Positions 1 through 64,000 of a stretch of DNA of 64,000 nt are shown here, in pieces. The notes below the pieces were generated by a model. The model was not told where the DNA came from, did not search any database, and saw only the letters and a program-made list of their open reading frames with translations. Made by a program: the position numbers and the translations under genes. The first letter of the stretch is position 1. Every line of letters begins with the position of its first letter. The stretch is from a virus. Location of the stretch: the IMG/VR virus record IMGVR_UViG_3300018080_008436, positions 370,998 through 434,997 of that record. One strand, given 5' to 3'.

Positions 1-1988
1 CAAGTTCCTGAGTAATATCCAACGTATCTATTCCAGTCACCTCCATGACCATTGTTATCATAACGAACATTAAGGTACATCCATGTACTAGTATATCCAG
101 TATAATATATTGACACAAAGGCATTCATATTAATTCTGTCGTCACCTTCAGTTTGCCGCCAATATTCTCCACCAGGAGGGCCAGGATTACAATTATAATT
201 ATCTGGGCAAACTTCCTGAGGTTTCCCATTTGCAAATTGGCATCCAAGGAAACTTCTTTCTGTAGGTGTCTCTCCAGACCAAGATAAAGTAACAAATATT
301 GTTGGACCTGTATCTCCAGGACAATTGCACTGAGGAAGTCCAGACGAACTTGAGCTAGAGGTAATTCCGAGAGAGCTATCACTACTTGAGGAATCCAAAG
401 AACTAGAAGAACTACTTGATGTACTAGAGGAACTACCCTCTCTTGCACCAGTACATTCATACATATATGCTTTCCCAGGATTTCCATCATTATAGATATA
501 TGAACCAATCCCTATATAATCTCCATTAACTGCAACCTCATTATATGTTTGGTTACTTGGGTTTGGTTCTGTAAAATTCTGATAAAATATCCAAGAATCA
601 TCAATCCATCTATATAGATTTTGTCCGATTAATAGTTGATCTCCATCTATAGAAGTCTGAAATGAAGTGGAACCTAAAGAAAATCCCTGAACATAATCCC
701 ATGAATCTCCATTCCACTCATATGCATAAACATATCTTGGATTGTTTTGGGAAATTGTCATTCTATCCCCATTAATCCTTACGAGATAACCAAGCCCATC
801 ATTTGGAGTTGGCCCAGTGAAAGTTTGAATATGTTTCCATTTGCCATTTATTCTTTCATAAGCGTATGCCCTACCCCTTTCGCCATATTCTCTACGAGCA
901 CCAACAATTGCATGATCTCCATAAATAGATACTGCGTTTCCAAAATACCCATTAGATTCTGCGTTGGGAGATGAGAGTCTTTTCTCTAGATACCATGTGC
1001 TCCCACTTCTTGCATAAATATAAGCCAACCCACCATTTGTTTCATAAGTACCTTGATATGCTCCAATAATAATCCTATCCCCACTCATATAGCATGATAC
1101 GCCAAAATAATCATCAATATTAGGATCTTGTATAATTTGATGCTGAACCCATGATGATCCATTCCATCTATAAATAAATAGATATCCCTCTTCCCTTTCT
1201 GTGGTTATAGCACAATAATTTCCTCCATCATATGCAACCTGCCATCCGAAATGCCGATACAGAGAACTATCTGCTTCGATCATTTGCTTTTGAGTCCAAG
1301 AACCATTTTCCAATTCATAATAAAAAACTTTCCCATATGAGTCCAAACTGTCATAATGACTAGCCCCAACAAACATTTTTTTACCAGAGATCTTTATTTG
1401 TGTACCATATCTGTCACCGTTTATTGGCCCCTCAATGGCTTGTTTGTATTCGAAACACCCATCATTAAAACTTGATGACGAACTATTTGGAAGACAGGCA
1501 TGTTCACAAACTTCAATTGTTTGCCCCTTCTCGTATTTAGAACTTGCGCTGAGATTGTCAAGGGTAATAACATCCTCTGCACCTTTGTTTACATAAGTTC
1601 CTTGATCAACTCCATCTATACAAACAGTTCCTTCAGGTATTACCCCCAAAAATGGAGGTGGAGAGAACCACATAGTGCCGTGAGATTGCGAAATGTTTCC
1701 GATTGCTGTTGTTACACAAATAAGAGAGCTAGAAGAAGAAATATTCTCCAAAGATTCCGAAGATGAAGATTCCCCACCAATAGATTCAGAGCTTTCTGAA
1801 ATTGAGCTTGGCATGAAGCTATCAGATGACGAACTAACAAGTTCACATTCCAAACAGGTTGAGAAAGTTCCCTCAATACTTAATGGATCAGTATCGACAG
1901 GGTCATAGGTTCTCTCAGTGTACGTATAGCACGTCCCCTCTATCCTAACTGTCTTCCCCTGATATTCTTCAAATACTATATGTCCCAT
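1..1988 (-). CDS. Tail fibre/tail-tip protein with FG-GAP-like beta-propeller repeats (3' end cut by window)
   Basis: The frame is open from ATG at 1988 to the window edge (662 codons, no stop), so the C-terminus is missing. A TAGGAG box precedes the ATG. Residues ~55-90 are serine-rich. From ~190 to ~480 there are repeats of the type YFG-x-VSI-x-GD-x-x-IVGA followed by GRAYxY and a W-containing strand, resembling FG-GAP (integrin alpha) propeller blades. A second serine-rich linker follows, then a Cys-containing domain with VTLSWSG, CPxNY and EYWR. That domain also ends the neighbouring upstream protein (2002-4359). As the last gene of the tail module it is probably an exposed adhesin-like tip or fibre subunit. 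The receptor is unknown. Confidence 0.75.
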   Translation of the reverse strand, partial: MGHIVFEEYQGKTVRIEGTCYTYTERTYDPVDTDPLSIEGTFSTCLECELVSSSSDSFMPSSISESSESIGGESSSSESLENISSSSSLICVTTAIGNISQSHGTMWFSPPPFLGVIPEGTVCIDGVDQGTYVNKGAEDVITLDNLSASSKYEKGQTIEVCEHACLPNSSSSSFNDGCFEYKQAIEGPINGDRYGTQIKISGKKMFVGASHYDSLDSYGKVFYYELENGSWTQKQMIEADSSLYRHFGWQVAYDGGNYCAITTEREEGYLFIYRWNGSSWVQHQIIQDPNIDDYFGVSCYMSGDRIIIGAYQGTYETNGGLAYIYARSGSTWYLEKRLSSPNAESNGYFGNAVSIYGDHAIVGARREYGERGRAYAYERINGKWKHIQTFTGPTPNDGLGYLVRINGDRMTISQNNPRYVYAYEWNGDSWDYVQGFSLGSTSFQTSIDGDQLLIGQNLYRWIDDSWIFYQNFTEPNPSNQTYNEVAVNGDYIGIGSYIYNDGNPGKAYMYECTGAREGSSSSTSSSSSSSLDSSSSDSSLGITSSSSSSGLPQCNCPGDTGPTIFVTLSWSGETPTERSFLGCQFANGKPQEVCPDNYNCNPGPPGGEYWRQTEGDDRINMNAFVSIYYTGYTSTWMYLNVRYDNNGHGGDWNRYVGYYSGT

Positions 1989-2001
1989 TATTCACTCCTA
2001 C

Positions 2002-4359
2002 TTATGGACAGTTCTCATTTCCTGTTGTTGGAACGTAATTCAAAGAGCCATTTTTCCAACTACCCCAAGGTTGTCCTGATCCCGAAATTGGCTCCCACTT
2101 AATAGTAACTCCCTCTAAGTGACCCGACGTAACAGTACATTTCCCAAACATGATGTCTCTAATGTCAGTGTAAGCCGAAGCGCTACTCCCCCAAACCCCA
2201 CACAATGTTGTTGGAGATACGTTAATCATATTGTCTACATTAAAGTGAGGATTGCAACCAGTTGTTGTACCATATCCTCCACCTTCATTATAGTTCAAAC
2301 CTACATAAAACTGGGCTTGGTTATTTCTTATTATAACTGCTATGTCTGCTTCTCCTGGGCTATATCCACTTCCTTGGTCTACACTGAGTCGAACTGAGTC
2401 ATCTATGGCTATTCTCCAAACTTCTCTGCCTGAAGTCCAGTAATTGCTTGGACAAATTATTTTACTCTCCCCATTTTCCCACTCTTCTCTTAAGAAAACC
2501 CTAAGACCTGGACCACTCCAACAAAGTGTCATTTTTACTCTTGGATCGGAATTCCCCTCACAATTTATCTGATCTAACGCATCGCTTTCAGAACTAGAAG
2601 AGCTAATAGAACTACTGCCCAAACTGCTCTCACTTGAGTCAGAACTGAACAAGAGACTGCTTTTACTTGATTCAGATGAAGATGTATTTCCAATACTTTC
2701 TGAGGAACTACTAATTGATTCACTAATTGAACTGATACTTTCAGTAAATAGCTCGCATGCATCATATCGCCAATTTAAGAAACCTGATGAATCTGATGAA
2801 GAAGACGGAGGATCAAAACTAGAACTCGATTCAGAAATGGTTATACTTGATTCACTTGAACTTGAATCAGATCCGACAACCCCAGAACTTGACGACTCAG
2901 AATTTCCTAAGGAACTTGACTCGGATTGTGAACTGGAAGATTGTGAAATCGAACTTGATGACTCAGAATAATTCTCACTTGAGGAGCTAGACGAAGGACT
3001 AGATAAACTTGAACCACTCAGAGTTGACTCACTTTGGGTTGACTGACTTTGGGTTGACTGGCTTGTGGAAGATACAGCGCTTACTTCTGATATACTACTA
3101 GTAGAATATCTATCACTAGAGCTACTGGATGAGTCAAGAGATGATGAACTTGACGATTGAGAACTCGAACTTGAGCTTTGATCTAGGTCAGCCTCTCCAT
3201 AAACGGCTCGATACCTGAAAGCTGTATGAGAGGGCATTGTTTGACTAGCAAGATCAATGGCAATTGTGTCATCATTTATCGGCAATCTTTTGAATTCAAC
3301 TCCTTCGTCTCTCAAACAAGTAACTAAACCTCCACCAGAATAAATTACAGAAGAATCGTTTCCTCTAGCCTTCAAAAAACCTTGATTCCCAGGAATAATT
3401 CTTGCTGACCACTCTTCAGTATAGGGAATAGAAAACTTAACTGCATCGTCCAAACCTTCGTCTATTAGATAAAAAACATCCATATCACCACTAATATTGG
3501 TGACATTAGTTCTGCCAGTCGCCAAATATGTCTCATCTAATGTCCCTGAATCAAACCTGCCAAGATATTGATTTCCGAACACAACAAAATAACCGGAATT
3601 GCCTTTGCCTATATCTAGAATAAGATTGGCAGACGTATCAGATGATACAGAGTCAGAGTAATAATCCAATTCAAAAATTTCATACCCTGATAAAGTTTGA
3701 GCAGAAATGACTACATTACCATTTCTTTTGTTTAAGAACTTTCTAACATTACCCGAGATAGAAGATCCTAATAAATACTTCTCCAATACCTTGGCATTCT
3801 CTAAAGACCTCTTGAGTACTTGGGTCTTCTGAACCTGCCAGAAAACGCCTCGACTCCCATCAACGATAATCTCTAAGGCTTCAGATCCCAGATTAAATGA
3901 TTTCTTGATTCGAATAGTGTCGGCAGTACCAAAGCAAAATAGTGTTTTGTCATAATAAGAATAGACATTGTTGGTTTTATTGTCTACTGAGAGCATTGAC
4001 AGGTCAACACCTGTATCAAATCTCTCAATAATATGGGTGCAATCTCCTGTTAAACGATAAATAATTCCATCGCTAACAGCGAAAACATTCTCACGCATCG
4101 CGTTAACTATTTTAACGCGCATTGTGTAGTCAGTATAGAATTTTACGCCTTCTTCGCCTAAAGGAAAATCAATAAAATTAACGCCATCAAAGCTGTAAAA
4201 TATTGACCCTTTTACTGCATTCTCCCTAAAAGTCGAGAGATTGTACAGCACAGAGCCTTCATTGAGTCTGTAGAACTCAAATTCATAACCAACTGGAACC
4301 CCAACTTGATCTGGATTTATATTGACATCCCATTCGAAAAATTTTGCTTTGTATGACAT
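2002..4359 (-). CDS. Large tail-tip/fibre protein with serine-rich linkers
   Basis: 785 aa. The N-terminal ~390 residues are beta-rich and propeller-like, with repeats such as GxxVFWxVxKTQ and GNSGYFVVFGNQYL. Residues ~395-530 and ~560-620 are almost pure Ser with Gln, Glu, Asp and Thr. The C-terminal ~160 residues form a compact domain (MTLCWSG, ICPSNYW, EVWRIAIDD) shared with the next gene downstream. The gene lies 6 bases after the stop of the 1455-aa gene. It is probably a virion surface protein with a flexible, possibly glycosylated stalk. No enzymatic motif is seen. Confidence 0.75.
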   Translation of the reverse strand: MSYKAKFFEWDVNINPDQVGVPVGYEFEFYRLNEGSVLYNLSTFRENAVKGSIFYSFDGVNFIDFPLGEEGVKFYTDYTMRVKIVNAMRENVFAVSDGIIYRLTGDCTHIIERFDTGVDLSMLSVDNKTNNVYSYYDKTLFCFGTADTIRIKKSFNLGSEALEIIVDGSRGVFWQVQKTQVLKRSLENAKVLEKYLLGSSISGNVRKFLNKRNGNVVISAQTLSGYEIFELDYYSDSVSSDTSANLILDIGKGNSGYFVVFGNQYLGRFDSGTLDETYLATGRTNVTNISGDMDVFYLIDEGLDDAVKFSIPYTEEWSARIIPGNQGFLKARGNDSSVIYSGGGLVTCLRDEGVEFKRLPINDDTIAIDLASQTMPSHTAFRYRAVYGEADLDQSSSSSSQSSSSSSLDSSSSSSDRYSTSSISEVSAVSSTSQSTQSQSTQSESTLSGSSLSSPSSSSSSENYSESSSSISQSSSSQSESSSLGNSESSSSGVVGSDSSSSESSITISESSSSFDPPSSSSDSSGFLNWRYDACELFTESISSISESISSSSESIGNTSSSESSKSSLLFSSDSSESSLGSSSISSSSSESDALDQINCEGNSDPRVKMTLCWSGPGLRVFLREEWENGESKIICPSNYWTSGREVWRIAIDDSVRLSVDQGSGYSPGEADIAVIIRNNQAQFYVGLNYNEGGGYGTTTGCNPHFNVDNMINVSPTTLCGVWGSSASAYTDIRDIMFGKCTVTSGHLEGVTIKWEPISGSGQPWGSWKNGSLNYVPTTGNENCP

Positions 4360-4365
4360 ATTCCA

Positions 4366-7300
4366 TTATGTACTTAGTAAGACATTACCACTTATCATTG
4401 GTCTAACATCTCTTGGCTTAACCAAGTAATTCTCTCCGAAAGACCATAATATATTTCCCCAAGAATCGACTTTTATCAATCTACTGGTAAAAGGTGACTC
4501 CAACCCATCGCTCTCCAATATATAATACAAATCTCTTGACGATAATCTTTGTCTTGTGACGTTTATTTTGCCAGTCAGGATATCTGGATATACAAACCAG
4601 TCAAATTCTCCATCATCAATGAACTCAAACGAGTAAGTTTCTCCTGGGTCTAATACAGGAGATGTAAACACCGTACCATACAAAGTGAGGTCTGGGTCTT
4701 GTTGGAATAAATCATAGGTAGTTGTTCCAGAATAAATGGTAATAGGAGAAGAACTGCTATTTCTCCAAACAACAGTAGTACCCTGTCTGACAAATATGTT
4801 ATTCTCACTAACAGAATCATTGTATATGTCGATAACTCTTTGCTCCTGAGGAACTATATGGAAATCTGGTATGTATTTATCTGAGTCAAACTGCCATTCA
4901 ATTTCTGGAGTCTGAGTTTCTAGGTCAGTATAAACAATAATGGCTCTCTGCCTTATCGAATCACCAATCAACAACTCATATGCTCCGATCTTTTCGGCAC
5001 TACCCAAGATTACTTTGGCCCTTTCCTTGCTTTCTGCAAATCTTGCGGCATTATTTGAGAATACTGTGTCTCCACTCTCATCTAACTGAACAACACTATG
5101 GCCATTCAAATATTTCGTTCCGAAAATTAACTGATTCGTTGGGACATCTGCCAAATCTGGGTTAGGAGTTAAAAGATCTAGCCCACTCGCTTCTCTTGCA
5201 ATATTTTCTAATCGTAAGGCGAATTCGTCTGCGTTTTCTTGTCCTGCAAGTCCATCAAGCCAAGAAGGAGATCTTAGTTTAGCAACAAGTATAGATAATT
5301 CCCCTCCTGCTAAACCACTTGTATCATCTGGAATGATTTGCAAATCTATTGGAGAATAGATATTCTGTATGAATACATTTGCGACATCAGTATTTGTTCT
5401 AGAAGTTTCAACACTCCTGTCGTCTTCACTAACGATAGCTCCCCTGTTCATATAAAGTTTCAGAAGAGCATTGGAATTTAACCCAACAATAAACTCAGAA
5501 GTTATATCACCATGGTCATAAACCAATTGGTTTCCATCAGCATCAACAGTATAGATTCTGATTGTATGTTTACCTGGGTCTAAATCTTCAAGAGTAATTG
5601 GTTCTGTAGAATAATAATCGATTGCTGGATCACTATCAATTTGATATTGAACATGCTGACCCGTTGGAACAACAGGAAAATTCTCAGATGTGAATTCGAC
5701 AACGACAGGGTTATTAGAGTAAGTTTGATTTGGTCGGGGGTATTGTATGCTTAGATATGGGTTGGTGTATGTAGATCTACGAACGAAATTTAATGTTGCA
5801 GATGCCTCGTCATTTGTTTGCTCAACATCATTATAATCCACCAAGATAATATCAACTTCATGATCTCCAGTACTCAATCCAGAAAATGTATAATTATCCT
5901 CATAGATAATAAAACTAGTACCACCATCAATAGACAACTTAATTCCATACTCCCCTTCATCACTCCCTAATTCTGCATTTCTCAATAAAAAATTCACCTT
6001 AACAGAACTGCTAGACGTTCTGAAGTTCTGATATGGTGCTCCAACAGCAATTGCTGGATCTGTTTGACTCAAAACGTTATTAAGAGCCGTTTTGTCTGCT
6101 CCCTGTAGTGTGATTTTCAGAACATGAGACTTGAACGAGAAATGACTTGAGAATATCGCTTCTTCATCTGTTGACGTTGATAAATCTCCCCAAATTTCAT
6201 ATTTCGCTTGAGGGATGCCAACCAATTCAGTTGTAGAGTCCGATAAATTGAATCTGTGCGCTCCAACCTTTAAATAGATCTTGTCCATGTCAAATGTTGC
6301 CGAAGCGTTATAGATATTCGTTAAATTACTGTCAAATACTATGTAAAGTATCCCCTGCTCTTCATTATATATACTATGAAGAACTGTCATGTCATCTTCA
6401 GTCGTTTCTGCTGTCTCTTCAGTTTCTTCAGTTGTCTCTGTTGTATTAGATCCTGGGCCGTTCTCTTCAAATCCATAAGGATCATTTGGAGCTTCCAAGA
6501 AACTTCCATAAAAACCAATTTCCAAATTTCCATATCTATCCACTTTCACAATTCTATCGTTGTCAGTATCTGCCAACCATAATGAACCTGCGTCCCCTCT
6601 TGCAACTCCAGATAAATAGCCGAATGAAGGAGTAATGTCGTTCATTGCTTGATAAGTCGTTGTTGGTAATGTTGATCCTCCAAAGGCGAAAGCAACATCA
6701 AAATCACTCTCTAGCTGACCTGCACTTCCATCTGTCGCAAAGTAATAGGTCCCGATATCATCGACATCTGCAACCTGTATTGATCCTGGATCTGTAGTTG
6801 TGTCTATGTTGAAGAGCTTGCCCGTTTCCCAATCTGTTTGAGAAGTAAACTCAAATTCAGCATCTTCATCACTAACATAGAAGTCTAGATAAAGCTTCTT
6901 CATACAAGCGGTCCTACTATTTGTAATAGAGGACTCAAAATATGCTTCGATCTCAATATACTTATAAAGTGTTCCGCTTGTAGGGATAGTTGTTCCGCTA
7001 ACAGTCGTATATTCTGACCATTCAGCTACAGCCAACCCAGCTTCTGTATTAGAAACTCTACTTCTAACTTTGAAGGCCACTCCAGTTGACGATGTGTCTG
7101 TAGGAATTACTGTATTCCATCTCAGTCTCCAGTAATCGACTAGCAAATCGTTCCCGTAAATAACTCTTACATAACCATCATCTTCATAGAAATTTCCAGT
7201 ACTTAAGATAAAGTCATCAATATTAAGGTCGAATGGTTTTGAATTATCCCAACCAAGTTGGGTAGAGGTATATATTGCCATTTGATTTACAGATGATCGA

Positions 7301-8733
7301 ATATACCCTCTTAAATCAACTCTAACTTCCTGCCAACCATTTTCTAAAGTATCAACATTAATGGTTGGAGTGTTTCTTTCAAGAGCCAAGAAATAAGAAT
7401 TCTGAATACCTGCAACTGAATCGCTAAAGTAGAAAACCCAGTCTCCATGTTCAACATCTTCTGTCTTCAAATAGAAGGTAAGGAAATCGTAGTCACTCCA
7501 GTCTTGAGCATCGAAATCTTTTCTAATAACCAAAGCCATCTCGGTTTCTTCATTAGTAACGTCTATTTTCCCACTTGTTGGAGCAGAGACATACTCTGAA
7601 CTATCCAGAGACAAATTCCCAGTTGTAGTTGAGCTAAGATCTTCTGTGAATACGGTCCATTCATCAATATTATTAAATTCATCTAGGACTAACTCATTGT
7701 TAGTTGTGGCAAGACAAACTGAATCTCCGTCAATAAATACATTACTGTTGGTACTGTCACTAAAATCATCTTCAGTATCCCAAATTCTTGTGTATGTAGT
7801 GAATCCAGCGATTGGAGTCATCGTTATAGTGTGTTCACCACCCTCGGAAAATGTTCTATAATCAACTTCAGCAGTTGTATTGATCATGTCAACGAAATCA
7901 TCTGGGCTGATACCTGGAATAAAAGCAATCTCATTTACCAAATACTCATCAATATCTGGATAAACGTGTTTCAGAGCCAATATGAGTTGCAACAAATTGA
8001 TTGTGGAGACCTCTCCCATCTTTTTGTTGTCAGTAATATTAAGAGTCTCTACAAACGCATCTAATTGAGCATGAGTTAATGTTCCCTGTTCTGTTAATCC
8101 TTCGATATGGTCAATCTTTGGTATTCTATTCTCATCAAGAACCCCAGTTTTGATTTTACTTGCGTCTAAATCTGGAATGTTTTGTTGATTTAAAACTCCT
8201 TGGACTTCACTTGAAAGATCAATTGGAGATGGATTACCAGTACCACCGATATGCCTATGTTCTTCAACAGCTTGATTGATTAGGGCTTGGAATCCAAGAA
8301 CTTCTCGTCCATCTGTTGATATAGCTGTTACAGAAACATCATCAGTTGTGACAGATCCAAGGTAAAGACTTTCATCATCTGTCTCATGGAAGGACAAATA
8401 TGCAGAAAAGTTAACATTTTGACTCCAATAACTATCTTCTTGAATCTCAGCGTAGACATACATTGTTGTATTTTGATTCAATCCTTCAATAGTAAATGAA
8501 TCAGTTGATTCTACAGCTACAAAAGCCACATGTCCTGATCCTGGGCCAACTGTAATATTAAGACCCTCGGATACGGTAAGGCCCCATCCTGTTTTTATTC
8601 CGTTACCCAGTACATCGAACACTGCAAAAAGCTGAGCATCTAGAGATTCCCATCTCTGCATCTCAGTTGCGGCATCGGTAGTATCATCTTGTTCGAAATA
8701 CGATAACTGATATTTATTAGTTCTTCTACTCAT
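4366..8733 (-). CDS. Giant baseplate/tail-fibre scaffold protein, multi-domain
   Basis: 1455 aa; the start overlaps the preceding stop (ATGA). Residues ~150-240 have the 'LDASKIKTGVLDENRIP' style of short repeats common in phage tail fibres. Further on are a jelly-roll-like region (~340-510), an NHL-like strand (GSLWLADTDNDRIVKVD), a TTETTEETEETAET linker near 800, Ig-like beta domains (~915-1120) and, near 1320-1410, a cupredoxin-like fold. In that fold the usual copper ligands appear to be replaced. The protein ends in another propeller-like strand (SRLIKVDSWGNILWSFG). The role is structural by position and composition. Confidence 0.75.
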   Translation of the reverse strand: MSRRTNKYQLSYFEQDDTTDAATEMQRWESLDAQLFAVFDVLGNGIKTGWGLTVSEGLNITVGPGSGHVAFVAVESTDSFTIEGLNQNTTMYVYAEIQEDSYWSQNVNFSAYLSFHETDDESLYLGSVTTDDVSVTAISTDGREVLGFQALINQAVEEHRHIGGTGNPSPIDLSSEVQGVLNQQNIPDLDASKIKTGVLDENRIPKIDHIEGLTEQGTLTHAQLDAFVETLNITDNKKMGEVSTINLLQLILALKHVYPDIDEYLVNEIAFIPGISPDDFVDMINTTAEVDYRTFSEGGEHTITMTPIAGFTTYTRIWDTEDDFSDSTNSNVFIDGDSVCLATTNNELVLDEFNNIDEWTVFTEDLSSTTTGNLSLDSSEYVSAPTSGKIDVTNEETEMALVIRKDFDAQDWSDYDFLTFYLKTEDVEHGDWVFYFSDSVAGIQNSYFLALERNTPTINVDTLENGWQEVRVDLRGYIRSSVNQMAIYTSTQLGWDNSKPFDLNIDDFILSTGNFYEDDGYVRVIYGNDLLVDYWRLRWNTVIPTDTSSTGVAFKVRSRVSNTEAGLAVAEWSEYTTVSGTTIPTSGTLYKYIEIEAYFESSITNSRTACMKKLYLDFYVSDEDAEFEFTSQTDWETGKLFNIDTTTDPGSIQVADVDDIGTYYFATDGSAGQLESDFDVAFAFGGSTLPTTTYQAMNDITPSFGYLSGVARGDAGSLWLADTDNDRIVKVDRYGNLEIGFYGSFLEAPNDPYGFEENGPGSNTTETTEETEETAETTEDDMTVLHSIYNEEQGILYIVFDSNLTNIYNASATFDMDKIYLKVGAHRFNLSDSTTELVGIPQAKYEIWGDLSTSTDEEAIFSSHFSFKSHVLKITLQGADKTALNNVLSQTDPAIAVGAPYQNFRTSSSSVKVNFLLRNAELGSDEGEYGIKLSIDGGTSFIIYEDNYTFSGLSTGDHEVDIILVDYNDVEQTNDEASATLNFVRRSTYTNPYLSIQYPRPNQTYSNNPVVVEFTSENFPVVPTGQHVQYQIDSDPAIDYYSTEPITLEDLDPGKHTIRIYTVDADGNQLVYDHGDITSEFIVGLNSNALLKLYMNRGAIVSEDDRSVETSRTNTDVANVFIQNIYSPIDLQIIPDDTSGLAGGELSILVAKLRSPSWLDGLAGQENADEFALRLENIAREASGLDLLTPNPDLADVPTNQLIFGTKYLNGHSVVQLDESGDTVFSNNAARFAESKERAKVILGSAEKIGAYELLIGDSIRQRAIIVYTDLETQTPEIEWQFDSDKYIPDFHIVPQEQRVIDIYNDSVSENNIFVRQGTTVVWRNSSSSPITIYSGTTTYDLFQQDPDLTLYGTVFTSPVLDPGETYSFEFIDDGEFDWFVYPDILTGKINVTRQRLSSRDLYYILESDGLESPFTSRLIKVDSWGNILWSFGENYLVKPRDVRPMISGNVLLST

Positions 8734-8951
8734 TCTGCAACCACATCATTTTGTCCCCATTGACTTGCGCCAATGATAAAGACATCTTCATTAAGTTTAG
8801 CGTCCGTTACATTACCTTGTGATAAATCAGATATAGGGTGATCATAAAAAGTCAATGAGCCAGTATCAATGGTCTGTCCAAAGCCACCACCATCGAATGC
8901 TTGTTGCCCTTGCCTGATTGTAGTTACTAAATTTTGCCAATTAACATTCAT
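8730..8951 (-). CDS. Small tail protein, unknown
   Basis: 73 aa (MNVNWQNLVTTIRQG...), translationally coupled on both sides: 3 bases after the 900-aa hub-like gene and ATGA-overlapping the 1455-aa gene. It contains a glycine-rich piece (QAFDGGGFGQT). No family recognised. Conserved coupling inside the tail operon argues that it is real and structural. Confidence 0.65.
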   Translation of the reverse strand: MNVNWQNLVTTIRQGQQAFDGGGFGQTIDTGSLTFYDHPISDLSQGNVTDAKLNEDVFIIGASQWGQNDVVAE

Positions 8952-8954
8952 AAT

Positions 8955-11657
8955 TTAACCATTTAACCATCTTGCTTCATATTCTTGTGAGAAGTCATTG
9001 CTATCTGCATTGTAGTTTCTTCTCACTGATGTCAACCTATAAGGTAGATCATCCACATCTATAAACTGCAATGGGGTCGCTATTTCTTGCTGAACTCCAA
9101 CAGTCTTAAAACTTATTCCTCGAATTGGTTGAAAAACTCTTTCTGCCAATCGATACATATGTGCTCTTGCAACATCAATATCCCCATACGCAGGCTGATC
9201 TATCATAATTGGTTTCTTAAATAAGATCTTATTGTCTTTGTTCTTAGGTATAGTTGAAACCGCTATAAGATTTCTGGTATCTCTGTCCAAAGTAAATATA
9301 CTAATTAAGTTCGCCGTACTATCAAAAGTAACCTCAATATCTCTTTGGTCTAGAATTGTCGTTTTGTTAACATCTGTAGGATCAGAAGAGAAGTAATGAT
9401 CTATCACACCAGGTCCAAATGTGGCCTTATCATATCCGAGTAACCCTCCAGGCAATCTATCAATATGCATTGTACCATCAGCGTCAAAATATGTAAAAGC
9501 CTCAAATCTTTTCACGATTGTCATTATGCAGTCGAAAATTTTATCAGTTGATTTAAACCTCATCCTTGGGCTAGTAAAAGAATACCCTGAGGGTAAAAAG
9601 TATTCTTCAATATTAGGAACCCAATCTTTTTGAAAGGAGCCGATCCCTGCTCTTTTAGCGAGATCTCTAACTGCATGATACCCAACCATTCCATCATAAA
9701 ATGGACTGTTAACAACTGGAGTGTTTTGCAAAATATAGTTATAATCCTCACAAACAAGTGTTATTGTCTCTTTTCCTGGAACTTCATTTGTGCTAGTAGA
9801 TACAATAACCCCAGTAAATGTTTTTGTGAAATCTTTTGCCGTAGATGTATTGTCAGCATTCCACGTCCATCTTATATCTATGCCATACTGCCTTTGTTTT
9901 AAAGCATCATATTTTCCATTCTCATTATAGAGAACAACAGTAGCACTTTTCTTTATGTGGAAGAAGTCTGGTGCGGATGCTTCTTCTGTAATGTCTATTA
10001 AATCTTCAGTAACTCCAACTGGGGAAAGTTTTCTAGGTTTCCTTGCTTGGACATCAACTCCTTTAAGTCTGAAGAAATATGGGGTTGCAGAATATCTAAG
10101 AGTTGTATTGTCCCAAACTTTATCATCTGGACGCATAAACAGAAGAAAGAAGTCAGTACCTTTCAAATTACCAATTGCTGGATCACCATATTTCTTAGCA
10201 AATTCTTTCACGCTAATAAACAATGCACGACCTTCACGATGTAATCCAAATGCCGTAGGTGGTATATTATTGACAGTTTTGTTTATTCCCTCATCTCGGA
10301 AAGACTCTGCATCAATGCCATATTGCTGTTCTTTAGTTATATTTTGTGGACCAGATGGCAGAAGACTTGTCGCCTCGCCAGTTGGATCACCAGTTTCATC
10401 TGCGGCTGAATATTGAATAATTTCAATTTTGGGATTGTTGGGATCGCCAAGAACAGGAGTCTCTTTTCTATCAACTATTGGGAAGGCCATCGCACTAAGT
10501 CTGGCAAAAGTCATTGGATAAGCGTAAACACTTGCCCTCATATTAGATCCATAAACTCTAATTTTGCCTTTGGCAATATTACATGGTTTTAATTTCCCCT
10601 TGTCATCCTTATTGCCAGTTCTAACAATTCTGGTGTAAATATAGTTGAAGTTATTTATTGTGACTACTAACCTCCCACCAATAGTCATAAACCCAACGTC
10701 GATTCTCTTGTCGGTTGTTACCAAACGAGTAGACTCATGATCAATTACTCTACCTTGAACAGGAAACGCATTATTCCCGTAGTAGTCCATTAATCTAGGC
10801 AGTTCGTTAAGGCTCAAAACTAAATCAAATCGATCTTGATTGTTGTTCGAATCCACTCCCAAACTAATAATCCAGAATGTTTCATATTGAGCAGGATATG
10901 GGGGCCTTTCGCTCGTCTCTATTGTCACCCAGAATGGCATATTTTCTGTAAGGAAGTCGTCTGACTCCAACCCCCACCACAAACCATCTTGCACTTTACT
11001 TTGATGGGGACAATCAAGAGTTCTTTTCTCTGGGGGTTGTTCATCAGTGCCAGTTTCGTCTGGTTGGCCAGGAGGTATGGGTTTAGCTGGAAATGAAGCG
11101 CCAAAATTTTGTAGGAATTCTTTGATTTCTGCGTCATCTGTTGTTCCATCTGTTTTCGCTTCTTTGTAGTTAGACATATTCCAGATTGGACCAACATATG
11201 TTGACCCAGGCTCTGTATCTGGATCAATAGGCTCTCTATAAAGTGTATTATTTTTATTAGTGATATCTGTATAGTATGATGGAAAGTTTTGAGAATCCAA
11301 TTTTTCTTCAATCGCCCCTGGAGTTTTTACTCCTTTTAAACTACATGGAGTCCAACTGATACGTCCATCTGCACTTGGAAGTGATGACCCAGCACTTGAT
11401 GAACCTGGAGTAATGTTGCTAAGATAATTGTCCACAAAGAATTTCTTTCTAGCTGGGAAACAAGCGGCAAAATCACTATTGTTGTCTTGAACCTGTTCCG
11501 TCAACAATGGCTCAACATAAGGAGATTTATTAATAGCAGGCCAATGACGAGCAGTAATGTCAAAATTATACACTTGAGATTCCTGCACGACTTTGGGAAG
11601 CCTATGCAATATTCTTACTAGTGGTGTTGCTATACCATAATTTTTGTTGTCAGCCAT
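8955..11657 (-). CDS. Putative baseplate hub protein
   Basis: 900 aa, ATG preceded by AGGAG. The C-terminal half (~540-900) reads like hub/late-control-D type proteins. It has a strand-rich segment with FTGVIVSTSTNEVPG then ETITLVCEDYNYIL, followed by a helix-rich part (AVRDLAKRAGI) and FEAFTYFDADGTMHIDRL. These features recall gp27/gpD-like hub folds, where two similar barrels form the ring above the tip. The N-terminal half is extended and proline-rich. Position after the tape measure supports a hub or distal-tail role. The assignment rests on pattern recognition, not alignment. Confidence 0.5.
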   Translation of the reverse strand: MADNKNYGIATPLVRILHRLPKVVQESQVYNFDITARHWPAINKSPYVEPLLTEQVQDNNSDFAACFPARKKFFVDNYLSNITPGSSSAGSSLPSADGRISWTPCSLKGVKTPGAIEEKLDSQNFPSYYTDITNKNNTLYREPIDPDTEPGSTYVGPIWNMSNYKEAKTDGTTDDAEIKEFLQNFGASFPAKPIPPGQPDETGTDEQPPEKRTLDCPHQSKVQDGLWWGLESDDFLTENMPFWVTIETSERPPYPAQYETFWIISLGVDSNNNQDRFDLVLSLNELPRLMDYYGNNAFPVQGRVIDHESTRLVTTDKRIDVGFMTIGGRLVVTINNFNYIYTRIVRTGNKDDKGKLKPCNIAKGKIRVYGSNMRASVYAYPMTFARLSAMAFPIVDRKETPVLGDPNNPKIEIIQYSAADETGDPTGEATSLLPSGPQNITKEQQYGIDAESFRDEGINKTVNNIPPTAFGLHREGRALFISVKEFAKKYGDPAIGNLKGTDFFLLFMRPDDKVWDNTTLRYSATPYFFRLKGVDVQARKPRKLSPVGVTEDLIDITEEASAPDFFHIKKSATVVLYNENGKYDALKQRQYGIDIRWTWNADNTSTAKDFTKTFTGVIVSTSTNEVPGKETITLVCEDYNYILQNTPVVNSPFYDGMVGYHAVRDLAKRAGIGSFQKDWVPNIEEYFLPSGYSFTSPRMRFKSTDKIFDCIMTIVKRFEAFTYFDADGTMHIDRLPGGLLGYDKATFGPGVIDHYFSSDPTDVNKTTILDQRDIEVTFDSTANLISIFTLDRDTRNLIAVSTIPKNKDNKILFKKPIMIDQPAYGDIDVARAHMYRLAERVFQPIRGISFKTVGVQQEIATPLQFIDVDDLPYRLTSVRRNYNADSNDFSQEYEARWLNG

Positions 11658-11665
11658 AATAACTC

Positions 11666-14389
11666 CTAGAAATTGTTACTCACCATCCAAGTTTGATTTG
11701 TGCCTTCGGATGAGCAAATCTTTCCATCATCGTCGTAATAAAAAATTCGGAAAACACCTGTATCATCTTCGTGAGCAGTTAATTTCTGCTTCTGTACTGG
11801 ACCTGTATTTAGAGGTGTTGTTATTTGAGTATCAAACGTCTCTTGGATTAATTCTATAAAATTAGCGTCACTACCTGCTGTCGCACTCATAGCTTCATTT
11901 AATAATGTCTCTGTTACAATCTTTGCTTGTATCCCTGTTTCAGTAATATAAAACAACAATCCGCCATCATATATCGCCGCCTCTCCATCTTTAGCAACAA
12001 TTATCTCAGATGAACCCCACTCTTCACCAGAAACCCTTGAAAAAATCATCCTTACTCCATCTAAAGAGTCGTAGAAAACGACGATAGAACCATCAGCAAG
12101 ACGTTTCGAAGAAACAACACCAAAGTCCTCAATATTGTCTACAGTAAATTGAGCGACTCCAGTTGATTCTGAAACTATTGGGATGATCTTGTCTTCAAAG
12201 AACCAATCAGAAAACTTAAAAGTAAAATTATCAACTACAGGATTTGGGTTGTAAGTTGGATTTTCAATTGCTGGTGGCCTCCAAAGAAAATCTTGCCTAC
12301 TATCTTCAGGAACACATGCAAAATTCTGATAACTCAAAGTCAATATATTAACAATAAAGACCCCAAGATATCGGCTTCCATTATCATAGCTAACGAAGAA
12401 AATATACATCTTCTCAGAAAGTTCGTCGTAAATAGAACAACAATATAGAGCGTTATCTAAAATCAATAATCCATATTGGTTATCTTTGTTAGTTTCGACT
12501 TTATCGCTCAACTGTGGATTCCCCCAAAAATATCCACCATTCTTTGATCCAATAACGAATACTCCATTTTTTTCTGGCCACTCGGTTGCTCCAGAGTTAC
12601 TAACTGTTGATACAGAATTCTGAACAGTAAACCCCCTAAAACCCCTGCCCATAAAAATCATAAGCTCTTCATCACTAATAGAAAAGATATCAAAGAGTCT
12701 AGCATTATCAATCACTTGGTTATTGTTGATATAGTCTATGTTAGCAGAATTAATTAATGGTCCCACATTTACATTAGGATTACTTATAATAATTGGGCCA
12801 TCTCCTGTAGCGGCACTAATCATTACTCTTCTAGAATCAGTTCTTGAATATCTGCCAGTCATATATTCGTAAATAGGAGAAACAAGATTACCATCATAAG
12901 TATATAAATCTTTATTTTGTGTAACTCCTCCACCTCTCTCAAATCCTATGAGATTCATTTCACCATCTCCACATATGGTAGTCCCATAGTATTCTCCTTG
13001 AGATCCCAAAGAAAATAATAACACATCATTTCCAGGAGGAATCTCTACCTCTAATAACTTTACTCTATCTTGCCCTGTGTCGAGAGCTATTGTAGAGTTA
13101 GTACCTTTCGAGATAGAAGCTGTTGCAACCCAAGCAGATTCTCCAATAGAAATGTCATAATGTTTGGGGTATTCAGTATAACCTAAAGTTCCTCGTCTTA
13201 TCGCTACATTTTTGCTCTCATAATCATAATAGAGAAGTAAATCTTCATTCGATAGGTAATAGTATGCTGATGAAATTCCAAAGATACCCTCAACAGTTCT
13301 CATGAATATGATCGCGTTATCATTATCTGGGGCTTGATCTCCCAGCCCCCAATATCTACCCCCACATAATCCGAGTCTAGTTCCACTAGGGATATCTACT
13401 TTAAATTCAGGGGCCAACCAATAACCATCCAAACAAATTCTTACGTTGGTATCTCCTGGAGGAGGTGGTATGTCACTAACGTCAACAGAGTATATTCCAT
13501 TTAGCGCCGTCCTTCTCTCTACAGGAGTTCTACTAAAAGTGGCGTAAACAGTATCTCCTACGTTAAAGTTTGTAGGCTCTTCAGTAAATCGGATTATTGC
13601 TTCATATGACTCACCCTGAGTCCTATTTTGCACTCCAATCCTCTCAATTGGATAACTATCTCCATTTGAATTATGTATATACCAACCTTTATATTTGGAA
13701 TAGAGTTTCCTGGGGTTACTATTTATGTCATGGGAATATTGATTCATAAACCTGTCATAGAAACTAATAAATTCTCTAGATCCCATGTTAAAATAACCTT
13801 GTCCATAAGTGGTTGCTATGTTTTCTCCAGTAACCTGAATTCTGATGGATTTTGAGCTTAGGTTTATTGCATTAATCTCTCCACCAAGGAACTGGGTCCG
13901 ACTGTCTGACATGTACCACTCAACCGCTTTCCATGCCTTTTGTTGAGGGATTATATAATCTGGATCAGCATCTGGGTTGAATACATATGTCTTAGTAATA
14001 TCATTAATGTACACATCTATAATATGCCCTCCCTCCTGACCTATGATCTCAAAATATCTGTTATTTTGAACCACAAAACTACCAACCAATGCATCATCAT
14101 GGAAGTTCGTTCTTGTTGATCTGCCACCTTGACTTATTTCCATTTTTATGTAAGAAGTATCTTCATCAAGCAGAAATTCATTATAGTCAGACTTATCTGC
14201 CGTATCCATTGGAACCTCTTCTAAGGAAACAGTTCCCTCATCAACAGTCCTAACAATGACATATCGATTATTGTCACTATATATTTCACTCTGACTTGTT
14301 CCTGTTGTAATTGGATAGAACTCCCAATAATGACTCTCAGTAACGGCCATATCTGTATCAGGACTAGGCATGTCAATTGGATTTGGCAT
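11666..14389 (-). CDS. Large tail/baseplate structural protein, unknown
   Basis: 907 aa of mostly beta structure with no catalytic motif. The start overlaps the previous stop (TAATG). Middle and C-terminal segments contain propeller-like strands (MIFMGRGFRGFTVQ, GSIVVFYDSLDGVRMIFSR). The stop is UAG, followed directly by the GGAG and ATG of the next gene. If read by the phage CUA tRNA it would add a short tail. Lies between the 512-aa protein and the hub, so probably a baseplate or tail-tip component. Confidence 0.65.
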   Translation of the reverse strand: MPNPIDMPSPDTDMAVTESHYWEFYPITTGTSQSEIYSDNNRYVIVRTVDEGTVSLEEVPMDTADKSDYNEFLLDEDTSYIKMEISQGGRSTRTNFHDDALVGSFVVQNNRYFEIIGQEGGHIIDVYINDITKTYVFNPDADPDYIIPQQKAWKAVEWYMSDSRTQFLGGEINAINLSSKSIRIQVTGENIATTYGQGYFNMGSREFISFYDRFMNQYSHDINSNPRKLYSKYKGWYIHNSNGDSYPIERIGVQNRTQGESYEAIIRFTEEPTNFNVGDTVYATFSRTPVERRTALNGIYSVDVSDIPPPPGDTNVRICLDGYWLAPEFKVDIPSGTRLGLCGGRYWGLGDQAPDNDNAIIFMRTVEGIFGISSAYYYLSNEDLLLYYDYESKNVAIRRGTLGYTEYPKHYDISIGESAWVATASISKGTNSTIALDTGQDRVKLLEVEIPPGNDVLLFSLGSQGEYYGTTICGDGEMNLIGFERGGGVTQNKDLYTYDGNLVSPIYEYMTGRYSRTDSRRVMISAATGDGPIIISNPNVNVGPLINSANIDYINNNQVIDNARLFDIFSISDEELMIFMGRGFRGFTVQNSVSTVSNSGATEWPEKNGVFVIGSKNGGYFWGNPQLSDKVETNKDNQYGLLILDNALYCCSIYDELSEKMYIFFVSYDNGSRYLGVFIVNILTLSYQNFACVPEDSRQDFLWRPPAIENPTYNPNPVVDNFTFKFSDWFFEDKIIPIVSESTGVAQFTVDNIEDFGVVSSKRLADGSIVVFYDSLDGVRMIFSRVSGEEWGSSEIIVAKDGEAAIYDGGLLFYITETGIQAKIVTETLLNEAMSATAGSDANFIELIQETFDTQITTPLNTGPVQKQKLTAHEDDTGVFRIFYYDDDGKICSSEGTNQTWMVSNNF

Positions 14390-15927
14390 TATTGTAAATC
14401 CTCTTCTATTCTATCAATTGGATCATTAGGTGTTGTTCCAATAGGATCGTCAACAGGAATAGTTGGTGTTGTTCCAATAGGATCGTCAACAGGAGTAGTA
14501 TTTGCAGGAGGATCAAATACTGCATCTGGGTTATTTGGGGAGAAGTATTCATCGTTTATTTGGTCAAAATCAAATGGATCATCACTAATCGGATCTTGTT
14601 CAAAGTCCGACCTTCTATTTGGAGAGTCAATAGTCTCAGAGATAACTCTTATTGGATCTATTACTTGGACTTCATCAGGTTGATCTTCCTGCTGTCTATC
14701 ATCAACAACAAACACCTCATCAACAGATATATTTCTGCCAACTTCACCATTATTGAACTCAATATCTACAACTTCCACTACAAAAAACTGTGGTGGCTGA
14801 GTTTCCTCTTCAGGAGCATCGGGATTTTCGGGACTATCTTGGTTTGGAACATCTTCGTCATTACCTGACTGATCAGTTGCATTTGAGGTAGATGCCGCAC
14901 TCGAAGCTGTTGTATTTGAGCTAGATGGGCTTGATCCATTAACCGCCGTAACTGTGCCAGTTTTCCCACTTGACACAACACTATCTCCAACAGCTATATT
15001 TCTTCTTCTAATATATACTCCTGTTGCAGAACCCTCTGATAATTGAGAGTTTTGATCAGTTCGGAATATGGTTTGAGAACCTGTTGGTAAAGCTCCAGTT
15101 GAGATTCTATTCATCACTCCATCTAACAAATATGGATCTTGTATCCACCAAGATCTTGACAAAACAAAAAAATCACTTGCTTGAAAGTTTGGGTCTGCTG
15201 TCCCTTGGAACTCTACGTCGATTTCTATAGATCCAGTTACTCCCCTTACTTCATTAATGGAAAATGCCATAGAGCTACCATCGTTTCTACTATAGAGAGT
15301 AATAGTATCGTTTACACTAGAGAAATTTATGGTCCCAACAGATGTCGTTTCTGCTTTAGTGTCGATTGTAACTGTATAGGTTTTCTTAGCCGCATCCAGA
15401 ACAGTAAATGATCTAATGATCCCATGATTTAAGTAAAACTGTTCGAATTTCGATCTAAAGATTAGATCTTCTGTGCTCGAACCTAAGAAATCTATGTTGA
15501 GGATATTTTGGGCGGTTATTTCAGAGTAGACTTTTTCCTTAAAAAGCGTCCCTACACAATATCCCAATTCAGGCCCTACATACTCTCGTCCAAGTCCATA
15601 ATTTGCAGAAGACTTTTGAGCGAATGCTTGTTCGACCTGATTTATGCCACTTAAGGCTCCAATGACACTTCCAGGGGCTGAATTGGCTGTTCGTATAAAG
15701 TCGGTCCAAGGGTCGTTAAAACCGCCCCAAGGGGCTATTATGGTACATGTAGTTGTTTCTGCGGCATACTGAGACAGAGATGCAGGAAGAAGTTCGTCTG
15801 GCATTTCTGCATAAGGAATTGAACGAGCAGTATCTAGGACATCACTTCTTAGTAGAGGAACCCACCTCCATCTTGAATATCCGAGGTCGTTTTCAACTTG
15901 TGTTGCAGTAATAACATTAATAGCCAT
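14389..15927 (-). CDS. Tail-associated structural protein with disordered acidic C-terminus
   Basis: 512 aa, first gene after the tape measure and behind its own TGTATAATA box. Residues 1-320 look folded, with mixed alpha/beta and hydrophobic strands. Residues ~330-380 are Ser/Asn/Thr-rich, and the rest is acidic and proline-rich, ending in a duplicated segment built on VDDPIGTTP. I see no clear Shine-Dalgarno sequence before the ATG. Position suggests a distal tail or baseplate component. Confidence 0.6.
   Translation of the reverse strand: MAINVITATQVENDLGYSRWRWVPLLRSDVLDTARSIPYAEMPDELLPASLSQYAAETTTCTIIAPWGGFNDPWTDFIRTANSAPGSVIGALSGINQVEQAFAQKSSANYGLGREYVGPELGYCVGTLFKEKVYSEITAQNILNIDFLGSSTEDLIFRSKFEQFYLNHGIIRSFTVLDAAKKTYTVTIDTKAETTSVGTINFSSVNDTITLYSRNDGSSMAFSINEVRGVTGSIEIDVEFQGTADPNFQASDFFVLSRSWWIQDPYLLDGVMNRISTGALPTGSQTIFRTDQNSQLSEGSATGVYIRRRNIAVGDSVVSSGKTGTVTAVNGSSPSSSNTTASSAASTSNATDQSGNDEDVPNQDSPENPDAPEEETQPPQFFVVEVVDIEFNNGEVGRNISVDEVFVVDDRQQEDQPDEVQVIDPIRVISETIDSPNRRSDFEQDPISDDPFDFDQINDEYFSPNNPDAVFDPPANTTPVDDPIGTTPTIPVDDPIGTTPNDPIDRIEEDLQ
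14427..14498. repeat. 36-base tandem duplication inside a coding region
   Basis: Two adjacent copies of a 36-base unit near the 3' end of the 512-aa gene encode the VDDPIGTTP repeat. The copies differ at only a few positions, suggesting recent slippage or unequal exchange. The length is a multiple of three, so the frame is kept. Confidence 0.8.
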
Positions 15928-15959
15928 GACATTTGTTCTGTGTTATTGGTTGGTAAAAG

Positions 15960-15969
15960 TATTATACAT
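15960..15969 (-). promoter_or_regulatory. Candidate promoter box (ATGTATAATA)
   Basis: Between the tape measure and the 512-aa gene... read on the minus strand it lies ~32 bases upstream of the ATG at 15927, inside the short intergenic gap. No -35 seen. Confidence 0.45.
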
Positions 15970-15982
15970 TCGAACAGAAGGA

Positions 15983-18900
15983 TTAGGCCATTTTTTCGAA
16001 AGACATTCTTAGCCTACTATTCTTTGTCATTTCGGCATCAATTTTATCACTGAGTGTTATTTTAAGCTCACCTAAAACTTCTTTCCCGCCACTTTCACTT
16101 GGGCCTCCATCGAGTCCAGCCATCTCTCTTCCCGAAGATCTTCTGTATTCTGCTTGTGTTGCCGCATCTGATACAATATCGCTTCTTACAACGCCACCCT
16201 TCCCTTTGCCTACTGCTCTAGGAGTTTGGGGTTTAGCTTTACCCCCTCTGTGAACAATAATACCTTGATTTCCACCAAGTGCTGTTGGGACTCTACCTCC
16301 AGTACTTTCTGGGGCATTCGCTCTAGCATCGGCATAAGCCTTTTCTCTTTCTTTTACTCTAGCGGCTTCGGCTTCGGCTTCAGCTTGTCGATCTGGGTCA
16401 TATCGCACATGTCCACCTAGTGCAGTTGAACCCCACTTAAGTGCAGATTTATCTGCCCCTTTCAATTTTTCTAATTCGGATCTAGCGGCGGCTCTCTCTG
16501 CTGATGTAGCATCACGATCAAGAGCTTTGCTTTGGAGTTCTTTCATTCGAGTTATGTTTTGGCTATATGGTGTTGCAGGCAGTTTTTTATTAACCTTTGG
16601 CATACTAAGATAGTTAACACCTTCTCCCGCTGGCCTTGTATCTCGTCCTGCCCTACTTTTTGCAAGTCCCTTTCTAGCAATTTCTCTTGCTTCCTCATCC
16701 GACATTACTTTTTGGCCAATTGACGCTGTTGGGATTTTTGGAACACCCATCTTTTCGATTGGTCCTGTAAGATCCACTGTCCCAATGTCTTCTGGAACTG
16801 AAGCGTATCTGTCCAATACTGGAGTAGGTGTTGGAGTAGGTGTTGGAGTAGGTGTTGGGGCTTTGGAAGAAGGTCTAGTGGCTTTAGTGGATTTAGGTAA
16901 AACGTTCTTCTTGACTTCTTCTGGAATCGCTTCCTTTCCCATTTGCCTGGCAGTTGCAAGTCTAATCCCTTTTGAACGAGAAAGTTTCCCTTTTTCAGCT
17001 TTGGTCAGGAAGTCCTCCCATTCTATTCCTTTCTTGAATTGAGGTCCTTGAGCCTGTTTGGCAGGTTCCTTCTTAACCCTTCTAGATTGTTGACTTCCTG
17101 GCTCTGGAATGCCTTTTCGTTTTCTATATTCGGCATCCACCTTATCCATATACTCTTCCTCTCTTCTTATGGCTTCAGCACTAGCTTTCTTCCTTTTTTC
17201 GGCTCGATCTTGTCTGTTTTTTCGGATAATTTTCGACACTTTGGCTTTCCCATGAGCGATAGCTTCTTTATCATCAGTATATCCCATAACAGATGCCATT
17301 ATGTCTCTAAATTCAGCTTCCTGTTCTTTAAGGCTTTTACTTCTGAAAACCTCTTCTTTCATCAATTCTTCAAAGACATACTCAGCTTGTGCCGCAATAG
17401 CGCTTCTTTTATCTTGTCCTTCTCCTTTTTGTAGGAGAACATGCATCCTTTCTTGTGCCGTGCCAACAAGCGATCCTCTTTTTATAGATAGTGCCTCCCC
17501 CATGCGAATAGCTTTGCTCATATCCTCTTGTTTCTTAGAACCAGAGGACATACTTACTGCAACCTCTTTATGGGCTTTCATCAACTCTGTCGCATTTTCA
17601 CTTACGGCATGGACTTTTTTAATAATTTCATCCTCTGTCATCCCTAAAGATTTGGCAAGTCTTTCTGTACTTTTCGATATTGTGTAAGCATTAAGGTTAC
17701 CTTCTTTAATTAAATTGTCAAGGTGATTCATCTCCTCCTTGACTATTTGAGATTGTATTGTCTCTGCCATTCTACTATCACGTTTGCGCAATTCTTTTAT
17801 AGCAGTTCCCATACTATATTCAAGTCCCATCATCTCATAAGAATTTTCTTCAGCATTCTTCATGGAGCTTTGGATATTCATGGCCAAACTAGCAATGGCT
17901 TGAGCCTCTACCCCCTTAAATTCGTTCATCCTTGCATCAAGTTGATTCCACGACTCAATCTGAGTACTCATTATGTATTCCTGCTCTCTGGAAAGCTTCT
18001 TTATTTCTGATGTCGCAGTAGCAGTTCCCCCTTTAGGAGTGGCTCCTCCAGTTACAGGTTTTGCGGCTGGTTTTCTAGTAGGTCCTGTCGCAGGTGCAGG
18101 AGCGCCTTCCATTGGTCCTCTATGTCCTCCCCATGACAAGAATTGTTTTACATCTACTCCCCAATGCATTGATCCATCTGAAAGCGTTTGACTCGCGCCA
18201 GAAAATCCTTTAGCAATATCTCTTTGCCTTCTAACAATTGCCTTGCTAACTTTGACCTGTTCCTTCTGAAGAGATTTGAGTGTTTTAGAATCGTTTCTCC
18301 CAGAATCGTTAAGCTCTGTCATCTTATTGGAGATCTCTTGGCTATATTTGAGAAGTCCCTGCATTTTTGGATCTTTCTGCATCTGTCTCAACATAACTGG
18401 AGGTATGCCCATTGGACCTGGAGCGGCAGATGGCGCAAAAACATTTGTAGCTTCTGGAGTCGTTCCACGAGATCCACCTGCGACCGCTCCTGCAAAAGCA
18501 GTTACCGTATTTGCCCCTCTTCTAGTCCTTCTTTCTTGACCTGGAGCACCTTTACCACCTTCTCCTGTTCTTACATCGATCTTAACGGATTGGAGGTTAT
18601 TGCCACCACCAGACCAAGTATGAAGTGCTCGACTGAACTCACTTTCCATAAACCCTTGTTTATTGATGTTTTGTTCTAAAATTGCTCCTTTTGTATTCTC
18701 ATGCTCTCTATTATCACCTATGTATCCAGCAGTTGGAGCGGCACCTTTGCCCATCATATGTTGTTGGAAAGCCTGGGCAGATCTTCCATAACCAAAGATG
18801 TCATCAACTTGAGCACCAGCAAATGCTCCCGCTTGGAATCCGCCAATGGTGTATTTTGAAGGTGCGGCCATTCTAGCTTTTGAAGCCTCAGACCCTTGAA

Positions 18901-21900
18901 TAGTATATCCACCAAGAGCCATCGTATTAAGAAAGTCAATCCCTGTTACGCCTTTTACAGAATCCATTAACTGAGTTACACCCATCTCCTGGGTTCCGAT
19001 GATAGCCTCAAACTCCCCAGCACCGAACGACATCTCTCTCAAAGCGTCAAGATAACCTTCACGTATATCTTTTGTTAGTTCATAGATTTTATTTTGAGCG
19101 CTTAAAGATTTTTGTTGCAAGTCATTGAAGTCACCTATTTGTTTATTAAGGATACCATGAATCATTCGACGTTTATTATCTGTGACACCCATTTCTTTAA
19201 GAGTAGCCAGCCCTTGGCCAAGAGCCGCTTGTATACCTTCTGTGGTGTCTTGATTCTTTGCGGCATTAAACGTAGAGAGCATGATCATCTTAGCCCTTTC
19301 TCGCTCTTCCTTCGTTAAGCCTTTCATGATCTTTTCATCTGAGACTTCGATGGCAACTCGTTGATCCTGAAGCTGTATTTGTTCTTGAATCGCTTTAATA
19401 TTATCGTATGACAAATTTACTTGTTTCTGCATCATCTGAATTGATGCACCCATACCAAATTGAGCATTTTCCATCAAAGTTCTTTCAGTATCCAACCTGG
19501 ATTCCAATACTGAATTCATTTTCAAATGCTCGTCAACCGCTCCTCTAATAACTTTACTAACTGCGTCTGCCGCTGTTTTCTGATTATCGATAACTGTCTT
19601 CTGTTGCTCTGCTATTTTAAGAACTTCTGTTGTTAGACTTCGACGCATGAGTTCGTTAGCATTCAACTCATCCATCTTCTTCTTGACAGCATCTAAGTCA
19701 TTAATCTGTTTCGCCGCTTGAACATCAAGCTCTAACTGAATACCTTCTTCTCCAAGTTGTCGGATTCTATCCTCGATAGCTGAAACAGCTTCATCCAGAG
19801 TCCCTAGACGATTTTTATCAACTCCAAGGCCAATCATAATTTCTCTTCTGGCCCCTAATACTTCATCCAAGTATCTCTGTGCTTCTTCTGTTTCTTTTAA
19901 AATAACTTGGAATGCTTCACTATATGCCTCTGATGCTTGTTTGGAAGTCATAACAAACATTTCGTTTAATGCGTCGATTTGTGAGTAAATAACATCCCTC
20001 TGAGAAGCTAACAATTTGAGGTTTGCTTCATGAGTTTTCTTAATTCTTTCCCATCTTTTGAGCATTTCTCCAAGAGTATCTGACTCATCTTTGATCCCTG
20101 TGAGTGAACCAGTTCTGAATTTTTTTCTACTTCGTTGATCAGCCTCCTCATTCTTCTTTTTTTCTAGTTCTTCTCTATTAATGGCTTCTGAAATCTTTTG
20201 ACCAACAATACCGCCAATAGTAGCTCCAATCATTGTCCCCGCTGGGCCAGCCAAAGATCCAAGCAATCCACCAACAATAGCCCCACCGCCAGCGCCGACA
20301 CCAGAAACAGCACTTCTTCTTAAGGAATCCCCTTTGTCAAACCCTGCACTTCTAGATCTTGAATATTCCCCCATCCCACTCATGACAGCCCCAATCACTG
20401 CCATTGGGATGGCCATCTTCATTCCTGCCATCATTTGAGAGCCTGCACCCCCTGCGCTTCCCGCTCTCATTCCAGCGCCTGCTTCTTGCCCACCTCTTCT
20501 TAGAGCGGATCTGACATATTCCGAATTTCTTCTATCTGCGATCCTTCTGCCTCTATTGGCAATTTGATCACCCCTTATTCGTCTATTGGCCCCTTGCTCA
20601 ATGGTGTCTGTCCATCTTCTTGCAGACTCTTCAAAGGCATCTGCTCTACTTCTAGTTGCAGAGGCTACCGCAGAAGCGGCTCTCCCAGCCCCTCCTCTTC
20701 CTCTACCAGCAGAAGCGACACCTTCACCAGCCCTTCCTATGGCATCACTTACATCTTCTGTCTTATCTCTTATTTTTTCTAATGAATCAAGCCAAATCTC
20801 AAATCTTTTGGGCACTTTACCAATCTGACTAGCGATGCCTGTTCCCATAAGTGTGGTCAATGCTTGGAACGCACCAACAACCAGAAATACCTTTTCTGGC
20901 AGACTATTCATATATTCCAGTACTTTGGACATACCCTCTGCAATGGTTTTTATATGAGGTTCAAGAGCTTGCCCCATCTTCAATACAGCATCTGCACTTT
21001 GTTGTTGTACTTTGGCTACTGACTTATTGGTTTGTAGAAGATCTTGCTCTTTTTGGTTGGTTTCTGTAGTATATTTTAAGAGACGTTCTCTTTGTTGAGC
21101 ACTCATGTTCCCATATTCACCAGCAACCGCCAATGACGTTCTTAGAACCTTCAACCTTTCTCTTGCTCCTGCGGCCTCATCTTTATCACCAGTTCTGATC
21201 TCCTCCATAACCTTACTGACTTCCATCATAGCATCTAAAGCAGGAGGATAGCTCTCAAAAACACCTAACAAATCTTGAGCGACTTCTTTGGCAACTTTTA
21301 CATTAGGTCCGAACTGTGTTTGAAGGATCTTCGCGAATTGAGCTATCTGTTGAACAGTAGGAGTCATTCCAACATAACCAGAAGCAACACTTTGAGCAAA
21401 ATCAACGAATTCTTTTTTGGAGAAACTTGTCTCTTTGCTGACATATCGCATGGTGTCGGCCATATTTTTATTGCCAACCCCGAATACTTTATATGTCCTT
21501 TCCAAATCATAAAGAGACTGGTTGTACTCAAGAACACTATTCATTGCATTCCCGATAGAGAATGTCTGAGCGCCAAATGCTCCAAGGAATTTATTAAACT
21601 CCGCGCCAGCGGCCCTCATTGCACTTTGCATTTTGTGAAGTGCTTTTATGTTGTCTTTAATTTTCTCAGAATAAGTTCTAGATTCTTTGGCTATTTTTTC
21701 TTTTGCTAAGGCATGCCTTTTTTCTTCAATCCTTGCTTCTTTGGTTTTCTTAATGCTTTCTTTGATAGCATTGAGTTCTTTTATAATACTTTCCCGACTT
21801 CTATCAGTGAGTTGGCTATTTCTTCCTTTTTCTTCAGCCTCTTTTCTTATAGCTTTGATAGCTTTGTCAATATTACCAGACATACGTCCGTAACTAATCA

Positions 21901-22216
21901 AAGTGTCTTCAACAGTCTTGTGTAATTCATTTTGAGCTTCGGCACTTTTCTTGGATTGAGATCTAATAGACTCCAGGGCTTCTTTGTATTTTTTGAAAGC
22001 ACTATCTACATCTTTTACGGACTTGATGAAGTCTTTGAGTTTATCTTCACTCATACCGAGAGATTTTGCAAAATCCTTAAGATTTTTTTCGGCCTCTTTA
22101 GTGTTTAAGGAAAGACTGGCGGCTCTTTTAAGAGCTTCAATAAAGTTATTCAACTGAGTCATTTGCTCAGGAGTAACAACCAAATCTTCTATAAAATCTC
22201 GTGAAATGTCTGCCAT
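15983..22216 (-). CDS. Tape measure protein
   Basis: 2077 aa, the longest gene here, placed after the frameshifted chaperones as expected for a tape measure. Residues ~1-230 and ~680-1100 are long charged heptad-type helices. Residues ~590-690 hold a hydrophobic, glycine-zipper-rich segment (GAGGGAIVGGLLGSLAG) typical of the membrane-active part. The C-terminal third is basic and low-complexity, with a PTPTPT repeat near residue 1790. At about 1.5 angstrom per residue (family rule of thumb) the tail would be roughly 300 nm. No peptidase or lysozyme domain is recognised. Confidence 0.9.
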   Translation of the reverse strand: MADISRDFIEDLVVTPEQMTQLNNFIEALKRAASLSLNTKEAEKNLKDFAKSLGMSEDKLKDFIKSVKDVDSAFKKYKEALESIRSQSKKSAEAQNELHKTVEDTLISYGRMSGNIDKAIKAIRKEAEEKGRNSQLTDRSRESIIKELNAIKESIKKTKEARIEEKRHALAKEKIAKESRTYSEKIKDNIKALHKMQSAMRAAGAEFNKFLGAFGAQTFSIGNAMNSVLEYNQSLYDLERTYKVFGVGNKNMADTMRYVSKETSFSKKEFVDFAQSVASGYVGMTPTVQQIAQFAKILQTQFGPNVKVAKEVAQDLLGVFESYPPALDAMMEVSKVMEEIRTGDKDEAAGARERLKVLRTSLAVAGEYGNMSAQQRERLLKYTTETNQKEQDLLQTNKSVAKVQQQSADAVLKMGQALEPHIKTIAEGMSKVLEYMNSLPEKVFLVVGAFQALTTLMGTGIASQIGKVPKRFEIWLDSLEKIRDKTEDVSDAIGRAGEGVASAGRGRGGAGRAASAVASATRSRADAFEESARRWTDTIEQGANRRIRGDQIANRGRRIADRRNSEYVRSALRRGGQEAGAGMRAGSAGGAGSQMMAGMKMAIPMAVIGAVMSGMGEYSRSRSAGFDKGDSLRRSAVSGVGAGGGAIVGGLLGSLAGPAGTMIGATIGGIVGQKISEAINREELEKKKNEEADQRSRKKFRTGSLTGIKDESDTLGEMLKRWERIKKTHEANLKLLASQRDVIYSQIDALNEMFVMTSKQASEAYSEAFQVILKETEEAQRYLDEVLGARREIMIGLGVDKNRLGTLDEAVSAIEDRIRQLGEEGIQLELDVQAAKQINDLDAVKKKMDELNANELMRRSLTTEVLKIAEQQKTVIDNQKTAADAVSKVIRGAVDEHLKMNSVLESRLDTERTLMENAQFGMGASIQMMQKQVNLSYDNIKAIQEQIQLQDQRVAIEVSDEKIMKGLTKEERERAKMIMLSTFNAAKNQDTTEGIQAALGQGLATLKEMGVTDNKRRMIHGILNKQIGDFNDLQQKSLSAQNKIYELTKDIREGYLDALREMSFGAGEFEAIIGTQEMGVTQLMDSVKGVTGIDFLNTMALGGYTIQGSEASKARMAAPSKYTIGGFQAGAFAGAQVDDIFGYGRSAQAFQQHMMGKGAAPTAGYIGDNREHENTKGAILEQNINKQGFMESEFSRALHTWSGGGNNLQSVKIDVRTGEGGKGAPGQERRTRRGANTVTAFAGAVAGGSRGTTPEATNVFAPSAAPGPMGIPPVMLRQMQKDPKMQGLLKYSQEISNKMTELNDSGRNDSKTLKSLQKEQVKVSKAIVRRQRDIAKGFSGASQTLSDGSMHWGVDVKQFLSWGGHRGPMEGAPAPATGPTRKPAAKPVTGGATPKGGTATATSEIKKLSREQEYIMSTQIESWNQLDARMNEFKGVEAQAIASLAMNIQSSMKNAEENSYEMMGLEYSMGTAIKELRKRDSRMAETIQSQIVKEEMNHLDNLIKEGNLNAYTISKSTERLAKSLGMTEDEIIKKVHAVSENATELMKAHKEVAVSMSSGSKKQEDMSKAIRMGEALSIKRGSLVGTAQERMHVLLQKGEGQDKRSAIAAQAEYVFEELMKEEVFRSKSLKEQEAEFRDIMASVMGYTDDKEAIAHGKAKVSKIIRKNRQDRAEKRKKASAEAIRREEEYMDKVDAEYRKRKGIPEPGSQQSRRVKKEPAKQAQGPQFKKGIEWEDFLTKAEKGKLSRSKGIRLATARQMGKEAIPEEVKKNVLPKSTKATRPSSKAPTPTPTPTPTPTPVLDRYASVPEDIGTVDLTGPIEKMGVPKIPTASIGQKVMSDEEAREIARKGLAKSRAGRDTRPAGEGVNYLSMPKVNKKLPATPYSQNITRMKELQSKALDRDATSAERAAARSELEKLKGADKSALKWGSTALGGHVRYDPDRQAEAEAEAARVKEREKAYADARANAPESTGGRVPTALGGNQGIIVHRGGKAKPQTPRAVGKGKGGVVRSDIVSDAATQAEYRRSSGREMAGLDGGPSESGGKEVLGELKITLSDKIDAEMTKNSRLRMSFEKMA
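16821..16856. repeat. 12-base tandem repeat (x3) encoding PTPT
   Basis: Three perfect copies of a 12-base unit inside the tape measure gene encode alternating Pro-Thr, a rigid linker. It is in frame and probably length-variable between relatives. Confidence 0.85.
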
Positions 22217-22219
22217 TTA

Positions 22220-23323
22220 TTAAACCGTACTTTTTTCCAAAATACCTTGCTCTAATTTTGCCAATAAGAGTGATACTGATAATATGTATCCTGCATGGAC
22301 GATAGAATTCTCACTAAATTCCATCATTACATTTGGAGGTTCTTCTGTTTCTGGGATTTCAGGATATCCCATATCCCCAAACTCACCTTTTGCTTTATTG
22401 TAAGCATCATAATCCAGTTTTGTTCGTTCGTATTCCATCTCAGAATCTGTCTTTGAAAAGGTTGACAAGTCTAAATTCTCAAGAATCTCTCTTCTGGCAT
22501 TATTAAATGCCCCAACAAGCCCCCCTTTGTTTAGATAAGTTCCACTAATAACACCATTGTATATCTTGTAAACTACTTGATCGACTTTATTCAAACGTGG
22601 TATATAAGGTAACGCATTCAGCATTTCCGCATAATCAGAGAGTTCGTTCGATCTTATCAATGCTTTTGTTTTGTCCCAATATTCTTGGTCTCCTAATGCA
22701 CCTAGAATCTCGTTTGAGAAATGATGCAGGAAGAAACTAAATGTGTTATGAAGTCTTTCTCTTCTTTCTTTCTCTCTCTTGCCCTTCTCTTTTTGTAAGA
22801 ATTCTTTAGCTCCCCAATGACTTTCTAAATCTTTTGTCTCTTGAACATATTTGCTTTCATAAGCATTTACCATTTTTCCCATAGACGTTGCTATGGCATT
22901 CTCTTCTGCTTCTGAAGATTCGACTGAGTCAAATGCTGATAGATATGTTGCGTAATTAGATAGATATTCGCGATATTGCCCTCTAGCTAATAATGTAGAC
23001 AATGTTTTATAAATGAAGGGATATTGCCTGAATTTTGCCGTGTTATTCATTAATGAACCCAACACACTAGAATAAAATTCTGAGACATTGTCAGATCGAG
23101 GGTTCGGTCTTCTAGAGAAAGATTTCCCTGCATTTTCAAAAAGGTAAACTAAAGCTTGAGGGACTTCTTTGACAGACAACTCTCTTGTAGGAAACGTCTT
23201 TACAAAGTCATGGAAATCTTTTTCTTGACCTTCTGCCAATTTGAGAAAAAGATCTTCAATTTTCTTATTCTTGGAGGTACAAGCTAACTTATTTAGGTCC
23301 TGGAGTAATTCATAGGGGATCAT
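22220..23323 (-). CDS. Unknown helical protein between chaperones and tape measure
   Basis: 367 aa, predominantly alpha-helical and charged (e.g. KEKGKREKERRERLHN near residue 180). It ends 3 bases before the tape measure start. No family recognised and no good Shine-Dalgarno before the ATG. Its place next to the tail assembly chaperones suggests a role in tail assembly or tape-measure folding. This is inference from position only. Confidence 0.6.
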   Translation of the reverse strand: MIPYELLQDLNKLACTSKNKKIEDLFLKLAEGQEKDFHDFVKTFPTRELSVKEVPQALVYLFENAGKSFSRRPNPRSDNVSEFYSSVLGSLMNNTAKFRQYPFIYKTLSTLLARGQYREYLSNYATYLSAFDSVESSEAEENAIATSMGKMVNAYESKYVQETKDLESHWGAKEFLQKEKGKREKERRERLHNTFSFFLHHFSNEILGALGDQEYWDKTKALIRSNELSDYAEMLNALPYIPRLNKVDQVVYKIYNGVISGTYLNKGGLVGAFNNARREILENLDLSTFSKTDSEMEYERTKLDYDAYNKAKGEFGDMGYPEIPETEEPPNVMMEFSENSIVHAGYILSVSLLLAKLEQGILEKSTV

Positions 23324-23383
23324 AACACAACACCGACAAAAGATTATTTAATCTTTTATTCAAATAAATGAATCACAAGACCT

Positions 23384-23950
23384 TTAGAAAAGTCCGTTGC
23401 CAGCGATTTTTTCAGATACCTTTGCTCTCAAAGCCTTGACAATTTTCGGATGTAGTTGAGCCATATCTGTAAGTGGTCTCTCCATAGTCCATGATCTAAC
23501 CAATGTCATGAGCCTAACATTTTCAAGCTCTATGAAGTCAGCAAATTGAGCATCTTCAATACTTTGAATGGGCCTGGAGTTCATGATATACTCAGTGTCT
23601 TTTTGACTAGGGTATTTAAAAGTCATATTGAAAGAATGAGTTTTCTTGTCAGTACCTTCATACTCTTCGTCAAAATCTTTGATCACTGGTTCTCTTAGAT
23701 CATCAAGATAATACTCAACATCTATCTCGAAAGTGTCACTTTCTGTAATGAAGATGTCGTCATTGTTATCAACCTTAGGCTTTTCAACTTTTGGCTTTTC
23801 GGCCTTAACTTCCTCGACCTTTGGTTCTTCAACCTTTGGTTCTTCAACTTTAACTTCCTCAACCTTTGGTTCTTCAACCTTTGGCTTTTCAACTGTAGGT
23901 TTTTGCTCGTCCATTTTTTTCTTTCCTTTTTGTCTTCTGCGCCTTCTCAT
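23384..23950 (-). CDS. Putative third tail assembly chaperone-like protein with PKVEE repeats
   Basis: 188 aa; the ATG overlaps the stop of the frameshift extension (ATGA). Residues ~1-70 are basic and then a run of PKVEEPKVEE-type pentapeptide repeats, probably an extended linker. The C-terminal ~115 residues (YIMNSRP... ELENVRLMTLVRSW... ALRAKVSEKI) resemble in layout the end of the 143-aa chaperone (ENRLVQLIHSWD ... ETILNAYDEI). The two may therefore be distant paralogues. Role inferred from context and that similarity. Confidence 0.5.
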   Translation of the reverse strand: MRRRRRQKGKKKMDEQKPTVEKPKVEEPKVEEVKVEEPKVEEPKVEEVKAEKPKVEKPKVDNNDDIFITESDTFEIDVEYYLDDLREPVIKDFDEEYEGTDKKTHSFNMTFKYPSQKDTEYIMNSRPIQSIEDAQFADFIELENVRLMTLVRSWTMERPLTDMAQLHPKIVKALRAKVSEKIAGNGLF

Positions 23951-24653
23951 ATTTCTCTCATCATTTTTGTTCCAGGCTTCATTGTTGACCTGGCCTCAGA
24001 TTTGAATTTTTGTGCTTGCGCCTTAGCGTCCAATGCGGCATTCTTTACCCTTTTCATGTAATTATGTTTTTGAATCCATTTATAAGGTAAAGATGCAATA
24101 TACGTGGGAGTCCAGCCATATTCTTCAATAAAGCTGAGTTCCACAAGGTCTCTCATAATATCAGGATCTACAGCAGTTGTTATGGACCCCGTGCTCATAA
24201 AATAGCCTAACAACTGCTCATCTATTTTTTTTCCTCTTCCTCGCTCAAATAAGTTATCTCATCATAGGCGTTGAGGATAGTTTCGGCAATCTCTGGAGCC
24301 AAACTTTTAATAGATTTCTCTGTCACTCTAACAGGGACTTGATTACCTTTGTTGTCGGTTGCTGTCGCATCCCAACTATGAATCAATTGGACAAGTCGGT
24401 TCTCTTTGTATAACTTATAATTGAATCGACGGTTTCCTTCCCCGTCCAATTCAATCCCACCTTCTTGTAAGTCATTGTAAAGCCCCCAAGTCAACTGTTT
24501 CATTTTAACAGTAATCTTCTTCAGCTTTTCCTTATCTTCATCTGTTAGGTCTTCAGAAGTTTTGAACTCTTGTTCTGAGTAGGATTGATAATGCAGTCCT
24601 ATTTTTTTGTAGTAGATAATGACATCTACTGTGCTGTCTTCTTTGATAAACAT
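23947..24653 (-). CDS. Tail assembly chaperone, -1 frameshift product (G-T type)
   Basis: The 143-aa zero-frame protein (24653-24222) ends GAA AAA AAA UAG. The run of eight A (24232-24225) contains the slippery heptamer A AAA AAA. A -1 slip enters a frame that is open as IDEQLLGYFM... and runs to the TGA at 23947, giving about 235 aa. The downstream ORF has no good start of its own. Position between tail tube and tape measure is exactly where G/GT frameshifted chaperones occur in long-tailed phages. The short form is likely the major product and the extended form the minor one that recruits the tape measure. Confidence 0.85.
24222..24653 (-). CDS. Tail assembly chaperone, short (zero-frame) form
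   Basis: 143 aa, ATG preceded by AGGAG and a TGTATAATA box 32 bases upstream. Mostly helical and acidic, ending EEEEKK at the slippery run. Equivalent by position to gpG of lambda. Stops at UAG, so in principle the phage amber-suppressor tRNA could also affect this stop, competing with the frameshift. Confidence 0.8.
   Translation of the reverse strand: MFIKEDSTVDVIIYYKKIGLHYQSYSEQEFKTSEDLTDEDKEKLKKITVKMKQLTWGLYNDLQEGGIELDGEGNRRFNYKLYKENRLVQLIHSWDATATDNKGNQVPVRVTEKSIKSLAPEIAETILNAYDEITYLSEEEEKK
24225..24232 (-). promoter_or_regulatory. -1 ribosomal frameshift slippery site (A8 run)
   Basis: Eight consecutive A on the minus strand immediately before UAG. Zero frame reads GAA AAA AAA UAG; after a -1 slip the next codons are AUA GAU GAG CAG. 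The in-frame stop right after the slip site is a common arrangement. Confidence 0.85.
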
Positions 24654-24684
24654 AGCACAACTTTCTCCTATTGTTATGTGTTGG

Positions 24685-24694
24685 TATTATACAG
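24685..24694 (-). promoter_or_regulatory. Candidate promoter box (CTGTATAATA)
   Basis: Lies between the double terminator of the tail tube gene and the chaperone start, 32 bases upstream of the ATG. No TTGACA-like -35 at 16-18 bases. Same box as at 15960, 30739, 49216, 51202 and 51994. Confidence 0.5.
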
Positions 24695-24760
24695 AAAAAA
24701 GCCCTCTAAAAGATAGAGGGCTAGAAATAGAAGGTGGTCCCTTTTTATTAAAGGGACCTT
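24694..24760 (-). terminator. Double-hairpin terminator after tail tube gene
   Basis: Read on the minus strand, a GGTCCCTT/AAGGGACC hairpin is followed by an AGCCCTCT/AGAGGGCT hairpin and a T6 tract. It would end or attenuate the abundant tail tube transcript before the chaperone genes. Confidence 0.85.
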
Positions 24761-24789
24761 GATAAATTGTGCAAATGAGTAACTTGGTA

Positions 24790-25719
24790 TTATGGGGAAG
24801 CAGAAAGATCCCAAGGGAATCCAGTCTGATGGGTAACTCCCGTAAATCCAACTGTTGAAATGACAGGACCCGTATTCAAGGTAGGTTCTACCCTGTGGAA
24901 TCTAACTTTCATTTCGGTTGTTGAAGATCCACCCGTACAATTACTGCTCAATCCAAACTGGAGGGTATGTACTCCGTCTGCACAATAATCTTCGAATGTT
25001 TCAGCCCCGTTAAAGTCTGGTGCATTGTAAACAGAAAGCGTTCCAGAGATCTGTCTGATACCAGGAACAATATCGAATGGGAACAAGTCAGCTTGACCCA
25101 AACCATATACTGTTTCAATGTTGTTGTTCACGGTGAATTCGAAATTACTGAATTTAATATCAGTCAAAACGGCAGGGATGTCGTTATTTACTGGGTCAGT
25201 TGCACCGCCAGCAATGATTGTGACGTTGACTTTATCCCAAGTAAGCAACTTTTCCGCATCAGTGAAGTGAGGTGGAGGATTGGAACCAAACGCATTTGCG
25301 CTTGTACCAATAACATCCAAAGAAAACTGAGCAACTTCACCAGCCGCTACTGAAAAATTGAAAGTATTTACAAAGAGGTTTTCAAACAATCTGTCTCTGC
25401 TACAGAAGTAATAAAGCTGGATATCTTTAGTACTGAGACCACCACAAGCATCGCCTGCGTCATCTCTACCAGCGGCCCATTGGATCACGCTGTCTGTTCC
25501 AGATAGAAATGTTTCGGTGACGGGTCCGCTAATGCTTCCGCCAACCTCGATTTTACCGTATACGTAGGCATCCCTGTCCCAGTCACCTGAAACAAGGTCG
25601 GGTGCCTCGATTTCTTGTCTTGCAGTGATATTAGCATCGGAGAATCGGAGTTGAGTACCACCGATATCTGCAATACCTCTATAACCTGCATTTACTAAAC
25701 CATTAGCTCCTATTGACAT
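24790..25719 (-). CDS. Major tail tube protein
   Basis: 309 aa, ATG preceded by AAGGAG. Beta-rich with the features of tail tube proteins: an N-terminal strand-loop (RFSDANITARQEIEAPD), a central VGGSISGPV strand and a conserved-looking turn (NNNIETVYGLGQADLFPFDI) before a final strand set (QISGTLSVYN). Followed by a strong double terminator, as expected for a highly expressed single product, and then the chaperones and tape measure. No sheath gene precedes it. The main alternative would be another tail structural protein. Confidence 0.7.
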   Translation of the reverse strand: MSIGANGLVNAGYRGIADIGGTQLRFSDANITARQEIEAPDLVSGDWDRDAYVYGKIEVGGSISGPVTETFLSGTDSVIQWAAGRDDAGDACGGLSTKDIQLYYFCSRDRLFENLFVNTFNFSVAAGEVAQFSLDVIGTSANAFGSNPPPHFTDAEKLLTWDKVNVTIIAGGATDPVNNDIPAVLTDIKFSNFEFTVNNNIETVYGLGQADLFPFDIVPGIRQISGTLSVYNAPDFNGAETFEDYCADGVHTLQFGLSSNCTGGSSTTEMKVRFHRVEPTLNTGPVISTVGFTGVTHQTGFPWDLSASP

Positions 25720-25824
25720 ATCATTTATCTCCTTCTTGTCGCAATTGATTTAAGGTTTCTCCCTAAATCTGCACCAATATTAATTATATTCTCTAACTTT
25801 TTACAAAATCCCTTTGTTACGATA

Positions 25825-26178
25825 CTAAAATGCCATAGGTGCCCTGTACGACACTCCACTGCTGTATAAATCGGCGGCGTGACCATTGACATAATCGTAC
25901 AAATAGTCCTCTATCATATCATTAATATCTGTATACGCAGAGGCCGTATCGGTTCTTCTCTGCTTAACACCATTCAAGACCAATTCATCCAAACTCATAA
26001 CCAAAAGTTCAGGAAGATTAACTCCATCAGTATCTCTTGCGCTTGTTCTAATCCTGAAGTAATAGCTTACCTCAGAAATAAAAGTACCAGCACTTTGTGC
26101 GAGAATATTACCTAAGAAATCAACATTAATCGTTCTGGTGTTGTTAGCTGTCTCATCATATATTCTAAATGTGGCCAT
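25825..26178 (-). CDS. Small virion protein, paralogue of the serine-rich neighbour
   Basis: 117 aa, ATG preceded by AAGGAGG. N-terminus MATFRIYDE matches MATVQIFHE of the upstream gene. Both then share a beta-strand/helix layout ending in a helix of the kind MIEDYLYDYV versus LVNGWIEYFV. Ends in UAG; readthrough would add only 8 further residues before UAA. Lies before the tail tube, so possibly a neck or tail-completion component; function unknown. Confidence 0.65.
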   Translation of the reverse strand: MATFRIYDETANNTRTINVDFLGNILAQSAGTFISEVSYYFRIRTSARDTDGVNLPELLVMSLDELVLNGVKQRRTDTASAYTDINDMIEDYLYDYVNGHAADLYSSGVSYRAPMAF

Positions 26179-26190
26179 TCTCTTTCCTCC

Positions 26191-26772
26191 TTAAGCAGAC
26201 GAACTGCTTGACTCAGATTGAGAACTCATACTCTGAGAACTCATACTCTGAGAACTATCACTTTGAGAACTATCAGACTGAGAACTCATACTCTGAGAGC
26301 TACTAGATTCACTTTGTGAACTTTCAGATTTTGAACTCATACTCTGCGAACTCATACTCTGCGAACTCATGCTTTGAGTACTTGAGCTATTACTTTGTGA
26401 GCTTCCAGATACTCCACCAGAACTACTTGAACTTTCTGAGTAATTTTCAGATGAAGTCGAGCTTTCTGATTGACTGGATGAACTATCACTTGAAGACTGA
26501 CCATATTCTGCTTGATCAACAAAATATTCAATCCAACCATTAACCAACTCTGTGAAGTCAGCGGCAGGTGAGGAGGCTCCAGGAGCCACATCAGCCAAAT
26601 CTTTAATTAAATAGGTAGGAAACGTAGATCCATCAACCTTCCTGATACTCGTAGATATAAGAAGATATGAATCTCTCGTCATCAAACCATCAGACAATAT
26701 GGCAGTCTGCAAATTTACAGATACTGTCGAAGTACTGCCATCTTCTTCATGAAATATTTGAACAGTTGCCAT
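26191..26772 (-). CDS. Small virion protein with long serine-rich tail
   Basis: 193 aa. Residues 1-92 are the folded part shared with the next gene. Residues ~93-193 are a serine-rich tail with units such as SSQSMSSQS and SQSES, encoded by near-identical 15-base DNA repeats. The tail is polar and flexible and might be glycosylated or mediate surface contact. One of five proteins here with such segments. Confidence 0.7.
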   Translation of the reverse strand: MATVQIFHEEDGSTSTVSVNLQTAILSDGLMTRDSYLLISTSIRKVDGSTFPTYLIKDLADVAPGASSPAADFTELVNGWIEYFVDQAEYGQSSSDSSSSQSESSTSSENYSESSSSSGGVSGSSQSNSSSTQSMSSQSMSSQSMSSKSESSQSESSSSQSMSSQSDSSQSDSSQSMSSQSMSSQSESSSSSA

Positions 26773-26857
26773 GTTTACAACCCCTAAATATAAAGTTTTA
26801 AGTCTTATTCTATATCAAATTGCCGAAACCCTTTCAACAATTTGTTATTTTTCCCCT

Positions 26858-27880
26858 TTAATCACTTGAGCTAGAACATTCGCAATCATCGTCAGGATCA
26901 AAGCAAATAACCTTACGATCATGCTGTGGAAATTCAAGTTCGTTGACTTCCTTACCGAACCAACTAAGTTCTGATGCCCTAAGGACTGCGCTACCCTTTT
27001 GCTTAACCCCAAATGTGACATTGTCTACACGGGCATCATAATAATATCTCTTCATCCTGATTGCTACAGCAAATTCAGACAAAGAAAAATCTGCTTCAAA
27101 TTCATGATCAACTTCCAAACGGATCTCACAATCTATGATATCCCTGTTGATAATCTCGTATCGAGAACACCTTGGAGTCTCATTATCTTGAAAAGAATAA
27201 TTCTGACTTTCTGTAGTAATGACAAAGTTCTCTCGATTCTCTTCTGTATCACATACATAAAAGTAAACGTCACCCTCCGATACTGGCCTAGTCATAGGTG
27301 CTTGATAATCATTTATGTTAATGTGCAAACTATAATTGAGTACATCATATACTGCTTTTGAATATTTACTGAGGATTCTCATGCCCTCTTCCGTTTCAAC
27401 TGATTGCCCATAAACAGTAACTGTTATTCTGGACTCTTCTGATAATCCACCTTGAAGGTAAATCCATTCATTCGAAATACTGACAGGTTCAACAGTAATT
27501 GCTACAGCATCTGTTGGAATAACTTCTCTATCCCCAAAAAGAACATTCTCTTCATAAAGAGGATCATGACCTATTGTCTTCTGTATAAAAGCTCCATCAG
27601 AAACCAACCAATTATCGATAACATCAGTTGTTAACGTAATCGTTGTCGTATCAACAATCTCTTTAATAACCGCATACTCAAATCTTTGATAATGAGGAGA
27701 TGTTTCGTCATTGTAACCATAGTCAATAAGAACTATCTCTTGATTAGGATGGAAGTGAAAAGAGTTCTCTACACTAAGAGTAGTATCGCCAGTTGTCGCA
27801 TCTGTTGTTAACTTAGTTTTGGCGATCAATTCTTCTTTGATCAAATCAATTATAGCATCAACTACTCCAGTAATTTCCAT
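26858..27880 (-). CDS. Putative tail terminator/completion protein
   Basis: 340 aa from the ATG at 27880, which overlaps the previous stop (TAATG); a longer GTG-type start at 27916 is less likely. Begins MEITGVVDAIIDLIKEEL. The central segment (ESRITVTVYGQSVETEEGMRIL... AVYDVLN) has the alpha/beta layout of tail terminator proteins. The C-terminus is DDDCECSSSSD, a short version of the serine tracts seen elsewhere. Its place between the adaptor-like gene and the tail tube agrees with a joining role. Confidence 0.5.
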   Translation of the reverse strand: MEITGVVDAIIDLIKEELIAKTKLTTDATTGDTTLSVENSFHFHPNQEIVLIDYGYNDETSPHYQRFEYAVIKEIVDTTTITLTTDVIDNWLVSDGAFIQKTIGHDPLYEENVLFGDREVIPTDAVAITVEPVSISNEWIYLQGGLSEESRITVTVYGQSVETEEGMRILSKYSKAVYDVLNYSLHININDYQAPMTRPVSEGDVYFYVCDTEENRENFVITTESQNYSFQDNETPRCSRYEIINRDIIDCEIRLEVDHEFEADFSLSEFAVAIRMKRYYYDARVDNVTFGVKQKGSAVLRASELSWFGKEVNELEFPQHDRKVICFDPDDDCECSSSSD

Positions 27881-28095
27881 TATCCAGAATATCCCGTTTT
27901 TATATCGCGATACCAATCGCCAAGTCGCAATTCCATATCACCACTTTTCTCTTTTTCAATCTCTTCCATGTTTTTTCTAAGTCTAGACATTGGTTTCAAA
28001 CGCCCCTGATCCAATGTATCAAAAGATCCATTGACACAAGATTTGTAAATTTCCATTTTTCTAGCATATCTAGCGAATCTGTTCTTTATCCTCAT
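27880..28095 (-). CDS. Small head-tail joining-region protein, unknown
   Basis: 71 aa, basic and helical (MRIKNRFARYARKMEIYK), ATGA overlap with the adaptor-like gene and TAATG overlap with the next. The tight coupling suggests co-translation and a shared complex. No recognised family. Confidence 0.65.
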   Translation of the reverse strand: MRIKNRFARYARKMEIYKSCVNGSFDTLDQGRLKPMSRLRKNMEEIEKEKSGDMELRLGDWYRDIKTGYSG

Positions 28096-28790
28096 GGAGA
28101 CTCCCTTCCAAATTGAATATCATCAGTAGGTGTTTTGTAAGAATCAAATAAACTATGTCTTGCGAATCTCTTGCCAACATGTTCTTGACCCATCAAGATC
28201 ACATTTCCAGTAATAATACTGTCCATAGAAAACATAGCAAGCTTTCTTTGCTCTGTTCCGTACTGAGAGACATCTGGAGACTGTTCTGCGGCAAATAGGC
28301 GGTCATACGCATACGATACGGCCAATCTAGCTGTAACCAAAGGAATAGGATCTGGATATTCCAATATGCTGATTAAACTATCAGCGTCATAACTGGAAGT
28401 AACTGAGTTCAGAATCAATTGATCTAAATTAGGAATTGATTCAATAACCGCTTCTTCATAATCACATTCACTTTGAAGTCTAACTAACTGACCTTTGGCG
28501 AATGGCCCAGTATCATGAACTGAAACTTTTACATTTGTTCCAGAAGAAACATTATTGAGGATCTCTGTTTCATGGATTTTGATTCGCCTCAATGGACATA
28601 CATATATTGGGCGAAGTCTTGCGTCAACTTCCTGTTGGGCAAACTTAATGAATTCGCAAATCTGATCTGGAGTAAATTTACTCCTATTTGTATTATCACA
28701 TTTGCCAGGAACAGGAGTTCCTATGTTTCTGTCGCCAACTGTAACATTCTCAGGTAGTAATGTGATGGCATTTTGAACTGTACAATACAT
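28092..28790 (-). CDS. Putative head-tail adaptor (connector) protein
   Basis: 232 aa. A helix FIKFAQQEVDARLRPIYVCPL near the N-terminus, a beta domain inserted at ~75-130, and a second helical region (TARLAVSYAYDRLFAAEQ) follow the layout of HK97 gp6/gp15-like adaptors that dock under the portal. First gene after a strong terminator, starting the neck/tail-completion block. Assigned from pattern and position. Confidence 0.5.
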   Translation of the reverse strand: MYCTVQNAITLLPENVTVGDRNIGTPVPGKCDNTNRSKFTPDQICEFIKFAQQEVDARLRPIYVCPLRRIKIHETEILNNVSSGTNVKVSVHDTGPFAKGQLVRLQSECDYEEAVIESIPNLDQLILNSVTSSYDADSLISILEYPDPIPLVTARLAVSYAYDRLFAAEQSPDVSQYGTEQRKLAMFSMDSIITGNVILMGQEHVGKRFARHSLFDSYKTPTDDIQFGRESP

Positions 28791-28799
28791 ACTTCACTC

Positions 28800-28847
28800 C
28801 AAAAAAAAGCACTCTTGTTATTTATTTCAATAACAGGAGTGCTTTTC
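28800..28847 (-). terminator. Terminator after the actin-like operon
   Basis: Long hairpin: AGCACTC...AATAACAGGAGTGCT on the plus strand, followed on the minus strand by a T8 tract. Closes the unit that begins at 30718. Confidence 0.85.
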
Positions 28848-28870
28848 CCTATGGAGCTAGGTCTATAGTT

Positions 28871-29086
28871 TTATAGATCGTACAGATAATCCCCGATATT
28901 TATGAACTCAAAAGCTACATCATTTACTCTGTTCACTTTATCGGTTGTTTCTGAATTCCTTTCACTACATTCACAAATTCCATCATACCAAGGAAAAGTA
29001 CATTGCGTACATAATCCATTCGCTTTTGCCCAAGCGATATGATCTTTAAGATACTTTCGTTTCTCTTTCCGTTCTTGTTTAGTCAT
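28871..29086 (-). CDS. Small Cys-rich (zinc-finger-like) protein
   Basis: 71 aa, TAATG overlap with the actin-like gene. Contains CTQC followed 10 residues later by CxC (GLCTQCTFPWYDGICECS), likely a metal site. The N-terminus is very basic (MTKQERKEKRKYLK). Last gene of the actin-like operon; could be an accessory or adaptor. Function unknown. Confidence 0.65.
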   Translation of the reverse strand: MTKQERKEKRKYLKDHIAWAKANGLCTQCTFPWYDGICECSERNSETTDKVNRVNDVAFEFINIGDYLYDL

Positions 29087-30174
29087 TATTTGTTTTTCTT
29101 TTGGAAATCTGCTTGCGCTCTAATGCAAGAACCCTGAGAAACAGAATAAAATGGACTTTTGGAATGCCTTACTTGCCAGACATCAAATGGAAACTCAGAA
29201 TCGTCCAAGCATTCCTTAAACATCTTACAATATCCCTTAGGCATCGAAGTCCCCCCAGAAATTACAATTTCAATTTCACCATCAATCTCTGCGTCTTTGG
29301 ACCTAAATTCCTGAGACATATGATGGATAATACGATTGATTGTCTCTTGGTAGTAAATTCTTAAAGCCGCGAGAACTCTATCACTCATATCAAATGATCC
29401 AAGATCAAGTTTCTTTTCTTTTTGCTTCAGAACTTTACTTGGAGCTACTCCTGTTACTTTTGACGCTTGTTCGTCAATATAATCTCCACTCTTCGTAATT
29501 GAGAATGTGTTTAGACTCATTCCTTTCAAGCAAAGAGCAACATTTGTCATTCCACCTCCGCAACTAATTGCAACGCCAGTCAAAGGCATTTCACCGTCAT
29601 CAGTTTTAGCAATAGGAGCGCAGTCATAGGCAACGGCCATACCTTCATTTACAGGTTTGGCATCATATCCCATTTGATCAAAGAAACTTTTAAGAACCAT
29701 TTCGTGGAATCTGTTGTCCATATCTCGATCAAGAGGATTGGCAGGAACTGAGAACCTAAGTGGTTCGTTATCTACAATTGGTTCTCCAACAACAGCTTTG
29801 ATAATGTAGAACAACAACTCAGAGGATTCTTTAAGATTTGGATTAAGAATACCATCTTTCATTGGTCGAACAACTTCACCTTTACCAATTGCATTTACAA
29901 GTCTCAAAGCGTCTTCGCCAACGATATAATATTTCTTTCCGACTTTTACATAAAGATAGTCACTTCTATCCAAAAGATCGACAGCTTCTTCTGAAACGTC
30001 CAGTGGATAAAGCATATCTCTATGGAATCTGTTGACAAAAGTTCCATCTTCGGTTTGTCTTGCTACAACGATGTTGCTTGTTCCAACATCAACACCTACT
30101 CCAGGCTTGTACTTCTTTTTACCAGCCTTTTTCTCAACGGGAGTCTCATCTACATCAAGTATATCATCGCTCAT
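29086..30174 (-). CDS. Actin-like ATPase (ParM/MreB/Hsp70 superfamily)
   Basis: 362 aa. Shows the superfamily's nucleotide-binding motifs in order: phosphate-1 GVGVDVGTSNIVVAR (~26-40), phosphate-2 VAISCGGGMTNVAL (~200-213) and adenosine motif IVISGGTSMPKGY (~308-320). It has a charged N-terminal leader of ~25 residues. Such proteins polymerise into cytomotive filaments in plasmid and phage DNA segregation or positioning. Here it sits in a virion operon with two small partner genes upstream and one downstream. A non-polymerising Hsp70-like chaperone role cannot be excluded. Confidence 0.8.
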   Translation of the reverse strand: MSDDILDVDETPVEKKAGKKKYKPGVGVDVGTSNIVVARQTEDGTFVNRFHRDMLYPLDVSEEAVDLLDRSDYLYVKVGKKYYIVGEDALRLVNAIGKGEVVRPMKDGILNPNLKESSELLFYIIKAVVGEPIVDNEPLRFSVPANPLDRDMDNRFHEMVLKSFFDQMGYDAKPVNEGMAVAYDCAPIAKTDDGEMPLTGVAISCGGGMTNVALCLKGMSLNTFSITKSGDYIDEQASKVTGVAPSKVLKQKEKKLDLGSFDMSDRVLAALRIYYQETINRIIHHMSQEFRSKDAEIDGEIEIVISGGTSMPKGYCKMFKECLDDSEFPFDVWQVRHSKSPFYSVSQGSCIRAQADFQKKNK

Positions 30175-30176
30175 TT

Positions 30177-30515
30177 TTAGTCCTCCAGATCAGTTAGTAA
30201 ATCGATTGTATTGTTAGTCTGATCATTATCTTTCTTTGTTTCTTTGACTCCACCCAGATCATCAAAGTTAGATGATTTATCACCTCTTTGTATCGTCATT
30301 GTTTTTGCCAATTGGTCCATTGAGGAAGTGTCATCAAATTCATCTTCTTCTTTGGAAGAATCCTTATATATTATACCAGAATTCTTGGGTAAATCTATAC
30401 CTTGGGACACTTTATTTGCTATTAAATTAGCCAAAGCTTCGAGGTCAACATTATTGCCCTGTTGATCTTCTTTTGGCAGTTCCGCTGGTTTAGACCTTTT
30501 TCTATAATCAGCCAT
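30177..30515 (-). CDS. Acidic partner of the actin-like gene, unknown
   Basis: 112 aa from the ATG at 30515 (MADYRKRSKPAELP), which overlaps the preceding stop as TAATG. A longer start at 30566 would run back into the upstream gene and is less likely. Mostly disordered and charged, with one helix (DLEALANLIANKVSQG). Sits directly before the actin-like ATPase, the position of an accessory or DNA-adaptor gene in plasmid parMR-like systems (though parR usually follows parM). No DNA-binding motif recognised. Confidence 0.6.
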   Translation of the reverse strand: MADYRKRSKPAELPKEDQQGNNVDLEALANLIANKVSQGIDLPKNSGIIYKDSSKEEDEFDDTSSMDQLAKTMTIQRGDKSSNFDDLGGVKETKKDNDQTNNTIDLLTDLED

Positions 30516-30718
30516 TAGAATATCTTTGTTTGTGGTAGTGGGGATTGTTTCTGTTTTTTCTGCCAACCACCAAAATCAAAAATATTTAGGTGATTGCATT
30601 TCTTGTTTCTACACTGGAACGAAAGTGTTTTTTGTTTAAAATCAAATTCTAGGCAAAGGTCATCATCTTTTTGCATAAAAAGATTTGTACAAGCTTCGCA
30701 TCTACAAGCAATTTGCAT
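30515..30718 (-). CDS. Small zinc-ribbon protein, first gene of the actin-like operon
   Basis: 67 aa from ATG 30718 (MQIACRCEAC), preceded by AAGGAGA. Two Cys pairs (CRCEAC and CRNKKC) form a zinc-ribbon-like pair about 35 residues apart. The ribosome binding site lies in a perfect hairpin (30724-30739), and a TGTATAATA box sits just upstream. Possibly a regulator or adaptor for the filament system. Confidence 0.65.
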   Translation of the reverse strand: MQIACRCEACTNLFMQKDDDLCLEFDFKQKTLSFQCRNKKCNHLNIFDFGGWQKKQKQSPLPQTKIF

Positions 30719-30723
30719 AAGGC

Positions 30724-30739
30724 ATCTCCTTTTGGAGAT
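30724..30739 (-). promoter_or_regulatory. Hairpin sequestering the ribosome binding site of the actin-like operon
   Basis: Minus strand ATCTCC-AAAA-GGAGAT is a perfect 6-bp stem whose 3' arm is the AGGAGA Shine-Dalgarno of the gene starting at 30718. It is positioned right after the promoter box, so it would be at the 5' end of the mRNA and could limit translation or protect the message. Confidence 0.6.
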
Positions 30740-30748
30740 ATTATACAA
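30739..30748 (-). promoter_or_regulatory. Candidate promoter box (TTGTATAATA)
   Basis: Located 21 bases upstream of the start at 30718, just inside the end of the 1048-aa gene. No -35 hexamer recognised. Confidence 0.5.
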
Positions 30749-30751
30749 ATT

Positions 30752-33700
30752 TTACCAAGCCCCTTCGATACCAACATTCTCTTCTTCAGATGGTGTTTGA
30801 TTTTCAGATGGTGTTTGATTTTCAGATGGTGTTTGATTTTCAGATGGTGTTTGATTTTGAGGGGGAGGTTGCTGTTGTTGTGGGTTCCAATAGTGATCAT
30901 TAAGATATTTTTCAACAATATTGACCGATCTTTCTAATGTTTCAATCGATCCTTGATTAAATGTAGAAGGATCTTTGCCCAAATAACTCTTTAACACATT
31001 CATATGAGATTTAAAATTCCCACTTTCCCCTGCTGAAATCTTTTTTAAGTTAAAAATATGTCGATTTCCCTGAGCTTGATTTCCCTGAGCTTGGGTCAAT
31101 GTTTTTAATAAAGCAACATATTCTTTTAAATCGTTAAATGATTCTTGAGTTACTTCATTTATACGATTTGGATCTCCCAATATATCAACAACTTGTTGGG
31201 CAGATTGTCTTCGTGCAATTAGCTCATTATTTCCAGCCATTTGATTAGATCGTTGCTGTTGTTGTTGTTTAAATTCATTTAATTTAGCAATCACACCATT
31301 TCTGAAGTAATCTAGATTATTCTGGAATTCCTGAGAATTTACATCACCAAATATGTTGAGATTTTCTTGTACGATAGCATCCCCAAGAGTAAAATCGTTA
31401 GTCATATAATCTATCGCATCATCTGCACTATAACGTGGCATTACTTTTATATCTGTCGTAAACTCATTAAAAGATCTCATTATTAAATGATCTAAATTCT
31501 CGTCAATTATTCGTATAGGTGGCTGTTCTTCAGCAGTCTGCTCTTCAGCAGTCTGCTCTTCAGCAGTTTCTGCACCTTCTGTCACAACAGTAGCTCCATT
31601 ATTGATCGCGGTAAAATATGAAAATAGCTTCTGAATTTCATTAAGGTCAAGATTCTGATAGCTACCCATTTTCTTAATAAGATTCTGCAACTCTGTAGTC
31701 AATTCTACTGTCTGACCGTTTTCAGCGGCCTCAACAATTCTTCTAATGGCACTGGCCGTTTGTTGGTTTGTTAATTTTTCACTGAGTTTATTTAAATAAG
31801 AAAGGACATAGCTTGCCTGCTGTTGATCAACACTCATCGTTGGGTTCTCTTCCAACGTTTCAAGTAGTCTTGTACAATTTGCTTGTTGAGCTAGGGTAAC
31901 ATTTTCTGAAAGAACTTCAGCAGGAATACCACTTTCTTCTGGTTCAGTCTCAGATTCTGGTTCAGGTTCTGTCTCAACTGACTCAGGAATAGTATCTAAG
32001 AATCTCAAAATAGCATCTGCTTGAGACTTGGTGATCTTTGTAAATTCCCCTCTTATGAAATCATCTAACCCTGCTACAGTTGAATCAGGAGTGTCTACTG
32101 GAGTTGTGCCAGTTGATCCAGATTCTTCTCCTCCCTCAGGAGCGGTAGGAGCAGTAGGAGTTGTGCCAGTAGATTCATTTCCTCCTGTTCCAGGAGTTGT
32201 GCCAGTAATCTCAGGAGCCGCAATTTTCTCTAACATTTCATTTGAAGACGCAACATTAGGCATTATTCTTGTACCAGTAGGAGTAGATATTTGTTCAGGA
32301 GCCGCAGTGCCTCCAGGCAATGCGACTGGCATATCTGCTCCATCAACAGGTTCCGCTATAGGTATCGGATTATCAATAGTGTGTTTGATTTGTCCAAGGA
32401 TCTTCTTGCAAAGCTCAATATTGGCCGCATTCATTCCTGTAACATTTGCACGATTGTTTTCCAAATCTGTCAATGCCGCTCTTATAGATGTTTCATCTGA
32501 ACCGATTAGTTGTGCGATGTAATTCATGGTATTCTGGTCAGATCCAGACTCTTCTTCAACTTCTTCAGTACCTTCGGTTTCTTCAGCGCCTTCAGCACCT
32601 TCGGTTTCTTCTCTTTCCCCGCCAAATGTTTCCGCAAAATTCTCTCCCATCAATTCTTTGGTAAAATTGGTATTGAGAATCTTCTGAGCACTTGCTAACA
32701 TAGCGTCTGCTTGTTGTTTTAGCTCTTGGATCTTTAATTCATATTCTTCGCCACCATCTCTTCCATGCCATTCTCCTTCAAGGATACCTGCATCTCTAAC
32801 ATATCTACCAAAGAAATCAACAAGATTTTCCCAAGATCGTTTCAACCAATCAAGGTCTTCTGTGAATTGTTGATCAACATCCTCTTTATGCCATTGTTCG
32901 CCCTTCTGTTCACCTGGATCAACCAGTTGATAACCTTCTGGGACACCCTGCTTCCCTGTCAAGTTATCCCATGCCCCTCTAAGACGATCTCCGAGGCCCT
33001 GTGCGGTTCGAACGAACACTCTCGACTCTTGATTCAACTTAGCATGTCTAAGCAGAATATTAATCTCCTTAGCGTCATAATAGGCTTGAGGATTGTTGTC
33101 TCTTAGATTCTTAGCATATGAAATGAGTTTCTCAGGTAAAAGTCCATAACCTTCAAGATTGGAAGAAAGACGAATTATGTCTTTTATATAAGCACTAGAA
33201 GGGACGAGGCTCTGCATGCCACCCATATTGGCCATGTATGCTTCAGCACTATTTAATGTTTGCTCATAAATTACCCGAGCGGCATCGGCATTCTGATTCA
33301 ACTGTTGAGCATTATTTTGAATTTCTTCTGTCTGAGTCATCAAAGTATTAACAATATTTTGGAAGATTACTCTGTGCTGTTCTGTCATCATCTGAGCTTG
33401 AGGATATCTTTTCATGAAATCTGTTAATGTTTGGTCAACATTCAATGAGAAATCATTCAAGCCTGTTTGCATTTCTTCCAATGCGTTATAAATATCTGTA
33501 TTTTCTTGAATTGCCGCATCAATTTCACTAGATGGATCTGGCAAATTGGGCTGTTGAGCTATTTTTTTAATTTTCATATTTTTGTTCGCCTTCTTCCACT
33601 TTAAATTCTTGTATCTTGGCGGCAACTTGGTTTTAGCCTTATATCTTGCCTTAAACTCTTCGTCTTTAACGCCATAATGGTCAATCAATTCCATAATCCG

Positions 33701-33898
33701 TCCAATCTCTGCACAAAGTAATTGAACTTCTCTTGGATTTGTATAAACCTTTGTTAACTCTTCAGATGAAGGAAGTTGTCTAATTCTCTCATTAATGGTA
33801 TCAAGTGCGTCCGTTTCAACAAAAGCCAATCCAGACATCTTCAGTCCATGAATAATGGACATCATATCTTGTAAATCGATGTTTTGAATTGGCTCCAT
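30752..33898 (-). CDS. Large helical virion protein with low-complexity linkers
   Basis: 1048 aa, ATG preceded by AAGGAGA. Residues 1-106 form a small helical domain. At residue ~107 an internal NMKIKKIAQQ copies the N-terminal tag of many neighbours and could be a processing site or internal start. The middle is helical (Gln-rich coiled coils, SAEAYMANMGG, WENLVDFFGRYV) with EETEGTEEVEE and PTAPE linkers. (EEQTA)3 and (PSENQT)4 repeats lie towards the C-terminus. Probably an inner-capsid or neck protein; no enzyme motif. Confidence 0.65.
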   Translation of the reverse strand: MEPIQNIDLQDMMSIIHGLKMSGLAFVETDALDTINERIRQLPSSEELTKVYTNPREVQLLCAEIGRIMELIDHYGVKDEEFKARYKAKTKLPPRYKNLKWKKANKNMKIKKIAQQPNLPDPSSEIDAAIQENTDIYNALEEMQTGLNDFSLNVDQTLTDFMKRYPQAQMMTEQHRVIFQNIVNTLMTQTEEIQNNAQQLNQNADAARVIYEQTLNSAEAYMANMGGMQSLVPSSAYIKDIIRLSSNLEGYGLLPEKLISYAKNLRDNNPQAYYDAKEINILLRHAKLNQESRVFVRTAQGLGDRLRGAWDNLTGKQGVPEGYQLVDPGEQKGEQWHKEDVDQQFTEDLDWLKRSWENLVDFFGRYVRDAGILEGEWHGRDGGEEYELKIQELKQQADAMLASAQKILNTNFTKELMGENFAETFGGEREETEGAEGAEETEGTEEVEEESGSDQNTMNYIAQLIGSDETSIRAALTDLENNRANVTGMNAANIELCKKILGQIKHTIDNPIPIAEPVDGADMPVALPGGTAAPEQISTPTGTRIMPNVASSNEMLEKIAAPEITGTTPGTGGNESTGTTPTAPTAPEGGEESGSTGTTPVDTPDSTVAGLDDFIRGEFTKITKSQADAILRFLDTIPESVETEPEPESETEPEESGIPAEVLSENVTLAQQANCTRLLETLEENPTMSVDQQQASYVLSYLNKLSEKLTNQQTASAIRRIVEAAENGQTVELTTELQNLIKKMGSYQNLDLNEIQKLFSYFTAINNGATVVTEGAETAEEQTAEEQTAEEQPPIRIIDENLDHLIMRSFNEFTTDIKVMPRYSADDAIDYMTNDFTLGDAIVQENLNIFGDVNSQEFQNNLDYFRNGVIAKLNEFKQQQQQRSNQMAGNNELIARRQSAQQVVDILGDPNRINEVTQESFNDLKEYVALLKTLTQAQGNQAQGNRHIFNLKKISAGESGNFKSHMNVLKSYLGKDPSTFNQGSIETLERSVNIVEKYLNDHYWNPQQQQPPPQNQTPSENQTPSENQTPSENQTPSEEENVGIEGAW
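30785..30856. repeat. 18-base tandem repeat (x4) encoding PSENQT
   Basis: Four near-perfect copies of an 18-base unit at the 3' end of the 1048-aa gene. In frame, probably copy-number variable. Confidence 0.85.
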
Positions 33899-33911
33899 CT
33901 CAATTCTCCTT

Positions 33912-34301
33912 TTATGGAAGTCTTGGGATCGAAGGAACGTTTACCATGCGAATTTTGCCAACTGAAGCGGCTTGAGGTCTGTCACTTACAATCTCTTCAA
34001 TTGGTTCTTCATCTAACTCTTCGTCGTCTTCCACAACTTCGTCTTCAATAGCTTCTAACTGTCTTTTGGACTTAATACCGTCTGCGGCCATTGCCAAAAG
34101 GACTTCTGCCATTTCATCAAGTTTGTCATAGAATACTTCTAGTTGTTGTTTTCTATCAGCCAAATCCTGAGCATCGATACAAGTCTGAACTTTGTCTTGG
34201 AAATCTCCCAACTCTTTCATAAGAGTCAAGACAGCGCTAGTACCCGCACCTTTTTTCTTCTTGCTTTCAGATCCAGCGATTGTGATAATATTACTGTTCA
34301 T
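33912..34301 (-). CDS. Small acidic coiled-coil protein, unknown
   Basis: 129 aa from ATG 34301, chosen because GGAGA lies at proper distance; an ATG at 34313 sits on that Shine-Dalgarno. A coiled coil (MKELGDFQDKVQ... DKLDEMAEVLLAMAADG) is followed by an acidic run (EDEVVEDDEELDEEPIEE) and a basic end. Co-directional with the 1048-aa gene; may be an assembly factor. Function unknown. Confidence 0.65.
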   Translation of the reverse strand: MNSNIITIAGSESKKKKGAGTSAVLTLMKELGDFQDKVQTCIDAQDLADRKQQLEVFYDKLDEMAEVLLAMAADGIKSKRQLEAIEDEVVEDDEELDEEPIEEIVSDRPQAASVGKIRMVNVPSIPRLP

Positions 34302-34360
34302 ATTATTCTCCATACTAAATAATCATTTAGATTTTTTCTCAAAAATGCAAAGCCATCCCT

Positions 34361-34510
34361 TCAAATTTCGATGAACTCTCCACAATTCTGACAGATTATA
34401 ACGACATAACTGTCTTCGTCATCAGAGACTTCGTCATCAGAGACTTCCTCTCTAACAACTTCTCTTCCACAATATGGGCATCCGTCTTTTACCCAGTTAT
34501 CATCTTCCAT
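34361..34510 (-). CDS. Small zinc-ribbon protein (49 aa)
   Basis: Start ATG at 34510 overlaps the stop of the 499-aa gene (TAATG); stop TGA at 34361. Encodes CPYCG near the N-terminus and CQNCGEF near the C-terminus, a classic two-knuckle zinc ribbon with an acidic insert. The acidic insert EVSDDEVSDDE is an 18-base duplication. Confidence 0.75.
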   Translation of the reverse strand: MEDDNWVKDGCPYCGREVVREEVSDDEVSDDEDSYVVIICQNCGEFIEI

Positions 34511-36009
34511 TAGTTACCACTCTTATAGAGGTATCTAAACCACCTACTCCTACCTCCAGGTAATGTGTATTCAGGAGTAACTGCAATAGCAATCCCTGGC
34601 AATCTCTTGGACTTCACATTCTCTGCAAACTTCTCCCAAGTATCTTTATAATCAGCATAAAGATCTTTGAAAGTTTGTTGAGCCGCTCTGGCGGCTTCTT
34701 CAGAGTTAATGTTGTCTGGACCACCAAAAATCAACATAACTTCTTGGAAATTCAATCCAAAAACGAGTCGTCTTAATGCAAGTATAGCCGCCCACAACAA
34801 GATTCCAGCATCCCACTCTAATGGAGCTTGCTCTAAATTAGCATAATTCTGACTAGCAGGAGGAACGCTGTTCATCATCTGCAATCCAAATTTAAGGAAC
34901 GACAATAGTTCTTCCTCACTAAAATATGCCATACTGTAGCAAACGTTAATATAGTCCTCTGGGGCCATTAGACGATCAAGATAAATCTTCCCTTTATAGT
35001 CAGCATGCCAACCATCATCCACAATTCTCGTATTATTCAAACGAACAATTGGTCTAGGATCTTGATTCCAGTTACGATTCATATTGTAAATACCAAAATC
35101 AAAGATGGTTGAGAACTTACTTGTCTTTTTGGTTACATCTGTAAAATTAATCGATTGAGAACCACATCCTTCAACTAAAGTCAGTTTGCCAGAAGATTGT
35201 GGGTCTCCTGTTCCTACAGTTGTTAGGATACTCGTTGGGACATAAGTTTGATCAGAATCATGATGAAGTCCCTGAGATGTTGAGGATGAAGTTGTTGTTG
35301 AGCTTGAGTCTAAACTAGAAGAACTACTAGATGTACTTGTGCTACTAGAACCGCTGGAATTACTTTGAGAGTTTGAGCTACTGGAATCGATGCTTGAAGA
35401 ACTACTAGAGTCAGTTGACGAAGAAGATTCATTATATAAATCCTGGTGAACGGTATACTTTTGTCCATTGTGGAAGTATATATCTCCAGCCTGAGCATGA
35501 TAGTTATTGCCATCCAACTCAAAATAATAGAAATGCTTTCTTCTTTTTTGCTGATTCTCTTGACGGATTCTTCTGCCTTGTTCCCAATAAACAGGAATGT
35601 GTTGGGCTTCATATATGAAGTCATTGTTCAGATCTAATAACAACTGCCTAGCTCTGTTTGATGTCTTAATCGAAAGCCCTTTGCTTAAAAAGTTGATATA
35701 AGAATTCAAAGAGAAAACACTAAATACATTTGTAATTTCTTGTACGCTGTCGTTCCCACTCCATTGAAAAGTCCATTTGTCATAATACTCTCCTAATGGG
35801 AGGTTTGCAGGAACATACCAGTCTACATAGTAAATACCTGTTGCCTCTAATTGAGCAGAAGCAACATCAAGTACTGTAACACCATCAGTGTCGATAATTT
35901 CTACCATTGGTTGCCCAGATGGGTTGGCCAAAAGCCCATCGCTAATAAAGCGGGTATGCAACCTGACAATCTCATTCTGTAGTGCATTAGTTCTTGACTG
36001 AACGGACAT
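34510..36009 (-). CDS. Virion structural protein with internal serine-rich segment
   Basis: 499 aa. Residues 1-110 are an Ig-like beta domain (VEIIDTDGVTVLDVASAQL... GEYYDKWTFQWSG), and 115-190 is helical then beta. Residues ~193-247 are a Ser/Thr-rich tract, and the C-terminal ~240 residues are alpha/beta with a helix set (ILLWAAILALRRLVFGL). The C-terminal segment with MAPEDYINVCYSMAYF looks like a folded capsid/neck domain. One of five serine-tract virion proteins. Specific role unknown. Confidence 0.6.
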   Translation of the reverse strand: MSVQSRTNALQNEIVRLHTRFISDGLLANPSGQPMVEIIDTDGVTVLDVASAQLEATGIYYVDWYVPANLPLGEYYDKWTFQWSGNDSVQEITNVFSVFSLNSYINFLSKGLSIKTSNRARQLLLDLNNDFIYEAQHIPVYWEQGRRIRQENQQKRRKHFYYFELDGNNYHAQAGDIYFHNGQKYTVHQDLYNESSSSTDSSSSSSIDSSSSNSQSNSSGSSSTSTSSSSSSLDSSSTTTSSSTSQGLHHDSDQTYVPTSILTTVGTGDPQSSGKLTLVEGCGSQSINFTDVTKKTSKFSTIFDFGIYNMNRNWNQDPRPIVRLNNTRIVDDGWHADYKGKIYLDRLMAPEDYINVCYSMAYFSEEELLSFLKFGLQMMNSVPPASQNYANLEQAPLEWDAGILLWAAILALRRLVFGLNFQEVMLIFGGPDNINSEEAARAAQQTFKDLYADYKDTWEKFAENVKSKRLPGIAIAVTPEYTLPGGRSRWFRYLYKSGN

Positions 36010-36011
36010 AC

Positions 36012-37022
36012 TTAGTCTTCCTTATCGTTTAACTTTTTTCTTTCTTGGTTTTTGACTTTTTTGACACAACGCTCATATTTTTCAGGATCTTTGTCCTTAT
36101 CGACTGTAGTGTGGCAAACTGCCCAAGGATTGTACTCAAAACTTTCAGCTTCTTCAGTTGACTTTTTCTTGGCGGTACAAACACTACATTGTCCAGCATC
36201 GCTCTCTTTCTTCTTTTTGCCTTTTCTTTTTCTTTTGGCGACATGTTGTGGGTCTTCTTTCTCAAGAAAAATTTGAGAATCGAGCTTACCTGATGGATTC
36301 TTGCCATGAGGTTGGTTCATGATCTTCCCAGGTTTACAAATTTTGATAATCCTGCCCTTACCACTCGCCAATGGGTAGTCTTCTACTCTTGGTGGAACAT
36401 AAGATGCAAACTTATCTCTTATTGTTTTGAGTTTTTCAAGTAGGTTGGTGTATTTTTTGTCATACTCTTCCCAATGTTGGACGAACTTATCATCAACACC
36501 TCTCATCTCTTCCATTTCCTCATCAAGTCCTTCAGTCTCCTCACCAATACTTCTTTCAAGAAGTTTAATGAATTGATTCATGTCAACAAGTTTACTTGAG
36601 AAAAGGTCATAAAGATCTTTGTCGAATTTGTCCCCCATACTACTTTGAGAATGCCAAAGTCGATGATTATCTAGGAACAGAGCTTCTTCAAGAGGCTTCC
36701 CACTCAAAAGCTTGTAATAAATTCTTCTTGCAAGATAATCAGAACTTTCTGGTGCTTCATGAGAGAAGCCATTGAAGTATTCAGATTCTTGGGCTGTTTC
36801 AACAAATAACTTAATCAATTTGGTCATTTCTTCGTAAGACACAAACCTTTCCTGACTATTAACCCAATTCTTGATAGTTCCTTCATCTACATACAAGTCA
36901 CATTTTGGGCAATATCTCCCCTTCTCGTAACCATCACCCTCAGGGGTTTTCTTTTTAACCCAATAGGATTTATGATCAAGTATATTGCATCCAGAATCTT
37001 GTGCAGTTCTAATTAGCCTCAT
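36012..37022 (-). CDS. Unknown protein with MRLIRTAQ tag and zinc-binding motifs
   Basis: 336 aa. The N-terminus MRLIRTAQDS matches the tag of the cargo-region proteins 8-18 kb away, the only tagged start left of the plus-strand island. CPKC at ~39 with an upstream Cys and CSVC at ~285 suggest metal sites. The middle is helical. The C-terminus is strongly basic (KRKRKGKKKK) and ends NQERKKLNDKED. Possibly a head-packaged nucleic-acid-binding protein. Confidence 0.6.
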   Translation of the reverse strand: MRLIRTAQDSGCNILDHKSYWVKKKTPEGDGYEKGRYCPKCDLYVDEGTIKNWVNSQERFVSYEEMTKLIKLFVETAQESEYFNGFSHEAPESSDYLARRIYYKLLSGKPLEEALFLDNHRLWHSQSSMGDKFDKDLYDLFSSKLVDMNQFIKLLERSIGEETEGLDEEMEEMRGVDDKFVQHWEEYDKKYTNLLEKLKTIRDKFASYVPPRVEDYPLASGKGRIIKICKPGKIMNQPHGKNPSGKLDSQIFLEKEDPQHVAKRKRKGKKKKESDAGQCSVCTAKKKSTEEAESFEYNPWAVCHTTVDKDKDPEKYERCVKKVKNQERKKLNDKED

Positions 37023-37033
37023 TCCTGCACCTC

Positions 37034-37777
37034 TTAAGATAGAATTTCTTGATAATCAACTGAGTAGTTGACAGTTAGCCCAGCCGTGTTGGTTTCAATC
37101 TTTATCGCTTCGTCCAAAGAAAGAAGGTGAGGGTCACTATTGTAATGAGACAAATCAGTATTGGCAGTTTCATCAATTATTGCCGTTTCTGCATCCAAGC
37201 CAGGAACCGCAGTATCACTTGTGATTGATGCGGCGAAGCTTGTGTTCTCATTAAGTCCGAAAAGATGTCCAGCTATACTATACTGATCTGGCAAAGTTCC
37301 GTGCTCGTTAAACTCCAAATATTTAATTGTTCCTGAGCTAGGGGTAACTGTATATTCCCCAGTTGCGGCATCATATGCTACTGTAAAAGTCAAGCCCAAT
37401 GCACTAAATGCTGAATTAGCATCCATTTGAGTTTCGAGTTCAGTTGCAAGTTCAGTACCTGTGTAGAATCCAGTGTCTAATGTGATCTTCTGAGGTAACG
37501 TTTGAGGTGTCTGGAACCAAAGAAAATCATTTAAGTTTTCAAGAACGCTCCTGCCACCAATAATACTTGCAGAATAATCTTTTGCGTTAGCATTGCTGAA
37601 GGCAAACTTAATGCCAACCACTTTCCAGTCGAGATTAGGAGAAAGTACTGTATCAATAGCTGAAGCAGTAATATCAGCAACACCTTTGAGACTTTTTACG
37701 GTATCTTTCTTAGTTATCGCATCGACAGGAGTTGGCAAAGCTCTGAACACTCTATTAGGATAATATTTTATGGCCAT
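37034..37777 (-). CDS. Putative capsid/virion decoration protein
   Basis: 247 aa, ATG preceded by AAGGAG. Beta-rich with a segment GFYTGTELATELETQMDA followed by FTVAYDAATGEYTV, a pattern seen in surface or vertex proteins of several viruses. No signal peptide or enzyme motif. Sits after a strong terminator. Structural role inferred; exact role unknown. Confidence 0.5.
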   Translation of the reverse strand: MAIKYYPNRVFRALPTPVDAITKKDTVKSLKGVADITASAIDTVLSPNLDWKVVGIKFAFSNANAKDYSASIIGGRSVLENLNDFLWFQTPQTLPQKITLDTGFYTGTELATELETQMDANSAFSALGLTFTVAYDAATGEYTVTPSSGTIKYLEFNEHGTLPDQYSIAGHLFGLNENTSFAASITSDTAVPGLDAETAIIDETANTDLSHYNSDPHLLSLDEAIKIETNTAGLTVNYSVDYQEILS

Positions 37778-37852
37778 TATATACTCCTTAGGTTAAATGA
37801 AAATAATGTTCGGTATATATTTCAAGAGATCACCCCCTTTACCCTTCTAGAT

Positions 37853-37862
37853 ATTATAAAAG
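37853..37862 (-). promoter_or_regulatory. Weak candidate promoter box (TTTTATAATA)
   Basis: Just downstream of the terminator of the Pth2-like gene and ~75 bases upstream of the 247-aa gene start. Matches the core TATAATA but not the TG. Confidence 0.3.
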
Positions 37863-37892
37863 AAAACCCCTCCTACGAATGCAGGAGGGGTT
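37863..37892 (-). terminator. Terminator after the amber-containing gene
   Basis: AACCCCTCCT/AGGAGGGGTT stem with an 8-base loop, followed on the minus strand by TTTTCTTTT. Ends the tRNA/125-aa/Pth2-like transcription unit. Confidence 0.85.
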
Positions 37893-37898
37893 CCTATC

Positions 37899-38231
37899 TT
37901 ACGCCAGTGGAAATCCTTTAAAGTATTGCTCACCTTGTTCTTTGGTCATCGGATAGAAGGCTACAGCAGTCCAGCCGAATTCTTCGGGATAGTAAGTGTC
38001 ATAGAAGAAGCGCATTTTTACGCCATCTTCTTTGGCTTTCTCAACAATGAATTCGGCTCTTCTTTTCTTAGCCTGAACCATGACCAAAGTCTGATCATAA
38101 TTCACCCATTGTCCCATCCCTTCGTCCTATCCGTAGTCAAAGGTCAGCTTAGCCAAAGCATGAGCACCTTGGACTTTTCGCTGATCTCGACTAAGTTCAG
38201 ATTTCGTCAATACAAAAACACACGTATCCAT
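37899..38231 (-). CDS. Peptidyl-tRNA hydrolase 2-like protein interrupted by an in-frame amber codon
   Basis: The frame from ATG 38231 (GGAGG upstream) runs MDTCVFVLTKSELS... AHALAKL to residue 34, meets TAG (38129-38127), and continues in the same frame to TAA at 37899, 110 residues in all. Both halves match one small domain of Pth2 type: the N-terminal strand and GAHA helix before the TAG, and W-x(5)-TLVMV, an ELV-type helix, FFYD and AVAFYP after it. Neither half alone would contain the whole fold. A CUA-anticodon tRNA is encoded in the same transcription unit, so readthrough is likely. A recent nonsense mutation is the alternative. Downstream ATG 38117 could give only the second half. Confidence 0.7.
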
Positions 38232-38232
38232 C

Positions 38233-38610
38233 TTAGTCCTCCAATCCAGGAATGGTTAAATTGTAGTCAGACAGGATCTTCTTAAGCTCTCGAACGGCGA
38301 AAGAGTTTTCCCATCGTTCTCCACTAAAATCCGTAAGGAATTCCTGGTCAGACTCATAAGAGCCAGTATGGGGGCGATTATGGCGAAGACGATTGTGGAT
38401 GATATGACAAACAGTGATCCATCCACTACCAGCATAACGATGCTTTTCAAAACCTTTTTTGAAATCTTCGCGTTGTTCTTTGGAGGATTCGTACTTACCA
38501 TCGTTCTCAGTAATGTATCCAACGATACAACCTTTGAGATAATCGATAGCTTTTCTTTGGGCGAGTTCTTCTTCGGACAGGATTGGTTGTTCTTTAACTT
38601 CAGTAGTCAT
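38233..38610 (-). CDS. Unknown 125-aa protein between suppressor tRNA and amber gene
   Basis: ATG preceded by AAGGAG; ends 1 base before the next start. Helical and charged, with His-rich segment VCHIIHNRLRHNRPH near the middle. No family recognised. Shares the operon with the suppressor tRNA and the Pth2-like gene, so a translation-related role is possible but only by association. Confidence 0.6.
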   Translation of the reverse strand: MTTEVKEQPILSEEELAQRKAIDYLKGCIVGYITENDGKYESSKEQREDFKKGFEKHRYAGSGWITVCHIIHNRLRHNRPHTGSYESDQEFLTDFSGERWENSFAVRELKKILSDYNLTIPGLED

Positions 38611-38750
38611 TTTTAGTTCTCCTTAATTTGATTTGACTATCTTTCATTACTTCTTTTGAACGAAAACGATAACCAACTCAAGGAGGACCTCGAATTACCT
38701 ACGTGAAACCTTTAATTGTAAGAACCTATGTCATACCTTATCCTTTTTTT

Positions 38751-38825
38751 TGGTGCCCCTGCTGGGACTCGAACCCAGATTAGCAAGGTTAGAGCTTGCC
38801 GCTTTTGCCTTTAAGCTACAGAAGC
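38751..38825 (-). tRNA. Amber suppressor tRNA (anticodon CUA)
   Basis: Complete cloverleaf on the minus strand. The acceptor GCTTCTG/CAGGGGC has 7 bp with two G-U pairs. D-stem GCTT/AAGC, anticodon stem GCAAG/CTTGC with loop CTCTAAC, variable TAAT, T-arm CTGGG-TTCGAGT-CCCAG, discriminator A and encoded CCA. Loop positions 34-36 are C-T-A, which reads UAG. The amino acid cannot be told from the sequence. A consensus sigma70 promoter lies directly upstream, and a UAG-interrupted gene follows ~500 bases downstream. Confidence 0.9.
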
Positions 38826-38839
38826 ATCTTCTACAGCCT

Positions 38840-38867
38840 ATTATAACTCATGATTACTTGTTGTCAA
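38840..38867 (-). promoter_or_regulatory. Consensus sigma70-type promoter of the suppressor tRNA
   Basis: Minus strand TTGACA (38867-38862), 16-base spacer, TATAAT (38845-38840), both hexamers perfect. Expected start ~7 bases downstream, just before the mature tRNA 5' end at 38825. The other candidate promoters in the window lack a -35. Confidence 0.8.
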
Positions 38868-38885
38868 ACTACTTTAAGAGATTTT

Positions 38886-40094
38886 TTAGAATCTTCTCCT
38901 AGAGTGTCTGGAAGCAACTGTTTTGGCTCCTTTAGAGTTCCTTCTGGATTGAGTTGGAACCTGCCTGTCGCCTTCTCTAATCGCAAATTCTTCACTGGCA
39001 TGAATGTCAGATGCATACTGAGTTTCCCCCGATCCATGAAAAGATCTTCTAGTGTTGCCAGACAAAGTATTAATACTTCCTCCACTGGCAGTTGCTGGTC
39101 TGGAATTTCCTCCAGCCATCCTTAACATACGCATCTCTTCAGAATCTCCAGCCAAGTCAGTCGCTTCAAGATCAAGCATGGTTGCATTTGTAACGCCTCT
39201 TTCCCCACTTACTGTCGTCCCGTGAGTATAAATGTCATCTTCAGCTTCATATCTTGAATCATAAATCTCTAAACCAGGAACATACACTTCGTTCATATCT
39301 CCCGCGTTCTTAAGTAAATGATTCGCTTCATTTGGAGAAATGATACGGATTAATTTTTGCTTGAACAAATGCCAAAGATCTCGACTACTGGCAAGCTTTC
39401 TAGCTGAAACTGTTCCAAGATTCTTAGGCATATTTAATGGAAGATCTAACCCAATATCGTTAATGGTTAAAGAAGCACAGTTCTCATTAACAACATAAGC
39501 ATCCATTCCAATGGATTCCTCCATTGCCTTTCTCTCCATTAGCATTGCCTTCTCTTTCTTTACATTAATAGGGTCATCAGCGAAGATTTCAACTTGAATG
39601 TCTGATCTTTTATCCTTTGAATCTTTCACTGCTGATATCAACTCTTGATACGTCTTGATATAAGATAAGAAACTTGGATCTTGTGTTTGTTCAAACTGTC
39701 TGGGAACTTCCAACTCATCAGGAGTATAATAAGACCTATTGTTTTGACCTGGCTCTGGGGGCTGAGTCGCCGCTAATCTGTCAACAGGAGTCCTCTGTTG
39801 GTTCGAAATAGCTCCAACACCTGCCGTTTGCTGTTGATTATTGGAAAATATGTGAGAAACCGATGCATTCATCCCACCCTGGTCAATTGATGTCGGGGTG
39901 ATCATAATACTAGTTTCCTTACTCATTAAATCATCAGCATTAATCTGATTATTACTATGGTCTGAGAGGATTAATGTCCCTTCTCCCTTACCAGAATTAA
40001 TTGAGTCAGCAGTTAAGACAATACTTCCGCCGTTTTGTAAGATGTTTCTCATCTTTTTACTCAAACTTATTTTACACTTTAAAGCAATTTGCAT
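38886..40094 (-). CDS. Unknown 402-aa protein
   Basis: ATG preceded by AAGGAG. Starts MQIALKCKIS, similar to MQIACRC of the gene at 30718. A folded-looking N-terminal ~50 residues (IVLTADSIN, GTLILSD), Gln/Asn-rich linker, central helical region (SYIKTYQELISAVKDSKDK, VKKEKAMLMERKAMEE) and a basic, Ser-rich C-terminus. No family recognised. Likely a virion or head-associated protein from its neighbours. Confidence 0.6.
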   Translation of the reverse strand: MQIALKCKISLSKKMRNILQNGGSIVLTADSINSGKGEGTLILSDHSNNQINADDLMSKETSIMITPTSIDQGGMNASVSHIFSNNQQQTAGVGAISNQQRTPVDRLAATQPPEPGQNNRSYYTPDELEVPRQFEQTQDPSFLSYIKTYQELISAVKDSKDKRSDIQVEIFADDPINVKKEKAMLMERKAMEESIGMDAYVVNENCASLTINDIGLDLPLNMPKNLGTVSARKLASSRDLWHLFKQKLIRIISPNEANHLLKNAGDMNEVYVPGLEIYDSRYEAEDDIYTHGTTVSGERGVTNATMLDLEATDLAGDSEEMRMLRMAGGNSRPATASGGSINTLSGNTRRSFHGSGETQYASDIHASEEFAIREGDRQVPTQSRRNSKGAKTVASRHSRRRF

Positions 40095-40105
40095 AATTTT
40101 TCTCC

Positions 40106-41596
40106 TTAAGCTCCATTTAACTCCATGATTCTTTTATAGACATTATCTATGGCCTGATCCCAGGTGTAGAACTCTTCTAAATCTGACCTTAAATTATCAG
40201 CTTTGTCCAAAGAATCCTCGTAGTTTTCAAACACATATCTCATATGTGCTTTAGTTTCTTCAATCGCATTCCTTCCAAAATTTGGGAAGGTTTGGTCTTC
40301 ATAAAAACGGCAGTGTTTTGCTAGTTTTCTCAGATGACCATTTGTTTCTGCTGTTACAAGACCGTCTGGTGCAACCATATATGCATTGCTGTCGTTTAAG
40401 AAATCTGAATGACCAGAACAATCGCTTGCAATTACGGGCATTCCACTTGCTCCAGCTTCTGCATATGGAAGTCCAAATCCCTCACCGCGAGAGATTAAAA
40501 CAAAGGCATCAGCAGAACCATAGATATTGGGCATATACCTTTCTGGAATCTCGTTATCATACAAAGCGATATGAGGCAACTCATCATCACTTTTATTTAT
40601 AGATTCTCTAATTCCTGCGAAATCTTTCTGGATCTGGTTTTGATCATTAAAAGCTTCTGCTCTGGATACAAGAAGTAATGTGACATTGTCATCTGCCGAA
40701 AATTCTTCCATAAATGCTTTTAGAAGTATGTCGTAACCTTTTCTATATCCCCATTTGAATACACTTAGAAAGACAAAATCATTTAACTCCTGATTGAAAT
40801 CGAAATCTTTTCTGTCAGGAGTGTATCTATCCACATCAACTCCTAAAGGCATAACCAAAACTGGGGGATGAACCCCATTTTGCTTAAACATTTCTTGAGC
40901 GAATCTAGTTGGAACCCATATCTCATCAAAGAGATTAAGCTTCCCAACATAATCTGGATGCAGAGAACCAGAAGTTTCCATCATTGTGTAAAGAATTCTC
41001 CTTCCACCATGGAACATATTCAAAGGTATCGTAGCTCCAAATATTTTTGGGGCATTGTCAGCAATGGCTGTTCTACTCATTCTTCGAATTTGCTTCTCAG
41101 TTTCTTCATTCACATGAACATCTGACTCCTGAATATCAAGCTTAACTCTTAATCCTCTATTAGCAAGTCCAAATGCAAAGGCTCTATTCATTCGACTAAA
41201 CCCTGCATAACTGGTGAAATGCCCGTACCAATGAACACTTGGGTTATTACTCAGGTCATAATTTATGTTGTAGGACTCTTGCACTTTTACCTCCCGTATA
41301 GGAATTTTTTTGGGCTTTATCTCTCTACTCTCTTTAACTGTGGGTTTATGACCTTTTAAAGCATCATATTCTTCAATTAAAGACACTGTTCCATTTGACC
41401 CATCCGATTCAATAACTACTGTTTGAAATTCTTGAGGGCCATCTGGATGCTTCCAACACTCAACAAAATCTGGCAGTTCAATATCTGGATCGTCATTTTC
41501 AGTATTTAGAATCTTCATCTCTGGCTTTGGCACTATGACTCTTTCACATGCCAATTCATATGCCGACTTAATTTTTGACATAAGTAGAATTTGCAT
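40106..41596 (-). CDS. Glycosyltransferase, GT4 family (group 1)
   Basis: 496 aa from ATG 41596 (MQILLMSK). Starts at 41617 and 41581 are also possible, and the candidate TATAAT covers codons 2-3 of the 41617 start. GT-B fold signs: HWYGHFTSYAGFSRMNRAFA near the N-terminus, FDEIWVPTRFAQE linking to MPLGVDVDRYTP, FLSVFKWGYRKGYDILLKAF and the donor-site motif SRGEGFGLPYAEAGASGMPV with its E-x7-E glutamates. Uses a nucleotide sugar; the acceptor is unknown. In a virion operon it may glycosylate virion proteins, and the serine-rich tail proteins are candidates, or modify host surface glycans. Confidence 0.85.
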   Translation of the reverse strand: MQILLMSKIKSAYELACERVIVPKPEMKILNTENDDPDIELPDFVECWKHPDGPQEFQTVVIESDGSNGTVSLIEEYDALKGHKPTVKESREIKPKKIPIREVKVQESYNINYDLSNNPSVHWYGHFTSYAGFSRMNRAFAFGLANRGLRVKLDIQESDVHVNEETEKQIRRMSRTAIADNAPKIFGATIPLNMFHGGRRILYTMMETSGSLHPDYVGKLNLFDEIWVPTRFAQEMFKQNGVHPPVLVMPLGVDVDRYTPDRKDFDFNQELNDFVFLSVFKWGYRKGYDILLKAFMEEFSADDNVTLLLVSRAEAFNDQNQIQKDFAGIRESINKSDDELPHIALYDNEIPERYMPNIYGSADAFVLISRGEGFGLPYAEAGASGMPVIASDCSGHSDFLNDSNAYMVAPDGLVTAETNGHLRKLAKHCRFYEDQTFPNFGRNAIEETKAHMRYVFENYEDSLDKADNLRSDLEEFYTWDQAIDNVYKRIMELNGA

Positions 41597-41605
41597 ACCC
41601 TTTTG

Positions 41606-41640
41606 TGCATTATACATATTTTCAGGGTATAATTTAGTAA
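41606..41640. promoter_or_regulatory. Divergent promoter region (two TATAAT boxes)
   Basis: Between the diverging 40106 and 41661 genes there is a TATAAT on each strand: minus at 41614-41609, and plus in GGGTATAATTTAG near 41632. Neither has a good TTGACA. Only candidate control region for the plus-strand island. Confidence 0.4.
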
Positions 41641-41660
41641 ACCGCATAGGAGAACAGACA

Positions 41661-41984
41661 ATGAAAAGATGGGAAGCTGTAGGTAAAAATGATAGTGAGA
41701 TCAATGAAGATGACATCAATTGGGAGTTGGTAAAAAACAGAGTCAAGTCTCTCCAATTAAACAACAATGGTCAAATCATCCGTTTGCCTGACAATATGGA
41801 ATATATACAAGGGAAGACTGCCAGTGCCAATCTTATGGGTGGAAAAGTTCAGATTGAATCTAGGTATGTTGGCATAAAAGTTGGAAATAATATAGTTAAG
41901 ATACGAGTGGATGAAAAAACCAACGATATTTCCATAGAGGTAGAAGATGACCCCAATTACATACCTAATCCAAAACAGGACTAG
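41661..41984 (+). CDS. Unknown 107-aa protein, first gene of plus-strand island
   Basis: ATG at 41661 preceded by AGGAG. N-terminal helical part (MKRWEAVGKNDSE... DDINWELVKNRV), then beta-rich (GGKVQIESRYVGIKVGNNIVKIRVD) ending in an acidic tail. Stops at UAG (41982-41984), overlapping the next gene by 38 bases. No family recognised. Confidence 0.65.
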   Translation: MKRWEAVGKNDSEINEDDINWELVKNRVKSLQLNNNGQIIRLPDNMEYIQGKTASANLMGGKVQIESRYVGIKVGNNIVKIRVDEKTNDISIEVEDDPNYIPNPKQD

Positions 41985-42372
41985 AATTCCCATCAATACT
42001 TTGGATGCAAAGTCCTTAACATTTGGTATGGTGGCTCCAAACGAAACGGCCCAAACCAATATCGTACAGCTTTATGTACCAGATGCCGCCGCAATTACCA
42101 ATATTCGACTTGCATTAATCGATACTGGAGGTATAATGTTTGGATCTACTACTTTTGGAGTAGATAACAGATCGTTTATCGACAATAATGTAGTACCCGA
42201 ATCATTTTTTCAAGGTGTTAGCGACAAAAGCGTAAATTCGCCTTACAATATATCAGTAGCAAACCTAAATAGATTAGCCAGTGAGTACATATATCTGAAT
42301 GTGGATATCCCAATTGGTCAAACTTTTATCGCTGGAACAATAAGATATCAATGGCTTTTTGACTATGCATAG
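41947..42372 (+). CDS. Unknown 141-aa protein of plus-strand island
   Basis: ATG preceded by GAGGTAGAAG. Beta-rich with many aliphatic residues (NIRLALIDTGGIMFGSTTFG, YIYLNVDIPIGQTFIAGTIRYQWLF), no charged repeats; looks like a small virion beta protein. Ends UAG GGG UAA, so amber readthrough would add one residue only. Confidence 0.6.
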   Translation: MTPITYLIQNRTRIPINTLDAKSLTFGMVAPNETAQTNIVQLYVPDAAAITNIRLALIDTGGIMFGSTTFGVDNRSFIDNNVVPESFFQGVSDKSVNSPYNISVANLNRLASEYIYLNVDIPIGQTFIAGTIRYQWLFDYA

Positions 42373-42379
42373 GGGTAAT

Positions 42380-44386
42380 ATGAGAGTACAAATACAACCA
42401 ACAAAAGACGAACAAGAGCTTTTTGAACTATTAAGGAATACAGTTAAGAAAGTGGCCCCTGGAACTTCATTAAGAGTTGCAGGCGGGTGGGTTCGTGACA
42501 ATCTTCTAGGGAAGAAGTCAAATGACATTGATTTCATGGTTGACAACATGTCTGGAGAGCAAATTGCTCGATTAATCACAAATGAGCTTGGTCTAAGTGG
42601 ACCCCATGTTGTTCAAGCAAACCCAGATGCCTCCAAACATTTGGAAACCGCTGGAGCAGAAATCCCCATATCAAATGGCAAGGTGTTTGATCTTGATTTT
42701 GCCATCGCAAGACAAGAAATTTACCATGATGACTCAAGAATTCCTGAGATCAAACCAGCGACTCCAGAAGAAGACGCTTTCAGAAGGGATTTGACCATTA
42801 ATTCTATGTTCTACAATATTATGACTGGAGAACTGGAAGATTTCACTGGAAGAGGAATGGAAGATCTTAAGAGTAGAACAATTAAAACTCCTGAAGACCC
42901 ACTGAAAACATTCAAAGATGACCCTTTAAGAATTTTCAGAACTATTCGTTTCGCTTCAAGGTACAATGGTAATATTGACCCAGAAACACTTTCTGCTATG
43001 AATAATCCAGAATTACATAGCGAAATTAGAGAAAAAGTGTCAAAAGAGAGGATTCAAGAGGAACTCTTCAAAACAATGAAGGGACCAAATCCTCTGATGG
43101 CCATCAATTTGCTGAAAGAAACTGGCATATTCAGAGACATCATAGAAGATGCTGTCAAAGGTAGTAAATTTGAAGGAAAAATCGCTCCACTTGACATGGA
43201 GCAGAACAATCCTCATCATGAGCTAACGGTTTGGGGTCACACCCTAAAAGTTGTCGAAAATCTGTTGATGTACTATCCAGACACAGATCCTGAGAAACGT
43301 GCTATCATGATCCTAACAGCGGTTATGCATGATTTAGGGAAGCTTTATTACGACATTCATGTCGATAAGGGGGATCAAACTTCTTACTATGGACATGCAG
43401 ACGCTAGTGGTGAAATTGCTGAGATGATTATGCGTTACTTGAAGTTTAATAACAAAATGATTGATCAAGTCTCCAAGATGTCAAAGCATCATATGAGAGT
43501 TCACTTGGTTGAAAATGACAAAAACTTAAGTGGCGAAGGAAAACGTTTGGCATTTTTCAGAAAATTTATTAGAAAGATGCTGGCTGAAGGTATCGATGCG
43601 ATGGACATAATGAATCTTTCTATTGCTGATGCTTATAGCAAAGGTCACAAAATTGTTGATCCTTCAGTAGTTAAAAACTATCAACTTTTAAAAACTCAAC
43701 TTGAGCAGGCTTTGGCTTCAATAAGTGTTGACCAAAATCAAAAGAAAGTTGTCCCAGTGTTGAATGGACGAGAAATTATGACTATTCTAAACATTAATCC
43801 TGGGTGCATGGTTGGTGATGCGACTAGATTTGTTTATGAGTTAATGGATGAGAATCCTAAAATCACCAAAGATGAGGCCGCAGAAAGATTAGTTGAAGAG
43901 TTCGCACACAAAATTGACAACGAAGAAAAAATTAGGCAAGCTTCTGCATGTCCAAAGCATCTTCTGTTTAGCAAGATTGATGAAATAAAAGAAGCGATTA
44001 ATGATGAGAATTGTGACAGAGCAATTACAATTATGACCACTCTCAAGAAAGAGAATGAAGATGACGAAAGTGTATATGCAGAAATTGCGAACCGTATGCT
44101 TGATGTCTTGCTTATAGACCGTTCGAAAAGGAACTTTGAACTTCTAGGTTATGTATTTGACAAAGCAATAGATAACTTCTTTGATGTAGAAGTTTGCATA
44201 CCTGTTCTTGGAATCTTGTTACTCTTAAAGACAGGTACAAAAGAAGAGCATATAGAAACATTATGTGAAAGAATGAAGAACATGGCGAATGATAAATTAC
44301 AAGTCATGTTAAAGAAATTACCTGATGATGCTTATCATAAGAAATTCATAAAAAGGTTAAAGAATGGAAGATGTAACTGCAAATGA
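42380..44386 (+). CDS. CCA-adding enzyme / poly(A) polymerase-like nucleotidyltransferase with HD domain
   Basis: 668 aa from ATG 42380 (AGGGG upstream; TTG 42359 is less likely). Class II tRNA nucleotidyltransferase features: RVAGGWVRD then NDIDFMV (GG...DxD catalytic site), RRDLTINSMFY with the DFTGRGMEDLK neck, and DPLRIFRTIRFASRY. An HD domain follows at ~280-420 (HELTVWGHTLKVVENL, MHDLGKLYY, SKHHMR), then a ~230-aa C-terminal extension I cannot place. It would repair or add CCA on tRNA 3' ends. The phage's own tRNA encodes CCA, so a maintenance role or a role against host tRNA cleavage is conceivable. Confidence 0.85.
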   Translation: MRVQIQPTKDEQELFELLRNTVKKVAPGTSLRVAGGWVRDNLLGKKSNDIDFMVDNMSGEQIARLITNELGLSGPHVVQANPDASKHLETAGAEIPISNGKVFDLDFAIARQEIYHDDSRIPEIKPATPEEDAFRRDLTINSMFYNIMTGELEDFTGRGMEDLKSRTIKTPEDPLKTFKDDPLRIFRTIRFASRYNGNIDPETLSAMNNPELHSEIREKVSKERIQEELFKTMKGPNPLMAINLLKETGIFRDIIEDAVKGSKFEGKIAPLDMEQNNPHHELTVWGHTLKVVENLLMYYPDTDPEKRAIMILTAVMHDLGKLYYDIHVDKGDQTSYYGHADASGEIAEMIMRYLKFNNKMIDQVSKMSKHHMRVHLVENDKNLSGEGKRLAFFRKFIRKMLAEGIDAMDIMNLSIADAYSKGHKIVDPSVVKNYQLLKTQLEQALASISVDQNQKKVVPVLNGREIMTILNINPGCMVGDATRFVYELMDENPKITKDEAAERLVEEFAHKIDNEEKIRQASACPKHLLFSKIDEIKEAINDENCDRAITIMTTLKKENEDDESVYAEIANRMLDVLLIDRSKRNFELLGYVFDKAIDNFFDVEVCIPVLGILLLLKTGTKEEHIETLCERMKNMANDKLQVMLKKLPDDAYHKKFIKRLKNGRCNCK

Positions 44387-44972
44387 AGTCGCTTCATACG
44401 TTGAGGCATTAAATGTAGCCAATATGGATGGCGAGATAAAGAAACCAGAAGTGCTTGGAGTTTTGCAATCTCTTCCATCCCCAAATCACATCAAAAGATA
44501 CTTATCAAATGAAGAAGCAAGAGTCTTGTTTGAAAGCATCCGATGGATTTGGAAAGAAACAAGTGGTAAAGATATTAGTGAGACATTTAATTTCGAGCCT
44601 GCTCCAGAATCATTGCTAGGAAATTACTGGATGCTAAGGAATGGTCTGATCTTTCATGGTATCAACCATTATGGCATCATTAAAAGAAATATGACGCTCT
44701 TTTCTAACGTCCTGAAGTTAGAGCCGTTTGTACTGCATCAGAAGCTTGCAGGCATACCACAAGACCTAATTAAGTACGTTATAGACAATGGGGGGATGAG
44801 AATCTTCGTTACGGCTGACAAAAGAGCATATTTCCAAATGAATGATCAGGTTTATGCCAATTGGGGTAGGGCCAAAGTTAAAGGACTGGACTTCGGAAAC
44901 AAAGTGGTCAAACTTGTTGACCCCACTACCCGATTTGACGGTTGGAACTCTGGAATTACCTTAAAACTCTAG
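44364..44972 (+). CDS. Unknown 202-aa protein of plus-strand island
   Basis: Overlaps the end of the CCA-enzyme gene by 23 bases. Mixed alpha/beta, with helical N-terminus and a conserved-looking core (LLGNYWMLRNGLIFHGINHYGIIKRNM). Ends in UAG that forms the palindrome CTAG with the UAG of the converging gene. If suppressed it would gain a ~115-residue serine-rich tail. No family recognised. Confidence 0.6.
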   Translation: MEDVTANEVASYVEALNVANMDGEIKKPEVLGVLQSLPSPNHIKRYLSNEEARVLFESIRWIWKETSGKDISETFNFEPAPESLLGNYWMLRNGLIFHGINHYGIIKRNMTLFSNVLKLEPFVLHQKLAGIPQDLIKYVIDNGGMRIFVTADKRAYFQMNDQVYANWGRAKVKGLDFGNKVVKLVDPTTRFDGWNSGITLKL

Positions 44973-46726
44973 TTCATAAAGAACGGGTCATCATCATCGT
45001 CGTCGTCATCAAATTCTACAGGTGGCAGATCTTCCTCAGGATGTTTTCTCTTAGGTGGCAATGGTTCGTCTTTCGTTGAAGGGCCAAACAATGATGCAAG
45101 TTCTGCTTCAAAATCTACATCATCCCATATCAACTCATCAAGATCTTCTTCTGCACCAGGAGAAAGTGGGTCTGATGGATCAACTTCTGCACCATCGATA
45201 GCATCTCCAGTACCTTCATCAATGTCACCAGCATCTTTGTCTTCTTCATCTGTTTCGGTTTCCCAGAAACCAGTTTCATCCAACTGATCTTTGAATCGAT
45301 TCAGAATTTCTTTCGCTTCTTCTTGATCACTAATAATATAACTTGATGCTTCGAAAAGCTCTTGTACTGGTCCAGCACCCATATATCCAACCAATCCTAA
45401 TCCAACGATATCTTCTGGTTTACATTGCATGAATCTTCTGAAGTTCTCAGGACCAATCTGCATTTGCATTTGCTCATTTACCAATTCATCTGATTCTTTT
45501 AGAATGGCAATCGCCTCTTCCATCTCCAAAGGACGTTGTCCTCTGCTTGCTCTAGACTCATTGTCCAATTGGTGATCAGTTGCTTTTGAGAAAATACCCT
45601 TGGTAAGTTCCTGACAAATAATAATAAAGTTCATACCTTGAGCTACAGTGTTACCTTCATCATCATTATGACTCCAACCAGTTCCTTTTTGGCCTAACTG
45701 ATCAGCCATCATCCTAACCATCTCTGGATCGATGTAATAAAAATGCTGACACATCAAATTAGAGAACTTTTCATAAAGTCCTAAGAGTTGAGGATTAATG
45801 TCATTGATCGCACCTTGGACTTCTTCCATCTCAGTTACATCAAATAATTCATTAAGTCCTGCGCCTTGAGCCAATGAATTCATGATGATGCGTTTGTTAA
45901 TTTCACCTTCAAGTTCTGGAGTTATTTCAATATCTACTTCTGGGAAGTCTTCTTCACCTGAAGGACCCATCTCTTCCATATATTTGATTTCTAACTCATC
46001 CCTATCAACATTCCATTTACGAGAGATAACGTCTTTTGCGAGGTCCATCAACTGCTCTTCATTTCCTTGTTCCAAAGCTTGGATTTCTCTAAGGAGTCCA
46101 AGAATCTGCATCATAACTTGTTGAATGTTAGTGTTTACAGGGATATCCTTCTCTTCTGCAATATTCGTAATATATTCATAGTTTGCGCGAGCTAGTTCAT
46201 CACCATAATGAGAAAGCACTGGATTTTGAGAAAGGATATTGTTTTGAGGAATATCTTGCCAGAAATTTCTTACACCTCTTTGTACTGAGGCATCGTAATC
46301 AGCGGCGGCGACCTTCTGTTCAAGAAGACGGATTTCGTAACCACTTATCTTTTTTTTTAACTCCGAAGTAATGGTCGGCAAGTTATCAGGGGATACTTGT
46401 GCGGCCAATGGAAGATCTTCTTCTGGTTCTTCAGCTTTAGGTTTTGGTTGTACGATAGGTTTAGGATTACGTGGTCTTCTTTTCCCAGGTTTTCCAGGCT
46501 TAGTCTTTTCTCCTGGTGTAGTTCTGGGTTTGGTTGTTGGAGCGGCTGGAGCAGGTCCTGATCTTTCGGTTGATGGAGCAGGTTCAGCTTCTCTTACCAT
46601 ATCTTCTGCTTGAACAACTAAATTGCCATCTTCGTCTAGCCATCCAGCTTTTTTACCAAATTCTTCCCAATCTTTTTGAGACAATTTAACGGTCTTTTTG
46701 CCATTGGCGTTTTTTATAATTTTCAT
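44969..46726 (-). CDS. Tagged virion-associated protein with GKKAGW N-terminal domain
   Basis: 585 aa. Begins MKIIKNANGKKTVKLSQKDW and EEFGKKAGWL, an N-terminal domain shared with the genes at 47756-48163 and 52171-52569. A Pro/Lys-rich linker (~55-100) ends near LPLAAQVSP, then a large helical domain (~115-470, e.g. ISGYEIRLLEQKVAAADYD) and an acidic C-terminus with a run of eight Asp. Stop is UAG. The size and layout suggest a structural or internal head protein that anchors cargo; this is inference. Confidence 0.65.
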   Translation of the reverse strand: MKIIKNANGKKTVKLSQKDWEEFGKKAGWLDEDGNLVVQAEDMVREAEPAPSTERSGPAPAAPTTKPRTTPGEKTKPGKPGKRRPRNPKPIVQPKPKAEEPEEDLPLAAQVSPDNLPTITSELKKKISGYEIRLLEQKVAAADYDASVQRGVRNFWQDIPQNNILSQNPVLSHYGDELARANYEYITNIAEEKDIPVNTNIQQVMMQILGLLREIQALEQGNEEQLMDLAKDVISRKWNVDRDELEIKYMEEMGPSGEEDFPEVDIEITPELEGEINKRIIMNSLAQGAGLNELFDVTEMEEVQGAINDINPQLLGLYEKFSNLMCQHFYYIDPEMVRMMADQLGQKGTGWSHNDDEGNTVAQGMNFIIICQELTKGIFSKATDHQLDNESRASRGQRPLEMEEAIAILKESDELVNEQMQMQIGPENFRRFMQCKPEDIVGLGLVGYMGAGPVQELFEASSYIISDQEEAKEILNRFKDQLDETGFWETETDEEDKDAGDIDEGTGDAIDGAEVDPSDPLSPGAEEDLDELIWDDVDFEAELASLFGPSTKDEPLPPKRKHPEEDLPPVEFDDDDDDDDPFFMN

Positions 46727-46788
46727 AATATCAATATCCTCTAAAAACTAATTGATGTTTAATTCCAATTAAGGTAGTAATAATCCTT

Positions 46789-47739
46789 TTATGGATTTAC
46801 TTCTAGCCCCATTCTTGCATATTCTTCTAGATTTATCGCTGGATTTGAGGCTTTGACTTTTACAAAAGTCGAATGGTCACATTCTTTCCACAAATCTTCT
46901 CTATCCTCTCCCCCTTCAAAGATTATCATATCATAATCTATGTGTGCGGGAGTCATCCACTCTCCATTATGCCAAATCTGGAAATCCACATCTGCATCTC
47001 TATATTGGTTCAACTTGTTGATATGGACTTCTGCATAAAGGAAATCTGGTGGTTTTTCAATTTTTAATGTATATTTATTATAGCCTGCTGGGACTATCCA
47101 AGGGTTTTGGAAAACAAAATACAAATCTTTTGAAACTTTTAACAAATCACCTCTTTGTTGAACCCAATTCCCCTTTTCATACCAATTCTTATTTTGAGAG
47201 AATGAAACAATTCCCCTTCTAACAACATTTTGCTTATCCTTATATGTCCCATAATATCCTGATTTAGCAATGGGACTGTAAAAAGTCAGATGACTTCCAT
47301 CGGCCTCCACTTGTCTTCGAGCGTTATTAAAGGCTCTAACTTCTTCATCTTCCTCTTCTTCAATAGGATCAGCTTCTTGAGGAGCGTTCGGATCAGCTTC
47401 TTGAGGAGCGTTCGGATCAGCTTCTTGAGGAGCGTTCGGATCTATCCCTGCCAGAAGTTGAGCATTTCGTTCTCTCTCCAATAATTCAAAAAGATCATCT
47501 GGTTCATCTATGTCTGGAATTTTCATTTTTCCATCTTTCAACGCATCGTCTATTTGTTCTGGAGTTAGAGGTTTTTTATAACCTTTTATCTTCCCTTGTT
47601 TATCAAGTACTGGTTGCCTTTCTTCTTGCGTCCAGCCTATTTCTTTTAGCCTATTCTGATATTCTTTACATTCTATATAGTCTGCTCTTTGAGCCTCTTT
47701 AAGAAAAGAATAAAATTCAAATTGCTTGTACCAACTCAT
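46789..47739 (-). CDS. Tagged unknown protein (MSWYK type) with DPNAPQEA repeats
   Basis: 316 aa, AGGAG before ATG. Starts MSWYKQFEFYSFLKEAQRAD, the W-Y variant of the shared N-terminal motif. Residues ~100-125 are three exact DPNAPQEA repeats. The C-terminal ~175 residues look like a folded beta-rich domain (GYYGTYKDKQNVVRRGIVSF, FLYAEVHINKLNQYRDADVD, IDYDMIIFEGGEDRE). Function unknown; candidate packaged cargo. Confidence 0.65.
   Translation of the reverse strand: MSWYKQFEFYSFLKEAQRADYIECKEYQNRLKEIGWTQEERQPVLDKQGKIKGYKKPLTPEQIDDALKDGKMKIPDIDEPDDLFELLERERNAQLLAGIDPNAPQEADPNAPQEADPNAPQEADPIEEEEDEEVRAFNNARRQVEADGSHLTFYSPIAKSGYYGTYKDKQNVVRRGIVSFSQNKNWYEKGNWVQQRGDLLKVSKDLYFVFQNPWIVPAGYNKYTLKIEKPPDFLYAEVHINKLNQYRDADVDFQIWHNGEWMTPAHIDYDMIIFEGGEDREDLWKECDHSTFVKVKASNPAINLEEYARMGLEVNP
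47366..47437. repeat. 24-base tandem repeat (x3), coding
   Basis: Three perfect copies of a 24-base unit encoding DPNAPQEA, in frame, inside the 316-aa gene. No spacers, so not a CRISPR array. Confidence 0.9.
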
Positions 47740-47755
47740 AGAATCTCCTAAAAAC

Positions 47756-48163
47756 TTATAACATCATTAAATCACTAAAATCTGTATCTTCTCTTTCAGG
47801 TGGGTTACAAAGTTCCTCAAGCTGTTCTACAGAAAGGCTTGGCTTAATATTGTCAAGTCCTCTGAACTCAACAACTTGATCGGTCCCCTTGTTTTTAAGA
47901 ACTATGGCGTAAAGATCTCCACTAATGAAGTAAACGGATATATCATTTCTAGCAAGATATTCTCTGGCATAAGATTCTGACTGGACACTCCAACCACCTT
48001 CTTGACCCAGTTCCATTAGTCTTTTTACACCTGTAACATCTTCTTTCGTAAAATTGAAGTTTCTGTTTGCAGTTTTTAGCCAACCAGATTTCTGACCCAT
48101 GACCAACCACTCTTTTTTAGACATTTGAACTGTTGTCTTTCCAGCTTTTCTAACTAGTTTCAT
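47756..48163 (-). CDS. Tagged unknown protein with GQKSGW N-terminal domain
   Basis: 135 aa, GGAG before ATG. MKLVRKAGKTTVQMSKKEW then GQKSGWLKTAN is the domain shared with 44969-46726 and 52171-52569. A helical segment (VTGVKRLMELGQEGGWSVQ) and a beta hairpin (ISVYFISGDLYAIVLKNKG) follow. Putative packaged cargo; biochemical role unknown. Confidence 0.6.
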   Translation of the reverse strand: MKLVRKAGKTTVQMSKKEWLVMGQKSGWLKTANRNFNFTKEDVTGVKRLMELGQEGGWSVQSESYAREYLARNDISVYFISGDLYAIVLKNKGTDQVVEFRGLDNIKPSLSVEQLEELCNPPEREDTDFSDLMML

Positions 48164-48166
48164 TAT

Positions 48167-48445
48167 TTACTCCTCAACATTAGCAACATCTTTTTCAGAT
48201 GGTGCTTGGCCATGTTCCAGATGCATTTTCATTGCATCACGTAGCTTGAATTTATCTGTATATCTAACAGTAATTACTCCACCTGGATAAATGAGGTCCC
48301 AGCAGATTTCACCATCACAATCTTTATTCCTAATCATCCCTCCAGCATCACGCCATCTGTCGATTAGTTCTTCCATTTCTCTTCTAAAAACAAAGACATC
48401 ATTCTCTCTTTGTAAAAATGGCATCGCTATTTTAATAATCTTCAT
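48167..48445 (-). CDS. Tagged small protein, unknown
   Basis: 92 aa from ATG 48445 (MKIIKIAMPFL); the TTG codon one position earlier is unlikely to be the start. Helix, then GEICWDLIYPGGVITVRYTD, an alpha/beta mini-domain. Bicistronic with the next tagged gene (stop and Shine-Dalgarno overlap). Confidence 0.6.
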   Translation of the reverse strand: MKIIKIAMPFLQRENDVFVFRREMEELIDRWRDAGGMIRNKDCDGEICWDLIYPGGVITVRYTDKFKLRDAMKMHLEHGQAPSEKDVANVEE

Positions 48446-48513
48446 CAAATATCCCCAAATGAATTGCTTATTCTAATTTATTCTTCAATATCAACCATCT
48501 AACCTTCATTAAC

Positions 48514-48542
48514 ACAAAAAAAGCCCCTTGATTTCAAGGGGC
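48514..48542 (-). terminator. Terminator after DUF5662-like gene
   Basis: GCCCCTTGA/TCAAGGGGC stem with a 2-base centre, T7 tract on the minus strand. Confidence 0.85.
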
Positions 48543-48622
48543 AGAAATAATGCTCTGTCATTCAGGGAAGCAAAAATAATGCCTTATTCCCAAACAGCAT
48601 CCATAAGTTCATATATTTATTT

Positions 48623-49198
48623 TTATTTATTCTCGCAGACATCTATTAACTCATAGATTAAATCTTTTTGATCATCTGTGAATTTCCATCGGACATTAAC
48701 ATTTTTGTCTGCCCAGTCTTTTGCGCTATTACCTTTCTCTTGCCCCATACTGACCCAATCAGCCACCATTTCAGCTATGTCAATGTCCCCCATCTTAGTG
48801 CCATCAATCATTTTTTCGGGTGGTTTGTCTCTATCATTTCTGTTGATGAGATCGACCGTTTCAGATGAATGAAACTCTGGATGATGCCTATTACTTTTTA
48901 CATGATGCTCAGTAGCTTTATTCATCTTTTCATCCATCCCATCTGGCGGTTCCCAGTCTACACCATCATCTTTGCATTTATAACTCCATGTTACATAAAG
49001 ATATGGTTCATACTCTGGATCTTCAAATTTACTATCGTCATGATGACTGGCCTGTTCGATAAGGTCTTCGAATTTGTCATCGTAGTCAGCAATCTTTTTG
49101 CAGTATTTCTGAACTCGCTTGATATGTTCTCTAGTTCTTTTTTCAAAGAACTCTTCTATTTCTTTCTTCTCACTTTTCGCTGTCCTGATTAATTTCAT
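48623..49198 (-). CDS. DUF5662-like protein with N-terminal tag
   Basis: 191 aa from ATG 49198 (GGAGG upstream); the longer 49225 start overlaps the promoter box. After MKLIRTAKSEKK, HD-like motifs follow: HIKRVQKYCKKI, ASHHDDSKFEDPE and ATEHHVKSNRHHPEFH. That His/Asp pattern is typical of the phage/bacterial DUF5662 family, probably metal-binding and HD-hydrolase-like. The substrate is unknown. The tag precedes the domain without disturbing it, as expected for an added targeting sequence. Confidence 0.7.
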   Translation of the reverse strand: MKLIRTAKSEKKEIEEFFEKRTREHIKRVQKYCKKIADYDDKFEDLIEQASHHDDSKFEDPEYEPYLYVTWSYKCKDDGVDWEPPDGMDEKMNKATEHHVKSNRHHPEFHSSETVDLINRNDRDKPPEKMIDGTKMGDIDIAEMVADWVSMGQEKGNSAKDWADKNVNVRWKFTDDQKDLIYELIDVCENK

Positions 49199-49215
49199 TG
49201 TAATACCTCCATGAT

Positions 49216-49225
49216 TATTATACAA
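49216..49225 (-). promoter_or_regulatory. Candidate promoter box (TTGTATAATA)
   Basis: 18 bases upstream of the 49198 start and immediately after a terminator. A TTGTCT lies 17 bases upstream, inside the terminator stem, so a weak -35 is possible here. Confidence 0.5.
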
Positions 49226-49252
49226 AAAACCCCTTGTAGAGACAAGGGGTTT
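49224..49252 (-). terminator. Terminator after EF-hand gene
   Basis: AACCCCTTGT/ACAAGGGGTT stem, AGAG loop on the plus strand, T6 on the minus strand. Confidence 0.85.
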
Positions 49253-49269
49253 AGATGTACACAGAAAGC

Positions 49270-49584
49270 TTATTTTTCTGGTTTGGGTTGTGGAGGTTGG
49301 GGTCTGCCTTTTCCATGGCCTCTCATGCCTTTTCCAGGGCCATTACCATGTCTTCCCCTCATGCCTTCACGATGACGCTTCATCCTTTCTTTCATCATAG
49401 CAGTTAACTCTGAACGATCTAACTTACCATCTTTGTCAACGTCAAAGTTTTCCATGACTCTGTCCAATACCTTTTCCAAACACTTCTCTGGACTTGGACG
49501 TTCAGGGCGTTCGGGTCTCTCGGTTTCTTGGGCTGAAAGAGTGCAGGCAAAAACTAGGGCGAGTAATACGATTAATGCTTTCAT
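49270..49584 (-). CDS. Secreted EF-hand calcium-binding protein
   Basis: 104 aa from ATG 49584 with AAGGAGATC upstream; upstream in-frame codons belong to the intergenic leader. N-terminal signal peptide (MKALIVLLALVFACTLSA then QETE); VFAC might also act as a weak lipobox. Residues ~47-60 form a canonical EF loop DVDKDGKLDRSE. The C-terminus is Gly/Arg/His/Lys and Pro-rich (HGNGPGKGMRGHGKG). Unlike its neighbours it lacks the tag and would be exported by the host Sec system. It resembles small bacterial secreted EF-hand proteins, so capture from the host is likely. Confidence 0.8.
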   Translation of the reverse strand: MKALIVLLALVFACTLSAQETERPERPERPSPEKCLEKVLDRVMENFDVDKDGKLDRSELTAMMKERMKRHREGMRGRHGNGPGKGMRGHGKGRPQPPQPKPEK

Positions 49585-49710
49585 AATAAGATCTCCTTTA
49601 TTAAGCAATGAATTTGTTAACGCAAGTGCTGTGCCAAATGTTTTATTGGGTAAATGGTCACTATAGTGCGCAAATATTAGAATTTTGGTAAAAATAGTGC
49701 GCAAAATATG

Positions 49711-50040
49711 CTATCTAAACTCATTTCCCCATTTGTCGAGGTTTTCGTATGGTATTGTAAACAAATAATCTTCAACTTTGCTTGAACGTGTCCCAAAAGA
49801 GACATCATAATATATCCCATCACATTTGACTAAAGCGTGGTTAACTCCATCCTTTCTACAAACAACAACATCTGCTTTGTATCCCGCTTCTCTTAATGCT
49901 TTGCAATACCTTCCACACAGATTACTGCAATCATTGGCATTGGGAATCTTCTTTTCTTTATTAAGTGACCAGAAAATATCTGGTAATGGTATTTTTTGAA
50001 AATTTAGTAATTTGTATAAGAACGATTTGAACCATTTCAT
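49711..50040 (-). CDS. Transglutaminase/papain-like cysteine protein
   Basis: 109 aa from ATG 50040 (GTG 50046 possible). MKWFKSFLYK start is a variant of the shared tag. Core: NDCSNLCGRYCKALREAGY (candidate catalytic Cys at the helix start), then NHALVKCDGIYYDVS (His and Asp-type positions), the Cys...His...Asp order of transglutaminase-like folds. Very short for the family, so minimal domain. Stop is UAG. Peptidase, transferase or amidase activity cannot be distinguished. Confidence 0.6.
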   Translation of the reverse strand: MKWFKSFLYKLLNFQKIPLPDIFWSLNKEKKIPNANDCSNLCGRYCKALREAGYKADVVVCRKDGVNHALVKCDGIYYDVSFGTRSSKVEDYLFTIPYENLDKWGNEFR

Positions 50041-50046
50041 GATCAC

Positions 50047-50463
50047 TTAACATTCGTATGATGTCCTCTTTTCATACTCTGGGCTTCTAGAATAGCTCGT
50101 TATAAATACATCAGGGTAATTAGCACCGAATTGATCTGCCGTAATGTCAATTATTACCTTATTGTTTAATTCAACCCAGCAATGGTAACTCTTCATACAG
50201 TTCCCGCAAACTTTTTTGGCATCGAACCCTCTTTTATTAAGTTCTGCGCACAATTCTTCGCTCATCATTTCACAGAATGGAGGAGATAGGAATTTTCCCC
50301 CGCTAAGAATTTCGTCTAACCGTTCTCTTTTTTCATCATCGTTGTCATAATCTTCATTAACTTCTTCAAGTAGCTCTGAAACATATTCATCCATCATTCT
50401 TTCTCTGATCTCTGAAGCGATCTCAAAAATAATCCCCATTCTTGCTACTTTAATGATTTTCAT
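50047..50463 (-). CDS. Tagged transglutaminase-like cysteine protein
   Basis: 138 aa from ATG 50463 (MKIIKVARM). C-terminal domain FCEMMSEELCAELNKRGF, then YHCWVELNNKVIIDITADQF. Cys, His and Asp in the order and spacing of transglutaminase-like proteins whose hallmark is H-x-W-V-E-[LI] followed by IDITADQF. Adjacent to a second, diverged member (49711-50040). Helical linker between tag and domain. Likely a cysteine protease or transferase effector. Confidence 0.7.
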   Translation of the reverse strand: MKIIKVARMGIIFEIASEIRERMMDEYVSELLEEVNEDYDNDDEKRERLDEILSGGKFLSPPFCEMMSEELCAELNKRGFDAKKVCGNCMKSYHCWVELNNKVIIDITADQFGANYPDVFITSYSRSPEYEKRTSYEC

Positions 50464-50464
50464 A

Positions 50465-50746
50465 TTAACCAAGAGTATCTTGAACTCTGTCCTCTCGTAA
50501 CCAAAATTCTCCACTTCCACCAACAGGTTTCAATTTATATTGTGTCCTGCCGAACATTTTACGTTTACTAAGAACTTCAACAGGAAAGAAAACAGAAGTT
50601 GACCCTCTTCCAATTTCATAAAACTGAGCATATTTTATTTGTCCAACTTCGCTCTCATCCAGTTCCATCTCTTCTGGCACTTTTCTTTCTGGCTCTTCCT
50701 TCTGTGGCATAGGAGGAATTACTTGAGCCGCCTTCATTATTTTCAT
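50465..50746 (-). CDS. Tagged small protein, unknown
   Basis: 93 aa, start overlaps the rhodanese stop (TAATG). MKIMKAAQVIPPMPQ matches the tag with A-Q at the proposed cleavage position. Acidic linker, then a small beta domain (GSTSVFFPVEVLSKRKMFGR). Unknown function. Confidence 0.6.
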   Translation of the reverse strand: MKIMKAAQVIPPMPQKEEPERKVPEEMELDESEVGQIKYAQFYEIGRGSTSVFFPVEVLSKRKMFGRTQYKLKPVGGSGEFWLREDRVQDTLG

Positions 50747-51171
50747 TATCCATCTCCTTTTATTATCTCGAATCCATTATCTAACCAACCTGCAACTGGA
50801 ACTCCTTCAACAGGAGAGATGCCCATGCCAAATTTCAAAGAGACGACATCATATCCAAGCATTCTCAAAAGAACCAAAGCTTGACTGGAAGTATGACCAA
50901 CATAACAAACAAGAAGAATCTTTTTGTCTTTAGGTAATTTATCCAGGTTCTCTTTTTCTAATAAATCTAGCCAGAAAATGTTCTCTGCTCCTTCGATATG
51001 CCCTTCAGCAAAGTCTTCGGGCTTTCTTATGTCTAAGATGAAGAAGTTATCCAAGCCTTTTTCCTTCAACTCAACAGGAGTGATGTAGTTCCAAGTATCG
51101 TCTGTTTTGTCAATGAACTCTTTCAGCTTTTCCGTGAAAGTTAGATCGCATGATATTTTTATGAGCTTCAT
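50746..51171 (-). CDS. Tagged rhodanese-domain protein
   Basis: 141 aa. Tag MKLIKISCDL, then a single rhodanese domain: ITPVELKEKG, FFILDIRKPEDFAEGHIEGA (the DxR...GHI-x-GA signature) and active-site loop LLVCYVGHTSSQ with the catalytic Cys at ~95. Moves sulfane sulfur or acts as a Cys-based phosphatase-like domain; the partner is unknown. First gene behind a TATAATA box. Rhodaneses are rare in phage virion clusters, which supports a cargo role. Confidence 0.8.
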   Translation of the reverse strand: MKLIKISCDLTFTEKLKEFIDKTDDTWNYITPVELKEKGLDNFFILDIRKPEDFAEGHIEGAENIFWLDLLEKENLDKLPKDKKILLVCYVGHTSSQALVLLRMLGYDVVSLKFGMGISPVEGVPVAGWLDNGFEIIKGDG

Positions 51172-51201
51172 TCACCCTTCCTTAATTCATAAGTATAGTC
51201 T

Positions 51202-51211
51202 TATTATACTT
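51202..51211 (-). promoter_or_regulatory. Candidate promoter box (AAGTATAATA)
   Basis: 31 bases upstream of the rhodanese start, just downstream of the composite terminator. No -35. Confidence 0.45.
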
Positions 51212-51235
51212 CTAAATAAGGTGTTAGTATCCCTA

Positions 51236-51318
51236 CACAAAAATACCCCCTGAGGCGAACCTAAGCAAGTCCATCGCAAGCGATATACTCGCTTTGAGAC
51301 GAATCCCAAGGGGCAAAT
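51236..51318 (-). terminator. Composite terminator / structured RNA with two UUCG hairpins
   Basis: Minus strand: outer CCCC/GGGG arms enclose TTGGGA-TTCG-TCTCAA, then AGCGA-GTATA-TCGCT, then CTTAGG-TTCG-CCTCAG, then a TATTTTTG tail. The left part copies the terminator at 52094 and the right part that at 53223, so it looks like a fusion of two terminator types around a new middle hairpin. May still terminate; may also be a small structured RNA. Confidence 0.55.
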
Positions 51319-51324
51319 ACTAAG

Positions 51325-51678
51325 TTACCTGTTGGGTTTTATGACTATTACATCAAAAACTCCACTATTTTGATCATTAGCTTCATCTAATGAATCTATG
51401 TCAGGGGACATTCGCTCTACGGAATCTATGTGTCGCTCATCAGGTGTTATTTCCTCTAAGGAATCGACATACTGCTCATCAAACTCTTCTAAACTATCTG
51501 TAACTTTCATGACAACTTGGCGATTTTCTATTTCATCCCAAATGTCACTAAGATCGTTATGACTTTCTACGAAACCTAAGCTTCCAACTCTCATTTGGGT
51601 ATTAGTATCAGTATTGTGTATGTAAATTACCCCAGTTTCATAAACCCTCAGTTCACAATTCCTAATGATTATTTCCAC
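51325..51678 (-). CDS. Unknown 117-aa acidic protein
   Basis: GTG start at 51678 with AGGAG upstream. Starts MEIIIRNCEL, only loosely like the tag. Beta-rich first half (ELRVYETGVIYIHN), then acidic repeats built on DSLEE/DSVER/DSLDE. No family recognised. Confidence 0.6.
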   Translation of the reverse strand: MEIIIRNCELRVYETGVIYIHNTDTNTQMRVGSLGFVESHNDLSDIWDEIENRQVVMKVTDSLEEFDEQYVDSLEEITPDERHIDSVERMSPDIDSLDEANDQNSGVFDVIVIKPNR

Positions 51679-51708
51679 TTTTGGCTCCTAGTTTATTACA
51701 GTAATCCT

Positions 51709-51960
51709 TTATTCACCTTCTCTGTACCTTCTTCTTTCCAAACATCTATTGTAATTGTCTCGATAATTTAACTCTATGTCAGGATTTGGCAACAATCTAA
51801 GATTGACACTAATCTGGGTTATAATATCCTCTATGCTATCCCCAATTAGTACTTGCTTACCTTGTTCAACATTGCACGCAATATAATCTTCCACCAAATT
51901 TTCCTCTATCTCGCCAAGAACCTGAAATCCATTAAAAATAGTTACTAGCGTCTTCTTCAT
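51709..51960 (-). CDS. Unknown 83-aa protein
   Basis: AGAGGT before ATG and a CTGTATAATG box 34 bases upstream. Alpha/beta (LVTIFNGFQVLGEIEEN, IGDSIEDIITQISVNLRLL). Untagged. No family recognised. Confidence 0.6.
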   Translation of the reverse strand: MKKTLVTIFNGFQVLGEIEENLVEDYIACNVEQGKQVLIGDSIEDIITQISVNLRLLPNPDIELNYRDNYNRCLERRRYREGE

Positions 51961-51993
51961 GATTTAACCTCTTTATGCTACTTACCATAAGGA

Positions 51994-52003
51994 CATTATA
52001 CAG
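51994..52003 (-). promoter_or_regulatory. Candidate promoter box (CTGTATAATG)
   Basis: 34 bases upstream of the 51960 start and downstream of the 52094 terminator. No -35. Confidence 0.45.
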
Positions 52004-52093
52004 ATAACCTTGATTCATTTTTCTCTTGTAAAAAGCAACATTTTTCCACCTGGACTCTTACTATCAGAGATTCTGGTTTTCAAGCAAAATCGA

Positions 52094-52133
52094 CAAAAAA
52101 AATGCCCCTTGGGACGAATCCCAAGGGGCAAAT
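52094..52133 (-). terminator. Terminator with UUCG loop
   Basis: Perfect 12-bp stem TGCCCCTTGGGA/TCCCAAGGGGCA; the loop reads TTCG on the minus strand, followed by T8. Flank resembles that of the 53223 terminator. Confidence 0.9.
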
Positions 52134-52170
52134 ATCTTTTACGAAATATCTACAGAGTAGGTGTAAATAA

Positions 52171-52569
52171 TTAGCTGTCTTGAATTCCTTCTCTTGCTTT
52201 TTGGAGTTTGTCCATTAGCATTTGGTGTTCTTCAGGAGTAGGTTCCTCTGGAACTATGTCTTCCATTTCGTCATGCTCAAACAAATCCCAAAGCCCTTGC
52301 CTTTTTAATTGCTCTTCTATTATAGCCGCACGGAATTTATTGCATTTACCTTCGAAATAATCATCTACTTCAGCCAAATCAAGTGGTTGGTTTATAGCAT
52401 CTTGGAAAATTTTTCTGAACCTGGCTAATACAGCTTCTGTACCTCCATCCCAATCTCCTTCCAAATCGTTTGCTTTTTTCATCCACCCAGCCTTCTTCCC
52501 CATATCAGTCCACTCTTTGCGAGTCATCTTAATCCTAGTTTTTCCACCAGCAGTTTTAACTATTTTCAT
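52171..52569 (-). CDS. Tagged unknown protein with GKKAGW N-terminal domain
   Basis: 132 aa, GGAGAG before ATG. MKIVKTAGGKTRIKMTRKEW then GKKAGWMKKAN, third copy of the shared N-terminal domain. The remaining ~95 residues are helical (AVLARFRKIFQDAINQPLDLA, AAIIEEQLKRQGLWDLFEHD) and acidic. Function unknown. Confidence 0.65.
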   Translation of the reverse strand: MKIVKTAGGKTRIKMTRKEWTDMGKKAGWMKKANDLEGDWDGGTEAVLARFRKIFQDAINQPLDLAEVDDYFEGKCNKFRAAIIEEQLKRQGLWDLFEHDEMEDIVPEEPTPEEHQMLMDKLQKAREGIQDS

Positions 52570-52648
52570 TTTAATCTCTCCATTAAGGTCTTAATTCTAA
52601 TTTATTCAAAATCTTTTCTTTTGATCCTTTAATCAGCAGTAATTGTTA

Positions 52649-53176
52649 TTAAGCCTTTGCCCAAGCCAAGCCTACCCCATTTACACCTAAAGCATTTTTA
52701 CATGCTTCTATCGTTGTACCTTTAGTTATTACATTATCAACAAAATAAACATTCTTGTTGTCTAAATCCATAACGTCTGCATCATCTCTGACAATCATAT
52801 TGTGCTCTTCAACCGTGTAATTAGGAAGATTTTGCTTTCTCCTTTGATGAGATGGTTCTATACTAGAAGACCGACCCAATGGATCATATATCTCAGATCC
52901 AGTTATTTTAGCAATTGCCTCGCATAAAAGCATGTTTGACCCCCTATCCCCTGATGATGATGGAACTGGTACTAAGAGGCTATTAGATGCAACATATTTC
53001 GCCATAGTATCAGCCGCTATCTTAATGGCATCTGAATTTTTGTTCTTTATTTCGTAAGATATCTTTCTAACAAAAGCTTCTTGCTGTGATAGTTCTCTTC
53101 TTCTAGGAGAAATATATTGATAAATGGCTATATTTTTGCCATCATTTAAAAATTGAGCTTTTTTATACCAGTTCAT
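52649..53176 (-). CDS. Tagged phosphoribosyltransferase-fold protein
   Basis: 175 aa. MNWYKKAQFLND is the W-Y tag variant. Then a type I PRTase: SLLVPVPSSSGDRGSNMLLCEAI (PPi-loop region) and VYFVDNVITKGTTIEACKNAL (PRPP-binding motif, D-N in place of the usual acidic pair). Closest in style to ComF-like amidophosphoribosyltransferase proteins. Substrate base unknown; the Asn may lower activity. An enzyme between capsid genes with the tag fits packaged cargo. Confidence 0.75.
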   Translation of the reverse strand: MNWYKKAQFLNDGKNIAIYQYISPRRRELSQQEAFVRKISYEIKNKNSDAIKIAADTMAKYVASNSLLVPVPSSSGDRGSNMLLCEAIAKITGSEIYDPLGRSSSIEPSHQRRKQNLPNYTVEEHNMIVRDDADVMDLDNKNVYFVDNVITKGTTIEACKNALGVNGVGLAWAKA

Positions 53177-53222
53177 AACAATATTAATTCAAAAATCTGT
53201 TCTTCTGACCCTTTGTAAACAC

Positions 53223-53256
53223 AAAAATATCCCCTGAGGCGAACCTCAGGGGATAA
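53223..53256 (-). terminator. Terminator after major capsid gene, UUCG loop
   Basis: 12-bp stem TATCCCCTGAGG/CCTCAGGGGATA; loop TTCG and T5 on the minus strand. Confidence 0.9.
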
Positions 53257-53286
53257 ATACTTTCTACGAGATATCTAAGCTTTCGC

Positions 53287-54150
53287 TTAGCTACCAGCGG
53301 TAACTGTGACCTTGGCTACTGCGTAGGTATTGATGATTACAATACCAACTTCCTCATAAATTACCCAACCGAGGCGGAGCTTCTTTGGATCGTCTGCTGG
53401 GAGGACGGTGATATCCTGACGAATCGGGAATGCACCAACGTACTCAGCAGGAGCGAGCAAGAAGACGGTATCGGTAGGCATCTTTGAAGATACGTGAATA
53501 TCAGCAGTAAAGAGATGTCCGAACAAACCAGTTGTAAGAACTTCTTTCTGTGTTGCTTCATCATAGACAGTCTTACCAAATCCACGAATGTCAGCGTAAC
53601 GAAGAGCATGCATAACAAGCTTACCTACTGTGAGGTCGTGCTGTTCGATGGTTGCGAAAGCTTGGTTCAAGGCGTTAAGGGTAAGAGCACCACCAGTTGA
53701 AACAACGGTATGTGCGGCATCAATTGCGGCGGCGATAGCGTTGAAGATGTTAAGATCTTCTTCCTTCTGAATCGCTTCTTTAGCTTTGATCTGAGCACGG
53801 TCTACAATGTAGAATCTACGAGCTTTAATCTCACTCAAGCGAATAGTAGGATTGGTTGCAATCTCGAACGTAGGAACGAGAATTTCTTCACCTTCGGTAA
53901 TACCATCAGGTACAGCGCCACGACGAGGAATAACCTGGGCGGTCTGGCGAACGTCTTTCTCGTAACGTGCATAAGCGCCCTGAGGAAGCTCATCCACCAT
54001 GAGAAGTTTACGTCCAACTGCTTGATATTCCAATGCTCTACGAATTGGCTCGACCATGGCCTGAGCCAATGCTACTCTACCTTCAGGTGTCTCAAGCGCC
54101 TGAGCGATAAGAGCTTCTCTTTCTGCATTAACAGATCTTTTATTAATCAT
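53287..54150 (-). CDS. Major capsid protein (HK97-like fold)
   Basis: 287 aa, AGGAG before ATG. N-terminal helix (REALIAQALETPEGRVALAQAM), extended E-loop-like region with VPRRGAVPDGITEGEEILVPTFEI, then ARRFYIVDRAQIKAKEAIQKEEDLN spine helix and a P-domain/A-domain layout ending DITVLPADDPKKLRLGWVIYEEVGIVIIN. Composition is balanced and codons richer in GC than the neighbours, consistent with high expression. Flanked by decoration gene and strong terminator. Small for the family but within range. Confidence 0.75.
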   Translation of the reverse strand: MINKRSVNAEREALIAQALETPEGRVALAQAMVEPIRRALEYQAVGRKLLMVDELPQGAYARYEKDVRQTAQVIPRRGAVPDGITEGEEILVPTFEIATNPTIRLSEIKARRFYIVDRAQIKAKEAIQKEEDLNIFNAIAAAIDAAHTVVSTGGALTLNALNQAFATIEQHDLTVGKLVMHALRYADIRGFGKTVYDEATQKEVLTTGLFGHLFTADIHVSSKMPTDTVFLLAPAEYVGAFPIRQDITVLPADDPKKLRLGWVIYEEVGIVIINTYAVAKVTVTAGS

Positions 54151-54220
54151 TTTGTTTCTCTCCTAATTAGTTGTTCTATAGGGGGTAATAGCCTATAAAA
54201 TAAACCTTTTTTACTATACC

Positions 54221-54742
54221 TTATACAAGAAGCTTGTATTCGATATAAGTGTTAGAGTTATCGCCAGCAAGGGCCTGATCGCCATTGATGTCGATGCCAG
54301 GTACGCCACTTGGGTATGAGCCAGCGGCACGAGTCAAACGAGCAACAGGAGTTCCAGTGGTCAAACCACCTTCATCTGTAGTGTCGAGTACACCAAGGGC
54401 ATTACCATAAAGCAATGCGCCAGGATTGGCGGATGATACGTTTGAAGCGAACTGGTCGGTTGCAAACTCACCACCTGAGTGATAGACAGTCATTTTACCT
54501 GAAGCTTTGGTTTCGTCAAAATAATCGGAAACCCTGTTCTGCCATCCTGCTGAGATGCCAGGCATTGCTGAAGCGCTAGTTGACTTGGTGTCACCAGCTA
54601 CACCGTAAACGGCGGCGTTGGTGCTTGCAAGTACTACTTCGCCAGATGTATTAAGAGAGACAAGCTGTCCTTCTTTAATAGTTTCGCCAGAGGCGACATC
54701 CTGTTCAGCGGCTACTACATGAAATTTTTCTACAAGAGCCAT
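54221..54742 (-). CDS. Putative head decoration/capsid-associated protein
   Basis: 173 aa, AAGGAG before ATG. Small beta protein rich in Gly/Ala/Ser/Thr, beginning VVAAEQDVASGETIKEGQLVSL and VYGVAGDT, like capsid-stabilising proteins (gpD-type region DUF2190 style). Immediately upstream of the capsid gene and GC-rich in the same way, so likely highly expressed. A ~215-base leader precedes it. Confidence 0.6.
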   Translation of the reverse strand: MALVEKFHVVAAEQDVASGETIKEGQLVSLNTSGEVVLASTNAAVYGVAGDTKSTSASAMPGISAGWQNRVSDYFDETKASGKMTVYHSGGEFATDQFASNVSSANPGALLYGNALGVLDTTDEGGLTTGTPVARLTRAAGSYPSGVPGIDINGDQALAGDNSNTYIEYKLLV

Positions 54743-54964
54743 TTTTTGTTTCTCCTTTTAGAGTTAATTTTTTGTCAATTTTCATTGACGGTTTTTTAAC
54801 CAATTTGGTAAACGAAAACCAGCTTAACGCTACGATCTTTCTTCATTGATTTACTGAAAAAGTTGCCGTCATCTTATTAATCAAAACTGCAAACATTGAA
54901 TTACTTACCAACTTGTTATATCCCTTTGTTCTATATTAATAAGGTGATTTCCTGCTTACTATAC
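54743..54964 (-). other. Long leader upstream of the decoration/capsid genes
   Basis: About 220 bases without an ORF between the 54965 terminator and the decoration start. It has TTGTATAGTA (54957-54966) at its upstream end as a candidate promoter box. No other clear element seen. Confidence 0.4.
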
Positions 54965-55011
54965 AAAAAAACCACGAAATATTGCTGATAAAAGCCATAT
55001 TTCGTGGTTTT
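54965..55011 (-). terminator. Terminator before the capsid unit
   Basis: AACCACGAAATAT/ATATTTCGTGGTT stem with a 14-base loop and a T7 tract on the minus strand. Confidence 0.85.
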
Positions 55012-55031
55012 GGCACAAAAATGATTGTTGT

Positions 55032-55265
55032 TTATTCTTTTAGAGACTTTCTTCTTTGCAATTCTTTTTTCATAGCATCTCTGGTTTTATCTAACTCTTC
55101 TAAGTCATATCCCCAATCGATACCATAATTTTCCTGTTCAATAATTTGATTATCATAATAAAGCCAAGCCAACTCATTTTCTAATTCTTCTGTTGGAATT
55201 TCTTCTATTGGTTCTTTAGATATAATGTATTTATGTTCTTTGTTAGACACTCTTATTAATTTCAT
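55032..55265 (-). CDS. Tagged small protein, unknown
   Basis: 77 aa, ATGA overlap with the preceding gene. MKLIRVSNKEH tag, then acidic helices (EEIPTEELENELAWLYYDNQ... EELDKTRDAMKKELQRRK). Function unknown. Confidence 0.6.
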   Translation of the reverse strand: MKLIRVSNKEHKYIISKEPIEEIPTEELENELAWLYYDNQIIEQENYGIDWGYDLEELDKTRDAMKKELQRRKSLKE

Positions 55266-55513
55266 AATTTCCCCAATATTTCATCTAATCTTGTTGAAAT
55301 CTCGACATCTGATAATTGTCTGAATGGAGCCTTAAATACAGTCCCAGACGGCAATGTAACCTGCACCTTGTCTCCACCTCCCAACACCTCTCTAAACTCA
55401 TGATAAGTTAATCTATTGGGCTTGGCTCTTAATCCCTTGACATATACGACATTGTTGTTTGAGTCTACCCAAACAATCGATGGAATTTTAGAAGATATCT
55501 TGATTATTTTCAT
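55262..55513 (-). CDS. Tagged small protein, unknown
   Basis: 83 aa. MKIIKISSKIPS tag, followed by a small beta domain (IVWVDSNNNVVYVKG, GDKVQVTLPSGTVF) and a C-terminal helix. First gene after the scaffold terminator. Function unknown. Confidence 0.6.
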   Translation of the reverse strand: MKIIKISSKIPSIVWVDSNNNVVYVKGLRAKPNRLTYHEFREVLGGGDKVQVTLPSGTVFKAPFRQLSDVEISTRLDEILGKL

Positions 55514-55556
55514 AACAATTAATTCACTAATATAAAAAGAACTTCCTTTAAGAATA

Positions 55557-55608
55557 CAAAAAAAAGCCGCTCCGGTTTGCTTGCGAACAAGCAGAAGAGC
55601 GGCTTTTA
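55557..55608 (-). terminator. Terminator after the scaffold gene, nested UUCG hairpin
   Basis: Outer AGCCGCTC/GAGCGGCT stem with an inner GCTTG-TTCG-CAAGC hairpin (minus strand) and T8. Two-tier structure. Confidence 0.85.
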
Positions 55609-55621
55609 GAGTTAACCGAAC

Positions 55622-58600
55622 TTAACGTTGGTCGTTGTCAATCAAGTTGTCATTTAACAACTTGGAACCAATCGTAAACGCTCCAGCGATTTTGTCCTGG
55701 AAGCTAGGCTCCTGGGCAGGCTGTGATTGAATTACGATAGCTGGAAGACCAGTTCCAGCAGTTTTAACTTGCTGTTCAGTAGAAGCAGTTTTAACGGCCT
55801 TAACTGGGAACATAGTTTCCGCAACTGAAGCAATTTTATCAACTTCAAACTGAGCTAATGCAGTAACAACATTATCAAATGTGCTCTTATCAGAAGCAAT
55901 TCTGTTGTTAGCGGCTAACCATGAAGCAGTACGAAGAGCTTCCTCTTTACGTGCTTCCTTGATTCTAGCAAGTTGTTCTTCTCTTTTCTGTTGTACCTGT
56001 TTGAGATACTTATCATTGATGCCAGGCATATCTGACTGAGTTTCCTTCTCAACGCCCATATAAGCGTTATCGATAGGTACATCAGGCTTAGGTGCGTTAA
56101 CGTCGATGTTATCTGGTCCTTCCTGTCCCATAGTAGCTTTTGCTCTAGGAACGTCTGGATTTGCCATCTTTACATCGATGTTGTCAGCGCCTTCATGACC
56201 CAAAGAAGCATCGGCTCTAGGAACTCCAGCTTCAACATCACCCTCAACGGTGTCAACTTCTTTCATCTTTTTCGCTAATGCAAGCTGTCTCTGAGCCTCT
56301 TTGAGGTTTTTCTCAGCTTCAGCAATTACAGTACCTTTAATCTCATTATTGATTGCAGGCATATCTGATTGAGTAGCTTTCTCAATTCCCATGTAGGAAC
56401 TATCAACAGCTACGTCTGGCAGACCAGCAGGTGGATTAATGTTATCTGCGCCTTCATGGCCCATGGTAGCATTAGATCTAGGAACCTGAGGTTTGGCCAT
56501 AGGAACGTCAATATTATCTGCTCCTTCATTCATCATAGTTGCCTTACTACGAGGTACTCCAGCTTCAACGTCTTTCTCAATAGTTTTGATGAGCTTAGGC
56601 TTACCTGCCAACTTAATGTTGGACTCAGCGCCAGAGCGTCTTACTCTTGAGGAATTCATTGCCAAAGCCTCTGCAAGTGCGTCGGTATCAAATGTTTCCA
56701 TATCTTCTCCTTCTGGAACTTCTTCAGCTTCAAATGCAACGTCCTCTGCGATGTCCTCTTCCAAGGCTTCATCACCAGTATTTTCAACAACTTCGAGGTT
56801 GTCTCCAGTGATGGTTACAGATTCAACTGCGACTTCTTCTGGTTCTTCAATAATCTCATCAACCTCTACATCGACTGAGTCGAGTGGTTCGAGATCATCT
56901 CCGATTTCAACTTCTTCCAAGATAGCCTGAGCTTTCTTGGCTAAGTTTTCTTCTTTCTGAATGAACAATTCGTTCATTGTAGCGAGATCGTATTGGCTAA
57001 GTGCAATCTTTCCTTCTTTTGCTTCATCAGCAAAAGCTTGGACGTAAATGTTATCAGATTCTTCTTTAGCGAACTTCTTCTTAATGCAGTTGCAAATTGA
57101 AGTTGCTTGAACAACATCATGTCCTTTGCTCTTTTGATCTTCAATACATTCATCCATTGGATCTACTTGCATTAAAGTGTCAGCCAATTTTTTCATTTGA
57201 CGGACTTTGGTAAAACCAAGTCTCTTCAGTTCTTTGCATACGCATTCAGCCAATGGCTTATCTTTGCAAGGACCGAATCTAGCTACAGTGTTTCCACCAT
57301 AAGTTCTAGCAATTCTTTCAACGCAGTTAGCAGTTGGGAACGTATCGGCGTTAGCCTGAGCAGTCTTCAACATTCCAACAACCTTAAGCTTAGAAGCGAA
57401 CTTCCTTGCTTCTTCTTTGCATTCTGGGCAACTATTGTCAGGAGAAAGATCCCATTCAACTCTTAACAAGCCGTTTGAAGGATTCTTACTACTAACAATG
57501 AGGTTCTTCTCGAAAGAAGTTCCGCATTGTCCGCATTCGCATTTGGTGCGACCATCGCCGCTTGCGATGACATCACATTTCTTATTTCCGCAAGCTGGGC
57601 AGACATCGCCATGGGCCTCTCTGTTAGCGGCAATACGAACAATAGAATCTTTATCAATTCTAGTTTGAGCGGCAACTGGAAGTGCTGGCATTTCTTCAGG
57701 CTCTTCAGGGCCTTCAACGTCTTCCATACCTTCTTCGCCAACGCTTTTGGTAGGTTTGATGATTCTAAATTCAATTTCTTTCTTAATGAGAGCTTCGTAT
57801 TCGGCTCCGCAATTCTGGCAGTTACCGATAATTCCACCGTCATCTTCTTTAGTTACATCAACATCAGATGAACCACACTCTGGGCAAATGCTCCAAGGAG
57901 CTTGCTTTTCGCCAACAGTTGGGATCTCATCCTCTAACTCATCCTCATTACCAGTGGTGAGAGCTTGAAGAGCAGGATCTTCTCCCATTGGAGGAGCGTC
58001 AAGACCTTCCTCAGGAGCGCCTGGAGCGGCGACTTCGCCTGCGGCCCCTGGCATTCCGCCACCCATTGGTGACTGAGCAGTTCTTTTCATCTTCTTATTA
58101 TTATAGGCAACCTGATTAAGGTTTTCCATTTCAATATCAGCGTCAAGTCCGTCCTCAATGCCTTCTCCTACGAGATCGCCTTCAGGAACGATTTCTTCTT
58201 CAATTGGTGCTACTTCTTCGCCAATCGGAATTTCAACTGACTCTTCGCCAGCATCAGTCTGGACAGCGATTTGAATGGTATTACCATCAATAGTAACATT
58301 AGTGATAGAAGCAAGCTTCATATTTTCAGTTGCTAAAGCGCCTTTAGCAAACTTAACGATATCTTTCTTGAAAGTGGCAGAAGTCTTTTGAGAACCAAGT
58401 TCTTCGAAATCGGTTTCAATTACGATGTCTGCTCCATCAAGTTTTTCAGGATTAAGAATTTCTTCCTGAGCCTGGACTCGCTTTCTTGATTCCAAAGAAG
58501 CTAGAATTTCTTCTCTTTCAGCATCTCTTTTAGCCTTTTCGTTTTTAACGACAGCTTTGGTTGATGCTTCTTTAGTTTCTTTCTTCTCTTCTTTTTCTTC

Positions 58601-58714
58601 GCATTCTTCATCCTCTTCGTCACACTCTTCTTCTCCAGCGACAGCTTGCTTCAGAGCATTTCTAAGTTCGTCCTTAACGTTAACTTTTGCTACTGTAGAG
58701 GCTTCAGCAGTTTT
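55622..58714 (-). CDS. Prohead core/scaffold protein with zinc ribbons and EGADNID repeats (no start codon of its own)
   Basis: The frame opens right after a TGA (58717-58715) and is continuous for ~1029 codons to TAA 55622. It has no ATG, GTG or TTG near its 5' end (first TTG at 58495). It is in the -1 frame to the protease at an A5 run, so probably made by frameshift. Sequence: acidic N-terminal part (EEECDEEDEECEEKEEKK), two zinc ribbons (ICPECGSSDVD...CQNCG; VCPACGNKKCD...CGQCG), an SCPEC and further Cys-rich segments, then duplicated modules built on VPRxxATMGxEGADNID and YMGxEKxTQSDMPxIN, and a helical C-terminus. Probably the internal scaffold removed by the protease. Confidence 0.65.
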   Translation of the reverse strand, partial: KTAEASTVAKVNVKDELRNALKQAVAGEEECDEEDEECEEKEEKKETKEASTKAVVKNEKAKRDAEREEILASLESRKRVQAQEEILNPEKLDGADIVIETDFEELGSQKTSATFKKDIVKFAKGALATENMKLASITNVTIDGNTIQIAVQTDAGEESVEIPIGEEVAPIEEEIVPEGDLVGEGIEDGLDADIEMENLNQVAYNNKKMKRTAQSPMGGGMPGAAGEVAAPGAPEEGLDAPPMGEDPALQALTTGNEDELEDEIPTVGEKQAPWSICPECGSSDVDVTKEDDGGIIGNCQNCGAEYEALIKKEIEFRIIKPTKSVGEEGMEDVEGPEEPEEMPALPVAAQTRIDKDSIVRIAANREAHGDVCPACGNKKCDVIASGDGRTKCECGQCGTSFEKNLIVSSKNPSNGLLRVEWDLSPDNSCPECKEEARKFASKLKVVGMLKTAQANADTFPTANCVERIARTYGGNTVARFGPCKDKPLAECVCKELKRLGFTKVRQMKKLADTLMQVDPMDECIEDQKSKGHDVVQATSICNCIKKKFAKEESDNIYVQAFADEAKEGKIALSQYDLATMNELFIQKEENLAKKAQAILEEVEIGDDLEPLDSVDVEVDEIIEEPEEVAVESVTITGDNLEVVENTGDEALEEDIAEDVAFEAEEVPEGEDMETFDTDALAEALAMNSSRVRRSGAESNIKLAGKPKLIKTIEKDVEAGVPRSKATMMNEGADNIDVPMAKPQVPRSNATMGHEGADNINPPAGLPDVAVDSSYMGIEKATQSDMPAINNEIKGTVIAEAEKNLKEAQRQLALAKKMKEVDTVEGDVEAGVPRADASLGHEGADNIDVKMANPDVPRAKATMGQEGPDNIDVNAPKPDVPIDNAYMGVEKETQSDMPGINDKYLKQVQQKREEQLARIKEARKEEALRTASWLAANNRIASDKSTFDNVVTALAQFEVDKIASVAETMFPVKAVKTASTEQQVKTAGTGLPAIVIQSQPAQEPSFQDKIAGAFTIGSKLLNDNLIDNDQR

Positions 58715-61191
58715 TCATCAACTTTCTTACTGATACTCTGTTCACCAAGTTCGCCATCTGAGAGAACATCAACAGCATCAATAATAGTATCTGGATTAAT
58801 AGTGTCATCAGATGCAATTACTCTCAACTTGTTAACAAGACAGTGTTCGACTTCAGTTGGGGAAGCAGTTGCAACTTTTACGTTTTTGGCGTTCCAATAG
58901 GATGATCGCTTCGAAAAAGAAGCAGATTCAGAAGATTGAGGTTCTTCTAACAAAGATCCTGCTAATCTTACACGTTCCTTAGTGGTTGCAACGCAGTTGT
59001 TCGCAATTTCTTGCAATTCTTGTGGGGTTGCTCCAGTTTCAAGGGAAACCTCTGCAAACGCTTCAACGACAGCATCCATGTGTTCCTTAGCGGACTTAAA
59101 TAGAGATGCATCTCTGTTGGCCTGACGTGCCCATGCAGGATCGACATTGTCTAACTGCTTCTGGGTGATTACTTCAGGCTCATTGTTGGTACGATAGCCT
59201 TCACTATCCAATTGTTTTTGGGTGACAGTATGTTTGTCCTCATCCTTACGGGGAGATACACCATTACTATCATTATCCAATTGTTTTTGGGTAATGACTT
59301 CAGGTTCGTCATCCTGTCTGGGGTTCAGCTTCAACTCGCTGTCATCCAACTGTTTCTCAGTGATAACTTCTTTTTCACCTTTTCTTGGACTCGCGTTATC
59401 ATTGCTGTCCAGTTGTTTTTGTGTGATGACCTGCTGTTCTTCCCCAGTGCGACCGTGATACAACTCGGATCTGTGATCTTCGAGTTGTTTCTGAGTGATC
59501 ACTTCTGGAGTTGCAAGAACGGTATTGGCACCAGCCTCTTTAGTTTCTTTACTCATTCTTTCTACTCCTTCTCTTGGATTTGTTTTGGCGAATAAATCTA
59601 AAAATTGATGAGCCGCTACTTTTGGCGACTCACTGATTAAATTCTTATCTTGATCTGACAGATCGTCATAGGTCCAAATTTGCATTCTGTCAGAGTTAGT
59701 GTCCTCCGCGACGATGATAAATGAATCGTCTCTATTTTTCACTGCGAGTTTTAAATTACCAATTTGCATTGATGGTACTTCTTTTATATACTCAAAAAAG
59801 CTTTGTTTTTCCTGCCACGAGTCAGATAAAACTTGCATAGCTTTTTCACGTTGTTTTTCTTTACTAGCTACGGTTCGTCTTTTTCCCATAGATTTAACTC
59901 CCGTTTTATTCATTTTATCGCACAGACTCGCGGCCTTTTGCAAAACAGAAGCTCCGAACTCATAATGATCTACGGCCTCATCTGCGACTCTCCTAATTAA
60001 ATGTGAACTCTGGGCGGCTGGACGCATAGGTGCGGTAATAGGCATCTGCGGTGTATTTACTGGAGGTTGCCCTGGCGCTCCAGTTGTCGTTCCAACTTCC
60101 ATCGCTTGTTCTGAAGCAACTGGCATTGGTGCGGCATCTCTTGGAGCCGTTTCCAATCCCCCTCCTGGTGTTGGTGGTACTTCCCCTGTTGGAGGCATAC
60201 CTTCTTCTGGAGCGTTACCCTCGGTTCCAGGAACCTGAGATTCAACACTTCCATATCCAGCCCCTACTAATTCATCTGACCAAGTTTGTAGACTAGCAAT
60301 AATATCTACTAAATCACTTGCAAATTCAACTTCAACTTGTTGTCGGTTCTTAATCAAGTTAACAGCAATGTTCTCTAATGTTTCAAGAACCTGATTAATC
60401 TGATCAATTTCTTCCTGACTTGCATTTTTCTCAAGTGCCGCAGTCTTAATCATTCTAAGGTAATTCTCAACATTGGCAACTCTTGCAAGATAATCATCGT
60501 TTGGAATTATACCTTCAATATGGCAACTTGGGCAAGCAGGATCAACAACTCCACTTAACTCAATAAACTTGATCCCATAATTATGTTCAAATACTGGTTC
60601 GTCTTTGAATTCCTTCACTTCGCCAGTTCTAACGTTTCTGGCCCTACCAGTAAATTTTCTGCTCTTTCTATTTCTAATATGTTCGCAGTAATCTTCAGTT
60701 CTCTCAGCTTTGTTTTCGCAAATACTGCAAGTACTGTATTCAACTGAAGCACCCATGGAGACTCCAGTCATATATCCTTGTTCAATACCGCGACAAATAT
60801 GAGGATAAGCATCTCTATCTACAAAAGCTATTGTATAAACAGCATTATCATCTTCGTTCCATTCGGCCCAGATGATCTTACCTTTAGCCTTTTCTATATC
60901 TTGATTTTCATGATTGGTAAAGAAAGGGACACCTTCGAAACTCTTATAAGCTTTAAGCAATTCTTCTTTCGAAAATGAATCACCATTACTATTAGGTTCG
61001 TCAGCTTTGATTGCTTTAGCCCTGAAAAATAAAGCATTTGGATGCTTTGTAATTTCTGCTTGAACAATCTTTTCTTTCTCTGAACCAGGCTCTATCAAAA
61101 CTCTGCCAGAGGCAGTTTTAATCATAACCTCGTCTTCCTTAGAAATTTGCTCTACAGGACAAGGTTCGGTTAAAGCAACTTTTATTAACAT
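58690..61191 (-). CDS. Prohead core protein protease (with repeat-rich C-terminal region)
   Basis: 833 aa; starts MLIKVALTEPCP, 1 base after the previous stop. Residues ~45-240 match prohead protease type sequences: FFRAKAIKADEPNSNGDSFS, VPFFTNHENQDIEKAKGKI (His of the catalytic set), YMTGVSMGASVEYSTCSIC (Ser nucleophile region), DYCEHI and IELSGVVDPACP. Residues ~520-710 contain six copies of a xVITQKQLD motif. A C-terminal helical domain ends at UAG 58690, just after the A5 slip site. Cleaves scaffold and head proteins during maturation. Confidence 0.8.
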   Translation of the reverse strand: MLIKVALTEPCPVEQISKEDEVMIKTASGRVLIEPGSEKEKIVQAEITKHPNALFFRAKAIKADEPNSNGDSFSKEELLKAYKSFEGVPFFTNHENQDIEKAKGKIIWAEWNEDDNAVYTIAFVDRDAYPHICRGIEQGYMTGVSMGASVEYSTCSICENKAERTEDYCEHIRNRKSRKFTGRARNVRTGEVKEFKDEPVFEHNYGIKFIELSGVVDPACPSCHIEGIIPNDDYLARVANVENYLRMIKTAALEKNASQEEIDQINQVLETLENIAVNLIKNRQQVEVEFASDLVDIIASLQTWSDELVGAGYGSVESQVPGTEGNAPEEGMPPTGEVPPTPGGGLETAPRDAAPMPVASEQAMEVGTTTGAPGQPPVNTPQMPITAPMRPAAQSSHLIRRVADEAVDHYEFGASVLQKAASLCDKMNKTGVKSMGKRRTVASKEKQREKAMQVLSDSWQEKQSFFEYIKEVPSMQIGNLKLAVKNRDDSFIIVAEDTNSDRMQIWTYDDLSDQDKNLISESPKVAAHQFLDLFAKTNPREGVERMSKETKEAGANTVLATPEVITQKQLEDHRSELYHGRTGEEQQVITQKQLDSNDNASPRKGEKEVITEKQLDDSELKLNPRQDDEPEVITQKQLDNDSNGVSPRKDEDKHTVTQKQLDSEGYRTNNEPEVITQKQLDNVDPAWARQANRDASLFKSAKEHMDAVVEAFAEVSLETGATPQELQEIANNCVATTKERVRLAGSLLEEPQSSESASFSKRSSYWNAKNVKVATASPTEVEHCLVNKLRVIASDDTINPDTIIDAVDVLSDGELGEQSISKKVDEKLLKPLQ
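58711..58715 (-). promoter_or_regulatory. Candidate -1 frameshift site between protease and scaffold
   Basis: Zero frame GAU GAA AAA CUG...CAG UAG. A -1 slip of tRNA-Lys on the A5 run gives AAA ACU GCU GAA, entering the scaffold frame. The -1 frame is blocked by UGA immediately upstream and the zero frame stops 19 bases downstream, so the shift can happen only here. CTGCTG/CAGTAG can pair as a 6-bp hairpin right after the site. Not a perfect X XXY YYZ heptamer. Confidence 0.55.
59150..59540 (-). repeat. Six degenerate VITQKQLD-coding repeats in the protease gene
   Basis: Six copies of an 8-9-residue motif (EVITQKQLE, QVITQKQLD, EVITEKQLD, EVITQKQLD, TVTQKQLD, EVITQKQLD) are spaced 17-25 residues apart. 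The DNA of the units is nearly conserved, whereas the linkers vary. Confidence 0.85.
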
Positions 61192-61192
61192 A

Positions 61193-64000
61193 TTATCTTC
61201 CTTTTCTAAGATTCTTCGAGAACTTCTTTGCTAACCTTAAGAGTTCTAAAGATTCATGTGATTTTCCTTCATTGTCCAATTCTTGGGACAACTTTATGAT
61301 GTTTTTAAGAGCGTCAGTCGATGCCTGTGGGCCATCATCATCGTCATCATCCACATCAAAATCTTCTTGAAGACCATCAAGAAGTCCAGGCAATGCAGGT
61401 GTTGCAGGTTGTTTTGCAGGAGGTTGCTCCCTTCTTTCCCCAGGTTGTTCTACGACATCGACTTCTCTGTCAATAACAACCTCTGGCAAATCAGGTGTTA
61501 CTTCTTCAGGACCTTCAGGACCTTCAGGAACAACCTCTTCAGCGCCATCACCAACATCATTTATTTCGAAATCTTCTTGATCCAACAAATCTCCTTCATC
61601 AAGTACCTGTTCAAGCTCAAGTGCAACCTGATCCAACATATCTTGATCAACATCATGAACTCCTCTCATATAAGCGAGGTCTTCTGTGTTAATTCTAATC
61701 ATTGCTTCGTCACCATATATCTCTTCGAAATATTTTCTCATGGTTTCATCACTTCTGATTGTTCTGTATAACTTTCTTTGAGCAGGTGTTCTGGCATAGA
61801 ATTCATATGCCAATTGATTTGAAGTTACATTGTCTGCTGGAGGTCTCTGGAATACCAACGCAATTCTTTGAATATTCTTGTCCCCATTCTCATCCATAGA
61901 TATCAGTGGAGTCTTGGTCCCTGGATCTGTAAGTCTCGTTCCTTTCTCAACAAACTCAAAAGCCATTGTTTCAGTTATTTCTCCAACATCAAGAAATGCA
62001 TCTAACAAACTATTATGAACTCCAAATTGACTCATTTCTTGTTTATCTTCATCCCAAACAATACTAACAGCATTGCCAACATCTTCATCGGCACCTTTCT
62101 TTGTTCTCTTGCCATCAATTTGTTTTTGTCGTCTATAAACCTTTTCCATTTCATGAGCATAACTTCTTGCTTTCTTGGCTATGTCTTTTATTTCAGAATC
62201 AATTTGAATTTGTTCCCCATTTTCCCCTTCTTCAACATATGGTCTAAATGGCTCCAATTCTTTTATTTGTAAAGGTACATCTAATTGCCTTGCTCGAATA
62301 GCCCTTGTCATCATTGCTCTAACCTGACTTGGGAGAAACTTATTGGCATGTCCATTCTCATTAAGGAAGATTCGGCCCCTTTCTACAGAATCTTTATCTA
62401 TCTGTTCTCTGGTGGTAATATTGTTCTCACCCATGAACTCAGCCAAAGTGTCTAAAGCATTTTTCTTATCGAAGAATTGCAATACTTTCTCCATAGGAGT
62501 TCTAACTGTATTCTCATTAAAGCATCTTGGGAAACCATTGGCATCCAAAAATCGGACTACAGTTTCGGCAGTACCTTGACCAACATGAGCAAAGTTATTT
62601 GCCTCCATACACTCAGCAACCTTCTTTTTAACAACTCTGTCCAAAACTTTAATCATTAATGGCTTTACATTACCCTTATTAAATAATGGAGTATAATTGT
62701 TAAACTCATCTTTGTGTTTCTTTCTCTTACCCCTACCACTAGCACTTCCACCTGGGCCTTTGGGATCTCCACCAGCATTTAAGAAATCAACTACAACTTG
62801 CATTGAGTCTTCACTTATCTCTTCTATATTTCTAGAAGCCATAAATTCAGCAATTTCAGCAATAAGATTCTTCTCATTCTTCACATTTGATTTAATCTGA
62901 AGGGCTGAGTTTCTTAAAGCGCTACTAGGTTTAATGAATGCATGAGTCTCACTCATTCTTTTGAAGTTCTTTCGCATAACATCAATACTTAATAACTTAT
63001 CAATGTCTTCTTCTGCCAATTCTCTCTCTTCTTCTGTAGAGTCAGGGTCGCTAATAATATCTTTGCGGTTTTTGATTTTTTCTTCAATTATGTTTTCATA
63101 GAAAGCAAATATATGAGTGACTAACTTATTAAAGATTCTGTTCCCACTATATCCATTAAGAGCGCCATCTTTAGAGAAGTTAAAGTTATCTAGGTTAAGA
63201 ACTCCACCATTAGTAACCTGTTGTCTTGGATCTGGGTTATCTGCCTGTCGTTGACCTTCTTCCCATTCGTTCAGAGCTTCCTGCCTATCTTCAGAAACGC
63301 CACCAATTCCAGTTAGGAAATTAACAAATGTTCTAAAATCACTTGTAAAATCAAACCCTGCTTGACCTGCTTGAGGGATTCCCCCAAGAAGTCTGTATCG
63401 GTATCTCTCTCCACCAGTTATATTTTGATCTTGGAGATAGGATCTCACATAATGTAAAAGATCTTCATTGTATTGTTTGAACTCTTCCATTCCCATCATG
63501 TTAGCCAAAAGTTTCCTTAAACCATTTCTATTTAAGAACATTCTTGTTCCATTTGGAGAAATGATCATGTTATTCTCAGCGGCTTGATTGTAATTAGCGA
63601 AAGAATAGATCTGACAATCAGGATCATTCATATAATTTGCGGGTAAAGTAGAATCTCTTTTAAGAAGACGATTGTCTACCATAGGACCAACAGCTTTTTT
63701 CTGGAAGAATCTTGGACCTTCTGTCTTCTTATCAAGATTATAAATAGTTCTATAGTTAAAGATGTAGGAATAGTCATCCAATCCGAACTTCTGAATAAGA
63801 GGTGATGGACTCTCGGGATTGGTTAAGCTTTCCACTTGTTGTTCCTGAGTAACATGATCTTCTCCTAGATCTTGGAACATATCAAGTTTATGAATTTTGA
63901 GATTCTTTTCTAATTCTTCATTCTCTCTGTTTGGAGCAGGGACTGGATAGGATCTATGGAATGCTTGGAATTTCCCAAATGCGTCTGCGTAATACAAACC
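61193..64000 (-). CDS. Large head structural protein, 5' end outside window
   Basis: At least 935 aa; the frame is open to the window edge, so the N-terminus is missing and the apparent TTG start at 63997 is probably internal. The middle (~380-590) has three similar ~50-aa helical units, each with a start like AEFMxxxNI and a core VVDFLNAGG / VVRFLDANGFP / GRIFLNENGHAN. The C-terminal ~170 residues are an acidic linker with VDDDDDDG, then a helix pair (LKNIIKLSQELDNEGKSHESLELLRLAKKF). Precedes the protease gene, where a portal is often found, but I see no portal hallmark. Confidence 0.55.
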   Translation of the reverse strand, partial: GLYYADAFGKFQAFHRSYPVPAPNRENEELEKNLKIHKLDMFQDLGEDHVTQEQQVESLTNPESPSPLIQKFGLDDYSYIFNYRTIYNLDKKTEGPRFFQKKAVGPMVDNRLLKRDSTLPANYMNDPDCQIYSFANYNQAAENNMIISPNGTRMFLNRNGLRKLLANMMGMEEFKQYNEDLLHYVRSYLQDQNITGGERYRYRLLGGIPQAGQAGFDFTSDFRTFVNFLTGIGGVSEDRQEALNEWEEGQRQADNPDPRQQVTNGGVLNLDNFNFSKDGALNGYSGNRIFNKLVTHIFAFYENIIEEKIKNRKDIISDPDSTEEERELAEEDIDKLLSIDVMRKNFKRMSETHAFIKPSSALRNSALQIKSNVKNEKNLIAEIAEFMASRNIEEISEDSMQVVVDFLNAGGDPKGPGGSASGRGKRKKHKDEFNNYTPLFNKGNVKPLMIKVLDRVVKKKVAECMEANNFAHVGQGTAETVVRFLDANGFPRCFNENTVRTPMEKVLQFFDKKNALDTLAEFMGENNITTREQIDKDSVERGRIFLNENGHANKFLPSQVRAMMTRAIRARQLDVPLQIKELEPFRPYVEEGENGEQIQIDSEIKDIAKKARSYAHEMEKVYRRQKQIDGKRTKKGADEDVGNAVSIVWDEDKQEMSQFGVHNSLLDAFLDVGEITETMAFEFVEKGTRLTDPGTKTPLISMDENGDKNIQRIALVFQRPPADNVTSNQLAYEFYARTPAQRKLYRTIRSDETMRKYFEEIYGDEAMIRINTEDLAYMRGVHDVDQDMLDQVALELEQVLDEGDLLDQEDFEINDVGDGAEEVVPEGPEGPEEVTPDLPEVVIDREVDVVEQPGERREQPPAKQPATPALPGLLDGLQEDFDVDDDDDDGPQASTDALKNIIKLSQELDNEGKSHESLELLRLAKKFSKNLRKGR

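Follow-up and report, generated by a model that had tools for sequence, protein, structure and literature searches.

A short N-terminal tag, nearly the same over seven residues, is shared by many otherwise different proteins of a huge phage, and it likely acts as a capsid-targeting propeptide similar to that of phage T4, placed on many enzymes and directed to a prohead protease of K-x-A specificity. The core of the tag, hydrophobic-[KR]-x-A, appears to match the site at which the phage's own capsid-maturation protease seems to cut. It is therefore probable that the head takes up the tagged proteins, that they are trimmed inside it and that they travel to the next host. A T4-like logic had been proposed in the first-pass annotation; it is backed by the occurrence of the tag core as the motif enriched in protease and scaffold, by a T4 control, and by what can be read directly from the sequences and a structure model, namely that the tag is shared, that it resembles the type of site in the scaffold, that the protease fold is gp21-like and that the tag is modular across phages, whereas the cut, the packaging and the injection are what we infer. 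During head assembly, a short removable propeptide presenting hydrophobic-hydrophobic-[KR]-x-A (or S) would bring tagged proteins into the core that contains the protease. The prohead protease would then cut after the alanine, by which the scaffold would be chopped and the tags trimmed, and the mature enzymes would stay inside the head until they pass, together with the DNA, into the next host.

The window (the whole analysed stretch of 64,000 nucleotides) belongs to a phage represented by 476 kb of sequence. All fourteen starts listed previously (thirteen plus one at 37022) are present on the minus strand (Table 1). Of the 14, 12 fit the window expression, M[KRNS][ILMVWF][IVMLYF][KR]x[AS], and the other two, MKWFKSF (50040) and MSWYKQF (47739), end in F and have no A or S at position 7. 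Throughout the window phage, the expression is matched by 15 of 637 complete starts vs 1 of 2,936 internal methionines (p 7e-11). A block of 30 genes (record positions 407-430 kb) holds twelve of the 15 tagged starts (hypergeometric 4e-15, for a head region picked after the hits were seen). The remaining three are distant from it (1-720, 84941-88843 and 445927-448311), and the earlier statement that all tagged genes lie near the capsid genes is thus true for the 64-kb window only.

Table 1. Tagged genes and head genes in the window (positions in the window).
Feature	Position	Strand	Remarks
Tag MKIIKIS on 83-aa protein (55262-55513)	55493..55513	-	fits expression
Tag MKLIRVS on 77-aa protein (55032-55265)	55245..55265	-	fits expression
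Tag MNWYKKA on 175-aa protein (52649-53176), annotated earlier as PRTase	53156..53176	-	fits expression; no Pfam match
Tag MKIVKTA on 132-aa protein (52171-52569); begins 30-aa extended module	52549..52569	-	fits expression
Tag MKLIKIS on rhodanese (50746-51171)	51151..51171	-	fits expression; Pfam Rhodanese 2.3e-13
Tag MKIMKAA on 93-aa protein (50465-50746)	50726..50746	-	fits expression
Tag MKIIKVA on 138-aa protein (50047-50463)	50443..50463	-	fits expression; weak YunG match
Doubtful tag MKWFKSF on 110-aa protein (49711-50040)	50020..50040	-	no A/S at position 7
Tag MKLIRTA on DUF5662 protein (48623-49198)	49178..49198	-	PF18907 1e-27; low-confidence tail in model
Tag MKIIKIA on 92-aa protein (48167-48445)	48425..48445	-	fits expression
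Tag MKLVRKA on 135-aa protein (47756-48163); extended module	48143..48163	-	fits expression
Doubtful tag MSWYKQF on 316-aa protein (46789-47739)	47719..47739	-	no A/S at position 7
Tag MKIIKNA on 585-aa protein (44969-46726); extended module	46706..46726	-	fits expression
Tag MRLIRTA on 336-aa protein (36012-37022)	37002..37022	-	fits expression
Major capsid protein	53287..54150	-	phrog_2522 1.8e-72; phage G gp27 55% identical
Probable head decoration protein	54221..54742	-	phrog_19421, weak, E 0.01
Prohead (head maturation) protease half of protease-scaffold polyprotein	58690..61191	-	phrog_18299 head maturation protease 1.9e-19
Protease domain with invariant His and Ser	60439-61122	-	inside 58690..61191
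Tag-like N-terminal site MLIKVA on the protease itself	61174..61191	-	[KR]xA in related polyproteins
Predicted release site MIKTA-S (cut between A and S), directly ahead of protease domain	61108..61125	-	[KR]xA in related polyproteins
Scaffold half of polyprotein, [KR]xA-rich	55622..58495	-	[KR]xA 24 vs 11.5 expected

When 76 tagged proteins were aligned, a clear consensus was found only at the N-terminal start. This alignment (A1, built for the Pfam scan) draws on a set of 87 non-redundant tagged proteins from the window family. It comprises 71 of them and five additions, which are the two doubtful window proteins and three proteins from loci L106, L109 and L113; absent from it are 16 of the 87, including the 585-aa protein of the window, the polyproteins of L043 and L053 and a chance start (L033:12031). 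The composition of the tag was counted on 84 of the 87 proteins, with the latter two polyproteins and the chance start left out.

The site motif was derived from the protease-scaffold polyprotein. Protease and scaffold form one fused protein in 29 related loci (1,696-2,277 aa), and the split in the window phage corresponds to a one-base difference (an indel) from locus L013. This locus represents the same phage as the window (99.986% over 7 kb) and accounts for 10 of the 68 tagged starts counted in relatives and for 1 of the 24 polyproteins that remain after removal of five near-duplicates. In these 24, KxA (788 vs 376.5 expected) and RxA (262 vs 131.4 expected) lead all one-gap pairs in over-representation by z, and 208 neighbouring proteins have no such excess (343 vs 330 and 243 vs 232 expected, respectively). 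Among the 302 window-phage proteins of at least 150 aa, the scaffold ranks first (p 0.0009) and the protease second (p 0.002) in [KR]xA excess. The highest-ranking one-gap pair is likewise KxA in phage G gp19-21, in Tunturi_5 and in LR745208. As a positive control, the identical method ranked IxE and LxE first and second of 125 in the T4 core proteins, and L/I-x-E is the known cleavage motif of T4 gp21 (PMC9026906).

A site profile trained on the polyprotein sites, minus the first 15 residues of each polyprotein and with the score of S at the A position set by hand up to -1, has its maximum at residue 5 in other genes of the window phage (11) and of its relatives (35), and at residue 6 in those of phage G (10), with 0-4 at most of the remaining positions. 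In the polyprotein itself, [KR]xA occurs within the first 11 residues in 26 of 29 related polyproteins (chance, 19% of windows), and a release-type [KR]xA lies ahead of the protease domain in all 29 (chance, 27% of windows).

The model of the protease domain (pLDDT 86) resembles the fold of T4 gp21 and herpesvirus assemblin. It matched T4 gp21 (5jbl) with Z 9.5 and rmsd 2.6 over 123 residues, and varicella-zoster virus (VZV) protease (1vzv) with Z 8.9, with MCE-domain rows up to 6.3; the Foldseek E value was only 0.05. Models with no true relatives often score Z 7-8 in this aligner, and Z 9.5 is therefore good but not extreme. The candidate catalytic His and Ser, H71 and S122 in the modelled domain, are invariant in 27 of 27 rows. 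Phage G gp19 is 43% identical to the window protease over the protease domain (residues 66-215). With a homologous major capsid protein and protease, the window phage can be regarded, by its sequence, as phage G-like.

Related phages carry the tag as well, with spellings that partly differ (MNWYKKA, MKIYRLA). The nearest cultured relative, Bacillus phage G, matches the window expression at 0 of 667 starts and has its own tag, MKRLxKKA/S, on 14 of 667; 20 phage G proteins could be aligned when looser tag forms were included (alignment A2). Both the phage G expression and its looser version were composed after its starts had been viewed, so p-values from them are descriptive. At least eight proteins of LR745208 carry a 30-residue, two-site version of the tag. 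MKIIKTA was too unspecific to serve as a lineage marker: 12 of 51 matches are start-like, in nine contigs, of which three have a capsid gene, one of them weakly. MNWYKKA is more specific, with 27 viral occurrences in 18 contigs, 23 of them start-like; a capsid gene was found in 11 of 17 tested contigs, and the eighteenth (that of L120) is the capsid-list entry L069. In a bacterial and archaeal genome collection, 4 of 36 occurrences are start-like, and many lie within long open reading frames bearing WYKKAAxxG-like repeats, which we take to be Sel1-like repeats. Megablast of the tagged region against annotated phages gave no match, and a literature search by three spellings and by topic gave no report of the tag in titles and abstract openings among the matches listed.

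Domains recognised among the tagged proteins include ADP-ribosyltransferases (ARTs), 2H/Acb1-like, cREC, SLOG and rhodanese domains. Of the identities assigned earlier in the window, rhodanese and DUF5662 were borne out by Pfam, 'transglutaminase-like' was reduced to a sub-threshold YunG match, and for the PRTase, Pfam gave nothing at E values up to 0.1. DUF5662 proteins bear MKLIRTA, MSWYKTA or MKIIKTAKY in different phages, and one homologue in another phage has no tag. In the model of the tagged DUF5662 protein, residues 1-5 have pLDDT below 50 and residues 11-70 have block means of 93-97. On these grounds, the idea that the tag is part of the enzyme itself was rejected for DUF5662, for which folding of the cargo does not appear to need the tag. 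A search for phage homologues of the tagged rhodanese gave two partial matches. In phage G, five of six proteins with an ART-like motif are tagged under the loose expression, vs 18 of 661 others; the motif is a pattern of our own for this family, and it missed gp610 (tagged, HGTD).

Several observations speak against the propeptide reading. Seventeen of 84 tags end in S, and KxS has no excess in the polyproteins (273 vs 289 expected); K or N directly follows the tag in 27 of 84, unlike scaffold sites, where Y, S or Q is preferred. Under the window expression, 51 of 80 relative loci are untagged, and of the 14 loci with at least two tags, only 7 keep to a single spelling class. Tags are scattered over the genome in phage G, whose scaffold gp21, taken alone, has only a slight [KR]xA excess (8 vs 4.1). 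The lack of lineage specificity of MKIIKTA and a protease Z score that, though good, is not extreme also count here.

Among other explanations, an unlikely one is that hydrophobic-[KR]-x-A mediates docking during core assembly and is no cleavage site, with the proteins packaged and the tag kept. Scaffold and tag do have the same motif, the data show no cut, and targeting and processing of the T4 capsid-targeting sequence (CTS) use partly different residues (PMC9026906), but the same method recovered the cleavage motif in T4, and the site precedes the protease domain in every related polyprotein, as self-release would predict. Slightly less probable still is that the tag does no more than recruit proteins to the assembly core, for a part in head building or head sizing or for degradation, with no delivery to the host; although several tagged proteins are small, have no known fold and lie among head genes, the recognisable ones are mostly enzymes, and other phages are predicted to package members of the ART and 2H families in the head and to inject them (PMC9503650). 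A feature of DNA or translation, either an initiation enhancer or a recombination hotspot copied between genes, would suit a tag placed exactly at the start codon and small neighbouring genes that could swap starts, but it is very improbable and was rejected on codon diversity: the 12 window tags vary in codons and keep their residues, a tag-like profile can be learnt from internal protease and scaffold sites, and phage G is spelled differently. Chance or a generic basic-hydrophobic N-terminus is hardly credible, since, common as Lys-rich N-termini are (MKI is the commonest start triplet in the window phage, with 24 starts), it was rejected by the internal-methionine and cross-genome controls and conflicts with the clustering and the mostly start-like viral MNWYKKA.

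A wider extension of the propeptide reading, about as likely as not, is that the tag is a loading code that genes can exchange, in use throughout a broad superfamily of huge phages that are related to phage G and mostly uncultured. Gaining a tag would turn a protein into head cargo, and a changing set of host-directed or counter-defence enzymes (ARTs, 2H/Acb1-like phosphoesterases, cREC, SLOG, rhodanese and DUF5662) would act before phage gene expression. If the tag works as proposed, much of the injected protein set of huge phages could be read from sequence by listing tagged starts, many short unannotated proteins would gain a functional context, and a short loading signal of new specificity would be suggested for very large capsids. 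The general prediction of ART and 2H packaging could also become a per-gene test in cultured phage G, which is said to encode at least 10 ARTs (PMC9503650).

Known systems share different parts of this arrangement. For the effectors in PMC9503650, packaging of ART and 2H proteins was inferred from head-protein fusions and gene neighbourhoods, and the passages concerned mention no short N-terminal tag. The giant phages SPN3US and phiKZ have numerous internal proteins and a gp21-like protease that trims some of them, and SPN3US prefers Ser after the cut (PMC10052503); however, these phages cut after Glu (PMC9026906), and the N-terminal propeptides described for SPN3US have 20-254 residues, most above 110, with no shared seven-residue start (PMC10052503). 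In phage P1, an N-terminal signal of more than 9 and fewer than 30 residues brings the defence-against-restriction protein DarB into the head and can do the same for a reporter; it is described for one large protein, and the sections on it do not speak of a tag common to many small enzymes (PMC9024508). Herpesvirus assemblin matches the window protease model in fold, as represented by the VZV protease. The herpesvirus maturational protease is made fused to its scaffold and cuts between Ala and Ser, and we know of no multi-enzyme tagged cargo in herpesviruses. In T4, the CTS is a short peptide at the N-terminus of internal proteins that otherwise differ (IPI-IPIII and Alt), gp21 has a fold like that of the window protease model, and the core proteins are rich in the cleavage motif. 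T4 Alt is a packaged ADP-ribosyltransferase with a seven-residue propeptide (PMC9026906). On the other hand, relatives of the window phage fuse protease and scaffold in one protein, and the window phage and phage G each have a dozen or more tagged proteins, with spellings that vary between phages. Since the site is [KR]-x-A and not the L/I-x-E of T4, the tag is considered CTS-like in its working and is not classed as a homologue of the T4 CTS.

The window spans positions 370,998-434,997 of a virus record of 476,248 bp. The nearest cultured relative of the window phage is Bacillus phage G, whose gp27 shares 55% identity with the window capsid protein (phrog_2522, 1.8e-72) and whose gp19 shares 43% with the protease domain (window protease, phrog_18299, 1.9e-19). 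In 29 of the best 80 of 152 related loci, all taken from viral contigs, a fused protease-scaffold polyprotein of 1,696-2,277 aa was located by its active-site motif. At a single base that differs from L013, a contig of the same phage that is 99.986% identical over 7 kb, the window copy is broken between protease and scaffold; the gene is unbroken in L013 and other relatives, so the window split is an assembly error or a variant.

All 14 starts that the first-pass annotation had read as a T4-like capsid-targeting tag on packaged and injected cargo are present in the window. Most of its 13-start series fit the pattern M[KRNS][ILMVWF][IVMLYF][KR]x[AS], but MKWFKSF and MSWYKQF lack A or S at position 7 and are doubtful. 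Using starts from a simple gene caller, the pattern matched 15 of 637 complete starts across the window phage genome versus 1 of 2,936 internal methionines, and 12 of the 15 fell in a 30-gene block at 407-430 kb (p = 4e-15, for a block picked after the fact). Among the 12 window tags, residues are conserved while codons differ. A tRNA with a CTA anticodon, labelled Pyl by ARAGORN, is possibly amber-reading; several window genes end in TAG (Table).

In the same 80 loci, 68 of 1,158 starts carried the tag (10 of them contributed by L013) versus 10 of 9,275 internal methionines. At least one tag was found in 29 loci, and none by this pattern in the other 51, which counts against a tag-based system. 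Of the 14 loci carrying more than one tag, 7 kept to a single spelling class (five MNWY in L010, three M[KR]IYRLA in L003, three MKII in L058), but the other seven were mixed, also an adverse point. Phage G uses its own spelling, MKRLxKK[AS] (14 of 667 starts, 0 of 2,825 internal methionines); the window pattern matched none of its 667 starts, nor the phage G pattern any of the 637 in the window phage, and the dispersal of phage G tags across the whole genome likewise counts against the reading. When MNWYKKA was scanned as DNA through viral contigs, 27 occurrences were found in 18 contigs, 23 of them start-like; the capsid gene was present in 11 of 17 contigs tested, and the eighteenth was in the capsid list. 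Just 4 of 36 occurrences were start-like in a bacterial and archaeal genome collection. MKIIKTA by itself is unspecific, a further point against.

Among one-gap residue pairs in 24 non-redundant polyproteins, K-x-A had the highest z (788 observed, 376.5 expected), followed by R-x-A (262 vs 131.4), whereas neither was raised in 208 neighbouring proteins (343 vs 330.2 and 243 vs 231.8). Reversed A-x-K showed no excess in the polyproteins (355), and the strongest pair at other spacings was CxxC, of zinc-ribbon type. K-x-A was also the top one-gap pair in the window protease plus scaffold (28 vs 13.5), phage G gp19-21 together (16 vs 6.1), the isolated phage Tunturi_5 (19 vs 7.5) and LR745208 (25 vs 12.6, in a set including one apparently unrelated 286-aa protein). 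For [KR]xA excess, scaffold and protease ranked first (p = 0.0009) and second (p = 0.002) among 302 window phage proteins; among 328 in phage G, protease gp19 was second (p = 0.007) and scaffold gp21 twelfth (p = 0.055). As a control, T4 gp67, gp68, gp21 and gp22 gave I-x-E and L-x-E at ranks 1 and 2 of 125, described in PMC9026906 as the known motif of the T4 protease gp21.

All 29 polyproteins have a [KR]xA site immediately ahead of the protease domain (chance 27%), and 26 have one within the first 11 residues (chance 19%), the remaining three starting with K-x-S or K-R-G. Polyprotein sites favour M/L/W/I two positions before K, L/V/I one before, T/V/L/I between K and A, and Y/S/Q after A. 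As judged from sequence, the tag is of the same build, that is, of the scaffold's site type. Counting against this, K-x-S showed no excess in polyproteins (273 vs 289), yet S is the last tag residue in 17 of 84 tags; directly after the tag, Q or S is found in 33 of the 84, but K or N in 27. Other genes were scored with a weight matrix built from polyprotein sites, leaving out each polyprotein's first 15 residues. At threshold 7, its hits peaked at residue 5 for both the window phage (11 genes) and its relatives (35), and one position later, at residue 6, for phage G (10); most other positions had 0-4, although relatives were also raised at residues 3 and 8-15.

The protease domain, modelled from 24 sequences (pLDDT 86), aligned with T4 gp21 (5jbl) over 123 residues at Z 9.5 and rmsd 2.6, and with proteases of herpesviruses (Z 8.9 for VZV), MCE-domain rows being lower (up to 6.3), with an aligner for which best Z of 7-8 is frequent in models without clear relatives. 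Foldseek by itself returned HCMV protease at a weak E of 0.05. Candidate catalytic His and Ser are unchanged in 27 of 27 rows. In L034 and L036, sequence past the catalytic-type SMG diverges, with an intein-like insert beside the active site.

The alternative that these N-termini belong to the enzymes' own fold fails for DUF5662, where the tag is no part of the enzyme. DUF5662 proteins of the window and L016 are 59% identical, yet start MKLIRTA and MSWYKTA; a third starts MKIIKTAKY, and the LysYB1 phage homologue has no tag. In the window DUF5662 model, pLDDT is below 50 at residues 1-5 and averages 53 over the first ten, versus block means of 93-97 over residues 11-70, with a helix drawn from residue 4. 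A tRNA-nucleotidyltransferase-like protein, its kinship judged by eye from a common GGW-RD stretch, is tagged in L064 and L065, but not in the window or L010.

In a scan of 76 proteins behind the tag, members matched 31 Pfam families, the 25 listed including PolyA_pol, DUF5662, ART-PolyVal, HD, 2H ligase/Acb1, cREC, AAA_33, rhodanese, UvrD, DUF5661, GNAT and SLT. Against an Acb1 cut-off of 27, two 2H proteins score 31.7 and 27.9, but general 2'-5' RNA ligase-like is the better fit (36). Among 20 phage G proteins that start with the tag or with a less strict variant of it are nucleoside deoxyribosyltransferase-like, ferritin, ParB, SLOG, GNAT and PARP proteins. Tagged phage G products include gp17, gp38, gp53, gp123, gp126, gp141, gp251, gp284, gp336, gp345-347, gp351, gp508, gp610 and gp675. 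Across all phage G proteins, the tag (loose pattern) occurs on 5 of 6 with an ADP-ribosyltransferase (ART)-like motif near the start versus 18 of 661 others. In the available portion of PMC9503650, at least 10 ARTs are reported in phage G, fusions and neighbourhoods lead to the prediction that many ARTs and some 2H proteins of phages are packaged in the head, and cRec and SLOG are placed in the same network without a packaging statement; that portion does not mention an N-terminal tag. A short NPWAVC...EKxERCVKKVKKQ-like module lies behind the tag in several phages, and a small untagged protein that starts like a signal peptide and has a DxDxDG EF-hand-like motif lies amid tagged genes.

Longer starts were also observed. 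One extended module (MKIVKxAxGKxTIKxSxKEWxxxGKKAGW, about 30 residues) carries another KxA-type site around residue 27 and occurs at 10 loci on 9 viral contigs, 6 of them in the capsid list. In the 485-kb phage genome LR745208.1 (L252; loci L254-L264), the 30-residue start M-TLRSKLIRLAHxNPALRPxLLPLLKEAG occurs at 11 places, with 8 different proteins read downstream and [KR]xA at both its ends, and may be a loading module of its lineage. C-terminal tag-like sites (IIKLS...LLRLAKK; LIKIA...RKYA) are perhaps a processing region.

Coordinates of features in the window and in related loci
Feature	Location	Strand
Extended module	52471-52569	-
Extended module	48068-48163	-
Extended module	46628-46726	-
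Extended module	L003:12051
Extended module	L004:10950
Gene with C-terminal tag-like sites	61193-63997	-
Gene with C-terminal tag-like sites	L010:1814-3586
Protease	58690-61191	-
Scaffold	55622-58495	-
Polyprotein break	58495-58690
CTA-anticodon tRNA	38751-38825	-
Genes ending in TAG	44969; 58690; 49711
NPWAVC-like module	36012-37022	-
NPWAVC-like module	L030:1494; L034:1814; L246
Untagged EF-hand-like protein	49270-49584	-
Untagged tRNA-nucleotidyltransferase-like protein	42380-44386

Taken together, the tag probably follows a T4-like logic of capsid targeting and trimming, with cleavage, packaging and injection as its predicted steps, a reading directly testable in phage G. The window tag would work like the T4 system, but is not classed as a homologue of the T4 capsid targeting sequence because the L/I-x-E site is absent: the predicted protease specificity is K/R-x-A rather than L/I-x-E, and, in contrast to T4, phages of the window type fuse protease and scaffold in one protein and would carry many enzymes as cargo.
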